Below are positions 1 to 64,000 of a stretch of 64,000 nt of DNA, in pieces; the stretch's first letter is position 1; the number at the start of each line of letters is the position of its first letter. A program made the translations under genes and the position numbers. The DNA lies in assembly GCA_035772405.1 (NCBI GenBank), contig JAYKKM010000350.1, positions 2,351,001-2,415,000 on the forward strand, in the 5' to 3' direction. The notes beneath the pieces are model-generated. The model was not told where the DNA came from. It was given only the letters and a program-made list of their open reading frames with translations, and did not search any database. This stretch comes from Chrysogorgia sp. JL179-B06. Taxonomy: Eukaryota > Cnidaria > Anthozoa > Scleralcyonacea > Chrysogorgiidae.

Positions 1-3000
1 TTGATAAAACACGCAATATATCACTACAATATAGTATTGCGCCGTTCTTGATAAAACACGCAATATATCACTACAATATAGTATTGCGCCGTTCTTGATA
101 AAAACACGCAACATATCACTACAATATAGTATTGCGCCGTTCTTGATAAAACACGCAACATATATCACTACAATATAGTATTGCACCGTTCTTGATAAAA
201 CACGCAACATATCACTACAATATAGTATTGCGCCGTTCTTGATAAAACACGCAATATATCACTACAATATAGTATTGCGCCGTTCTTGATAAAACACGCA
301 ACATATCACTACAATATAGTATTGCACCGTTCTTGATAAAACACGCAATATATCACTACAATATAGTATTGCGCCGTTCTTGATAAAACACGCAATATAT
401 CACTAACAATATAGTATTGCGCCGTTCTTGATAAAACACGCAATATATCACTACAATATAGTATTGCGCCACGCAACATATCACTACAATATAGTATTGC
501 ACCGTTCTTGATAAAACACGCAACATATCACTACAATATAGTATTGCGCCGTTCTTGATAAAACACGCAATATATCACTACAATATAGTATTGCACCGTT
601 CTTGATAAAACACGCAATATATCACTACAATATAGTATTGCGCCGTTCTTGATAAAACACGCAATATATCACTATAATATAGTATTAATGCGCCGTTCTT
701 GATAAAACACGCAATATATTATCACTACAATATAGTATTGCGCCGTTCTTGATAAAACACGCAATATATCACTACAATATAGTATTAATTGCGCCGTTCT
801 TGATAAAACACGCAACATATCATTACAATATAGTATTGCGCCGTTCTTGATAAAACACGCAATATATCACTACAATATAGTGTTGCGCCGTTCTTGATAA
901 AACACGCAATATATCACTACAATATAGTATTGCGCCGTTCTTGATAAAACACGCAACATATCACTACAATATAGTATTGCGCCGTTCTTGATACGCAACA
1001 TATCACTACAATATAGTATTGCGCCGTTCTTGATAAAACACGCAACATATCACTACAATATAGTATTGCGCCGTTCTTGATAAAACACGCAACATATCAC
1101 TACAATATAGTATTGCACCGTTCTTGATATAAAACACGCAACATATCACTACAATATAGTATTGCGCCGTTCTTGAAAAAACACGCAACATATCACTACA
1201 ATATAGTATTGCACCGTTCTTGATAAAACACGCAATATATCACTACAAGATAGTATTGCGCCGTTCTTGATAAAACACGCAATATATCACTACAATATAG
1301 TATTGCGCCGTTCTTGATAAAACACGCAACATATATCACTACAATATAGTATTGCGCCGTTCTTGATAAAACACGCAACATATCACTACAATATAGTATT
1401 GCACCGTTCTTGATAAAACACGCAACATATCATTACAATATAGTATTGCACCGTTCTTGATAAAACACGCAACATATCACTACAATATAGTATTGCGCCG
1501 TTCTTGATAAAACACGCAATATATCACTACAATATAGTATTGCACCGTTCTTGATAAAACACGCAATATATCACTATAATATAGTATTGCGCCGTTCTTG
1601 ATAAAACACGCAATATATCACTACAATATAGTATTGCACCGTTCTTGATAAAACACGCAATATATCACTACAATATAGTATTGCACCGTTCTTGATAAAA
1701 CACGCAATATATCACTACAATATAGTATTGCGCCGTTCTTGATAAAACACGCAATATATCACTACAATATAGTATTGCGCCGTTCTTGATAAAACACGCA
1801 ACATATCACTACAATATAGTATTGCACCGTTCTTGATAAAACACGCAACATATTATCACTACAATATAGTATTGCGCCGTTCTTGATAAAAACACGCAAC
1901 ATATCACTACAATATAGTATTGCGCCGTTCTTGATAAAACACGCAACATATATCACTACAATATAGTATTGCACCGTTCTTGATAAAAACACGCAACATA
2001 TCATTACAATATAGTATTGCACCGTTCTTGATAAAACACGCAACATATCACTACAATATAGTATTGCGCCGTTCTTGATAAAACACGCAATATATCACTA
2101 CAATATAGTATTGCGCCGTTCTTGATAAAACACGCAACATATCACTACAATATAGTATTGCACCGTTCTTGATAAAACACGCAATATATCACTACAATAT
2201 AGTATTTGCGCCGTTCTTGATAAAACACGCAATATATCACTACAATATAGTATTGCGCCGTTCTTGATAAAACACGTAATATATCACTACAATATAGTAT
2301 TGCGCCGTTCTTGATAAAACACGCAACATATCACTACAATATAGTATTGCACCGTTCTTGATAAAACACGCAACATATCACTACAATATAGTATTGCGCC
2401 GTTCTTGATAAAACACGCAATATATCACTACAATATAGTATTGCGCCGTTCTTGATAAAACACGCAATATATCACTACAATATAGTATTGCGCCGTTCTT
2501 GATAAAACACGCAATATATCACTACAATATAGTATTGCGCCGTTCTTGATAAAACACGCAACATATCACTACAATATAGTATTGCGCCGTTCTTGATAAA
2601 ACACGCAACATATATCACTACAATATAGTATTGCACCGTTCTTGATAAAACACGCAACATATCACTACAATATAGTATTGCGCCCGTTCTTGATAAAACA
2701 CGCAATATATCACTACAATATAGTATTGCGCCGTTCTTGATAAAACACGCAACATATCACTACAATATAGTATTGCACCGTTCTTGATAAAACACGCAAT
2801 ATATCACTACAATATAGTATTGCGCCGTTCTTGATAAAACACGCAATATATCACTACAATATAGTATTGCGCCGTTCTTGATAAAACACGCAATATATCA
2901 CTACAATATAGTATTGCGCCACGCAACATATCACTACAATATAGTATTGCACCGTTCTTGATAAAACACGCAACATATCACTACAATATAGTATTGCGCC

Positions 3001-3527
3001 GTTCTTGATAAAACACGCAATATATCACTACAATATAGTATTGCACCGTTTCTTGATAAAACACGCAAATATATCACTACAATATAGTATTGCGCCGTTC
3101 TTGATAAAACACGCAATATATCACTATAATATAGTATTAATGCGCCGTTCTTGATAAAACACGCAATATATTATCACTACAATATAGTATTGCGCCGTTC
3201 TTGATAAAACACGCAATATATCACTACAATTATAGTATTAATTGCGCCGTTCTTGATAAAACACGCAACATATCATTACAATATAGTATTGCGCCGTTCT
3301 TGATAAAACACGCAATATATCACTACAATATAGTGTTGCGCCGTTCTTGATAAAACACGCAATATATCACTACAATATAGTATTGCGCCGTTCTTGATAA
3401 AACACGCAATATATCACTACAATATAGTATTGCGCCGTTCTTGATAAAACACGCAAAATATCACTACAATATAGTATTGCGGCCGTTTCTTGATAAAACA
3501 CGCAACATATCACTACAATATAGTATT
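1..3527. repeat. 47-bp satellite array, block A
   Basis: About 75 head-to-tail copies of a 47-bp unit (TTGATAAAACACGCAATATA...). The array runs off the left edge and ends abruptly at 3527. Units vary at a few fixed places: CAATATAT or CAACATAT, and GCGCCG or GCACCG (the latter fits CpG decay). Some units carry one- to four-base insertions, and some are truncated (near 470, 990 and 2920). Each unit contains GCAATA and TATTGC about 16 bases apart, so it could fold into a short hairpin. Minus-strand open frames reading LRVLSRTAQYYIVV are a by-product of the repeat, not genes. Confidence 0.97.
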
Positions 3528-3554
3528 CTTTAAACTTGGGAGTTCAGCGTCCGC

Positions 3555-3768
3555 CGCGGTGTACATACATAAACAGTAGGTGTAATATACTGTGCTCCTT
3601 GCGGGGCTAAATTGCAGAATACCCGTCCACTGTCACTGTTCTTTTGTGTTCGTATATTATGTTGTATGCTTCTTAATCGTACTCAAATAAGCCAGCCAAA
3701 ATACCAATACATTATGTTGTTATGGTTCGTTCTCATAGAGGCTAGGTCATTGCGTATAAACGCGAACG
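3555..3768. repeat. Dispersed direct repeat, short form
   Basis: This stretch (TACATAAACAGTAGGTGT..., through CTTCTTAATCGTACTCAAAT, to GAGGCTAGGTCATTGCGTAT) recurs at 10208-10488. The second copy holds about 80 extra bases after GTAGGTGT, containing a hammerhead-like motif. The rest of the interval to 4050 shows no gene; a 70-aa minus-strand frame there has no recognisable features. Confidence 0.85.
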
Positions 3769-4049
3769 ATTCCTATAAACTATGACAATAACAATGTTAT
3801 TGCCTCGTTCTTTAAAAACCTTATTTGACTTACACACGCGAAATGTTATGTAAAAACCTGTACCCATATATTCATAATCAACTTTATTCACAGTCATTGA
3901 CTGTTGCCTCGTTCTACGGTAAAACCCAGTAAAGCGCAATAATAATACTAACAAGACGCCCGCTAGGCGTTAACTCGGGCTACTTGAGTTAGTGGCTTGT
4001 TGAAAGACATTGTAGGCAAATTCAGCGATTTGAATTCAATATACACAAA

Positions 4050-4245
4050 TCTATATAGACCTTATTCAAAAATGGCTGCCGAATTAGTATTATTTTATAT
4101 ACATATAAATTGGCCCTTATGACCTAGTTTTAAAGTAAGAATCCTTTTCAATTTCGTACATGAAAACGAGTTCATAAGGGTCAATTTATATGCATATAAA
4201 AGAATACTAATTCTGGGGCGATTTTTGAATTTGGTCTAGTTGTAG
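4050..4245. mobile_element. Foldback element (MITE-like), copy A
   Basis: Two inverted arms of roughly 68 bases (about 4055-4125 and 4170-4240) flank a short spacer. The left arm reads TAGACCTTATTCAAAAATGG...AATTAGTATT...CCCTTATGA. The right arm is its near-perfect reverse complement. There is no coding capacity. This architecture is typical of foldback MITEs; no target-site duplication was resolved. Confidence 0.75.
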
Positions 4246-5260
4246 GTACAATGTTACATGTAATGATATTGATACACCTGTCAGCAATAACATAGTGTTG
4301 GCCAACGGCTTTGATTATATGAAGGTGAGTTGGCTCAGTATCCAAGCTCGCTTACTGAGAAGTCTGCCCAACCAAATGAGCCATCCTGTTTGCTGACCTA
4401 ATCCAGTTCTAGCCAACAGGGTCAGCCTGGCAAGCAAGCCGGCCTGTGCTCATGTAATAACAATTCATATGGTCAGTCTGGCAAACAGGTTTAGTTTGAG
4501 CAAGCATTAAATCTCAGTGTATAAGGCATAGCAGTAAATCAAACCATTTAGCTGGCAGTAGCAAGGTGTCATAAGTTATTATAAATGTAATTCAAAATCA
4601 TTATTTCTTTGAAGTTATATAACATTTTGAGCCAGTAAACATATTCATAATTTTAGCATATTTATTATTTGAGAGGCTTTATACATACTAGTGACTAGTC
4701 CAGTGGGCCGGCCAGCTAGCTAATTGTAATATAAATTAGATAGATTACTGCATAGTTAACGTTACTGTCCCGGTTAGCGAGCCAACTCGCTTTCCATGGG
4801 TGTCAGAGAATATATACTGTGTGTTCATTTGTAAGCATTCGCATATAATAATATGAACAATCGATACAAACTTACTGATAACCCAGAACATTTTGGAGCT
4901 CCATTTTAAGCTTACAGGTAAAATATCAAGTGAAACAAGGTTATTCAATGGCAACATTGCATATTATTAGTCATCACTCATCATAGAATAGATGAATTGA
5001 TAACCAGCAAACAATAACAAACTCTTTACTCCTTCATGATCTTGATAGTTGGTATGGGTGTCAGAGATTTATAATAATCGGTACAAACTTACTGATAACA
5101 ACATTGTGGAGCACCATTTAAGCTTACAGGTAAAACATCAAGTGAAACAGGGTAAAATTCGAATATAATTGCTGCCGTAGGCAGCACACTAATCTTGACT
5201 TGGGTTGCTGTGTCTCGTACCCAGTCCTTTTACCGAGCTATGTATAGCTGACCAGATCTC
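4246..5260. other. Intergenic stretch without a recognisable gene
   Basis: AT-rich sequence. It contains a loose internal repetition: GGTGTCAGAGA...TATAATAAT...CAAACTTACTGATAAC near 4798-4915 recurs near 5055-5150. The CTGCCGTAGGCAG hairpin at 5171-5186 recurs in opposite orientation at 55766-55781, so it belongs to a dispersed repeat. No splice-connected reading frame was found. Confidence 0.6.
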
Positions 5261-5459
5261 GATTTGTTAAATTTTGCGTTTGTTTGTTTGTGTGTCGGCA
5301 TACGTCATCCATATGTGCTCGAACGTGACTCAACTGCGCATGTTCCGCCACCACGCTGCCAGCTGTTTGTTTTCTTCTCGAAGTTCTCGACAATTCCTTC
5401 ACAGGAAATTCACGTTGTTTATGTCTTTATTTTGTCTTTACTTTCTCGTGGAAGTATTC

Positions 5460-5769
5460 ATCAAGGCCATGAAGGTTTCAGTGGCCAGTCTCGAGAAAAG
5501 CAGTGCTCTTTCATGAATTTATCAGCGCTGTTAACAGCACAAGCTATTGGGCTTCCAGTTACGAAGTGGAACTCGACAACCATCGACAATATATTTAATA
5601 GTACAAGGAGACAACATGTACTTGAATGCTGTTAACCATGATCTCATTCCTCGTCAGGGATTTCTGTCGTTGAACAACTTACCAACCGTTGTTTGTTGCC
5701 GTTGGTTAGAAGACAACTTGTCCTGTCGAATGTCGATCAGTGATCGACACAAATATATCGCCCGTTGAG
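5460..5769 (+). pseudogene. Decayed fragment of a KQC...GD.MYL...LP domain protein, copy A
   Basis: Two overlapping frames read as one protein fragment once a frame change near 5600 is allowed. The first part contains EKQCSFMNLSALLTAQAIG and KWNSTTIDNI. The second contains VQGDNMYLNAVNHDLIPRQG and LSLNNLPTVV. I recall this pattern (KQC, then a hydrophobic AL-rich helix, W..T.LD.IL, GD.MYL, LP..V) from uncharacterised cysteine-protease-like domains in repetitive cnidarian and Helitron-type proteins, sometimes behind a 2A peptide. That assignment is from memory. The frame change and lack of flanking exons indicate a pseudogene. The upstream ORF from 5264 is probably not coding. Confidence 0.4.
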
Positions 5770-6976
5770 ACACAAAACAATATTGATCTGCCCAACTGTA
5801 TATGTAATAAACTGTACATGGAACTGTCTTCAAGAAATTATTTACCTCAACTTTGTGAAAATTCAGTGGATTTGTCCATTTTGTGAAAATTCAGTGCACA
5901 ATGGGAATTATTTGTGTGTCATGGATAACCATAATATTTGGTATGCAATAAATACAATATTACAAGTTCTTTGGGAAAATAAAATACAGTGGTTGCAGTT
6001 GACTGTGGTGTATTCCGAAACGACAATTACAGTATAATATGGAGTCGTGGTCATGTGCAATGAACTAATACATCACAAAGATCTTGAAAGTATCGCATTC
6101 TCAACAATAAAATTAATAGACGATATAAATAATGGTGCAACAATATTGTAAACATCTGTTACATACCATTGTTCGCTTGCTTTGTCATAACATATCACAC
6201 ACTTGCGATTCCACTGACAGCTTTGCCACAGTAAGAAGCATGATTTATAGTGGCAGTGATTTATCAGAAATTTGTTTACCAATCACCAACTACATACTGT
6301 AGTCATAATGTATACTGTCTATCCAGTCAAAAGCCTTGCAAATTATATTCAGATAAGTGATAATCATTTGTAATTTAAGTCTGCTGTATTTAAAATATTT
6401 AAAATAATTGATAGAAATGTGTACATAACTACAGTGGATTCATTTTTGAAATTTTATTAAAAATTAGGCTTCCCATGACTTTCGAGGCAGCACTTCCCCT
6501 TGCGATAGTAACTTCTAGTATATGAAACAATAAACTGTAGCATCGATTTTATTTTGTATAACATAACAATAAACAATACAGGCAACAAAGCATCAAGGGC
6601 TCCGCTCGAAACGTCAGTATCTCGTCACTAAATCCTTGCCAGTTTACCACCTTTTCACTTTGCTATATAAAAATATTACTGTTACCTCAGAACAGTTGAC
6701 ATTTTCCATACAGCATTCATATGTTGAGTCTGATATTTCTCGAAATCGTAGACCAACCCATTTCGAAAGCGATCGGGATTGTGAGCGTATATAAGATCAA
6801 GATACTTGCCAGCCACATCAAAGATTTTCAGTGAAGAGCACTCAAAGAAAGGAGATCAGATACTGTTTTGGCGCATGAATATATGGTGTTTTCAGTTTCG
6901 CATAGGTGAAAAGCCTGGGTACGAGGTTGATCGGGATGATGCAATAATTAGCCTTAGAAACGACTGCGGGGGGCAC
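5770..6976. other. Non-coding stretch with repeat fragments
   Basis: No supported gene. At 6593-6670 lies GGGCTCCGCTCGAAACGTCA followed by a tail ending TTTTCACTTTGCTATATA. This is the same dispersed repeat as 51362-51445, but its hammerhead-like 5' half is degraded (GCATCAAGGG instead of CTGATGAAGGG). At 6910-6928 CCTGGGTACGAGGTTG matches the end of the 9-bp-TSD MITE family of 54-58 kb. At 6930-6948 TCGGGATGATGCAATAATT matches the inner end of the 58.2-61.1 kb element. These are fragments of elements into which the TTAA transposon may have inserted. Confidence 0.6.
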
Positions 6977-7122
6977 TTAAAGAATGTGTGTCAACCGGCA
7001 TGCATTGCGCGCTTTTGTTATTATTATGATTCCAGGAGTGATACTTCATTTTATATTCGCGTATTGACCAGAATACAATCGCAACACGCAACTGATTTCA
7101 AAACCTTTAAAATCAGCTTAAA

Positions 7123-8327
7123 ATGTCTGATTCCGACTCTGATCTGGCTGTGTCTCTCTACGATCCGGAAGACAATCTTAATTTTTACGGTTCTCCGGTT
7201 GAAAGAGACAATATATCGGAGCCTGAGCTTGAAGAGACTGCGTATACTGCCAATGCTGTCGCTAGGTAAGTTCGAATTTTCAGTAATTTGTTGACATATA
7301 TTATGCCTTTATATCCGTACCTATCTCAATATCTATTTGTTGTGTTTATTTCGCAGTTTTGCAGCTGTAAGAACACGTGCAGCAGACGTAGTGGAAGAAA
7401 GAAGCGTGGCTGTCCGTGCCGTGATGAAAATTTGCATTGTTGCGACAAATGTTCGTGTGGGACAAAGAATTCTTGTTGTAAAAACAAGGAACAATGTGCT
7501 GTCGGTAGTACGAATGCAGATGCTGGAAAGAATGCTTTTGAACCCCATCAAGCAGCAATCCAGGATGCCAAACTTGAAATTACGGTAAGTTTACCGTGCA
7601 ACGCATTCTGTATTATCGTATATAAATATACAAGAAAACTTTTCACATTGTGCGTCCTAATAAATAATTCATTGTTTTTTTCCATTCTTCGACTCAGTTC
7701 AATATGGCTGTCACGAAATTTGGCATTTCGTATATACACATAACCAGTCTATCAATGCATTAGACACATTTGAAACGGTGTTTTTATATATGCATATATT
7801 TTAATAGGCTGTTCTGGTTTACATGTTTATAATCAATTTATTTATTTTATTATAGGACTTTGTTGAAGGATTGACTGCTGATCAAAAAGACAACATTCTG
7901 CTGAATTTGTTATCCAATGGCAAAGGCAGTTTGGATTGTCAAGTTCGGCCCTGGTGGAGTTCCACCTGTCCCGGATGGAAAACCTAGCTGGTGTGTGTGT
8001 GGTGTCTGTCGGGTAATGCCTACAGAAGAGGAGAATAAATGTTGTCGCAAGATCCGATGTGTTACATCATTTGTAACCTTTCAGAACACATGTACTGACA
8101 GGGATGTCTTGATCATTTGCATTAGAGCAAGATGTGACATAAGAGTAGAAGATCCTGACTATTCCACAAACAGTTACCGCAAAGCTGCTTACCGTCAGTA
8201 TATCCTTTGGAGGTACAAGAAATTGGGAAGGGGCAATCGAAGGGTGTGCCCATCATGTGTAGTATTGGCAATCAGACATATTTTCCCAGCTGATGATGGA
8301 AACTATATGGGTTTCAAGAGAGCTTGA
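7123..8327 (+). CDS. P2X7 ballast-domain-like zinc protein, three exons, with an apparent frameshift (copy A)
   Basis: Exons 7123-7265, 7365-7584 and 7856-8327 have GT-AG introns. Exon 1 gives an acidic start (MSDSDSDLAVSLYDPEDN). Exon 2 is Cys/Lys-rich (CSRRSGRKKRGCPCRDENLH, then CCDKCSCG and CCKNKEQ). Exon 3 opens DFVEGLTADQKDNILLNLL and later carries WCVCGVCRVMPTEEENKCC, YRKAAYRQYILWRYKKLGRG and RVCPSC. This is the signature of the cytoplasmic zinc-binding ballast domain of P2X7 receptors. No channel transmembrane helices are present, so it is not a receptor. The exon 3 opening and the ballast frame differ by one base near 7946-7956. One extra C in CGGCCCTGG would explain it, so the gene may be inactive. 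Start choice: first ATG, 142 bp inside the transposon end. Confidence 0.75.
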
Positions 8328-8935
8328 CATTATTTTGTAATTATTTCATACATGATTTACTGTAATCTCTGTAATAAGCCCCCTCTCTCAAATATTCACC
8401 TTGTTTTAGATGAAGAAATGTGAAAGTGCCCCTAGTCCCCACCCCCATACTACCCATTCATACAAAAGCACAAGTGTTTTCATAAGGTCTTATGGTTTTC
8501 ATTGCACATTGTACTGTGCTTGAAACAAAGTGTCTGAGCAAATAAGCCACCAGGGGCTTATCAGAAAGATTACAGTATCAGTTTTTAATAGTCGTCTACA
8601 ATTCATTATTGCATATTGTATTTGTTGATTACTAAAATCATGACACAAATCATTTGTTTGGAAAATGCTTTGTATAAGTCAGGAAAATATGGCACATTGC
8701 CAGATAATGGATAAATATGTACAAACGTCAGACACAGATTATTATCTTACAGCTACTATGTTCTTCATGCACAATGAGCATACAAACATAATTCCTCATA
8801 TCTCAGAATATAGCATATATTATAATGCTATATGGCATGGAAAATTAGGCATTATCCATAAATGACTGGGGATAATATTATATCCTTTTTGTGCATTCAA
8901 ATCACGAGTAATGACCATACATATTATTAATACAA
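8328..8935. other. Spacer between the convergent genes of the TTAA element
   Basis: The 3' flank of the P2X7-like gene. AT-rich with TTATTTTGTAATTATTTCATAC after the stop. No clear AATAAA hexamer near the stop codon was noticed. The 66-aa frame at 8665-8865 has no recognisable features and is probably chance. Confidence 0.5.
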
Positions 8936-8939
8936 TAAG

Positions 8940-9135
8940 GATTGTGAATATATCCCGTCAACTGGCGAGTTCCACTGACGAGTAAAATTGTCTGGCATTA
9001 GACAGTAAAATAGTCTGGCGTTAGACAGAGTAAAATACAGTAGGCACATTCGGGCCCGTTGCCAGTAATGGGTAAACAAAAGACACCGGCAGATAGTTCT
9101 GTTTAACCCATTAACTGGCAGTACTTTTCCACTGA
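8940..9135. repeat. Short degenerate internal repeats (GAGTAAAAT / CTGGCATTAGACAG)
   Basis: AACTGGCGAGTTCCACTGACGAGTAAAAT is echoed at 9113-9150 as AACTGGCAGTACTTTTCCACTGATGAGTAAAAT. In between, GTCTGGCATTAGACAG is repeated twice. The segment sits in the transposon interior between the two genes, and the same text is in copy B (31415-31595). Confidence 0.6.
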
Positions 9136-9563
9136 TGAGTAAAATATTATTTGTTTCAATGCATGCACAAAGAGGAACTAAAATCCAGTCTTTTATGAAA
9201 ATTGTTATACAAAGACATTTGTCTGATTAAAATTTGAGTAGTGAAAAAAGTACTCAGTATTATTAATAGCATGAAAACACTGAGCAATAATTATGACAAG
9301 AGTCTTTTATAAATCAGTCCAAACAGTTTGTTTTTATGTTGGCTTTGCAAATCGGGAAAGGGACTGCTTAACAACATCCGCAGTAGCTGGTACTGGCTTC
9401 ATACCAATTGATTTGGATATTCTGTTTGGATGATTTTCAAGGCAAATTCATCTTCTTTCAAGATGCTGTCCTTGTCATCAACCTTTCTTTGCAGGACTCC
9501 AGATGAACTCACCATGGGTACTTTGAGGAGACTGGAGAGGGCAGTTGATTTTCCCCTCTCATT

Positions 9564-9740
9564 CTAGTCATCAAGAATTTCCAGTAGGTGACTAGCAAAT
9601 TCATTGTGGCTTTTCTCAGCCATTCCAACCAGATCTTTTTGCACCAGCCATTGATTATAAACGTCCATTCGCAGGCCAATTCGGTGTACTTCAATGCCTA
9701 GTTTTGGCCTGCCGCGCTTTGGCAACGAAGACGACGCCAT
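9564..9740 (-). CDS. 58-aa basic protein with KRGRPK motif, TTAA-element ORF (copy A)
   Basis: ATG at 9740, TAG at 9564-9566, 58 residues. It begins MASSSLPKRGRPKLGIEVHR, continues IGLRMDVYNQWLVQKDLVGM and ends ...HLLEILDD. KRGRPK resembles an AT-hook core (GRP flanked by basic residues), suggesting minor-groove DNA binding; this is inference. The following LRMDV..W...K segment looks like a short helical domain. The TTAA MITE at 52.9 kb encodes a decayed homologue (LRVDVFGLW) at the same distance, about 220 bp, from its terminus. Conservation across two diverged elements argues that the ORF was functional. The frame stays open after TAG (NERGKSTALSSLLKVPM...), so the stop could be a premature one. 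It converges on the P2X7-like gene. Confidence 0.6.
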   Translation of the reverse strand: MASSSLPKRGRPKLGIEVHRIGLRMDVYNQWLVQKDLVGMAEKSHNEFASHLLEILDD

Positions 9741-9963
9741 ATATGTAAATTATATTGTGTTTTCTCTCGAAATATAACACGCTCTAATTCAAAGTATTAT
9801 TATACTTGGTGGAATATTATAAAATATACGATTTGCAGCAAGGATTGACAATATATTGAACGGATTGCTTCGATATGCAATATCACAGCAATTTCTCTGC
9901 CAAGAAAATGGCCGCCGAGTTCATTAAGCGCGCAATGCATGCCGGTTGACACACATTCTTTAA

Positions 9964-10200
9964 TTTTGCGCATGTGTAGTAATCCCACATTCATAGTCGC
10001 GCTCACTAGTCTACAAATTTAGTCAAAAATGATGCAATAATTGCCATTTCGCGACATTGACAAAAGAAAAATAATAAACCGAGCCCTTTTTAAGACTCGT
10101 GCTCCCCCCACAGGGGGAGGCCCGAGTAACTAGGAGTAATCAAAGATTATGTAAGTGCGTTCTACGCATGAGCAAATGGTGAATGAAGATTTGTTTACAA
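9964..10200. repeat. Remnant of the TTACTCGGG-ended element family
   Basis: ATGATGCAATAATTGCCATTT, GCGAC, AAAAATAATA, CCGAGCC and GGCCCGAGTAA at 10027-10130 follow, in order, the right terminal repeat of the 58244-61078 element. The GGGGGAG/CTCCCCC segment near 10100-10125 forms a hairpin, as the corresponding place in that family does. With the matching fragment left of 6976, the TTAA transposon may be nested in an older element. Confidence 0.45.
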
Positions 10201-10207
10201 ACATCAC

Positions 10208-10488
10208 GGTGTACAATAAACAGTAGGTGTGGATTCTCGTCAGCCTCAAAGAGATAAGGAAACTTCTCGACGTTTCAAGCCAAGACCCTTCGTCAGGAGA
10301 GTTCGTGTTTCAATATACTGTGCTCCTTGCGCGCCTAAATTGCAGAATACCCGTCCACTGTCACTGTTCTTTTGTGTTCGTATATTATGTAGTTTGCTTC
10401 TTAATCGTACTCAAATAAGCCAGCCCAAAATACCAATACATTATGTTGTTATGGTTCGTTCTCATAGAGGCTAGGTCATTGCGTATTT
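10208..10488. repeat. Dispersed direct repeat, long form with ribozyme-like insert
   Basis: Matches 3555-3768 on both sides of about 80 extra bases (10231-10311) lying between GTAGGTGT and AATATACTG. The insert holds the hammerhead-like motif. Small frames across it (63-117 aa) have no recognisable content. Confidence 0.8.
10257..10306 (-). ncRNA. Hammerhead-ribozyme-like motif (copy A)
   Basis: On the minus strand: GAACTCTC, then CTGACGA, then AGGGTCTTGGCTT, then GAAACGTC, then GAGAAGTTTC. CTGANGA...GAAA are the invariant hammerhead core boxes. ACGT after GAA could form the two-base-pair stem III known from Penelope-like retroelement hammerheads, and GTC is a permitted cleavage triplet. Stem I pairs TCTC with GAGA and, after an A bulge, GAAC with GTTT. 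Stem II is weak (G-T pairs) with an extra A after CTGACGA. The motif at 51354 keeps the core but changes stem I in a compensatory way. Activity is inferred only. Confidence 0.5.
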
Positions 10489-10489
10489 T

Positions 10490-11950
10490 CAAAATCTTCT
10501 CAGTAAAGAAATCGGCCAAATCAGTTGCCACGTTTACTTTGGTTTCGAGGATGGCAGTTTCTGTTCAGCCTTCCGATGCATGACCTTATCATATTTGAAA
10601 AGAGCCCCTCGTATTTGAAAAGAGCCCCTACACCCTTCTCGTGTAACTAATCCCTAGGTGATACATATGTCACCATCATTACGTTGCTTGAAAAATATCA
10701 AAGCCGCAACTTGCCAGTTATTTTTATTCACTGTTGACCCTCCCAAGAGCGAAGACGAACACAATTAAGATAGCTGAAAATACTGACGAACGCAACATTG
10801 AGGCGGTCTGCAGCAATGCTATGATGTGGATATTGATTGGTCTTTGGTACCAACAAAGTTGCACAATGTGAGTATTTCCTGGACCCAGGTTCTTTTTAAT
10901 TTACATCCATTTATAGCTTCATAATAGCTGTTATTGGAAAAAGATGGGATGAGCTTTTAAGTTATTTATGGCGCCAAAACACAGCTGTGCAATACTATTT
11001 TCTTAATAGGTTTGTGAAATATGGGCCAAGACCCGTTAGGGTTAGAAAACTCGTTAGGCGGGGGGTTAGGGTTAGGATAAAAGTTGTTTCGGGTTAGCCA
11101 ATATTTTGACAATTAAGGATAATCGTGAATCTCATGTGAGAGACTATGTTGGCCAACTGCCAAGAACATGAAGCAAAAAAAACCACGGTTTTGATTGGCA
11201 TTATATCGTTGGTGGCTTATTACAATGGGACATGCGTTCCCTCACAGTTAAAGAAGCCTGGAATGAACCAGTTGTAATTTAGGTGAGCACATGAATCAGA
11301 ATAAACGTCATAAAATTACATTTGTGTTGCGTTAATTTTTGTTTGCGTTTCTCTTATATTGTTTTGGGAAAACATTCTAACAAAACTATTTAATGTATTT
11401 TTATATCAGCAATGTTTAACACCGTGTTAACGTTCTGCATATTGGAACTAGCGAGTATCGTCGCGTCGGTCAATCCTGTCCTAGTTTAACTGCCTTCACT
11501 GACTTACCGGTAACTCTCTATACAAAAACGTAATAATTAATACACTTCGCTTTTACGCCATTTTACACCACATCGTCAATATTTATAACGCGCAATAAAC
11601 AATGAAATGAAACTACACTGTGTAAATCGGTTTTAATCATTCACATATATATTATGCACCATATTATATACCATGTACTCTTCTCTACTCTCTAGTCAGT
11701 CACTCATGTGCAAAAAACTCTTGCTCACTGCACATTATATATTTGAGAATTGAGGGGATTAACTGAAATCGCGTTGGCGGTGGTCGCGCCATTTCACAAC
11801 GTGGCGTCGCTTTACTGTTCAAGAGTATTCGTGTAAAACGCGTAAAAGTAAATCTTATTTGCGTTGCCTAAACGTTTTTTTTAAAAAATGAAGTTCGCGG
11901 ACGATCTTTAGTAGGACCCGCTGTAACTCATGTGTATTGACCAATTTAGC
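10490..11950. other. Intergenic stretch without a recognisable gene
   Basis: Contains a short tandem duplication (ATTTGAAAAGAGCCCCT twice near 10592-10630) and the telomere-like patch described separately. No supported open reading frame. Confidence 0.6.
11031..11087. repeat. Interstitial TTAGGG-like patch (copy A)
   Basis: GTTAGGGTTAG, a broken segment, then GGGGGGTTAGGGTTAGGA. TTAGGG is the metazoan telomere unit. Two short degenerate runs in the interior of a contig indicate an interstitial remnant, not a chromosome end. Confidence 0.7.
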
Positions 11951-12520
11951 AAAAAATGGCACCGTGAATCTCACCGGGAAAATGACACCGGTAAAAATGG
12001 CACTAAATAAAACAAACTAAATAATTAAAAAGACTATATAATGTTAAAATAGAAATCTGGTTCCTTCCAACACCTCTCAAAAAACTCTCTAACGACCTTC
12101 CAATCATAAAGTTTCAATCATATGAAACTTTCATCGTATTTATGAGCTTTCTAGAAAATCATTATCATAGCAACCTAGTATTTCATTGGTTGTTTTAAAA
12201 GCATCAGTGCAACGTATCAGTGCAACATAATTGTATCAACATAATTGTATCATTCAAAGCATCAGTGCAATCAAGTATATTGGAATTTGCTAAAATTAAT
12301 GGCAATAACTTATTGAGATGCTAATTCTATAGAAATTCACAATTGAAAGGTATGCATAACTCATTTAATGGTATGTTTTTCGCCGAAAATGTGTAGCGAA
12401 AATTACAGTTTGAGTTTCATGGGTAGTGCCATTTTTTCCGTGTCACTCATTATTCCAGTGCCATTTTTACGGTTGCCATTTCTTCCGGTGACATTTTTAC
12501 CGGTGTCATTCCGCTCACCG
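11950..12520. repeat. Inverted clusters of GGTAAAAATGGCACC-type motifs
   Basis: AAATGGCACCGTGAATCTCACCGGGAAAATGACACCGG at the left end is mirrored on the right (12425-12520) by TAGTGCCATTTTTTCCGTGTCAC and several further CGGT(T/G)(A/C)CATTT motifs. The arrangement resembles a TIR element with subterminal repeats. No TSD was resolved and the interior does not code. Confidence 0.5.
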
Positions 12521-12639
12521 TTTATCACACTGTGTTACCAGGCACAGTGTGGTAGAGTTTGAGTAAACTGTCGTCGGTCGTGGTCGATAAATATTATTTT
12601 TTAACGTTAATGTAACGCAACGTAGTGTAATATAACACT

Positions 12640-13570
12640 ACAGCTGTGCCTCAAACGTATATGAAATGGCTTGAAAATACGTCCACTTTCCATTATCTAA
12701 TAAACTGTGCCGACGATATAAACATTTAATACGCTGCATCCAGGCATACTTTGTTTGTAGGATAAACTCACCGTGTAATATTAACTGGTGTAACCATCAT
12801 ATAAATGAATGTTTTAAACGGTAAAAAAATACCTTGGCCAAGGTTATTATCTATGTTTTATGTTGTTTGCATTTTTTTCATGCGGTGAAATTTTTTCTGA
12901 TTTTCCCATACACTTTTCAAAAATAACAATTTCGTTTAAATAATTAAGTAAAACAGTTAAAAGACTCCAAGTTATCAACTGCGACTTTTTTATTACGACC
13001 TACTCATTCCATTGAGTTCTAGTAGTGTATTTGCCTGAGATAAACTAGAGTCCAGACCAAAACCAACCAATGCTCGCCGCTACAAATTTAGTTTGACTCT
13101 AGCTTTGACGTTTAAAACCAAGGTCCAAAGTCGAAGTTTTACTATTCAACACCATAACTCCATAAGTTTGACGTTTCGACCATACATTACTATAAAGGCG
13201 TCACCCCTACTGCCGCTACACTTCCTAATTATAAGCTCTGCCTCAAGCGTATATGAAATGACTTGAAAATACGTCCCCTTTCCATAATTCCATGATCTAA
13301 TAAACTGTGCCGACGATCCAGGCATACGTTGTTTCTAGGATTAATTTAAAACCCCTTACCGTGTAATATTAACTGCTGTAACCATCATATAAATGAATGT
13401 TTTAAATTCAATCCCGAAACATGTCATTTTGCCGCATGGAATACCTTGGCCAAGGTTTATTAGCGCACGCTGAGAGCCTTGCAAAAATATGTCATCAGTA
13501 TCGGCGGCATCAAAAAGCGCATGGTTATTATTATATCTATGTTTTATGTTGTTTTGATTTTTCTGATGCC
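12640..13570. repeat. Two direct copies of a ~220-315-bp sequence
   Basis: GTGCCTCAAACGTATATGAAATG through CCTTGGCCAAGGTTATTA (12646-12860) recurs, diverged and with insertions, at 13230-13545 (CTGCCTCAAGCGTATATGAAATG ... CCTTGGCCAAGGTTTATTAG). The copies share AAACTGTGCCGACGAT and ATATAAATGAATGTTTTAAA. The 64-aa frame at 13421 lies in the second copy and is probably not a gene. Confidence 0.7.
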
Positions 13571-13629
13571 TACCATTCTCCGCCTTTATTTACCAAATTT
13601 ATAATTTATTTTTAAACTTGGCATCCGCC

Positions 13630-14215
13630 AGCCAACTCAGTGACCGACATGTTAATTCGCTTCCATATCATTTTCTTCTCGGTAGATGAGCAATCTGAAC
13701 TCACCATTCGATTCCTCATACAATTCTGCGTACAATAACATGCAATTCGCCCTTTCAATTTTCAAACTACTATTTATTTGAAATTTTTCAACTTCCGTTA
13801 TGTAGCGCGCGCTTGTTGACTCAGTGACAGACATGTTAATTCGCTTCCATATCAGTTTCTGCTCAGTAGATGAGCAATCTGAGCACACCATTCGATTCCT
13901 CATATAATTCTGCGTACAATAACATGCACTTCGCCCTTTCAATTTTCAAACTACTATTTATTTGAAATTTTTCAACTTCCGTTATGTAGCGCGCGCTTCT
14001 TGACCCAGTGACAGACGGAGTGTTAATTCGCTTCCATATCATTTTCTGCTCGGTAGATGAGCAATTTAATTCGCTTCCATATCATTTTCTGCTCGGTAGA
14101 TGAGCAATCTGAACACACCATTCGATTCCTTATACAATTATGCGTGCAATAACATGCAATTCGCCCGTTCAATTTTCAAACTACTATTTATTTGAAATTT
14201 TTCAAATTATTCCAA
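13630..14215. repeat. ~184-bp tandem repeat, three to four copies (copy A)
   Basis: GTTAATTCGCTTCCATATCA starts units at 13651, 13835 and 14022, with a partial extra copy at 14068. Each unit runs through TAGATGAGCAATCTGA, ATTCGATTCCT, AATAACATGCA and GAAATTTTTCAACTTCCGTTATGTAGCGCGCGCTT. Confidence 0.9.
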
Positions 14216-14245
14216 TACTCGAAATTTTCCTTCACCATAAATCCT

Positions 14246-14352
<107 letters not shown>

Positions 14353-14419
14353 ATACCCAGAATCTTATCCCGGCATTACCACCATATATACAGAACTCGT
14401 GACTAGGCTCTCGGCAACG

Positions 14420-14492
14420 GCTTCCGTAGCTCAGTGGTCAGAGCACTGCACTAGCAATCGCAGGGTCGCGGGTTCAATTCCTACCGGAAGGC
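14420..14492 (+). tRNA. tRNA-Ala(AGC)-like sequence, unit 1 (probably tRNA-derived repeat)
   Basis: Cloverleaf-like. Acceptor GCTTCCG/CGGAAGG pairs except at the outermost position. D arm GCTC/GAGC is perfect. The anticodon loop CTAGCAA would present AGC. The T loop region is GGTTCAATTCC, a good B box. The anticodon arm has one base too many and one mismatch, and the T stem is imperfect, so a functional tRNA is unlikely. TTTTT at 14502-14506 could end Pol III transcription. Confidence 0.5.
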
Positions 14493-14695
14493 CGCTAAGT
14501 TGCATTTTTCGCAACTGGTCCCGATTTGGTCTTAAAATGTATGTATTCCAACACTCGAAATTTTCCTTCACCACAAATCCTTTCAACATGTAGTTTGATC
14601 GAGTGAAATGCCAAATATTACCTATAATATACCCAGAATCTTATCCCGGCATTACCACCATATATACAGAACTCGTGACTAGGCTCTCGGCAACG

Positions 14696-14768
14696 GCTTC
14701 CGTAGCTCAGTGGTCAGAGCACTGCACTAGCAATCGCAGGGTCGCGGGTTCAATTCCTACCGGAAGGC
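14696..14768 (+). tRNA. tRNA-Ala(AGC)-like sequence, unit 2
   Basis: Identical to unit 1 across the tRNA-like part and 276 bases downstream of it, with the same extra anticodon-arm base. Confidence 0.5.
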
Positions 14769-14971
14769 CGCTAAGTTGCATTTTTCGCAACTGGTCCCGG
14801 TTTGGTCTTAAAATGTATGTATTCCAACACTCGAAATTTTCCTTCACCACAAATCCTTTCAACATGTAGTTTGATCGAGTGAAATGCCAAATATTACCTA
14901 TAATATACCCAGAATCTTATCCCGGCATTACCACCATATATACAGAACTCGTGACTAGGCTCTCGGCAACG

Positions 14972-15044
14972 GCTTCCGTAGCTCAGTGGTCAGAGCACTG
15001 CACTAGCAATCGCAGGGTCGCGGGTTCAATTCCTACCGGAAGGC
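14972..15044 (+). tRNA. tRNA-Ala(AGC)-like sequence, unit 3
   Basis: Third tandem copy with the same features. The following unit tail leads into a new (TA)n tract at 15180. Confidence 0.5.
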
Positions 15045-15179
15045 CGCTAAGTTGCATTTTTCGCAACTGGTCCCGGTTTGGTCTTAAAAATGTATGTATT
15101 CCAACACTCGAAATTTTCCTTCACCACAAATCCTTTCAACATGTAGTTTGATCGAGTGAAATGCCAAATATTACCTATA

Positions 15180-15612
<433 letters not shown>

Positions 15613-15689
15613 TAAAATAACCCGTAGAAAGCAAATAAAATGTACAAATATCTTTTTTATCAACGCGTAAATTCTCCTTACTGCGTATG

Positions 15690-15805
15690 ATGGCGCCGTG
15701 ATGTCTAATTGATGGCGTACGATGGCTAATTGATGGCGTATGATGGCTAATTGATGGCGTTAGGATGGCTAATTGATGGCTAATTGATGGCGTATCACGA
15801 TGGCG
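15690..15805. repeat. 21-bp minisatellite GATGGCTAATTGATGGCGTAT
   Basis: Five to six copies with small changes. Because 21 is a multiple of three, both strands stay open (RHQLAII-type repeats on the minus strand); those frames are not treated as genes. Confidence 0.85.
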
Positions 15806-15882
15806 TAATCCATCCATGTTATATAGCCTGATATAAACACGGTAACTGACCAATCACAGCGTGCGTAAGACACAACTTATTT

Positions 15883-15887
<5 letters not shown>

Positions 15888-15954
<67 letters not shown>
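15888..15954. repeat. (TA)n microsatellite
   Basis: About 65 bases of TA followed directly by AGCAAAGTGAAAAGAGATT, the second copy of that block. Confidence 0.95.
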
Positions 15955-15955
<1 letters not shown>

Positions 15956-16950
15956 CAAAGTGAAAAGAGATTATCACTCTCGCTTCGCGACCTCGCTTGC
16001 GATAATTCGGAACTCACGTGGCGCGCTGCATTGTGCGATTGACAGATTGGGCGACATGTGGTTGACCAAGTTATAAATTTGCTCTTGGTTTTTTTCGTGT
16101 TTAGTTTTGTCATTTTGGGAAAATTCCTCTCATGAAGCTTTGAGACATGCGTCTCTACATAATGCATTACACAAAGTATATTGAAAATTCATAATAAAAT
16201 GTCTAGAGCTCAAATTAGGCTTTTTAGGCGAGTTATTAAACTGTTTTGAAACTTGATCGCGTCATTAATCGAGTGCACAAGGCAATATGAACACTAAATA
16301 CACTTCAATCTATCTTCAGCGAATTATTAAAACCCCATGACACTAGAATCTAGACTCTAAAACTTTTCTTGGCAAGGCATGGATGAAGCCTGAAAGTTCA
16401 GCACAGGACTAGGAGTTTTTAATATTATAGATAAATAAACCATACAGCCATATGCATGGCGCGCGAGTTACTCGCTCTTGCGTCTTCAAGGATGAAGTCT
16501 GTCTTGCCTTTGCTATAAATAACGGCAACAACCCTAATCTATCTTTGACTTTTTAGACTTTTAATGTATGCAGTCGCCAGGCTTATGCGTTTCTCTTCAT
16601 AATATATAGTATAATAAGAGACAAAGTACGCGCGTCAACGGCAGACTGCGTGAATATAAGTTGATTTCAATCCAAACCCTACATGATACAGTACTTTGGA
16701 AATATAAGCCCAAGTAGTCGTCTTTTAAACCTACAAAACCGCACGTCGGCAGTTCTGGGCATGGAGCCGTTTGAAAAATAAAATACATTTATCTATTAAT
16801 CTATCGATAGCAGTGCGAGCCTTACCAGATACGATTCCCTGATTATCGTAACTACAATATTGCTAAAACTCTAACGGTAACTATTTCAATGTATTCTGTG
16901 TATTCGGCGTAAAGCCCAATTCAAATTTACGAACGAAAAATAGCCTCGCT
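15955..16950. other. Unique-looking stretch without a recognisable gene
   Basis: Starts with the AGCAAAGTGAAAAG block and a CGCTTCGCGACCTCGCTTGCG hairpin. Otherwise only short open frames without recognisable content. Confidence 0.6.
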
Positions 16951-18123
16951 AATGGACAATGGATTGTTCATTGAACCCACTGGACAGAAAATATCCAGTC
17001 GCAAATACATTGTCCATTGGATCCATCTGACAATTATATGTCCATTGGACAACGCGCAGTGTCCATTGGACAACGCAGTATCCATTGGATCCAATGGATC
17101 CATTGGACCAATCGATCTGGCTAACACAGACACTATTATCCACATGGGGTCAATCATACAAAATATGTTGACCGCAAACCTCCACATGAGGTCCATTGGA
17201 CAAGTAAATGCCCATTGGACAACGCATCGTCCATTGGATCCAATGGACAATTAAATGTCCATTGGACAACGCAGTGTCCATTGGATCCAATGGACAATTA
17301 AATGTCCATTTGGACAATGCAGTGTCCATTGGATCCAATGGATCCATTGGACAAATGGATTTTGGCTACCCCAACACCACCATCCACATGAGGTCCAACG
17401 GACAAGCAGTTGTCCAGTGGAACACAGCATTGTCCATTGGATCCTTTGGACAAGTAAATGTCCATTGGACAACGCGTCGTCCATTGGATCCAATGGACAA
17501 TTAAATGTCCATTGGACAACGCAGTGTCCATTGGATCCAATGGATCCATTGGACAAATGGATTTTGGCTACCCTAACACCACCATCCACATGAGGTCCAA
17601 CGGACAAGCAGTTGTCCAGTGGAACACAGCATTGTCCATTGGATCCATTGGACAAGTAAATATCCATTGGACAACGCAGTGTCCATTGGATCCAATGGAC
17701 AATTCAAGTCCAGTGGACAACGCAGTGTCCATTGGATCCAATGGATCCATTGGACAAATGGATTTTGGCTACCCCAACACCACCATCCACATGAGGTCCA
17801 ACGGACAAGCAGTTGTCCAGTGGAACACAGCATTGTCCATTGGATCCATTGGACAATTCAATGTCCAGTGGACAACGCAGTGTCCATTGGATCCAATGGA
17901 TCCATTGGACAAATGGATTTTGGCTACCCCAACACCACCATCCACATGAGGTCCAACGGACAAGCAGTTGTCCAGTGGAACACAGCATTGTCCATTGGAT
18001 CCATTGGACAATTCAATGTCCAGTGGACAACGCAGTGTCCATTGGATCCAATGGACAATTCGATGTCCAGTGGAATGTTCATTTTGTCCATTGGACATTG
18101 TGTTTGGGTATTGGACATAAATC
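16951..18123. repeat. CCATTGG satellite (satellite 2), copy A
   Basis: Built from TCCATTGGA and its complement. The core TCCATTGGATCCAATGGA is a perfect 18-bp palindrome with a central BamHI site. A larger unit of about 155-204 bases includes AAATGGATTTTGGCTACCCC, CACCATCCACATGAGGTCCA and AGCAGTTGTCCAGTGGAACA. Starts of successive GATTTTGG blocks lie at about 17356, 17560, 17759 and 17914. Long open frames on both strands come from low stop-codon content in the unit. The array joins the 47-bp satellite directly at 18123/18124. Confidence 0.95.
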
Positions 18124-21100
18124 TACAATATAGTATTAATTGCGCCGTTCTTGATAAAACACGCAACATATCATTACAATATAGTATTGCGCCGTTCTTG
18201 ATAAAACACGCAATATATCACTACAATATAGTGTTGCGCCGTTCTTGATAAAACACGCAATATATCACTACAATATAGTATTGCGCCGTTCTTGATAAAA
18301 CACGCAACATATCACTACAATATAGTATTGCGCCGTTCTTGATACGCAACATATCACTACAATATAGTATTGCGCCGTTCTTGATAAAACACGCAACATA
18401 TCACTACAATATTGTATTGCGCCGTTCTTGATAAAACACGCAACATATCACTACAATATAGTATTGCACCGTTCTTGATAAAACACGCAACATATCACTA
18501 CAATATAGTATTGCGCCGTTCTTGAAAAAACACGCAACATATCACTACAATATAGTATTGCACCGTTCTTGATAAAACACGCAATATATCACTACAAGAT
18601 AGTATTGCGCCGTTCTTGATAAAACACGCAATATATCACTACAATATAGTATTGCGCCGTTCTTGATAAAACACGCAACATATATCACTACAATATAGTA
18701 TTGCGCCGTTCTTGATAAAACACGCAACATATCACTACAATATAGTATTGCACCGTTCTTGATAAAACACGCAACATATCATTACAATATAGTATTGCAC
18801 CGTTCTTGATAAAACACGCAACATATCACTACAATATAGTATTGCGCCGTTCTTGATAAAACACGCAATATATCACTACAATATAGTATTGCACCGTTCT
18901 TGATAAAACACGCAATATATCACTATAATATAGTATTGCGCCGTTCTTGATAAAACACGCAATATATCACTACAATATAGTATTGCACCGTTCTTGATAA
19001 AACACGCAATATATCACTACAATATAGTATTGCACCGTTCTTGATAAAACAACGCAATATATCACTACAATATAGTATTGCACCGTTCTTGATAAAACAC
19101 GCAATATATCACTACAATATAGTATTGCGCCGTTCTTGATAAAACACGCAACATATCACTACAATATAGTATTGCACCGTTCTTGATAAAACACGCAACA
19201 TATTATCACTACAATATAGTATTGCGCCGTTCTTGATAAAACACGCAACATATCACTACAATATAGTATTGCGCCGTTCTTGATAAAACACGCAACATAT
19301 ATCACTACAATATAGTATTGCACCGTTCTTGATAAAACACGCAACATATCATTACAATATAGTATTGCACCGTTCTTGATAAAACACGCAACATATCACT
19401 ACAATATAGTATTGCGCCGTTCTTGATAAAACACGCAATATATCACTACAATATAGTATTGCGCCGTTCTTGATAAAACACGCAACATATCACTACAATA
19501 TAGTATTGCACCGTTCTTGATAAAACACGCAATATATCACTACAATATAGTATTGCGCCGTTCTTGATAAAACACGCAATATATCACTACAATATAGTAT
19601 TAATTGCGCCGTTCTTGATAAAACACGCAACATATCATTACAATATAGTATTGCGCCGTTCTTGATAAAACACGCAATATATCACTACAATATAGTGTTG
19701 CGCCGTTCTTGATAAAACACGCAATATATCACTACAATATAGTATTGCGCCGTTCTTGATAAAACACGCAACATATCACTACAATATAGTATTGCGCCGT
19801 TCTTGATACGCAACATATCACTACAATATAGTATTGCGCCGTTCTTGATAAAACACGCAACATATCACTACAATATAGTATTGCGCCGTTCTTGATAAAA
19901 CACGCAACATATCACTACAATATAGTATTGCACCGTTCTTGATAAAACACGCAACATATCACTACAATATAGTATTGCGCCGTTCTTGAAAAAACACGCA
20001 ACATATCACTACAATATAGTATTGCACCGTTCTTGATAAAACACGCAATATATCACTACAAGATAGTATTGCGCCGTTCTTGATAAAACACGCAATATAT
20101 CACTACAATATAGTATTGCGCCGTTCTTGATAAAACACGCAACATATATCACTACAATATAGTATTGCGCCGTTCTTGATAAAACACGCAACATATCACT
20201 ACAATATAGTATTGCACCGTTCTTGATAAAACACGCAACATATCATTACAATATAGTATTGCACCGTTCTTGATAAAACACGCAACATATCACTACAATA
20301 TAGTATTGCGCCGTTCTTGATAAAACACGCAATATATCACTACAATATAGTATTGCACCGTTCTTGATAAAACACGCAATATATCACTATAATATAGTAT
20401 TGCGCCGTTCTTGATAAAACACGCAATATATCACTACAATATAGTATTGCACCGTTCTTGATAAAACACGCAATATATCACTACAATATAGTATTGCACC
20501 GTTCTTGATAAAACACGCAATATATCACTACAATATAGTATTGCGCCGTTCTTGATAAAACACGCAATATATCACTACAATATAGTATTGCGCCGTTCTT
20601 GATAAAACACGCAACATATCACTACAATATAGTATTGCACCGTTCTTGATAAAACACGCAACATATTATCACTACAATATAGTATTGCGCCGTTCTTGAT
20701 AAAACACGCAACATATCACTACAATATAGTATTGCGCCGTTCTTGATAAAACACGCAACATATATCACTACAATATAGTATTGCACCGTTCTTGATAAAA
20801 CACGCAACATATCATTACAATATAGTATTGCACCGTTCTTGATAAAACACGCAACATATCACTACAATATAGTATTGCGCCGTTCTTGATAAAACACGCA
20901 ATATATCACTACAATATAGTATTGCGCCGTTCTTGATAAAACACGCAACATATCACTACAATATAGTATTGCACCGTTCTTGATAAAACACGCAATATAT
21001 CACTACAATATAGTATTGCGCCGTTCTTGATAAAACACGCAATATATCACTACAATATAGTATTGCGCCGTTCTTGATAAAACACGTAATATATCACTAC

Positions 21101-24100
21101 AATATAGTATTGCGCCGTTCTTGATAAAACACGCAACATATCACTACAATATAGTATTGCACCGTTCTTGATAAAACACGCAACATATCACTACAATATA
21201 GTATTGCGCCGTTCTTGATAAAACACGCAATATATCACTACATGATAGTATTGCGCCGTTCTTGATAAAACACGCAATATATCACTACAATATAGTATTG
21301 CGCCGTTCTTGATAAAACACGCAACATATATCACTACAATATAGTATTGCGCCGTTCTTGATAAAACACGCAACATATCACTACAATATAGTATTGCACC
21401 GTTCTTGATAAAACACGCAACATATCATTACAATATAGTATTGCACCGTTCTTGATAAAACACGCAACATATCACTACAATATAGTATTGCGCCGTTCTT
21501 GATAAAACACGCAATATATCACTACAATATAGTATTGCACCGTTCTTGATAAAACACGCAATATATCACTATAATATAGTATTGCGCCGTTCTTGATAAA
21601 ACACGCAATATATCACTACAATATAGTATTGCACCGTTCTTGATAAAACACGCAATATATCACTACAATATAGTATTGCACCGTTCTTGATAAAACACGC
21701 AATTTATCGCTACAATATAGTATTGCGCCGTTCTTGATAAAACACGCAATATATCACTACAATATAGTATTGCGCCGTTCTTGATAAAACACGCAACATA
21801 TCACTACAATATAGTATTGCACCGTTCTTGATAAAACACGCAACATATTATCACTACAATATAGTATTGCGCCGTTCTTGATAAAACACGCAACATATCA
21901 CTACAATATAGTATTGCGCCGTTCTTGATAAAAACACGCAACATATATCACTACAATATAGTATTGCACCGTTCTTGATAAAACACGCAACATATCATTA
22001 CAATATAGTATTGCACCGTTCTTGATAAAACACGCAACATATCACTACAATATAGTATTGCGCCGTTCTTGATAAAACACGCAATATATCACTACAATAT
22101 AGTATTGCGCCGTTCTTGATAAAACACGCAACATATCACTACAATATAGTATTGCACCGTTCTTGATAAAACACGCAATATATCACTACAATATAGTATT
22201 GCGCCGTTCTTGATAAAACACGCAATATATCACTACAATATAGTATTGCGCCGTTCTTGATAAAACACGTAATATATCACTACAATATAGTATTGCGCCG
22301 TTCTTGATAAAACACGCAACATATCACTACAATATAGTATTGCACCGTTCTTGATAAAACACGCAACATATCACTACAATATAGTATTGCGCCGTTCTTG
22401 ATAAAACACGCAATATATCACTACAATATAGTATTGCGCCGTTCTTGATAAAACACGCAATATATCACTACAATATAGTATTGCGCCGTTCTTGATAAAA
22501 CACGCAATATATCACTACAATATAGTATTGCGCCGTTCTTGATAAAACACGCAACATATCACTACAATATAGTATTGCGCCGTTCTTGATAAAACACGCA
22601 ACATATATCACTACAATATAGTATTGCACCGTTCTTGATAAAACACGCAACATATCACTACAATATAGTATTGCGCCGTTCTTGATAAAACACGCAATAT
22701 ATCACTACAATATAGTATTGCGCCGTTCTTGATAAAACACGCAACATATCACTACAATATAGTATTGCACCGTTCTTGATAAAACACGCAATATATCACT
22801 ACAATATAGTATTGCGCCGTTCTTGATAAAACACGCAATATATCACTACAATATAGTATTGCGCCGTTCTTGATAAAACACGCAATATATCACTACAATA
22901 TAGTATTGCGCCACGCAACATATCACTACAATATAGTATTGCACCGTTCTTGATAAAACACGCAACATATCACTACAATATAGTATTGCGCCGTTCTTGA
23001 TAAAACACGCAATATATCACTACAATATAGTATTGCACCGTTCTTGATAAAACACGCAATATATCACTACAATATAGTATTGCGCCGTTCTTGATAAAAC
23101 ACGCAATATATCACTATAATATAGTATTAATGCGCCGTTCTTGATAAAACACGCAATATATTATCACTACAATATAGTATTGCGCCGTTCTTGATAAAAC
23201 ACGCAATATATCACTACAATATAGTATTAATTGCGCCGTTCTTGATAAAACACGCAACATATCATTACAATATAGTATTGCGCCGTTCTTGATAAAACAC
23301 GCAATATATCACTACAATATAGTGTTGCGCCGTTCTTGATAAAACACGCAATATATCACTACAATATAGTATTGCGCCGTTCTTGATAAAACACGCAACA
23401 TATCACTACAATATAGTATTGCGCCGTTCTTGATACGCAACATATCACTACAATATAGTATTGCGCCGTTCTTGATAAAACACGCAACATATCACTACAA
23501 TATAGTATTGCGCCGTTCTTGATAAAACACGCAACATATCACTACAATATAGTATTGCACCGTTCTTGATAAAACACGCAACATATCACTACAATATAGT
23601 ATTGCGCCGTTCTTGAAAAAAACACGCAACATATCACTACAATATAGTATTGCACCGTTCTTGATAAAACACGCAATATATCACTACAAGATAGTATTGC
23701 GCCGTTCTTGATAAAACACGCAATATATCACTACAATATAGTATTGCGCCGTTCTTGATAAAACACGCAACATATATCACTACAATATAGTATTGCGCCG
23801 TTCTTGATAAAACACGCAACATATCACTACAATATAGTATTGCACCGTTCTTGATAAAACACGCAACATATCATTACAATATAGTATTGCACCGTTCTTG
23901 ATAAAACACGCAACATATCACTACAATATAGTATTGCGCCGTTCTTGATAAAACACGCAATATATCACTACAATATAGTATTGCACCGTTCTTGATAAAA
24001 ACACGCAATATATCACTATAATATAGTATTGCGCCGTTCTTGATAAAACACGCAATATATCACTACAATATAGTATTGCACCGTTCTTGATAAAACACGC

Positions 24101-25970
24101 AATATATCACTACAATATAGTATTGCACCGTTCTTGATAAAACACGCAATATATCACTACAATATAGTATTGCGCCGTTCTTGATAAAACACGCAATATA
24201 TCACTACAATATAGTATTGCGCCGTTCTTGATAAAACACGCAACATATCACTACAATATAGTATTGCACCGTTTCTTGATAAAACACGCAACATATTATC
24301 ACTACAATATAGTATTGCGCCGTTCTTGATAAAACACGCAACATATCACTACAATATAGTATTGCGCCGTTCTTGATAAAACACGCAACATATATCACTA
24401 CAATATAGTATTGCACCGTTCTTGATAAAACACGCAACATATCATTACAATATAGTATTGCACCGTTCTTGATAAAACACGCAACATATCACTACAATAT
24501 AGTATTGCGCCGTTCTTGATAAAACACGCAATATATCACTACAATATAGTATTGCGCCGTTCTTGATAAAACACGCAACATATCACTACAATATAGTATT
24601 GCACCGTTCTTGATAAAACACGCAATATATCACTACAATATAGTATTGCGCCGTTCTTGATAAAACACGCAATATATCACTACAATATAGTATTGCGCCG
24701 TTCTTGATAAAACACGTAATATATCACTACAATATAGTATTGCGCCCGTTCTTGATTAAAACACGCAACATATCACTACAATATAGTATTGCACCGTTCT
24801 TGATAAAACACGCAACATATCACTTACAATATAGTATTGCGCCGTTCTTGATAAAACACGCAATATATCACTACAATATAGTATTGCGCCCGTTCTTGAT
24901 AAAACACGCAATATATCACTACAATATAGTATTGCGCCGTTCTTGATAAAACACGCAATATATCACTACAATATAGTATTGCGCCGTTCTTGATAAAACA
25001 CGCAACATATCACTACAATATAGTATTGCGCCGTTCTTGATAAAACACGCAACATATATCACTACAATATAGTATTGCACCGTTCTTGATAAAACACGCA
25101 ACATATCACTACAATATAGTATTGCGCCGTTCTTGATAAAACACGCAATATATCACTACAATATAGTATTGCGCCGTTCTTGATAAAACACGCAAACATA
25201 TCACTACAATATAGTATTGCACCGTTCTTGATAAAACAACGCAATATATCACTACAATATAGTATTGCGCCGTTCTTGATAAAACACGCAATATATCACT
25301 ACAATATAGTATTGCGCCGTTCTTGATAAAACACGCAATATATCACTACAATATAGTATTGCGCCACGCAACATATCTCTACAATATAGTATTGCACCGT
25401 TCTTGATAAAACACGCAACATATCACTACAATATAGTATTGCGCCGTTCTTGATAAAACACGCAATATATCACTACAATATAGTATTGCACCGTTCTTGA
25501 TAAAACACGCAATATATCACTACAATATAGTATTGCGCCGTTCTTGATAAAACACGCAATATATCACTATAATATAGTATTAATGCGCCGTTCTTGATAA
25601 AACACGCAATATATTATCACTACAATATAGTATTGCGCCGTTCTTGATAAAACACGCCAATATATCACTACAATATAGTATTAATTGCGCCGTTCTTGAT
25701 AAAACACGCAACATATCATTACAATATAGTATTGCGCCGTTCTTGATAAAACACGCAATATATCACTACAATATAGTGTTGCGCCGTTCTTGATAAAACA
25801 CGCAAATATATCACTACAATATAGTATTGCGCCGTTCTTGATAAAACCACGCAATATATCACTACAATATAGTATTGCGCCGTTCTTGATAAAACACGCA
25901 ATATATCACTACAATATAGTATTGCGCCGTTCTTGATAAAACACGCAACATATCACTACAATATAGTATT
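18124..25970. repeat. 47-bp satellite array, block B, with higher-order periods
   Basis: About 167 units. Variant units mark higher-order repeats. The short unit GATACGCAAC occurs at 18341, 19805 and 23432. The variant CTACAAGATAG occurs at about 18594, 20059 and 23687. The variant CACGTAATAT occurs at about 21085, 22268 and 24715. Spacings of about 1463, 1183 and 2447 bases recur, near 31, 25 and 52 units. The last 3.5 kb (from about 22445) is the duplicate of the array at 1-3527. Confidence 0.96.
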
Positions 25971-26499
25971 CTTTAAACTTGGGAGTTCAGCGTCCGCCGC
26001 GGTGTACATACATAAACAGTAGGTGTAATATACTGTGCTCCTTGCGGGGCTAAATTGGCAGAATACCCGTCCACTGTCACTGTTCTTTTGTGTTCGTATA
26101 TTATGTTGTATGCTTCTTAATCGTACTCAAATAAGCCAGCCAAAATACCAATACATTATGTTGTTATGGTTCGTTCTCATAGAGGCTAGGTCATTGCGTA
26201 TAAAACGCGAACGATTCCTATAAACTATGACAATAACAATGTTATTGCCTCGTTCTTTAAAAACCTTATTTGACTTACACACGCGAAATGTTATGTAAAA
26301 ACCTGTACCCATATATTCATAATCAACTTTATTCACAGTCATTGACTGTTGCCTCGTTTCTACGGTAAAACCCAGTAAAGCGCAATAATAATACTAACAA
26401 GACGCCCGCTAGGCGTTAACTCGGGCTACTTGAGTTAGTGGCTTGTTGAAAGACATTGTAGGCAAATTCAGCGATGTTGAATTCAATATACACAAATCT

Positions 26500-26690
26500 A
26501 TATAGACCTTATTCAAAAAATGGCTGCCGAATTAGTATTATTTTATATACATATAAATTGGCCCTTATGACCTAGTTTTAAAGTAAGAATCCTTTTCAAT
26601 TTCGTTACATGAAAACGAGTTCATAAGGGTCAATTTATATGCATATAAAAGAATACTAATTCTGGGGCGATTTTTGAATTTGGTCTAGTT
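26500..26690. mobile_element. Foldback element (MITE-like), copy B
   Basis: Duplicate of the element at 4050-4245, with one extra A in the left arm and one extra T in the loop. Confidence 0.75.
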
Positions 26691-27910
26691 GTAGGTACAA
26701 TGTTACATGTAATGATATTGATACACCTGTCAGCAATAACATAGTGTTGGCCAACGGCTTTGATTATATGAAGGTGAGTTGGCTCAGTATCCAAGCTCGC
26801 TTACTGAGAAGTCTGCCCAACCAAATGAGCCATCCTGTTTGCTGACCTAATCCAGTTCTAGCCAACAGGGTCAGCCTGGCAAGCAAGCCGGCCTGTGCTC
26901 ATGTAATAACAATTCATATGGTCAGTCTGGCAAACAGGTTTAGTTTGAGCAAGCATTAAATCTCAGTGTATAAGGCATAGCAGTAAATCAAACCATTTAG
27001 CTGGCAGTAGCAAGGTGTCATAAGTTATTATAAATGTAATTCAAAATCATTATTTCTTTGAAGTTATATAACATTTTGAGCCAGTAAACATATTCATAAT
27101 TTTAGCATATTTATTATTTGAGAGGCTTTATACATACTAGTGACTAGTCCAGTGGGCCGGCCAGCTAGCTAATTGTAATATAAATTAGATAGATTACTGC
27201 ATAGTTAACGTTACTGTCCCGGTTAGCGAGCCAACTCGCTTTCCATGGTGTCAGAGAATATATACTGTGTGTTCATTTGTAAGCATTCGCATATAATAAT
27301 ATGAACAATCGATACAAACTTACTGATAACCCAGAACATTTTGGAGCTCCATTTTAAGCTTACAGGTAAAATATCAAGTGAAACAAGGTTATTCAATGGC
27401 AACATTGCATATTATTAGTCATCACTCATCATAGAATAGATGAATTGATAACCAGCCAAACAATAACAAACTCTTTACTCCTTCATGATCTTGATAGTTG
27501 GTATGGGTGTCAGAGATTTATAATAATCGGTACAAACTTACTGATAACAACATTGTGGAGCACCATTTTAAGCTTACAGGTAAAACATCAAGTGAAACAG
27601 GGTAAAATTCGAATATAATTGCTGCCGTAGGCAGCACACTAATCTTGACTTGGGTTGCTGTGTCTCGTACCCAGTCCTTTTACCGAGCTATGTATAGCTG
27701 ACCAGATCTCGATTTGTTAAATTTTGCGTTTGTTATGTTTGTGTGTCGGCATACGTCATCCATATGTGCTCGAACGTGACTCAACTGCGCATGTTCCGCC
27801 ACCACGCTGCCAGCTGTTTGTTTTCTTCTCGAAGTTCTCGACAATTCCTTCACAGGAAATTCACGTTGTTTATGTCTTTATTTTGTCTTTACTTTCTCGT
27901 GGAAAGTATT
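26691..27910. other. Non-coding stretch, copy B of 4246-5460
   Basis: Same sequence as 4246-5460 with scattered one-base indels (for example CCATGGTGTC at 27243 against CCATGGGTGTC at 4794). No gene. Confidence 0.6.
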
Positions 27911-27911
27911 C

Positions 27912-28207
27912 ATCAAGGCCATGAAGGTTTCAGTGGCCAGTCTCGAGAAAAGCAGTGCTCTTTCATGAATTTATCAGCGCTGTTAACAGCACAAGCTATT
28001 GGGCTTCCAGTTACGAAGTGGAACTCGACAACCATCGACAATATATTTAATAGTACAAGGAGACAACATGTACTTGAATGCTGTTAACCATGATCTCATT
28101 CCTCGTCAGGGATTTCTGTCGTTTGAACAACTTACCAACCGTTGTTTGTTGCCGTTGGTTAGAAGACAACTTGTCCTGTCGAATGTCGATCAGTGATCGA
28201 CACAAAT
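27912..28207 (+). pseudogene. Decayed KQC...GD.MYL domain fragment, copy B
   Basis: Same fragment as 5460-5769. An extra T near 28122 changes the downstream frame (GFLSFEQL in place of GFLSLNNLPTVV). Two copies of a supposedly identical locus that differ in frame fit either pseudogene drift or residual sequencing indels. Confidence 0.4.
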
Positions 28208-29432
28208 ATATCGCCCGTTGAGACACAAAACAATATTGATCTGCCCAACTGTATATGTAATAAACTGTACATGGAACTGTCTTCAAGAAATTATTTACCT
28301 CAACTTTGTGAAAATTCAGTGGATTTGTCCATTTTGTGAAAATTCAGTGCACAATGGGAATTATTTGTGTGTCATGGATAACCATAATATTTGGTATGCA
28401 ATAAATACAATATTACAAGTTCTTTGGGAAAATAAAATACAGTGGTTGCAGTTGACTGTGTGTATTCCGAAACGACAATTACAGTATAAATATGGAGTCG
28501 TGGTCATGTGCAATGAACTAATACATCACAAAGATCTTGAAAGTATCGCATTCTCAACAAATAAAATTAATAGACCGATATAAATAATGGTGCAACAATA
28601 TTGTAAACTTCTGTTACATACCATTGTTCGCTTGCTTTGTCATAACATATCACACACTTGCGATTCCACTGACAGCTTTGCCACAGTAAGAAGCATGATT
28701 TATAGTGGCAGTGATTTATCAGAAATTTGTTTACCAATCACCAACTACATTACTGTAGTCATAATGTATACTGTCTATCCAGTCAAAAGCCTTGCAAATT
28801 ATATTCAGATAAGTGATAATCATTTGTAATTTAAGTCTGCTGTATTTAAAATATTTAAAATAATTGATAGAAATGTGTACATAACTACAGTGGATTCATT
28901 TTTGAAATTTTATTAAAAATTAGGCTTCCCATGACTTTCGAGGCAGCACTTCCCCTTGCGATAGTAACTTCTAGTATATGAAACAATAAACTGTAGCATC
29001 GATTTTATTTTGTATAACATAACAATAAACAATACAGGCAACAAAGCATCAAGGGCTCCGCTCGAAACGTCAGTATCTCGTCACTAAATCCTTGCCAGTT
29101 TACCACCTTTTCACTTTGCTATATAAAAATATTACTGTTACCTCAGAACAGTTGACATTTTCCATACAGCATTCATATGTTGAGTCTGATATTTCTCGAA
29201 ATCGTAGACCAACCCATTTCGAAAGCGATCGGGATTGTGAGCGTATATAAGATCAAGATACTTGCCAGCCACATCAAAGATTTTCAGTGAAGAGCACTCA
29301 AAGAAAGGAGATCAGATACTGTTTTGGCGCATGAATATATGGTGTTTTCAGTTTCGCATAGGTGAAAAGCCTGGGTACGAGGTTGATCGGGATGATGCAA
29401 TAATTAGCCTTAGAAACGACTGCGGGGGGCAC
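28208..29432. other. Non-coding stretch, copy B of 5770-6976
   Basis: Includes the degraded ribozyme-like repeat fragment (GGGCTCCGCTCGAAACGTCA near 29054) and MITE-end fragment CCTGGGTACGAGGTTG (near 29370). No supported gene. Confidence 0.55.
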
Positions 29433-29578
29433 TTAAAGAATGTGTGTCAACCGGCATGCATTGCGCGCTTTTGTTATTATTATGATTCCAGGAGTGATAC
29501 TTCATTTTATATTCGCGTATTGACCAGAATACAATCGCAACACGCAACTGATTTCAAAACCTTTAAAATCAGCTTAAA

Positions 29579-30785
29579 ATGTCTGATTCCGACTCTGATC
29601 TGGCTGTGTCTCTCTACGATCCGGAAGACAATCTTAATTTTTACGGTTCTCCGGTTGAAAGAGACAATATATCGGAGCCTGAGCTTGAAGAGACTGCGTA
29701 TACTGCCAATGCTGTCGCTAGGTAAGTTCGAATTTTCAGTAATTTGTTGACATATATTATGCCTTTATATCCGTACCTATCTCAATATCTATTTGTTGTG
29801 TTTATTTCGCAGTTTTGCAGCTGTAAGAACACGTGCAGCAGACGTAGTGGAAGAAAGAAGCGTGGCTGTCCGTGCCGTGATGAAAATTTGCATTGTTGCG
29901 ACAAATGTTCGTGTGGGACAAAGAATTCTTGTTGTAAAAACAAGGAACAATGTGCTGTCGGTAGTACGAATGCAGATGCTGGAAAGAATGCTTTTGAACC
30001 CCATCAAGCAGCAATCCAGGATGCCAAACTTGAAATTACGGTAAGTTTACCGTGCAACGCATTCTGTATTATCGTATATAAATATACAAGAAAAAACTTT
30101 TCACATTGTGCGTCCTAATAAATAATTCATTGTTTTTTTCCATTCTTCGACTCAGTTCAATATGGCTGTCACGAAATTTGGCATTTCGTATATACACATA
30201 ACCAGTCTATCAATGCATTAGACACATTTGAAACGGTGTTTTTATATATGCATATATTTTAATAGGCTGTTCTGGTTTACATGTTTATAATCAATTTATT
30301 TATTTTATTATAGGACTTTGTTGAAGGATTGACTGCTGATCAAAAAGACAACATTCTGCTGAATTTGTTATCCAATGGCAAAGGCAGTTTGGATTGTCAA
30401 GTTCGGCCCTGGTGGAGTTCCACCTGTCCCGGATGGAAAACCTAGCTGGTGTGTGTGTGGTGTCTGTCGGGTAATGCCTACAGAAGAGGAGAATAAATGT
30501 TGTCGCAAGATCCGATGTGTTACATCATTTGTAACCTTTCAGAACACATGTACTGACAGGGATGTCTTGATCATTTGCATTAGAGCAAGATGTGACATAA
30601 GAGTTGAAGATCCTGACTATTCCACAAACAGTTACCGCAAAGCTGCTTACCGTCAGTATATCCTTTGGAGGTACAAGAAATTGGGAAGGGGCAATCGAAG
30701 GGTGTGCCCATCATGTGTAGTATTGGCAATCAGACATATTTTCCCAGCTGATGATGGAAACTATATGGGTTTCAAGAGAGCTTGA
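29579..30785 (+). CDS. P2X7 ballast-domain-like zinc protein, three exons, same frameshift (copy B)
   Basis: Exons 29579-29721, 29821-30040 and 30314-30785, matching copy A. One coding substitution was seen (GTTGAAGAT for GTAGAAGAT at about 30604, synonymous Val). The one-base discord between DFVEGLTADQKDNILLNLL and the ballast frame is present here too. It therefore predates the duplication, or is shared because both copies come from the same assembled reads. The intron 2 length differs slightly (AAAAAACTT at 30092 against AAAACTT). Confidence 0.72.
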
Positions 30786-32017
30786 CATTATTTTGTAATT
30801 ATTTCATACATGATTTACTGTAATCTCTGTAATAAGCCCCCTCTCTCAAATATTCACCTTGTTTTAGATGAAGAAATGTGAAAGTGCCCCTAGTCCCCCA
30901 CCCCCATACTACCCATTCATACAAAAGCACAAGTGTTTTCATAAGGTCTTATGGTTTTCATTGCACATTGTACTGTGCTTGAACAAAGTGTCTGAGCAAA
31001 TAAGCCACCAGGGGCTTATCAGAAAGATTACAGTATCAGTTTTAATAGTCGTCTACAATTCATTATTGCATATTGTATTTGTTGATTACTAAAATCATGA
31101 CACAAATCATTTGTTTGGAAAATGCTTTGTATAAGTCAGGAAAATATGGCACATTGCCAGATAATGGATAAATATGTACAAACGTCAGACACAGATTATT
31201 ATCTTACAGCTACTATGTTCTTCATGCACAATGAGCATACAAACATAATTCCTCATATCTCAGAATATAGCATATATTATAATGCTATATGGCATGGAAA
31301 ATTAGGCATTATCCATAAATGACTGGGGATAATATTATATCCTTTTTGTGCATTCAAATCACGAGTAATGACCATACATATTATTAATACAATAAGGATT
31401 GTGAATATATCCCGTCAACTGGCGAGTTCCACTGACGAGTAAAATTGTCTGGCATTAGACAGTAAAATAGTCTGGCGTTAGACAGAGTAAAATACAGTAG
31501 GCACATTCGGGCCCGTTGCCAGTAATGGGTAAACAAAAGACACCGGCAGATAGTTCTGTTAACCCATTAACTGGCAGTACTTTTCCACTGATGAGTAAAA
31601 TATTATTTGTTTCAATGCATGCACAAAGAGGAACTAAAATCCAGTCTTTTATGAAAATTGTTATACAAAGACATTTGTCTGATTAAAATTTGAGTAGTGA
31701 AAAAAGTACTCAGTATTATTAATAGCATGAAAACACTGAGCAATAATTATGACAAGAGTCTTTTATAAATCAGTCCAAACAGTTTGTTTTTATGTTGGCT
31801 TTGCAAATCGGGAAAGGGACTGCTTAACAACATCCGCAGTAGCTGGTACTGGCTTCATACCAATTGATTTGGATATTCTGTTTGGATGATTTTCAGGCAA
31901 ATTCATCTTCTTCAAGATGCTGTCCTTGTCATCAACCTTTCTTTGCAGGACTCCAGATGAACTCACCATGGGTACTTTGAGGAGACTGGAGAGGGCAGTT
32001 GATTTTCCCCTCTCATT
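30786..32017. other. Spacer between convergent genes, copy B
   Basis: Copy of 8328-9563 including the GAGTAAAAT/CTGGCATTAGACAG repeats (31415-31595). Several one-base indels relative to A (for example TTTTCAGGCAAATT at 31890 against TTTTCAAGGCAAATT at 9432). Confidence 0.5.
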
Positions 32018-32194
32018 CTAGTCATCAAGAATTTCCAGTAGGTGACTAGCAAATTCATTGTGGCTTTTCTCAGCCATTCCAACCAGATCTTTTTGCACCA
32101 GCCATTGATTATAAACGTCCATTCGCAGGCCAATTCGGTGTACTTCAATGCCTAGTTTTGGCCTGCCGCGCTTTGGCAACGAAGACGACGCCAT
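32018..32194 (-). CDS. 58-aa basic protein with KRGRPK motif (copy B)
   Basis: ATG at 32194, TAG at 32018-32020. Identical in sequence to the copy at 9564-9740, so the comments there apply. Confidence 0.58.
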   Translation of the reverse strand: MASSSLPKRGRPKLGIEVHRIGLRMDVYNQWLVQKDLVGMAEKSHNEFASHLLEILDD

Positions 32195-32710
32195 ATATGT
32201 AAATTATATTGTGTTTTCTCTCGAAATATAACACGCTCTAATTCAAAGTATTATTATACTTGGTGGAATATTATAAAATATACGATTTGCAGCAAGGATT
32301 GACAATATATTGAACGGATTGCTTCGATATGCAATATCACAGCAATTTCTCTGCCAAGAAAATGGCCGCCGAGTTCATTAAGCGCGCAATGCATGCCGGT
32401 TGACACACATTCTTTAATTTTGCGCATGTGTAGTAATCCCACATTCATAGTCGCGCTCACTAGTCTACAAATTTAGTCAAAAATGATGCAATAATTGCCA
32501 TTTCGCGACATTGACAAAAGAAAAATAATAAACCGAGCCCTTTTTAAGACTCGTGCTCCCCCCACAGGGGGAGGCCCGAGTAACTAGGAGTAATCAAAGA
32601 TTATGTAAGTGCGTTCTACGCATGAGCAAATGGTGAATGAAGATTTGTTTACAAACATCACGGTGTACAATAAACAGTAGGTGTGGATTCTCGTCAGCCT
32701 CAAAGAGATA

Positions 32711-32760
32711 AGGAAACTTCTCGACGTTTCAAGCCAAGACCCTTCGTCAGGAGAGTTCGT
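32711..32760 (-). ncRNA. Hammerhead-ribozyme-like motif (copy B)
   Basis: Same minus-strand motif as 10257-10306 (CTGACGA ... GAAACGTC with TCTC/GAGA stem I), inside the long form of the dispersed repeat. Confidence 0.48.
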
Positions 32761-32944
32761 GTTTCAATATACTGTGCTCCTTGCGCGCCTAAATTGCAGA
32801 ATACCCGTCCACTGTCACTGTTCTTTTGTGTTCGTATATTATGTAGTTTGCTTCTTAATCGTACTCAAATAAGCCAGCCAAAATACCAATACATTATGTT
32901 GTTATGGTTCGTTCTCATAGAGGCTAGGTCATTGCGTATTTTCA

Positions 32945-34390
32945 AAATCTTCTCAGTAAAGAAATCGGCCAAATCAGTTGCCACGTTTACTTTGGTTTCG
33001 AGGATGGCAGTTTCTGTTCAGCCTTCCGATGCATGACCTTATCATATTTGAAAAGAGCCCCTCGTATTTGAAAAGAGCCCCTACACCCTTCTCGTGTAAC
33101 TAATCCCTAGGTGATACATATGTCACCATCATTACGTTGCTTGAAAAATATCAAAGCCGCAACTTGCCAGTTATTTTTATTCACTGTTGGACCCTCCCAA
33201 GAGCGAAGACGAACACAATTAAGATAGCTGAAAATACTGACGAACGCAACATTGAGGCGGTCTGCAGCAATGCTATGATGTGGATATTGATTGGTCTTTG
33301 GTACCAACAAAGTTGCACAATGTGAGTATTTCCTGGACCCAGGTTCTTTTTAATTTACATCCATTTATAGCTTCATAATAGCTGTTATTGGAAAAAGATG
33401 GGATGAGCTTTTAAGTTATTTATGGCGCCAAAACACAGCTGTGCAATACTATTTTCTTAATAGGTTTGTGAAATATGGGCCAAGACCCGTTAGGGTTAGA
33501 AAAACTCGTTAGGCGGGGGGTTAGGGTTAGGATAAAAGTTGTTTCGGGTTAGCCAATATTTGACAATTAAGGATAATCGTGAATCTCATGTGAGAGACTA
33601 TGTTGGCCAACTGCCAAGAACATGAAGCAAAAAAAACCACGGTTTTGATTGGCATTATATCGTTGGTGGCTTATACAATGGGACATGCGTCCCTCACAGT
33701 TAAAGAAGCCTGGAATGAACCAGTTGTAATTTAGGTGAGCACATGAATCAGAATAAACGTCATAAAAATTACATTTGTGTTGCGTTAATTTTTGTTGCGT
33801 TCTCTTATATTGTTTTGGGAAAACATTCTAACAAAACTATTTAATGTATTTTTATATCAGCAATGTTTAACACCGTGTTAACGTTCTGCATATTGGAACT
33901 AGCGAGTATCGTCGCGTCGGTCAATCCTGTCCTAGTTTAACTGCCTTCACTGACTTACCGGTAACTCTCTATACAAAAACGTAATAATTAATACACTTCG
34001 CTTTTACGCCATTTTACACCACATCGTCAATATTTATAACGCGCATAAACAATGAAATGAAACTACACTGTGTAAATCGGTTTTAATCATTCACATATAT
34101 ATTATGCACCATATTATATACCATGTACTCTTCTCTACTCTCTAGTCAGTCACTCATGTGCAAAAAACTCTTGCTCACTGCACATTATATATTTGAGAAT
34201 TGAGGGGATTAACTGAAATCGCGTTGGCGGTGGTCGCGCCATTTCACAACGTGGCGTCGCTTACTGTTCAAGAGTATTCGTGTAAAACGCGTAAAAGTAA
34301 ATCTTATTTGCGTTGCCTAACGTTTTTTTTATAAAAAATGAAGTTCGCGGACGATCTTTAGTAGGACCCGCTGTAACTCATGTTATTGAC
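32945..34390. other. Intergenic stretch, copy B of 10490-11950
   Basis: No supported gene. Contains the telomere-like patch near 33487-33532 (GTTAGGGTTAG ... GGGGGGTTAGGGTTAGGA). Confidence 0.6.
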
Positions 34391-34394
34391 CAAT

Positions 34395-34965
34395 TTAGCA
34401 AAAAATGGCACCGTGAATCTCACCGGGAAAATGACACCGGTAAAAATGGCACTAAATAAAACAAACTAAATAATTAAAAAGACTATATAATGTTAAAATA
34501 GAAATCTGGTTCCTTCCAACACCTCTCAAAAACTCTCTAACGACCTTCCAATCATAAAGTTTCAATCATATGAAACTTTCATCGTATTTATGAGCTTTCT
34601 AGAAATCATTATCATAGCAACCTAGTATTTCATTGGTTGTTTTAAAAGCATCAGTGCAACGTATCAGTGCAAACATAATTGTATCAACATAATTGTATCA
34701 TTCAAAGCATCAGTGCAATCAAGTATATTGGAATTTGCTAAATTAATGGCAATAACTTATTGAGATGCTAATTCTATAGAAATTCACAATTGAAAGGTAT
34801 GCATAACTCATTTAATGGTATGTTTTTCGCCGAAAATGTGTAGCGAAAAATTACAGTTTGAGTTTCATGGGTAGTGCCATTTTTTCCGTGTCACTCATTA
34901 TTCCAGTGCCATTTTTACGGTTGCCATTTCTTCCGGTGACATTTTTACCGGTGTCATTCCGCTCA
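34395..34965. repeat. Inverted clusters of GGTAAAAATGGCACC-type motifs, copy B
   Basis: Duplicate of 11950-12520. Confidence 0.5.
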
Positions 34966-35087
34966 CCGTTTATCACACTGTGTTACCAGGCACAGTGTGG
35001 TAGAGTTTGAGTAACTGTCGTCGGTCGTGGTCGATAAATATTATTTTTAACGTTAATGTAACGCAAACGTAGTGTAATATAACACTA

Positions 35088-36000
35088 CAGCTGTGCCTCA
35101 AACGTATATGAAATGGCTTGAAAATACGTCCACTTTCCATTATCTAATAAACTGTGCCGACGATATAAACATTTAATACGCTGCATCCAGGCATACTTTG
35201 TTTGTAGGATAAACTCACCGTGTAATATTAACTGGTGTAACCATCATATAAATGAATGTTTTAAACGGTAAAAAAATACCTTGGCCAAGGTTATTATCTA
35301 TGTTTTATGTTGTTTGCATTTTTTTCATGCGGTGAAATTTTTTCTGATTTTCCCATACACTTTTCAAAAATAACAATTTCGTTTAAATAATTAAGTAAAA
35401 CAGTTAAAAGACTCCAAGTTATCAACTGCGACTTTTTTATTACGACCTACTCATTCCATTGAGTTTCTAGTAGTGTATTTGCCTGAGATAAACTAGAGTC
35501 CAGACCAAAACCAACCAATGCTCGCCGCTACAAATTTAGTTTGACTCTAGCTTTGACGTTTAAAACCAAGGTCCAAAGTCGAAGTTTTACTATTCAACAC
35601 CATAACTCCATAAGTTTGACGTTTCGACCATACATTACTATAAAGGCGTCACCCCTACTGCCGCTACACTTCCTAATTATAAGCTCTGCCTCAAGCGTAT
35701 ATGAAATGACTTGAAAATACGTCCCCTTTCCATAATTCCATGATCTAATAAAACTGTGCCGACGATCCAGGCATACGTTGTTTCTAGGATTAATTTAAAA
35801 CCCCTTACCGTGTAATATTAACTGCTGTAACCATCATATAAATGAATGTTTTAAATTCAATCCGAAACATGTCATTTTGCCGCATGGAATACCTTGGCCA
35901 AGGTTTATTAGCGCACGCTGAGAGCCTTGCAAAAATATGTCATCAGTATCGGCGGCATCAAAAAGCGCATGGTTATTATTATATCTATGTTTTATGTTGT
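35088..36000. repeat. Two direct copies of a ~220-315-bp sequence, copy B
   Basis: Duplicate of 12640-13570. Confidence 0.68.
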
Positions 36001-36077
36001 TTTGATTTTTCTGATGCCTACCATTCTCCGCCTTTATTTACCAAATTTATAATTTATTTTTAAACTTGGCATCCGCC

Positions 36078-36660
36078 AGCCAACTCAGTGACCGACATGT
36101 TAATTCGCTTCCATATCATTTTCTTCTCGGTAGATGAGCAATCTGAACTCACCATTCGATTCCTCATACAATTCTGCGTACAATAACATGCAATTCGCCC
36201 TTTCAATTTTCAAACTACTATTTATTTGAAATTTTTCAACTTCCGTTATGTAGCGCGCGCTTGTTGACTCAGTGACAGACATGTTAATTCGCTTCCATAT
36301 CAGTTTCTGCTCAGTAGATGAGCAATCTGAGCACACCATTCGATTCCTCATATAATTCTGCGTACAATAACATGCACTTCGCCCTTTCAATTTTCAAACT
36401 ACTATTTATTTGAAATTTTTCAACTTCCGTTATGTAGCGCGCGCTTCTTGACCCAGTGACAGACGGAGTGTTAATTCGCTTCCATATCATTTTCTGCTCG
36501 GTAGATGAGCAATTTAATTCGCTTCCATATCATTTTCTGCTCGGTAGATGAGCAATCTGAACACACCATTCGATTCCTTATACAATTATGCGTGCAATAA
36601 CATGCAATTCGCCCGTTCAATTTTCAAACTACTATTTATTTGAAATTTTTCAAATTATTC
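36078..36660. repeat. ~184-bp tandem repeat, copy B
   Basis: Duplicate of 13630-14215 with the same three units plus a partial one. Confidence 0.88.
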
Positions 36661-36693
36661 CAACACTCGAAATTTTCCTTCACCATAAATCCT

Positions 36694-37290
<597 letters not shown>

Positions 37291-37367
37291 TAAAATAACC
37301 CGTAGAAAAGCAAATAAAATGTACAAATATCTTTTTTATCAACGCGTAAATTCTCCTTACTGCGTAT

Positions 37368-37490
37368 GATGGCGCCGTGATGTCTAATTGATGGCGTACG
37401 ATGGCTAATTGATGGCGTATGATGGCTAATTGATGGCGTAGGATGGCTAATTGATGGCATATGATGGCTAATTGATGGCGTATCACGATG
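37368..37490. repeat. 21-bp minisatellite, copy B
   Basis: Duplicate of 15690-15805 with a slightly different unit series (TAGGATGGCTAATT and GCATATGATGGC variants). Confidence 0.82.
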
Positions 37491-37570
37491 GCGTAATCCA
37501 TCCATGTTATATAGCCTGATATAAACACGGTAACTGACCAATCACAGCGTGCGTAAGACACAACTTATTT

Positions 37571-38672
<1,102 letters not shown>

Positions 38673-41600
38673 AATGGACAATGGATTGTTCATTGAACCC
38701 ACTGGACAGAAAATATCCAGTCGCAAATACATTGTCCATTGGATCCATCTGACAATTATATGTCCATTGGACAACGCGCAGTGTCCATTGGACAACGCAG
38801 TATCCATTGGATCCAATGGATCCATTGGACCAATCGATCTGGCTAACACAGACACTATTATCCACATGGGGTCAATCATACAAAATATGTTGACCGCAAA
38901 CCTCCACATGAGGTCCATTGGACAAGTAAATGCCCATTGGACAACGCATCGTCCATTGGATCCAATGGACAATTAAATGTCCATTGGACAACGCAGTGTC
39001 CATTGGATCCAATGGACAATTAAATGTCCATTGGACAATGCAGTGTCCATTGGATCCAATGGATCCATTGGACAAATGGATTTTGGCTACCCCAACACCA
39101 CCATCCACATGAGGTCCAAACGGACAAGCAGTTGTCCAGTGGAACACAGCATTGTCCATTGGATCCTTTGGACAAGTTAAATGTCCATTGGACAACGCGT
39201 CGTCCATTGGATCCAATGGACAATTAAATGTCCATTGGACAACGCAGTGTCCATTGGATCCAATGGATCCATTGGACAAATGGATTTTGGCTACCCTAAC
39301 ACCACCATCCACATGAGGTCCAACGGACAAGCAGTTGTCCAGTGGAACACAGCATTGTCCATTGGATCCATTGGACAAGTAAATATCCATTGGACAACGC
39401 AGTGTCCATTGGATCCAATGGACAATTCAAGTCCAGTGGACAACGCAGTGTCCATTGGATCCAATGGATCCATTGGACAAATGGATTTTGGCTACCCCAA
39501 CACCACCATCCACATGAGGTCCAACGGACAAGCAGTTGTCCAGTGGAACACAGCATTGTCCATTGGATCCATTGGACAATTCAATGTCCAGTGGACAACG
39601 CAGTGTCCATTGGATCCAATGGATCCATTGGACAAATGGATTTTGGCTACCCCAACACCACCATCCACATGAGGTCCAACGGACAAGCCAGTTGTCCAGT
39701 GGAACACAGCATTGTCCATTGGATCCATTGGACAATTCAATGTCCAGTGGACAACGCAGTGTCCATTGGATCCAATGGATCCATTGGACAAATGGATTCT
39801 GGCTACCCCAACACCACCATCCACATGAGGTCCAACGGACAAGCAGTTGTCCAGTGGAACACAGCATTGTCCATTGGATCCATTGGACAAGTAAATGTCC
39901 ATTGGACAACGCGTTGTCCATTGGATCCAATGGACAATTAAATGTCCATTGGACAACGCAGTGTCCATTGGATCCAATGGATCCATTGGACAAATGGATT
40001 TTGGCTACCCCAACACCACCATCCACATGAGGTCCAACGGACAAGCAGTTGTCCAGTGGAACACAGCATTGTCCATTGGATCCATTGGACAATAAATATC
40101 CATTGGACAACGCAGTGTCCATTGGATCCAATGGACAATTCAAGTCCAGTGGACAACGCAGTGTCCATTGGATCCAATGGATCCATTGGACAAATGGATT
40201 TTGGCTACCCCAACACCACCATCCACATGAGGTCCAACGGACAAGCAGTTGTCCAGTGGAACACAGCATTGTCCATTGGATCCATTGGACAATTCAATGT
40301 CCAGTGGACAACGCAGTGTCCATTGGATCCAATGGATCCATTGGACAAATGGATTTTGGCTACCCCAACACCACCATCCACATGAGGTCCAACGGGACAA
40401 GCAGTTGTCCAGTGGAACACAGCATTGTCCATTGGATCCATTGGACAAGTAAATGTCCATTGGACAACGCAGTGTCCATTGGATCCAATGAACAATTCAA
40501 TTTCCAGTGGACAACGCAGTGTCGATTGGATCCAATGGATCCATTGGACAAATGGATTTTGGCTACCCCAACACAACCATCCACATGAGGTCCAACGGAC
40601 AAGCAGTTGTCCAGTCGAACACAGCATTGTCCATTGGATCCATTGGACAAGTAAATGTCCATTGGACAACGCAGTGTCCATTGGATCCAATGGACAATTC
40701 AATGTCCAGTGGACAACGCAGTGTCCATTGGATCCAATGGATACATTGGACAAATGGATTTGGGCAACCCCAACACCACCATCCACATGAGGTCCAACGG
40801 ACAAGCAGTTGTCCAGTGGAACACAGCATTGTCCATTGGATCCATTGGACAAGTAAATGTCCATTGGATAACGCAGTGTCCATTGGATCCAATGGACAAT
40901 TCAATGTCCAGTAGACAACGCAGTGTCCATTGGATCCAATGGATCCATTGGACAAATGGATTTTGGCTGCCCCAATACCACCATCCACATGAGGTCCAAC
41001 GGACAAGCCGTTGTCCAGTGGAACACAGCATTGTCCATTGGATCCATTGGACAAGTAAATGTCCATTGGACAACGCAGTGTCCATTGGATCCAATGGACA
41101 ATTCAATGTCCAGTGGACAACGCAGTGTCCATCGGATCCAATGGATCCATTGGACAAATGGATTTGGCTACCCCAACACCACCATCCACATGAGGTCCAA
41201 CGGACAAGCCGTTGTCCAGTGGAACACAGCATTGTCCATTGGATCCATTGGACAAGTAAATGTCCATTGGACAACGCAGGTGTCCATTGGATCCAAATGG
41301 ACAATTCAATGTCCAGTGGACAACGCAGTGTCCATCGGATCCAATGGATCCATTGGACAAATGGATTTGGCTACCCCAACACCACCATCCACATGAGGTC
41401 CAACGGACAAGCAGTTGTCCAGTGGAACACAGCATTGTCCATTGGATCCATTGGACAAGTAAATGTCCATTGGACAACGCAGTGTCCATTGGATCCAAAT
41501 GGACAATTCAATGTCCAGTGGACAACGCAGTGTCCATCGGATCCAATGGATCCATTGGACAAATGGATTTGGCTACCCCAACACCACCATCCACATGAGG

Positions 41601-41973
41601 TCCAACGGACAAGCCGTTGTCCAGTGGAACACAGCATTGTCCATTGGATCCATTGGACAAGTAAATGTCCATTGGACAACGCAGTGTCCATTGGATCCAA
41701 TGGACAATTCAATGTCCAGTGGACAACGCAGTGTCCATCGGATCCAATGGATCCATTGGACAAATGGATTTGGCTACCCCAACACCACCATCCACATGAG
41801 GTCCAACGGACAAGCAGTTGTCCAGTGGAACACAGCATTGTCCATTGGATCCATTGGACAATTCAATGTCCAGTGGACAACGCAGTGTCCATTGGATCCA
41901 ATGGACAATTCGATGTCCAGTGGAATGTTCATTTTGTCCATTGGACATTGTGTTTGGGTATTGGACATAAATC
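38673..41973. repeat. CCATTGG satellite (satellite 2), expanded copy B
   Basis: About 3.3 kb of the unit described at 16951-18123, with about fifteen GATTT(T)GGCTACCCC blocks. Rightward units carry linked changes (CCATCGGATCC, GGATTTGGC, CAAGCCGTTG) from 40900 on, showing local homogenisation. A plus-strand frame of 570 codons crosses it by drifting through all three frames of the repeat, so it is not a gene. Confidence 0.95.
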
Positions 41974-43850
41974 GAAAACTAATGCATTCACAATGTTCTG
42001 CAACGTTCTTGTATTAAAAAGATGCTTTACCCTATTGATTTGGCATAGACTACCTATACATGAAGACATAATGTTCGTGATATGTTCATCGAAACTTAAT
42101 GTGGAGTCTACTTGCAGGCCCAGGTCTCGTGCAGAGGTGGCTGGAGTAACTTTTTTTCCGAGCAGTGTAACGTGGAAGTCAGTGGGTAGTCTCTGCAGCA
42201 TCTGGCGGGTGCCCATCACTAATAACTTCGTCTTGTCTGGGTTGATAAGAAGACTATTGTGGCAGCACCAAGCGGCGATCCTAAATAAGTCTCTATTGAT
42301 TCCCTCCATCACAGTCTGTATGTCGACGACCGGAAACGACAGATACAGTTTGGAGTCATCCACATAAGATTCTAGGGAACCAAATTCTGGGATGACAGGA
42401 AGATAATTCAAATACATGGTAAAAAAGAACCGGCCCCAATATCGAACCCTGTGGAACCCCATGGGAGATAACACTCGCACTTGATGTCTTAGCACCAATT
42501 CCAACGCACTGATGCAGCTCTGTCAGATAGCTTCTAAACCATTCTAGAGCCGTGTAAGAAAACACCGAGTGCCTGTAATTTCGCCAGGAGTCTTCTGTGG
42601 TCTATACTGTCAAAAGCCTTTGACAAGTCCAGCAAGACAACAAGCGTTAATTTCTTGGCGTCCACCGCCTCCAATACCTTGTCTGTCATCATCACATTGA
42701 GGGTCTCACATGAATGCAGTTTCTTGTTGCCACTTTGATTTTGGGTAAGGCGCCTTTTGTTGCTCATGTAAGTGGTTAGCTGATTCAGCGCAACTCTTTC
42801 GCAAATTTTCGATGCTGCAGGGAGTAACGATATAGGGCGGTTATTGTTCGCAATCTCATGGTCTCCATCTTTCAGCAGAGGAATAGTCTCAGATGTTTTC
42901 CAGGCTGCTGGGAACACTGACGAAATCAAGGACCGGTTCACAATGTCCGTGAGCACAGGTAGAATACACGGAAGTGCATCTTTGATGACAGACATGGATA
43001 TTTTATCGTAGCCTGGTGCCTTGTTGGATGAGAAAGACATGACGATCCTATGGATTTCCCGAGTGGAAACAGCGTGGAATTGAAACTTATCTGTCTCTGG
43101 AATGTCCTGACCCGTGGTAATGTCCGGTGGTGGAGGTAAATGGTACAACTCAATCAAAGCCTTAGAAGCCTCTGTAGTTTTAGAACCAACGGAGATGAAA
43201 AAATCATTAAACTCCTCTGCGACCTCGTTTAGATCTCTCTTGTAGACTTCGGCTGAGTGCTTTCCTTGCGCGGAATGCATCCTCTTATCACCTTCCATTG
43301 CGAGCTGGTATTCGTGCAGTCTTCTAGTTCTTTTTGAATGTATTCTTTTTCTGCTTCTCTCAGTCTGGTCTTCACTACTTGTCGCGAGTCACGGTACAGC
43401 TCCCAGCCCACAGGTACCCCGGTGCAACGAGCTTGAGTCAGTAGCCTATCTCTGTCTCTCATAAGTTCTTTGATTTCCGCGTTGACAAAAGGGCATCCAC
43501 GGTACCTAATCTTCACTGTTTTAACAGGCGCATGTCGATTTAGTATTTCTTGTAGGTTCTCATTTTTACAAAGCTAGGAGGATGCTTGGACAGTTTGAGC
43601 TTTAGTGAAGTGTACACTAGGTAATGGTCGCTGATGTGAGAAATCACTACTCCGCTCTTCTCTACAAGGCTGGTGTTGGAGGTCATCATTACATCAATAA
43701 GAGTTGACGAAGTCTCGGTCACCCGTGTTGGCTCTTTGATCATTTGGGTTAAACTCACACTGCTACAGAAGGGCAATGGCTTCAGGAGAGCGCGGTTTTA
43801 GCATATTACAGTTCAAATCGCCGGCGATAAGAATATCTTTCCCGAGTGTT
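41974..43850 (-). pseudogene. CR1-like LINE: endonuclease C-terminus, linker and reverse transcriptase, frameshifted
   Basis: Reading leftward from 43850: endonuclease end (ILIAGDLNCNML; IKEPTRVTETSSTLIDVMMT; HISDHYLVY), a linker (ELMRDRDRLLTQAR ... LREAEKEYIQKEL), then reverse transcriptase blocks: NKAPGYDKIS, NNNRPISLLPAASKICERV, LVVLLDLSKAFDSIDHRRLL, SHGVPQGSILGPVLF and the catalytic box YVDDSKLYLSF. The set is characteristic of CR1/L2-type non-LTR elements. At least four frame breaks (near 43780, 43530, 43260, 42540 and 42430) disable it. The first ~130 residues of the endonuclease are missing. The 3' end is cut where satellite 2 starts (41973), so no LINE tail is seen. Confidence 0.88.
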
Positions 43851-43854
43851 AGCG

Positions 43855-44558
43855 CTTGAGAGTACGTTGCCCCTTCATCGCTATTGTCTACAACAGAATA
43901 TTTTTGGGCCGATGCACAGAATAAAAGTGTAGGGCATTTTTGTCTCACCTTTATCGATGACAAACCACTTTTCGAAAGAATAGTTATTTCTTCGGATATA
44001 TTTGGTTGTTGGCGACGAAGCTTAGGCAGTTTTCTTGGTGGTTTTCGGATGTGTCGGGTTTCTGGAAGTCGACTGGTTGATAACGGGTTTGGAGCTGTAC
44101 TTGATATCCCTGGCTTTGGAGCAATCTTCTGGAAACGTTTTTGCAAAGTCCGGCGTGGTGTGCTGCTGGTTTTGGTGGATCTTTTCTTTGCGGCTTGCAC
44201 AGAAACTGGTGATGTTTCGACTTCAGTTGTAGCATTCTCTTTACGGCCCCGTTTATAGCGAGCCGACGTCAATTCTATTTTGATTTTTTTCACTCTCAAC
44301 GCAAACATTCTTAAATTGGTCAACCTTTTTCAACAATGTAGATATTTTCCTATAACAATTTCGACAAATGAATTTCGGGAAGTCGTCGTCCTCAGATATT
44401 TCGATCCCTATAAACATTTTTATCGCTGAAACAAGTCCTTCATCTCGAGATTTGTCTCCAAAAAAATTAATTCGATGTTCCGTGCATTGATTGTTGCAAC
44501 ATCGACACGAAAGTAAAAGTATGTCCGAAGACGACTTTTTTGGAGTAAACTCTGCCAT
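43855..44558 (-). pseudogene. ZAD-like zinc domain reading frame, joined to the LINE
   Basis: ATG at 44558 (MAEFTPKKSSSDILLLSCRC). Zinc-ligand pairs CRCC and ICRNC lie about 50 residues apart around INFFGDKSRDEGLVSAIKMF and DDDFPKFICRNCYRKI. This is the pattern of ZAD domains (Cys2...Cys2, protein-protein contact in zinc-finger proteins). The frame then shifts near 44285 in an A/T-rich run and continues as a basic low-complexity region (RRTLQKRFQKIAPKPG, KPPRKLPKLRRQQPN). It runs straight into LINE endonuclease sequence near 43830. No C2H2 fingers follow. A Harbinger element is inserted 41 bases upstream of the ATG. It may be a host gene exon truncated by the LINE, or a gene carried by it. 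Confidence 0.55.
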
Positions 44559-44836
44559 TAGAAAGAAGTACAATACCGCAATTGCTACGTTTGACATATG
44601 CCCCGTTTACACTACACTCATTTTTGGCACGGCACTCTTAAATAATGGCACGCGGACCAGATTTTTTGGCACGGCACTCTTAATTTTCGTAGTGTAAACG
44701 CAAAATTATGGGTCCGCCTACCCATAATTTTTGGCGGGCCGAGATCGCCTCGAGGAGGTAGTCTCGGCCCGCTTAAAATAAGGCACGCGGCCCTAAAAGT
44801 AATTACGCATGCGTATTCCTTGAGACAAATAACAAA

Positions 44837-46878
44837 ATGGCGCCGAAAGATAACAGAGGAAAAGTGTGGTCGGATGCAGCAACTCGAACTTTAATCGCTT
44901 TGTGGTCAGAGGAAGCAATCCAAATTTCCTTGGATACATGCAAAACGTCCAGGCAAACAAGTAAAGTTTATCAAATAATACTAGTAAGTGGAAGTTTTGA
45001 TATTTACTTAATTATAAACATAACCCGATATCAGGTTTCGATTTCCGAATTGTATTAAAACAATGGTCTTGATTATGAATATTTATGATTAAAACATTTT
45101 TAATGTAGCGTCAGCTTGAAAGTAAAGGATTTAACGGATTTACACTTAAAGAAATTATAAGCAAAATAAAATAGCTGAGACAAAAGCATAAGCAAGAGAA
45201 GGACAAGACTCGGAAATCAGGAAATGGCGCAGGCAAAAAATGGAAATTCTTTGACGATATCGATGCGTTTTTAATGAGGAAGCACAATGTTACGCCTCCG
45301 TGTTTGGTGGATACAATGACAGAAATTCAAGACGATGAAGACCGGTGTGCTGAACAGGATGACAGCTCTATTATTGGTAAGAAATACATGTTTTATTAAG
45401 CAGTACAGTAATAAGTACTTTAACTATTAATAAGTTGGCATCAATTCCTTTATATAAAATTGTTATCTGAATTTCTGTGGTGCCACACTCTGTGACAATA
45501 CATGCTTACATTTATTGATTTATACAGACATGTGGTACATCAATAAATGCTCTCACACATTGCCAGTATTCACAAACTGGGAACTAAACTTTCTTTGCAT
45601 TGTAAAATATGGTCTTGAAATTTACAACGCTATTTTCATTGCAAATTATTGAATTTAAAAAATGCATATACTGTACATGCATTACTATTTATTTGTCTTT
45701 ATCTACATTAACTTTAGTTGATGATCTGATTGAAAAATATAGAGGTGGTGAAATCAGAAGGTGTCCATGGCTCTAATGGGGGAAGTATACAGGTCTTTGA
45801 TGAAGATGAGTTTTCTTGCCCAAATTGCAACACAAATCGAAGCATTCAAGAAATAGCAGATTCTGGTGAGAAACGTCCTGTTGTTAGGAATTTTTGACTT
45901 GCATTAATTTTACTTTAGTAATTATTTTATCTAGAAATAAAATAGTCAATTTTACATACTGTAATATTTGCAGTGTTGCTAAAATTGACTATTATTGGTG
46001 CAGTTATTTTTATTTAACACAGAACACATGTGAACTAGTTTACACAACTAAAATAGAAGTAGTATAAGTACATGTAGTTATACATAATTAGCATCACAAG
46101 TTAATTTTTTTTTAAACCTTGAATTTGGTAAGTGTACTTTAGTATTGAATGGAAAAGATTGGTACACTCCTTTAGTTCCATTTTTATAACAAAAGTTATA
46201 AGTGTACTTGCTATTTATTTGAAAGATAAACCTGATAAAGAGGAAAGTAAGCTTAAAATGTTGAAGAGGCAGATGAACCTGATGATGCATGTATGACAGG
46301 CAAACCAAAAGAAAATGTTGCTTCCACCAAAGACAAACTTCCAGGAAAGAAAAAACGGAAAAGCAGCATTGAAAAGAGCCTTGATATTGTCTTTGATAAA
46401 ATGAAGCAAACAGCTGACACTGATTTTGAAAGGTAATGCCAATGGACAGAATTTGAAGCATATTTTCTATTCTGAATAGGAAGTGACTTTGCTTGGCAAT
46501 GCCAGCACAAATGGTTAATGGTTGATCCAGGTCCATTACCACTGCACAAGCACTTATCATGAATTTGATTCCTTTGTTAGGTACCAAAAACTGGAAGAGC
46601 AAAAGATTGCCAAAGAGCATAATTTTAGGATGAAGCAACTGGAAATGGAAAAAGAAATGAGAAAAGAGGAACGGGAACGCGAGCTTAACATGTTGCGATT
46701 AGCACAACAACCTGCAAGTATTCCGCTACCTAGTTCTAATCCATTCAATATGCCTGTTTCTGGCTTTCTGGCTTCTTCATCTCCGATTCCAGCAACAGCT
46801 CAAATTATCAATGATAGTGGCAATACAAACTATTCTATATATCCCACTAGTGAGACTCCATCATACATTAAGTTATAA
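44837..46878 (+). pseudogene. Harbinger Myb/SANT-like DNA-binding protein, five exons, disabled
   Basis: Exons 44837-44983, 45109-45376, 45718-45865, 46267-46432 and 46581-46878 join in consistent splice phases. The N-terminus (MAPKDNRGKVWSDAATRTLI ... ALWSEE) and LRQKHKQEKDKTRKSGNGAG plus KKWKFFDDIDAFL form a Myb/SANT-like (trihelix) domain, which in PIF/Harbinger elements binds the termini and helps import the transposase. The C-terminus is a charged coiled coil (YQKLEEQKIAKEHNFRMKQL ... MRKEERERELNMLRLAQQ). Lesions: an in-frame TAG at 45172-45174 inside the domain, just before LRQKHKQ, and a frame break in exon 3 near 45750-45775. The protein is probably no longer made. Confidence 0.8.
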
Positions 46879-47366
46879 AAACTGCATGTTGCATCACAAG
46901 TGAGACTATTGACGTTAACGTTATTTATTGTTTGACATTGTAAACAAACATTATACATGTAGTTATACCATTTACAAACTATTTATTAATGGTTAGCAAC
47001 TTTTCAAGAATAGAGCCCAAAAGGGAAAAATACTTATATCTATAAATTTCTTATACTTGTTCATGTAATTGTTGATATTGTTAATTTGTTATTTATATGA
47101 AACTTTGAACAGTTATGATGTATATACTTTAATTCAGGCTGGATCTGATTGTACATGCCAAACACTCTAACAAATATGCTATTTCCAGAATTACACTCCA
47201 GTAGTTTAGGGCAAGTAAACAGTGGTGCTACAGGCTATTAAAGATAGTTTTCCCTTGGTCCCATAATATAACTTGCAAAATGGGCAATTGCTTGACTGGA
47301 AGCATAGTCTTCAAACATCGATTTGAAATTTTTAATTCTATTCCTGACTGAATGCACTACTATTGA

Positions 47367-48546
47367 CTAGTGTTGTTGGCCCATAAAATATTCAGTCAAG
47401 GCGTTACGGACCAGCTCAGCGTCTTGTTCAAGTTCATCCATTGGCATGCCTGCTTCCTCTATCATTTCTTCAGCTTCATCCCAGTTCGGCAGAAATTCAT
47501 TTTTGAGGGCTTCGCATATATTATGTAGAATACAGGAAGCAAGTATAACATGTACTAAAGCAGTTATATCCATGTCTACCCGCTTGGTGAATCTGATGTA
47601 TCTTCCTTTCCATCTACCAAAGGTGTTTTCCACCATCATTCGGGCACGGGCAAGGCGATAGTTAAATAATCGTTGGCTTCTTGTTGCCTCGTTCATTGGG
47701 TACCCTTTCAATAACCATGGTAACAACGGATAGGCTGCATCAGCAATAATGACTGCTGGTACATCCACCCCACATATTTCCCTAGTAAGATCATCAGGAA
47801 AGAGACTGTTTTCGTTTCCTTTCTCAAATATGGTAGAGTTCGAAAAAACTCGTGCGTCGTGAACGCTTCCTGGCCAACCAATAACCACGTCCCTAAACAA
47901 ATAGTTGCAATCTACCACTGCTTGCATGAGGACGCCATGAAACCCCTTGCGATTGACATAATCGTTGTGAATTTTATTAGGAGCCAGTATAGCGATGTGA
48001 GTCCCGTCAATTGCGCCAGCACACATGGGAAAGCCCCATTTGTCTTCATAACCTCGAATGACTTGCAATAAGTCATCTCCCTTGGGAAAGTTGATGACCT
48101 TCGGAAATCTCTTAGCTATTGCTTTGCATACTTCTTGAATGCATTGGCAAACAAATGACCTGGATAACAGCCAGGCGTTGCTTCGCTGAAACTGATTCAC
48201 GCAAACGTATATTTTGATGAGCTATATCTTGTCCAAGCTTACCAAGGATAAATGCAAATGTTCCCTTCGTAACTCTGAAGTTAGCATACCAAAGCTCGTC
48301 GTTGTACGCCTCGTCTACCATCTCGAACCAGACCTGGGAGCGTAGATGCATCCACAGTGTTCTATTTCTTTGCCGATGAAATAGGGCTAATACAATTTCA
48401 ATGAATTCTCTCCTACATATTTTCATTTTATGAAATTCTCTCCCACGTAAACGGCTAACATTAAGTTGTGTGAGTTTCGAGTTTCGTCGTTTTTTCAGGT
48501 AAAAATACCAAAGTGCCAAATTGTTTATCGCTTTCACATCCGCCAT
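47367..48546 (-). pseudogene. PIF/Harbinger DDE transposase, internally deleted
   Basis: Starts MADVKAINNLALWYFYLKKR at 48546. The catalytic core is intact: MCAGAIDGTHIAI (first Asp), GWPGSVHDARVF (second Asp) and ARMMVENTFGRWKGR (Glu), with VIIADAAYPLLPWLLKGYP between the second Asp and the Glu, then ILASCILHNICE. This is the DDE_Tnp_4-type nuclease. Near 48180 the frame passes from SAKQRLAV to LLSRSFVCQCIQEV. The helix-turn-helix segment that normally lies between is missing about twenty codons and the frame shifts. An upstream ATG at 48693 lies in the terminal repeat and was not chosen. The carboxy end (...ALTEYFMGQQH) is complete. Confidence 0.88.
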
Positions 48547-48864
48547 GTTTGAAAAAGCCCGCGAAGTGGCGCGAACTCGTATAACCGCTGAAGTTTTGTT
48601 TAAGGGCGCAATTCTTAAGCGGACCCTATTCGTGATCAAGGGTGCCGTTGGGGTTAACTGGTCCGCCAACTTTTGTAGTGTAAACGTTGCCAAACTTTTT
48701 AAGAAAACAGTCCGCGTGCCATTATTTAAGAGTGCCGTGCCAAAAATGAGTGTAGTGTAAACGGGCCTATAATTTACTTGTTTTGAACGTAAACATTCGC
48801 ATAAAAATTAAGATTTAATCTAATTAATGGCTTACCAATCAAAACACACCGGCCGGCGATGGAT

Positions 48865-48910
48865 TATCCCGGAGCCTCCGTTTGCGTGGCGCGGCGGAGG
48901 CTCTGGGAAC
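48865..48910. repeat. GC-rich hairpin (GGAGCCTCCG / CGGAGGCTC)
   Basis: TCCCGGAGCCTCCG and CGGAGGCTCTGGGA pair around TTTGCGTGGCGCGG, followed by ACGAG. This looks like a subterminal hairpin of a small transposon whose other end I could not locate. Confidence 0.55.
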
Positions 48911-50664
48911 GAGATTGGCATTAGCCAGACCTCTGTCAACGTGATCCGCCTCAGCCTTAACCTCGATCTGGATAATTCTTGATATCAAGCTCAACCTCGT
49001 CCAATAATTGTTTAGTATATATATATATGTAAATTAAAAGTCAAAGAAGTACATGAAGTTAGTGTACAGAGGCTTCTTGCGCTTTTATATGTACTATAGT
49101 ACAGGTGGGCTGGCATGAAGTACATGAAGTGCCTATTGTAATGTACTGATAGCACATAGCTAAACAGGATTGATAAAGATTGTACTCAGACAAACATAAC
49201 AAAAAAAATGTATTCTAAGATGGTGGATAGACTCCTTCCCACGTCCTGGGCCCTAGTTTAGCTGAACAATTTTAACAAGAAACTGACAAATTTGGCGAAA
49301 AAATTGGGCTAAATTCCCCTCCCAACTTTGTAAAAGTGGAAAAAGGTTTTGGCGCCGAAAGTGAGAGTTATTTGACCATATTATACATTGAATATTTGTG
49401 TATCTTCGATATCAGGCAGTTTTTAAATTCCATATCATTGCAGGATGGCCATATCATTGCAGGAAGGGAAAATCGTGTCGAGTGATAGTTCGATACTTAT
49501 TTCATGAAGTACATCGTCCATTAGTTGTTGATGACTGCTGACCAGAAGTATTATGAATTTCAGAGACTTTAGATTATAAACATTTCCCGACCCCCCAGAG
49601 GTTGCGCTTGCTGTTCAGCCCCCCCCCCCCCCAACCAAGCATCTTCCGCCGCCACTGACTCTAAGCTCTCCCACTCACCAGGTTACTTTGAAAAATTTGA
49701 AACATTTTTCAAAATCCTATGGAACAGAACCTTTGCAAGTATTAAAACTTGCATACTAACACAAAATAATCACAAGATAGAAAGGAAACACTTCACATCC
49801 CTTTTTCTGGATGTAGCACCTGAAATAGTATTTACCAATGTTGACTCAATGCCAACTGAAAGCCGAGGAAAAATACGATACTGCAAAGAAAAAGAGAGAA
49901 AGAGAAAAAGAGAAAGGGAAATGCAGACAAGAGTTTAAACGTCACATGGTTTCATCTAAGATATCCACACGGTTGTCAGCACAAGTTAGCAAGAAAAGAA
50001 GCTATTGGAATCATTAATCTTATTGTCAGATGAAGTAAACAAGGTTTCACAGTGTAGGGAAACTTTCACAGTAACTGAATCACGGCAGTTCAACAACAGA
50101 TGTTTAATTAACATCAGAGGTGATGTATACTCGCACTGGAAATTGAGAAGAAACGAATGGCGTTACTAAATATGATGACACTTAAAACTATGAAAGGTTA
50201 TCTATTATTATTTGCTAATATAGTCATAGAGCTAACTTAATCTCAATCATTAAAAGCTAAATGGATAGCCGTTATTCCCAGAAGATTCAGACATAAAAGA
50301 GATTTACTAACAATGTATGACAATGATGGCGGAGCTTTAGAATTTAAAAATAATGATGAAATGATTGTTGAAATGTTTGTCTAACAAAACTTTCTATTAC
50401 TATATGTAAGATCGACACAAATTTTAGGATCAGAAAGATGAATGTATCAAACATTAAAACTACAAAGACGTATTGATTAATCAGAAGTTATGAGATCAAT
50501 AGTCAGTTAAGTTGTTTCGATAAAATATATCTCCATAACGATGGAATGAACTTCTATGCATTGGGTCATAAGAATATACCCACATAAAACTAGAAATACG
50601 TATCTGCAATAATCCATCGCAAATCTTATTTCAAAGGATATATTATATGTTTCGAAATCAGAAT
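48911..50664. other. Intergenic stretch without a recognisable gene
   Basis: AT-rich. Notable only for a C14 run at 49619-49632, a purine-rich run AAAGAAAAAGAGAGAAAGAG near 49885-49915, and a short TA tract at 49016-49027. No supported coding region. Confidence 0.6.
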
Positions 50665-50986
50665 GGTCCCCAGACCCCTCCGTCGCACGCCCCCTGTATT
50701 TGTTGATCACAAAAATCCGTTTTGTCGTAGATTTCCAATGTTCTCTCGGTGAATTTTTAACCTATTTCAATTCTGAAAACAGATTTCGAATTACCGAGTC
50801 TAAGCATATAACGTACGTGCCTATTATATTACCCAAACGTACATAGCCCTCGTAAAACCTGTTTCTGTACATAGAAATTGAACTTCGAGGATCATGTCGG
50901 AACTTACCCATTGGTCCTCTCGCAAGCCAGGTAGCGAAGCAAAAAGCGAGGCGGATGAAAAGCCTGGGTACGAGGTTGGGCGCGGC

Positions 50987-50989
<3 letters not shown>

Positions 50990-51040
<51 letters not shown>
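50990..51040. repeat. (TA)n microsatellite
   Basis: TA tract directly upstream of the single tRNA-like unit. Further TA tracts lie at 51324-51353 and 51438-51520. Confidence 0.95.
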
Positions 51041-51043
<3 letters not shown>

Positions 51044-51133
51044 TGCCTAATATTACCTATAATATACCCAGAATCTTATCCCGGCATTACCACCACCATA
51101 TATACAGAACTCGTGACTAGGCTCTCGGCAACG

Positions 51134-51206
51134 GCTTCCGTAGCTCAGTGGTCAGAGCACTGCACTAGCATCGCAGGGTCGCGGGTTCAATTCCCAGCCG
51201 GAAGGC
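51134..51206 (+). tRNA. tRNA-Ala(AGC)-like sequence, dispersed unit
   Basis: Same family as the array at 14345-15180. Here the anticodon arm has the canonical 17 bases (CTGCA-CTAGCAT-CGCAG, anticodon AGC) with one A-C mismatch; the T arm is GCGGGTTCAATTCCCAG. Flanks match the 276-bp unit, except for a short deletion in CAACACTCGAATAAATCC. Probably a tRNA-derived repeat. Confidence 0.5.
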
Positions 51207-51321
51207 CTTAAAGTTGCATTTTTCGCAACTGGTCCCGGTTTGGTCTTAAAATGTATGTATTCCAACACTCGAATAAATCCTTTCAACATGTAGTTTGATC
51301 GAGTGAAATGCCAAATATTAC

Positions 51322-51353
<32 letters not shown>

Positions 51354-51357
<4 letters not shown>

Positions 51358-51395
51358 TACTCTGATGAAGGGCTCCGCTCGAAACGTCAGTATCT
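51354..51395 (+). ncRNA. Hammerhead-ribozyme-like motif
   Basis: TCTTACT, CTGATGA, AGGGCTCCGCTC, GAAACGTC, AGTATC. Core boxes CTGATGA and GAAA are intact, stem II GGGC/GCTC closes on TCC, and ACGT could give a two-base-pair stem III. Cleavage would fall after GTC, and stem I pairs TACT with AGTA. The extra A between CTGATGA and stem II is shared with the 10257 motif. It sits between TA tracts at the start of a repeat whose tail (TTTTCACTTTGCTATATA) recurs elsewhere in the window. Confidence 0.5.
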
Positions 51396-51436
51396 CGTCA
51401 CTAAATTCTTGGCAGTTTACCAACCTTTTCACTTTG

Positions 51437-51523
<87 letters not shown>

Positions 51524-52049
51524 GCCGTAACACTGTGTTTCATGCCTGAAGCAATTTTCAGAGGACTTTCATGCCTCAGGCATGAAACTACAGCGTTATG
51601 GCATCTGTAAAAGTTTAGATTTTATGTTGTTCGTCAGATCACAAATCGCCAATGGCCGTCGCATTATCTGCCCAAATATTGTCCGATTCAAACAGGTTTT
51701 TACGAAGGGTATACACGTTTGCGTAATATAATAGGCACATATACTATGTATTTAGACTCGCTGATTCCAAATCTGTTTTCAGAATTGAAAACGGTTATAT
51801 ATTGATCGAGATAACGTTCAAAATAATATACGACGAAGCCGCCCGGTCGCCTGAATGCCGACTAATTTCTAAATACATAAACCGTTTTTAAACCGAAGGT
51901 ATATGCACGTTTTCGTAATATAATAGGCACGTATGTTATGTATTTAGACTCGCTAATTCCAAATCTGTTTTCAGAATTGAAAACGGTTAAATATTGATCG
52001 AGATAACGTTCAAAATAATATAGGACGAAGCGGCACGGTTGGCTCTTTG

Positions 52050-52401
52050 GAAAAGTTCGGACACGACTTGAATGGAATACCAACTCCAGAAGAAGGCAAG
52101 GATGAAGCTGTTCGGGTTAACTACTGATCAGGTGTTCACCTTGTCTAGAGTGCTATTGAGATGGTGTCTCAGTAAAAACACCCTGTGTAACCCTGGCGAG
52201 GTGCATAGTATTTAGCCTGACGACAAGATATGGATCACCAAAACTGCACCAGGGTTCAAGCCCCTGCACAAACTGCTCCGAATGATCCAGATTTCGTCTG
52301 GAGGAGCTACCCAATGCAATAGAGGACAGAACGTGTGGAGAACTTTGGTGAAATATATCTCGGCCGCGGCCGAAGGATGATGATGATGATGATGATGATG
52401 A
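52050..52401 (+). mobile_element. SINE-like segment ending in (GAT)n
   Basis: About 300 bases that differ in composition from the surroundings, containing a B-box-like GGGTTCAAGCCCC (52252-52264), and ending GAAGGATGATGATGATGATG. A short tandem-repeat tail is common for SINEs. The A box is not convincing. Confidence 0.35.
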
Positions 52402-52695
52402 TGTGTTTAGAAATTAGTTGGCAATCAGTCATCTTCTTCGGGCACTGTCCATCTAAATACATAAACCGTTTTTGAACCGAAGGTATATATACGTTCTTGT
52501 AGTATAAGTACGTGTGTTATGTATTTAGACTCGCTAATTCCAAATCTGTTTTCAGAATTGAAAACGGTTAAATATTGGCCTAGATAACGTTCAAAATCTA
52601 CGCGGCAATTTGTTTAATACTCTGCACACAATAAAATATACACGGCGTGCGCGGTCTGGGTCCTGGGGACCATGGCTGGGCAAACGAAATTCTGG

Positions 52696-52737
52696 GGGCG
52701 GGGGGGGGGGGGGGGGGGGGGAGGGGGGGGGAGAAAA
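52696..52737. repeat. G-rich homopolymer tract
   Basis: GGGGGCGGGG followed by over 20 Gs, an A, and further Gs. Potential G-quadruplex. Length is unreliable in any assembly. Confidence 0.9.
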
Positions 52738-52894
52738 GGCGGGCGAGGGGTTATTGCGGAACGTATTTCTAGTATATTAAAGAAACACTTGGGGCATCCG
52801 GTGGAAATTTTTCAAACCTATTTTTACATAACATATGGAAACTGTCCTGGTGCTCTCAAGTGTTATACCATAACAAACAGTTGTTTTTAGTTAA

Positions 52895-53351
52895 AGAGTT
52901 AGTGTCAACCGTGACGCATTGTGCGCTCGGTTGACATTTTTTGAAGCACGAAATTCCCTTGGTGAACTCATCCATAAATATCTTGTCAATCCTTGATATA
53001 AATCATTCATTTTGTCTTTTAATTGAAAGAAGATATACCTTAGAAAGTAATTATTTCTGCATTTTTCACAAAATTCAACGTTTTCTTGACTGTTGTTTCG
53101 AATTATGTCAGCCTTGACTGACGCGACGCATGGAAGACCAAGTGACGAGGTTCAAACAAAAAATAAGGCTCCGAGTCGACGTATTTGGATTGTGGATGAA
53201 TAAGAAAGCCTCTATAGGGTTTTCTGAGAACACTCGGAGAATTTCGGAAGTATTTACCAACGTCAAGTTGGCAATGAAGCACTTCAATACACTTCGTTAT
53301 CGTACGAAGATAAACACAAACGCGCAATGCACGACGGTTGACACTCACTCT
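52895..53351. mobile_element. Short TTAA-flanked element related to 6981-9959
   Basis: Left end AGAGTTAGTGTCAACCGTGA..GCATTGTGCGC. Right end, read inward, AGAGTGAGTGTCAACCGTCGTGCATTGCGCG. Both are flanked by TTAA (52891-52894 and 53352-53355). The ends match the big element's AGAATGTGTGTCAACCGG...GCATTGCGCGC. TTGTCAATCCTTG occurs at a similar distance from the end in both. This is an internally deleted member that keeps the region of the small KRGRPK ORF. Confidence 0.82.
53105..53290 (+). pseudogene. Decayed homologue of the 58-aa TTAA-element ORF
   Basis: ATG at 53105 opens MSALTDATHGRPSDEVQTK. After a one-base frame change near 53160 the other frame gives IRLRVDVFGLWMNKKASIGF and SENTRRISEVFTN. 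These align with GRPKLGIEVHR and IGLRMDVYNQWLVQKDLVGM of the ORF at 9740. Shared positions are GRP, EV, LR.DV and W. The distance from element end to ATG (about 210 bp) is conserved too. The frame change means no intact protein. Confidence 0.6.
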
Positions 53352-53355
53352 TTAA

Positions 53356-54239
53356 CAAACAGTTATTTACGGTATGTAACAAGTTTTAATAAACACAATT
53401 ATTTGTTAAAAACATACAGTATATGCAGGCCCGCACAGAGACTAAAGTGGGCCCGGGTCAAAATAAATAATTGGGGACCCCCTTAAAAATTCCGCATGCC
53501 ATTTTACAAATGTGAAAATTTTTCAGATTTACATGTGAAATGACAACGCAAATTTTCGTAACCACGTAAAAGATGTACAAAATAAGGAGAAAATAAGTAA
53601 TCACTAACGCAGAGAAGCAGAAAATACTGCTTGATAATTTAGTAATTTCACAGAATCTTCGCAACCGTCGATTCTCTACAAAGTAAACTAGCAATATAAC
53701 TAGAAATTACTATCGCAAGTGAAGTGCTGCCTCATTTCAAAGAAATTCCAATATTTTACAAGACAGATTGGCGACGTAAAGAGGCGCGGGTAGAACCGTA
53801 GGGGAAACTGCTTTGTTATCGCATTTATGGTCACAAATTTTTTTCAATCATCAATAATTAATTACCAAAGCGAGAAATACCAGGTTATTTATTACCTTCG
53901 ACGGTTATTAGCACACATCCCTTCAGATGTTCCCTTCAGATGTCTTAAAAATTGCAACAGTGTTGCAATCAACAGTTAGCAAGCAATGTTGATAGTTTAA
54001 CCGAGACTCCAAAAATAGAATATTGAGTGCATTTTCAAAAATAATAAGGTGGATTGTTAGTTGCCATAAACCAATCACCGGCAAATGAGTCACTATATTG
54101 CAAAGAATACATTTTATCAGAGCAAAAAGATTTTATTAACATAATTCTTATACAAGTATAAAGGTTATTTCCAACACACAATGTGACATTTAGGAATGAT
54201 GAATCTCATGCATTAATGTTTGTTATTTGATAATGTATT
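53356..54239. other. Intergenic stretch without a recognisable gene
   Basis: No supported feature. AACAAACAGTT occurs on both sides of the TTAA element (52872 and 53354). Confidence 0.6.
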
Positions 54240-54850
54240 ATTGCACATTTTGTTTAAATTGTTTTGTATTGCCTTGTCTAAAATCAGCACAAATCGTTTT
54301 ACTTACGTCAACAACATCCAACCTCATACCCAGGGCATTTTTCTTCCACGGTGGAAGATCTGCGAAAATGGCCCTGGGATCGGCTGGTCACATGACACCC
54401 AGAATTTCTGGTTGACCTGAACAATTGAAAAATAATCAGAGTTGTTCATGTGAGCATTTGTCGGCATAAAAGCAGCTAACAAGATTAATAATTTACCATA
54501 CATCCATGGTTATCTCTTACAAAAGGTATGAAGAAGCATATATCCAATTTAGTGAAAGTTACACTTCTAATTTGCTGTACAATTTAAAGACAGCATTCAG
54601 ATTTAGATGAATAAATTATACTCGGCTGAATTAATTGGAGTTTTATGACAAGCCAATCGCATTATAGAATGGACCAGCCGATCCCAGGGACATTTTCGCC
54701 GACCTTCCACCGTGGAGGGAAAATGCCCTGGGTACATGGTGGGATGTTCCACTTGTTGGTACGAGGTTGAACAACATCGTATATTGTGAGACCAGGATTT
54801 TCTTCGACATCATTTGCCATTCTCAACAACAGAGCAACAATAACATACAC
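54240..54850 (-). pseudogene. 2A-like peptide reading frame, split by a MITE
   Basis: On the minus strand MYVIVALLLRMANDVEENPG is followed by LTIYDVV. The MITE at 54319-54769 then interrupts. Beyond it the same frame continues as DVSKTICADFRQGNTKQF before two stops. DVEENPG is the conserved core of 2A ribosome-skipping peptides (D-V/I-E-x-N-P-G-P). Here the last Pro is Leu, which should abolish skipping. In repetitive invertebrate proteins 2A motifs are often followed by ADFSQG..KFG-type sequence, as I recall it; this remnant resembles that. The hydrophobic stretch before it is usual for 2A peptides. It is a remnant, not a working gene. Confidence 0.55.
54319..54769. mobile_element. MITE with 9-bp target duplication, member 1
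   Basis: 451 bases between perfect 9-bp repeats AACAACATC (54310-54318 and 54770-54778). Ends are CAACCTCATACC and GGTACGAGGTTG. Subterminal inverted arms of about 75 bases contain CCCAGGGCATTTT, CCACGGTGGAAG and GGGATCGGCTGGTC. No coding capacity. A 9-bp duplication is typical of MULE (MuDR-like) transposases, which is an inference. Confidence 0.88.
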
Positions 54851-55787
54851 ATTGTAACATGATATTCACTATCACTTGCTGTTGGAAAATATAAATATAC
54901 ACTAAGTAAAATATTTGCATCAATACTAGTAATACCATAGTTGTCACCAGTAGCGAAACTGGCCGTAGGAACTGGTCATGTTATGACTGAATATGTAAAT
55001 CGTTTAAAAATTTGCATACTGGTTGTTACAACCAACTGAATTAACATCAATGTTGTTCCAGAAAAGATTATATCTATTCTTCGAGTGGTCTTGAATCCTG
55101 TTTCTATTCTTCGAGTGGTCTTGAATCCTGTTTGATTCTTACGTTGTTGTGTCCACCAATTCGGGCACGATATTGATCGATTGTCACTCCCATTTCAGGT
55201 AAAGTAATGACAAGGTTTTTCTCTGCACAGATGTAAGTTTGTTGAGCAACAGGCACAAACCTTCGTTTGTAAATATTGAGTATTGTCTTTGGCGAGAACT
55301 GTCAAATGTCACCGGCTTCGCTAGGTTTGATTTTAACGAGCACAATGACTTCGTTTGATTTGAGTTGCGTGTACACACGAGACAAACAAGAAAAACTAAG
55401 CACACAGAACTATCTTAGTCGTCTTACCTTGAAAACAGAATATCTCCTCACTGAAATAAATTGAAATTCCCAACAGCACCAAAGGACTCACCTCATGGCG
55501 TTGCGTGATCAGAAAATACCATGTTCGTGGTGGCGTTGACAAGTTCCGAACATTAATTCCGTACAACTTCCGTGAAAACGAATAACCCTCTGGAGTATGT
55601 GAACAATCTCGTTCCAGAGCAAATAAACTACGTCACAAAACGTCATAAAACTGAACATCCACCGGCCTAGGAAATTTTCACATATATCGAGATCTCGTTG
55701 ACTATACATAGGTGCGGAAAGAGGTCTGGGCACGAGACATAGATAACCCATGTCAAGATTAGTGTGCTGCCTACGGCAGCAATTAGG
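54851..55787. other. Intergenic stretch without a recognisable gene
   Basis: Contains two tandem copies of a 31-base sequence (TCTATTCTTCGAGTGGTCTT...) at 55075-55136 and the inverted dispersed CTGCCTACGGCAG hairpin at 55766-55781. No supported coding region. Confidence 0.6.
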
Positions 55788-56165
55788 GGCCCCTCTCGAT
55801 TTTTGTCTTATTTGGAAGAACTTTTAAAATCATACATGCATAATGAGTTATCAGAGAATGTTATATATCTTTGCGTTCATCAAATAAAAACACTAAAGTG
55901 TGAATAACACGTGTGCGTGTTTCTCCCACAACACCAAACCTCTCGATTTTAAAGGATTTCGTTCGAGAATGAAGAGATACACACATTTCTCCAATAAGTC
56001 ATTATGCACATGCATATGTAAACGTAAATTCCAGACATTTGCATATCAAACAAACTGATATATCTCCAAAAGAAAGTGAAGAAAAGAAAATCTTCAAAAG
56101 AAGTTACTTTATCATTTTAAAAGTTCTTCCAAATAAGACAATAAAAATGTTGAGGTTAGGGGCAC
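55788..56165. mobile_element. Palindromic-ended MITE (GCCCCT ends)
   Basis: Left TTTTTGTCTTATTTGGAAGAACTTTTAAAAT and its reverse complement near 56113-56146, with GCCCCT at both outer ends, give inverted arms of roughly 50-55 bases around 260 non-coding bases. The target duplication is unclear. Confidence 0.7.
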
Positions 56166-56720
56166 TTTAATTGTTTTCTCATGATAAATGAATAAAATGT
56201 TACAACATCAAGTCGTTATGCAGTATGGTAAGGCGAATAAAATGTGTTAATATGTTCCTGACAACTTCACCACTATCATATCACATGCGTGAAATGACAT
56301 ACAGGATCATACTAATGACAGAATCAAGTATGTTTTGATTTTATCTTTCATTATCTTTAGCTATTTCAATTCGACATTTGACATGATCTTCATAAATATA
56401 TACGTACATGCTTCTCGCAAAAGTTGTGCATCACAAAATATGCACAGGTAATTGAATGAAATGTGTTAGACAATTTTCCATACCGATTGATGAATTGGCA
56501 AAGAAGTTAGCATCGTGCACCCTGCCATGTCAACAACATTCGACATCCATAAACGTTCCTTTATGATCACAAACTGATTCAGTGATAACCCTGCTTTTAA
56601 CAACCCTGCTTTTCTGAATCGAAACAGAAATTTAAAGCGGGGTTTTTAAAGAACGAAGTATATATATTATATAAACAATCACCAAAGTCCTGGTGACTAG
56701 GTGCTCTACCGTATATGAAA
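56166..56720. other. Intergenic stretch without a recognisable gene
   Basis: A short local duplication (AACCCTGCTTTT twice near 56587-56614) is the only visible structure. Confidence 0.55.
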
Positions 56721-56721
56721 T

Positions 56722-57060
56722 AGCCTCCAGGGTCGGCTGGTCACATGACACCCAGAATATCTGGGTGTTTTTATAAGATAATTTATGATAATTTAGGTCA
56801 TTTGGCTTTGTTTACTCTGTTGATGTGATAATGAATGAGAAATATGCAACCCTCTGCAGACTTGTTCACGTAAAGCATTCATCCAAAATGCAACTAATTC
56901 GTAATACATCCATGCCTTATCTCATATAAATATCATGCATGAACAAGTATCAGTATCGAATGCAGTTCTTGACAATCAACCAAAGCGCGAGGAAATTTAT
57001 TAACATGTGGATTTAGATGAATAAATTATACTCTAGCTGAATAGCACTCCATCGAAATGA
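56722..57060. mobile_element. Diverged fragment of the 9-bp-TSD MITE family
   Basis: CAGGGTCGGCTGGTCACATGACACCCAGAATATCTGGGTG matches the inner part of member 1. GTGGATTTAGATGAATAAATTATACTC...GCTGAAT near 57006-57040 matches its other side. Outer ends are missing or unrecognisable. Confidence 0.65.
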
Positions 57061-57410
57061 CGTCAGTATCCATGTTAATTTTGTCCGCTTTTACCCATAA
57101 TTCTTGCGGCCATAACACAAATTTGTTATGAGTCAAATTATGTTTGTTTGTCCGCATTTTGAGCTATTAATAGCAGACGCTATGACACTACGCACAGACA
57201 CTACGCGCACAGACACTACGCTATTAATCGAGTTTTAGAACTGGGCCATAGACTGAAGACATTGCGGACGTGATTCAACAGTGAGATACAAAAAACGTTT
57301 TGACTGATTAAATGTTTTTCTAGACAGATCTGTTTGAAGCTCAAAGCAAACTCCCTGCGTATTTCACTGATGAATCACTGTGCAATATCGTTGCGTATCC
57401 CTGGGTTGGC

Positions 57411-57839
57411 CAACCTCGTTCCCAGGGCATTTTGCCTCCACAGCGGAAGCTCGGCGAAAATGGCCCTGGGATCGGCTGGTCCATTCTATAATCCGATTAC
57501 CTTGTCATAAAAATAATTAATTCAGCCGAGTATAATTTATTCATCTAAATCTGAATGCTGTCTTCAAATTTTACAGCAAATTAAAAGTGATAGCTTTCGC
57601 TAAATTGGATATATCCTTCTTCAACCTTTTGTAAGAAATAACCATGGATATGTATGGTGGATTATTAAGCTTGTTAGCTACAATTTATACCGACGAATGC
57701 TGACATGAACAACTCTGAAGATCATTGAACATTTCTCAATTATTCAGGTCAACAAAGTAGACAAAGTTAATGGCACAAAGACAATAAAAATTATCATATC
57801 TGAACACCCAGAAATTCTGGGTGTCATGTGACGAGGTTG
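57411..57839. mobile_element. MITE with 9-bp target duplication, member 2
   Basis: 429 bases between perfect 9-bp repeats TGGGTTGGC (57402-57410 and 57840-57848). Ends CAACCTCGT and ACGAGGTTG. The interior matches member 1 in opposite orientation (CGGCGAAAATGGCCCTGGGATCGGCTGGTCC, then TAATTTATTCATCTAAATCTGAATGCTGTC). An independent insertion with a different 9-bp target confirms the family boundaries. Confidence 0.9.
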
Positions 57840-57848
57840 TGGGTTGGC

Positions 57849-58243
57849 ATCACTTCCTATGGATATATAGTTAATATACCATAGCTGCAGGATGAAACTT
57901 TAGCTCGGTTCATAACGATAGATATAGAAGTTAGATAGGCACTTTAATCCCAATGCCAATGGCATACATTAGCTGTCACAGCCGGTACTCTCATTTCTGC
58001 GTAATTATGCGTATTAGGTTTTAGTAATTCCTCTACTAACTGCAGAAAAGCAAAGGGCCACCCACCTACAGGTATCATGTTAAAAAGAAAGCGTTCATTC
58101 AAATTTTTTCAGCCTTTTCAAAAGTAGCTACTTTTTTGTAGCATTATACACAATTGCATCATTTGCCTTTTTTATAAATTTTGACTATTCACTACGATGC
58201 AGTTTTCTGAGTAAAACAAGACTGATAGCTTACTTACGCATTA
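57849..58243. other. Intergenic stretch without a recognisable gene
   Basis: No supported feature. Confidence 0.5.
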
Positions 58244-61078
58244 TTACTCGGGCTACCTTAGCCGAGTCTAGGTTTTGGTAGCTTTCCTGTATTTTTCGTG
58301 TCGAAAAATTGTAATTATTGCATCATCCCGATAGGCTTTGCGGTGTGCTCATTTTGATGCCGCCATCTTTTTTGGGATCCAAAGAAATATAGTATATTTG
58401 TGATAAGATTCATAAGGAATGTTGCTGGCAAGTATCTTCATCATAACTACACGCTCACAATGCTTACAATCGCACATGAACGCCGTTAGCAATTTTGGTG
58501 TTGCGGGTCAATAGCCGAGTTCTTTCTTTTCGACAGCTTTGCTTTTGGTCGAGTTGTTCTCTCAATATGGCTGACAACTGTGTTGATCGTGAACACGCTC
58601 GCTATGCTTACATGCTGCACACGCTGATCGCGGTAGACGGCTATACTAAAAGATGACGAGCGATTTTGAAACGGGTTGGTCCGCGATCTCATCTCAACAG
58701 TGGTGTGAGTACTCGTTACAATTGTAACGCGTTACCGTGTGCTCGTTACATTTGTAGTAATTTTAACCGGTAATTAATTACTTAATTTTTACACAAATGA
58801 TAGCGATATTAAATTTATTAAAACAACGACGTTTCGATGCCATCCTAGCATCATTTTCAAGTTGAAATTATTTATACGTTACAGGCGTGAGTTCGTTCAA
58901 ACTTTAAATGCGTAAGCAAACAGTAGCGCAACCTATTTGAACTAAACGTTCTAAAAAAAACGCGGGAAATGCAAAGAATACGAGACAAATGCAAGACAAA
59001 TAGGTTCTATACCTAAATATTATAGCATGCATAATTTAACTAATAGCAATTAAAATAACACAACATAAAAATAAAAAAATAAAAGTTTAAGTGTTAATAG
59101 ACTGAAACTACATTGTGTCACAATTTATTGCTAAATTATTTGTCATAAAGTTAATTAATTACTTTTTTGGCAAATGAACGAAAAAGGTAACTAATTACAA
59201 AACAAAGGAACGCGTTCTTTTGCAGAAGAAAATTACAAATTCCTTTCCTTAAATCTTTCATAAATATAATAAATTTTATTTAACATCGAAAAAAATAATC
59301 GACAGACGAAAACAACTAACGTTTGACGTGGAAACATGCTTAAGTACATAGGTAATTATGGTTCATGCTATGGCCGTAGGCCTTCTTGAAAATAGAGCAG
59401 GGGCTGGGGACGAGGTTATTCCCGTGACACACACTCTTAACACGTGTCAAAAGGTCATTTGACCCATTTCTGGATTAATTCAAAAGCGAAATCCCAGACG
59501 TTAGTATCAATAATATGGCAGAATATTTATAAACAATCGTTGCTACCATTGGTACGGACGAGTAAACAACGATCTGGCTAGAAAAAATCCAATAGCTGTG
59601 GAAGAGCCAATCTCGTAGCCAGAGCACAGGATGTGTAGAAGCTGACGCCATTGTTGTTGTTGGACAAGAAATTTAATTGTTTCTATTAATAATGCAATAT
59701 TTCATAATAACAATTGTTATTAAATGTTAAAAGTTGAAACCCAACCTCATTCCTCCCATTAAACCTTGTCTCATTTTCATTCATTGTGTGAGGAATTTAT
59801 TTGGCACAAGGTCTACATTACGTAAAGGAATTTGTAATATAATTACTTTTTTCGTAGAGTAATTTTGTAATTGCATGTAATTAATTACTTTTTAAGAGTG
59901 GTAATTGTAAGTAGGAATTAATTACTATTTGAAGCAATTAGTAATTGTAATTAATTCCTTTTTGAGGGGTAATTTTGCAGCCCTGGATCTCAATGAGACT
60001 ATAATGAATGCCATGTTAGTTATGAATGCACAAAAGTATACATACTTGGAACTCGTAATTCCAAATCTGTTTTCAGAATTGAAATCGAGTAAATATTGAC
60101 CGAGATATAAACGTTCAAAAATCTACGAAGAAGCGGCATTCGTATTGCCGATTAATTTCTAAGTACATAGACAGGTTTCACGAAGGTATGCACGTTCGCT
60201 TAATATAATAGACACGTATGTTATGTATTTGGACTCTCACTCGGTAATTCCAAATCTGTTGTCAGAATTGAAATCGGTTAAATAATTTCCGAGATAACGT
60301 ACAAAATCTATCACGAAATGTGATCAACAAATACATGGCGTGCGATGTGGTCTCGGTTAATCGTGTTTTGTAAAACATACAATAGAACAGACACAAATCA
60401 ATGTTCTCTTTGCAAATTCCGCGATTTGTAACCCTAGGTAAGGTACAGCTAAGTAAAATATTGTGTAAAATACTGATACCAAGCTGTGATATTTGACTCT
60501 ACCTGAGTCGAGTTTATACTCGTGCTGAACTTCCATCTTAATTTACTTCAGATTTTAATTTTATTGCAGATGTTCTTGCTAGTAGAATGACGCCTAGAAT
60601 ATAGTTGATATTATCTGCAAAAACTCATGCGTTCGGAAACCAGAGCAATTACATTAGAGCGCGGTTTTGAATAATATTATAGTCTGCGAGACAGTGAGTC
60701 GCCACTTGCCCGCAGTGGAGAGTCTGTGAGCGACTATTAATTCTAAATTTCTAGACACAGACTAGACCTACTTTCCTTTTCTCATTCGCGGTGACACACG
60801 TTTTGCTCGAAATAATTTAAGATCACAAATGCTTGCAATCAAATTTTGTTTATGATTAAGATTACTAGCCAGCAACATTCCTTGTGATTCTTTATGAATC
60901 TTTGGAGTTTTGAGCGAACAGTCGAGCAATAACGACCAAAGAAATGAGCACAGCGCCTGGTTTCGCAAAGCCTATCGGGATGATGCAATAATTGCAATTT
61001 GTCGACCCGAAAAATAAAAATACAGGAATGCCACCGAAACCTAGACTCGGCTACCACCTCAGGTGGTAACCCGAGTAA
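58244..61078. mobile_element. 2.8-kb element with ~110-bp inverted ends, TTACTCGGG family
   Basis: Left end TTACTCGGGCTACC..AGCCGAGTCTAGGTTT...GCATCATCCCGATAGGCTTTGCG (58244-58355) is mirrored at about 60943-61078. Flanking TTA (58241-58243, 61079-61081) could be a 3-bp target duplication of Harbinger type. Each end contains its own small hairpin (GGCTACC...GGTGGTAGCC). No transposase is visible. A hAT-like element sits inside, and parts of the 50.7-52.7 kb repeat (CCAAATCTGTT) occur near 60060-60330. Confidence 0.65.
58698..59985. mobile_element. hAT-like non-autonomous element nested in the 2.8-kb element
   Basis: Begins CAGTGGTGTGAGTACTCGTT and ends TTTTGCAGCCCTG, with 8-bp flanks CATCTCAA (58690-58697) and GATCTCAA (59986-59993) differing at one position. 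Runs of TAATTAATTAC lie near both ends (58771-58786, 59877-59960). CAG...CTG ends and 8-bp duplications are hAT hallmarks. No transposase remains; GGGGACGAGGTTA near 59410 is a fragment of the 9-bp-TSD MITE family. Confidence 0.65.
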
Positions 61079-61081
61079 TTA

Positions 61082-62870
61082 GACAACAAGGACGACTTGT
61101 CTAATTGTTTTAGTATCAACCATAAACAAACTTTCTTTGACGTAAAAGTCTCCCCATTCAAAATGTAGAAGTCTCTCCATTCAAAATGTAGAGTAGCTCG
61201 ATGGCACATGATAATCAATAATCGCTCACAAAAAACGATAATATAATTACTTTGCTTCAAATTTGGTGTATATACGCCATATAGGCATAAGCGAATTCAT
61301 TTTCTTATTCGAAAATGTCAAACTGAACAATTTTCCATTACAGTTTCGGGCCAATGTTTTTATGATTTTATCACTCGTATATAAATTTTATGCGGACGCC
61401 AATGTTTGGCCTAGATTTCAGTTTTGCTTGCAGCGTGAATATGTCGTGGCTTCTGATTGGTCAGGATAGGAATATTCCAGTTTATAAGAAGGTTTTGTGA
61501 TTCGGATAACGCGGTCCTACATCGTAAACTCAATGTTGTAAATGCCAAATATTGTTTTGTTGGCCCCGACTGGCCCTTATATTTACGTCAACGTTCGGTC
61601 CTCGATAGAGTTTCACAAGTATACGCGAATGTGAAGAAAAGAGGTGGGAAAATAAGGTGAGCCATTTTATTAGTCGAAACACATGTGTGACGTATATTCT
61701 GAGGCGTTTATTCTAAGTTAAAATGCAGATCTGACATGCAGCTGCCTTATATATCGAAACGCATATTTTGTGCCGTAGCATTATATATAGAAAATAGGCT
61801 GGAACAGAGTTTCCGGTTAGTCTTTGTTAATAAAATGGTGATTTAAATACCGTATTTTGGTCGAGTTTGTCCGAGTTCGCTAGTTGTGTTGTGTTGCAGG
61901 CCAGGTGATGATTCGATTCCGGGGCGGGGCGACTGTTTTGTATTTTTCTTTAATTTTTTCTTCCCGTCGTTCTCTTTTATTTCTTTAGTCGTTACGTTCG
62001 CATGGTTAGGGTTAGGGTTAGTATTAAATTTTGTTTTGAGGGTTAGTTTTATTGATATAGTGAAATAGTCGTCTTAATTATTTCATCGGAAATTTGGTAA
62101 TAATAGTCGCGCATAAAAAGCCAAGAAATTATGCTATCAACCATCAAAGATTCTACCAACGATCGATATATTCCAAATTTGCCATGGCGGCACAGATCAA
62201 ACACTTCTCGTGGATTCGAAGCCTGTCAGACAAATCAGAACACGTAATAAGAAAATAAATAATTTATTAAAGACAAATTAAATCGTCTTCGAATCAACCA
62301 GTATAAATTCGACTTGTTTACATTCGTCCAAGCTGTGCCCTTGTCGCACTATGCCACGGGAACTTTTCTCTTGAATACCACTCCGTTTCGGAGAGCAATG
62401 TATCTCAATTTTTAAGCATGTCACTCATATCGCAGACTTTGATTTTGAACTTCTGAAGACTTCCAACATTCACCACTACAACACACGTCGGCGAGATAAT
62501 TTTCATGATCTACCGCGACCACGTACTAACTGGGGTAAACAGCAAATGAAGTATCATTCTGTGTGCGGTTGGAAAGGCCGAATCTTCAAGTTTAGAATTT
62601 TTTAAAACAAACTTAAAGAAATAAAATTTTATATCTTAAAATTTATCATGTATTTACATTACTTATATATTTACGACAGGACCTCCCTGAAAACCACCGT
62701 TGGAGCATCCTGTATAAATATTAAATAAAATAAAATATGAATATTTTGAATCCAAGCACTAGCGTAATCCTATGAAATGATACGTATAACGGTCTCACTG
62801 ATAAACCCGAATACTTTTGTCACCTGCTGTATTGTATTTATCAACGGAATTATCGCCAACGTCCCTGAAT
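61082..62870. other. Intergenic stretch with SINE-like and telomere-like fragments
   Basis: GATTCGATTCCGGGGCGGGGCGACTG at 61909-61934 has a tRNA T-arm-like start, and ATGGTTAGGGTTAGGGTTAG at 62001-62020 is telomere-like. They appear part of one dispersed repeat. GACCTCCCTGAAAACCACCG and CCTGTATAAATATTAAATAAA at 62680-62740 look like the 3' end of a LINE or SINE with a TAAATA-type tail. No supported gene. Confidence 0.5.
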
Positions 62871-62887
62871 TCGTCTGTTAATCGCAA

Positions 62888-63142
62888 TCGACTATTTCTT
62901 CGCCTGTAAATGCATCATGAACTAATCCGAACATGTTTATTGAGATTCCGAAAACATTTTGAATCCGGAAACTTTCTAGCCGTGTAATAATTTACACGTC
63001 TACAATTCAAGATTCGTTTTATAAATTCAACTGATTATGGTTATAAAAAAACTTTAATAGCATTTAGCATGCATATACTATTATCAGCAAACTGAAAATT
63101 ATAAACAGAATGGTAAATTGTTTGCCACTCAAGAGTTACAGT
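62888..63142 (-). repeat. Inverted copy of the 344-bp tRNA-like repeat unit
   Basis: CGACTATTTCTTCGCCTGTAAATGCATCATGA..., GGAAACTTTCTAGCCGTG and CAGAATGGTAAATTGTTTGC are the reverse complement of 63388-63630. It forms a large inverted repeat around 63143-63387. Confidence 0.9.
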
Positions 63143-63290
63143 GCGTAAACTCAGAAAATATTTTCTGAACTCAGATCAACAGATGGCAGACGTACGAAGG
63201 CTACGTTGTGTGCTAATTCGTACCTGCGACATACGTGTACTGCTAATTCAGCAGTCTCGATATGTCTGTATATCTTATCAGAATATATTA

Positions 63291-63364
63291 AATGTGAAGC
63301 TCAATGGATAGAGCGTCTAACCGGAGATCATGAAGGTTGCGGGTTCGATTCCCGTCTGCGGCTT
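63291..63364 (+). tRNA. tRNA-like head of repeat unit 1 (tRNA pseudogene or SINE promoter)
   Basis: D arm GCTC...GAGC and B box GGTTCGATTCC are clear. The anticodon arm (TCTAACCGGAGATCATGA) is one base too long and hardly pairs, so no anticodon can be assigned. Confidence 0.45.
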
Positions 63365-63637
63365 AAGAAACGGCATTTTTCTGAGTTTGCGTTAAAGCTT
63401 GAGTAGCAAACAATTTACCATTCTGTTTATAATTTTCAGTTTGCTGATAATAGTATATGCATGCTAAATGCTATTAAAGTTTTTTTATAACCATAATCAG
63501 TTGAATTTATAAAACGAATCTTGACTTGTAGACTAATTTACACGGCTAGAAAGTTTCCGGATTCAAATGTTTTCGGAATCTCAATAAATGATGTTCGGAT
63601 TCATGATGCATTTACATGCGAAGAAATAGTCGTTTCA

Positions 63638-63712
63638 GTTCTGGTAGCTCGATGGTTGGAGCGTCTAACCGGAGATCATGAAGGTTGCGGGTTCGATTCC
63701 CGTCTGGGGCTC
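63638..63712 (+). tRNA. tRNA-like head of repeat unit 2 (tRNA pseudogene or SINE promoter)
   Basis: Acceptor GTTCTGG/CTGGGGC pairs with several G-T wobbles. A box TAGCTCGATGG and B box GGTTCGATTCC match Pol III internal promoter consensus. The anticodon arm is aberrant as in unit 1. Confidence 0.45.
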
Positions 63713-64000
63713 CGAAACATTCCTCTGAGTTTGCGTTAAAGCTTGAGTAGCAAACAATTTACCATTCTGTTTATAATTTTCAGTTTGCTGATAATAGTAT
63801 ATGCATGCTAAATGCTATTAAAGTTTTTTTATAACCATAATCAGTTGAATTTATAAAACGAATCTTGACTTGTAGACTAATTTACACGGCTAGAAAGTTT
63901 CCGGATTCAAATGTTTTCGGAATCTCAATAAATGATGTTCGGATTCATGATGCATTTACAGGCGAAGAAATAGTCGTTTGAGTTCTGGTAGCTCGATGGT

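Follow-up and report, generated by a model that had tools for sequence, protein, structure and literature searches.

How a transposon that carries a P2X7 ballast-type gene, apparently without any known transposase, can be mobile is the question raised by a locus in Chrysogorgia sp. JL179-B06. The element occupies positions 6977–9963 of the analysed 64,000-nucleotide stretch of contig JAYKKM010000350.1 (the window). It consists of TTAA, a 34-bp inverted end, a 2.9 kb interior, the same end inverted, and TTAA. The arms 6977–7014 and 9926–9963 are 38 nt long and 100% complementary. Each comprises TTAA and the 34-bp terminal inverted repeat (TIR), which bears out the initial annotation of a TTAA-flanked element with perfect ends. 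Arm comparison placed the left TTAA target-site duplication at 6977–6980 and the left TIR at 6981–7014 (plus strand); the right TIR (9926–9959, minus strand) precedes the right duplication (9960–9963). The termini read AGAATG...CATTCT, hence 5'-AG...CT-3', and belong to the RR/YY type. The element is almost certainly a Kolobok-0 (Kol0) DNA transposon that lost its interior by deletion and is non-autonomous. Kolobok transposons generate TTAA duplications and have RR/YY ends, and Kol0 elements encode a transposase plus KolX, a protein resembling the P2X7 ballast and proposed as source of the P2X7 tail (Kojima and Bao, 2022; PMC9587614). The ballast gene at this locus is assigned to such an ordinary Kol0-type transposon, not to a new mobilisation system.

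KolX is located on the plus strand. Exon 1 is a relic (7123–7263) lacking its 3' part in comparison to the long copies of the family; 141 of 177 nt align. Exon 2 (7357–7582) encodes a nine-cysteine N-terminal module. Exon 3 (7856–8327), also a relic, encodes the P2X7-type ballast domain (PF20478) and has lost its frame via deletions of 14 and 6 nt. The breakage of this gene was read from the splice sites and from a comparison with intact copies. The proposed ballast-type domain was recovered with the Pfam model at E=1.6e-23 and confirmed on the spliced protein. On the minus strand, what remains of the end of the last transposase exon lies at 9334–9502 (borders set by eye) and a relic of transposase exon 1, with an in-frame stop, at 9513–9740. 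The deletion junction falls between them at 9503–9505. The 'small basic ORF' of the initial annotation starts in this exon, and the minus-strand frame meets its stop after 58 codons. The annotated convergence of the two coding stretches holds, but neither of them is an intact gene.

The element belongs to a family. The 18-nt end occurs in 23 exact copies in the 780-Mb genome, a number which refers solely to exact ends and leaves copies with diverged ends uncounted; a reversed-pattern control gave 0. Four of these ends are located in the window, and the remaining 19 places were all retrieved. A scan of the window itself with up to 3 mismatches yielded 5 matches versus 0.04 expected, two from this element, two from its duplicate and one from a related mini-element. 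Paired ends are spaced by 2.97–2.99 kb in the window element, C149 and C336, by 6.4 kb in C309, by 8.2–8.4 kb in C442, C107 and C54, and by 13.1 kb in C23. TTAA was present on both sides in all eight of these independent insertions with two exact ends, so that the genome check proposed in the initial annotation revealed a multi-copy mobile element. Four further copies, C9 (L018), C106 (L020) and two in C271 (L017 and L024), have the flank of the exact end in common and lack the first 12 bases of the other end. The truncated end adjoins identical foreign sequence in the three of the four that were compared, and so these copies represent a ninth insertion multiplied by segmental duplication. C65 (L025, L026) is a tenth insertion, a short copy that is interrupted behind element position 127 by some 6.8 kb of other sequence and breaks off short of the right terminus.

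The target site was examined on the C442 insertion (L009, positions 706–8926). It sits within a repeat family (L021–L023) of at least 40 near-identical copies, and its flank translation, inspected by eye, is presumably reverse transcriptase-like. The flanks joined with a single TTAA matched at least 40 places end to end at 99%, with 40 of 1191 candidates scored. The join was exact in all three aligned places out of the 40. These empty sites confirm the TTAA duplication for the C442 insertion. A target site of TA, TTA or TAA was ruled out by the same sites.

C442, C107 and C54 are long copies of 8.2–8.4 kb with the ends of the window element. They encode KolX in three exons (298 aa) and, convergent on the opposite strand, a Kolobok-type DDE transposase in ten exons. 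In C442 the ten transposase exons are open and in phase throughout, giving 783 aa. C309 is a long element with a further 1.8-kb deletion; C23 includes a 2.5-kb stretch of N and about 1 kb of additional sequence. Full-length TTAA-flanked copies with both genes, which the initial annotation had suggested looking for, thus exist, with an intact KolX and a transposase gene and with empty sites for C442. The transposase gene is shifted by one base in exon 8 of C107 and bears an insertion in exon 1 of C54; in C442 the donor of exon 2 is non-canonical in appearance. Therefore, activity is claimed for no individual long copy; judged from the genes, none is clearly functional.

At least 36 relatives of the C442 transposase were found at E ≤1e-3 among the 7999 best word-sharing candidates scored (best E=4.9e-210). 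Their sources include corals, jellyfish, an acorn worm, bivalves, echinoderms and fishes. The best matches for both transposase and KolX came from the octocoral Paramuricea clavata, with 78% and 76% identity, respectively, in keeping with an octocoral genome. An alignment with 21 of the 36 relatives revealed invariant or nearly invariant blocks GDGR-DS, TDA, DIWH and HH..H..C.H. The last E, in LE.F and variants, was present in all 18 of those 21 that reach its region (counted by eye). The C442 protein has DIWH, HH..H..C.H and LENF; the window copy has lost the corresponding part by deletion. HH..H..C.H is read here as the zinc finger described for Kolobok. No Pfam transposase model matched the assembled C442 transposase itself. 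The Mutator-like transposase model (PF20700) matched 13 of the 21 relatives at E ≤0.01 (best 3.2e-9), and one such match inspected in a relative scored just below the curated cut-off.

The window element has the TTAA duplication and the RR...YY termini of Kolobok, and its KolX companion with a ballast domain is the mark of Kolobok-0. The C/DxxH motif and the zinc finger before the last E are found in the full-length C442 and are located in the region absent from the window copy. Membership in Kolobok is argued from relatives and motifs. Compared with Kol0 elements such as Kolobok-1_XT, the same TTAA duplication, RR/YY ends, D/CxxH DDE transposase and KolX ballast were found (PMC9587614). Unlike the Kol0 elements described there, the window copy is devoid of nearly all of the transposase and its KolX is broken, while its full-length relatives fit the description. 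The initial annotation had regarded full-length relatives with an ordinary Kolobok or piggyBac transposase and without the two genes as refuting its reading. Such a transposase is indeed present, but the ballast gene is kept in these relatives, because KolX and transposase together form the published Kol0 gene pair.

A piggyBac origin has next to no probability. PiggyBac elements also insert at TTAA, and a few of their families are described as encoding a protein that resembles the C-terminus of KolX but is without most of the seven cysteines (PMC9587614). The KolX studied here retains its cysteines, however, and the ends 5'-AG...CT-3' are of the Kolobok RR/YY type. DIWH and zinc-like motifs are present in the full-length transposase, whose relatives match the Mutator-like model. 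The piggyBac Pfam model matched neither the query protein nor the 21 relatives.

The relation of the Kol0 short form to the long form is evident from the deletion joint. Positions 1–2529 of the window element correspond to 1–2614 of C442, and positions 2527–2987 to 7763–8221, with an overlap of 3 bp. Relative to the full-length form, about 5.15 kb are gone, which is nearly all of the transposase. In the 'small basic ORF' this deletion has fused transposase exon 1 to the tail of the last exon; its annotation as a gene of its own is abandoned, since two ends of the transposase gene have been joined. The joint of the window element is identical in C336 and C149. In C9, C106, both C271 copies and C65 it is nearly alike (2581 and 7764 of C442), and the two joint forms presumably go back to one deletion event. 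The short lineage comprises five insertions at TTAA sites, namely the window element, C336, C149, the C9 group and C65. Identical or near-identical joints occur in independent insertions; therefore, the short form probably had a single origin and spread subsequently.

The following course of events would account for these copies. A full-length parent of 8.2–8.4 kb would have carried KolX and the DDE transposase convergently between TTAA-flanked 34-bp inverted ends. The deletion, seen directly in the alignment, would then have left a derivative with both ends. A transposase from full-length copies could excise such a derivative and reinsert it at a new TTAA, and KolX would be dispensable in cis. 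Because ends and joint are shared, the short copies are most likely mobilised in trans by the full-length transposase. The window copy itself lacks an intact transposase due to the internal deletion and the stop. The suggestion of a new mobilisation system without a known transposase is superseded by the full-length relatives in the same genome, which encode a Kolobok-type transposase. The second suggestion of the initial annotation, a non-autonomous passenger of Kolobok-type transposases, was right, the window element being an internal-deletion derivative of such long copies. A new transposon type, in which KolX, alone or together with the small basic protein, forms the mobilising machinery of an autonomous short element, is extremely improbable. 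The short element holds only these two coding stretches and yet spread to several sites, as that explanation would predict. In the window, however, neither stretch is unbroken, and the KolX frame is lost in all nine short loci. Besides, the small ORF is a fragment of a transposase, and full-length copies that share these ends encode one of the DDE type. The locus is an example of a degenerate derivative mimicking a transposon without transposase.

The condition of KolX differs between long and short copies. The gene is open in all four long copies translated (C442, C107, C54 and C309), and the indels in C23 are all in-frame according to an indel count. It is frame-broken in nine of nine short loci, i.e. 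both window copies, C149, C336, C271a, C271b, C9, C106 and C65. Breakage in the short loci was scored by indel count, with spliced-exon translation for the first window copy only. Substitutions against C442 were compared between KolX exons and non-coding positions. The exons diverge faster than non-coding sequence in the window element (18/842 versus 16/1535) and C336 (18/842 versus 17/1536), and slightly slower in C149 (18/865 versus 41/1529), C271a (15/857 versus 40/1511) and C106 (14/857 versus 41/1511). Third codon positions are the most changed in the window element and C336; C149, C271a and C106 have no such excess. Taken alone, the lower exon divergence in the latter three copies could hint at past constraint. 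Selection on KolX in the derivatives was considered and left no clear sign, with frames broken in nine of nine loci, mixed exon divergence and small counts.

It is highly unlikely that KolX was retained as selected cargo which helps the derivative in cis, instead of by accident of deletion placement. The presence of the KolX region in nine of nine short loci would agree with such a role, as would the slightly less diverged exons of C149, C271a and C106. The same or nearly the same joints, however, make KolX retention probably one event. The broken frames in all nine loci and the exons of the window element and C336, more diverged than their non-coding sequence, contradict cargo selection as well. 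KolX in the Kol0 derivative has lost its frame and appears to be a decayed passenger, which would have no role there.

The ballast domain connects KolX to the P2X7 receptor. The exon-3 frame of an intact copy (L012) matched solved P2X7 chains at E down to 4.8e-12, and the seven cysteines were aligned with those of the receptor ballast (PDB 6u9v, 9e3q). In P2X7 the ballast is fused to an ion channel, whereas in KolX, a protein encoded by a transposon, it comes after the nine-cysteine N-terminal module. With its long copies, a common deletion derivative and empty sites, the family provides a clear case for the published KolX origin of the P2X7 tail.

The N-terminal module of KolX has the pattern CxCKNTC...GCPC...C...CxCG...C. 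An alignment of the query with 12 sequences chosen among at least 108 matches showed seven of its nine cysteines to be invariant and the other two almost invariant, and all nine are kept in seven of seven chosen stretches. We take the module to be similar to CXC-type DNA-binding domains. A comparison with solved structures gave no match up to E=10, and the search against Pfam yielded one unrelated weak match in one of seven members (E=0.11). An AlphaFold model of the KolX relative P0042, computed from a 12-sequence alignment, reached a mean pLDDT of 55.6 and a pTM of 0.28, too poor for searching. By analogy, KolX may be a two-domain zinc protein whose N-terminal module binds transposon ends, so that the ballast would stem from a transposition cofactor; this view is tentative and rather doubtful. 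If true, the P2X7 ballast would have descended from a cofactor linking transposase and DNA.

The nanor and ZCD proteins are likewise stand-alone animal proteins with a ballast domain (Rump et al., 2020; PMC7016195). The ballast domain is taken there as a host gene family, in a main text that does not contain the stem 'transpos'. The Aiptasia ballast gene given in that work is AIPGENE13307 (PMC7016195). The transposase search matched AIPGENE13315 in Aiptasia; linked KolX and transposase genes in Exaiptasia would fit. The 'ancestral synteny' of ballast genes presented in the same article (PMC7016195) may, as a conjecture, partly reflect linked transposon genes. The Exaiptasia sequences P0008 (transposase) and P0042 (KolX relative) are each listed with a contig of 301168 bases.

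The window contains a second copy of the same insertion at 29433–32417 (plus strand). Its flanks are common with those of 6977–9963, and it lies inside a 14.4-kb block 99.4% identical to 1–14355. This copy is not independent and was rejected as evidence of transposition, since it is part of a segmental duplication. The two 14.4-kb blocks extend over 1–14355 and 22445–36807, and the transposon was copied along with them; they reflect either a segmental duplication of recent date or a duplication in the assembly.

A 465-bp mini-element flanked by TTAA is located at 52891–53355. Its ends are related but diverged, with 39-nt arms that are 85% complementary. An open stretch in it resembles transposase exon 1 (by eye). 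Judged from these features, it is a MITE-like derivative from a related Kolobok family. Long tandem satellite arrays with self-match offset steps of about 47 bp occupy 1–3527 and 18115–25970. Repeated blocks of another family, which match one another many times in the self-comparison, are found at 17041–18123 and 38763–41973.
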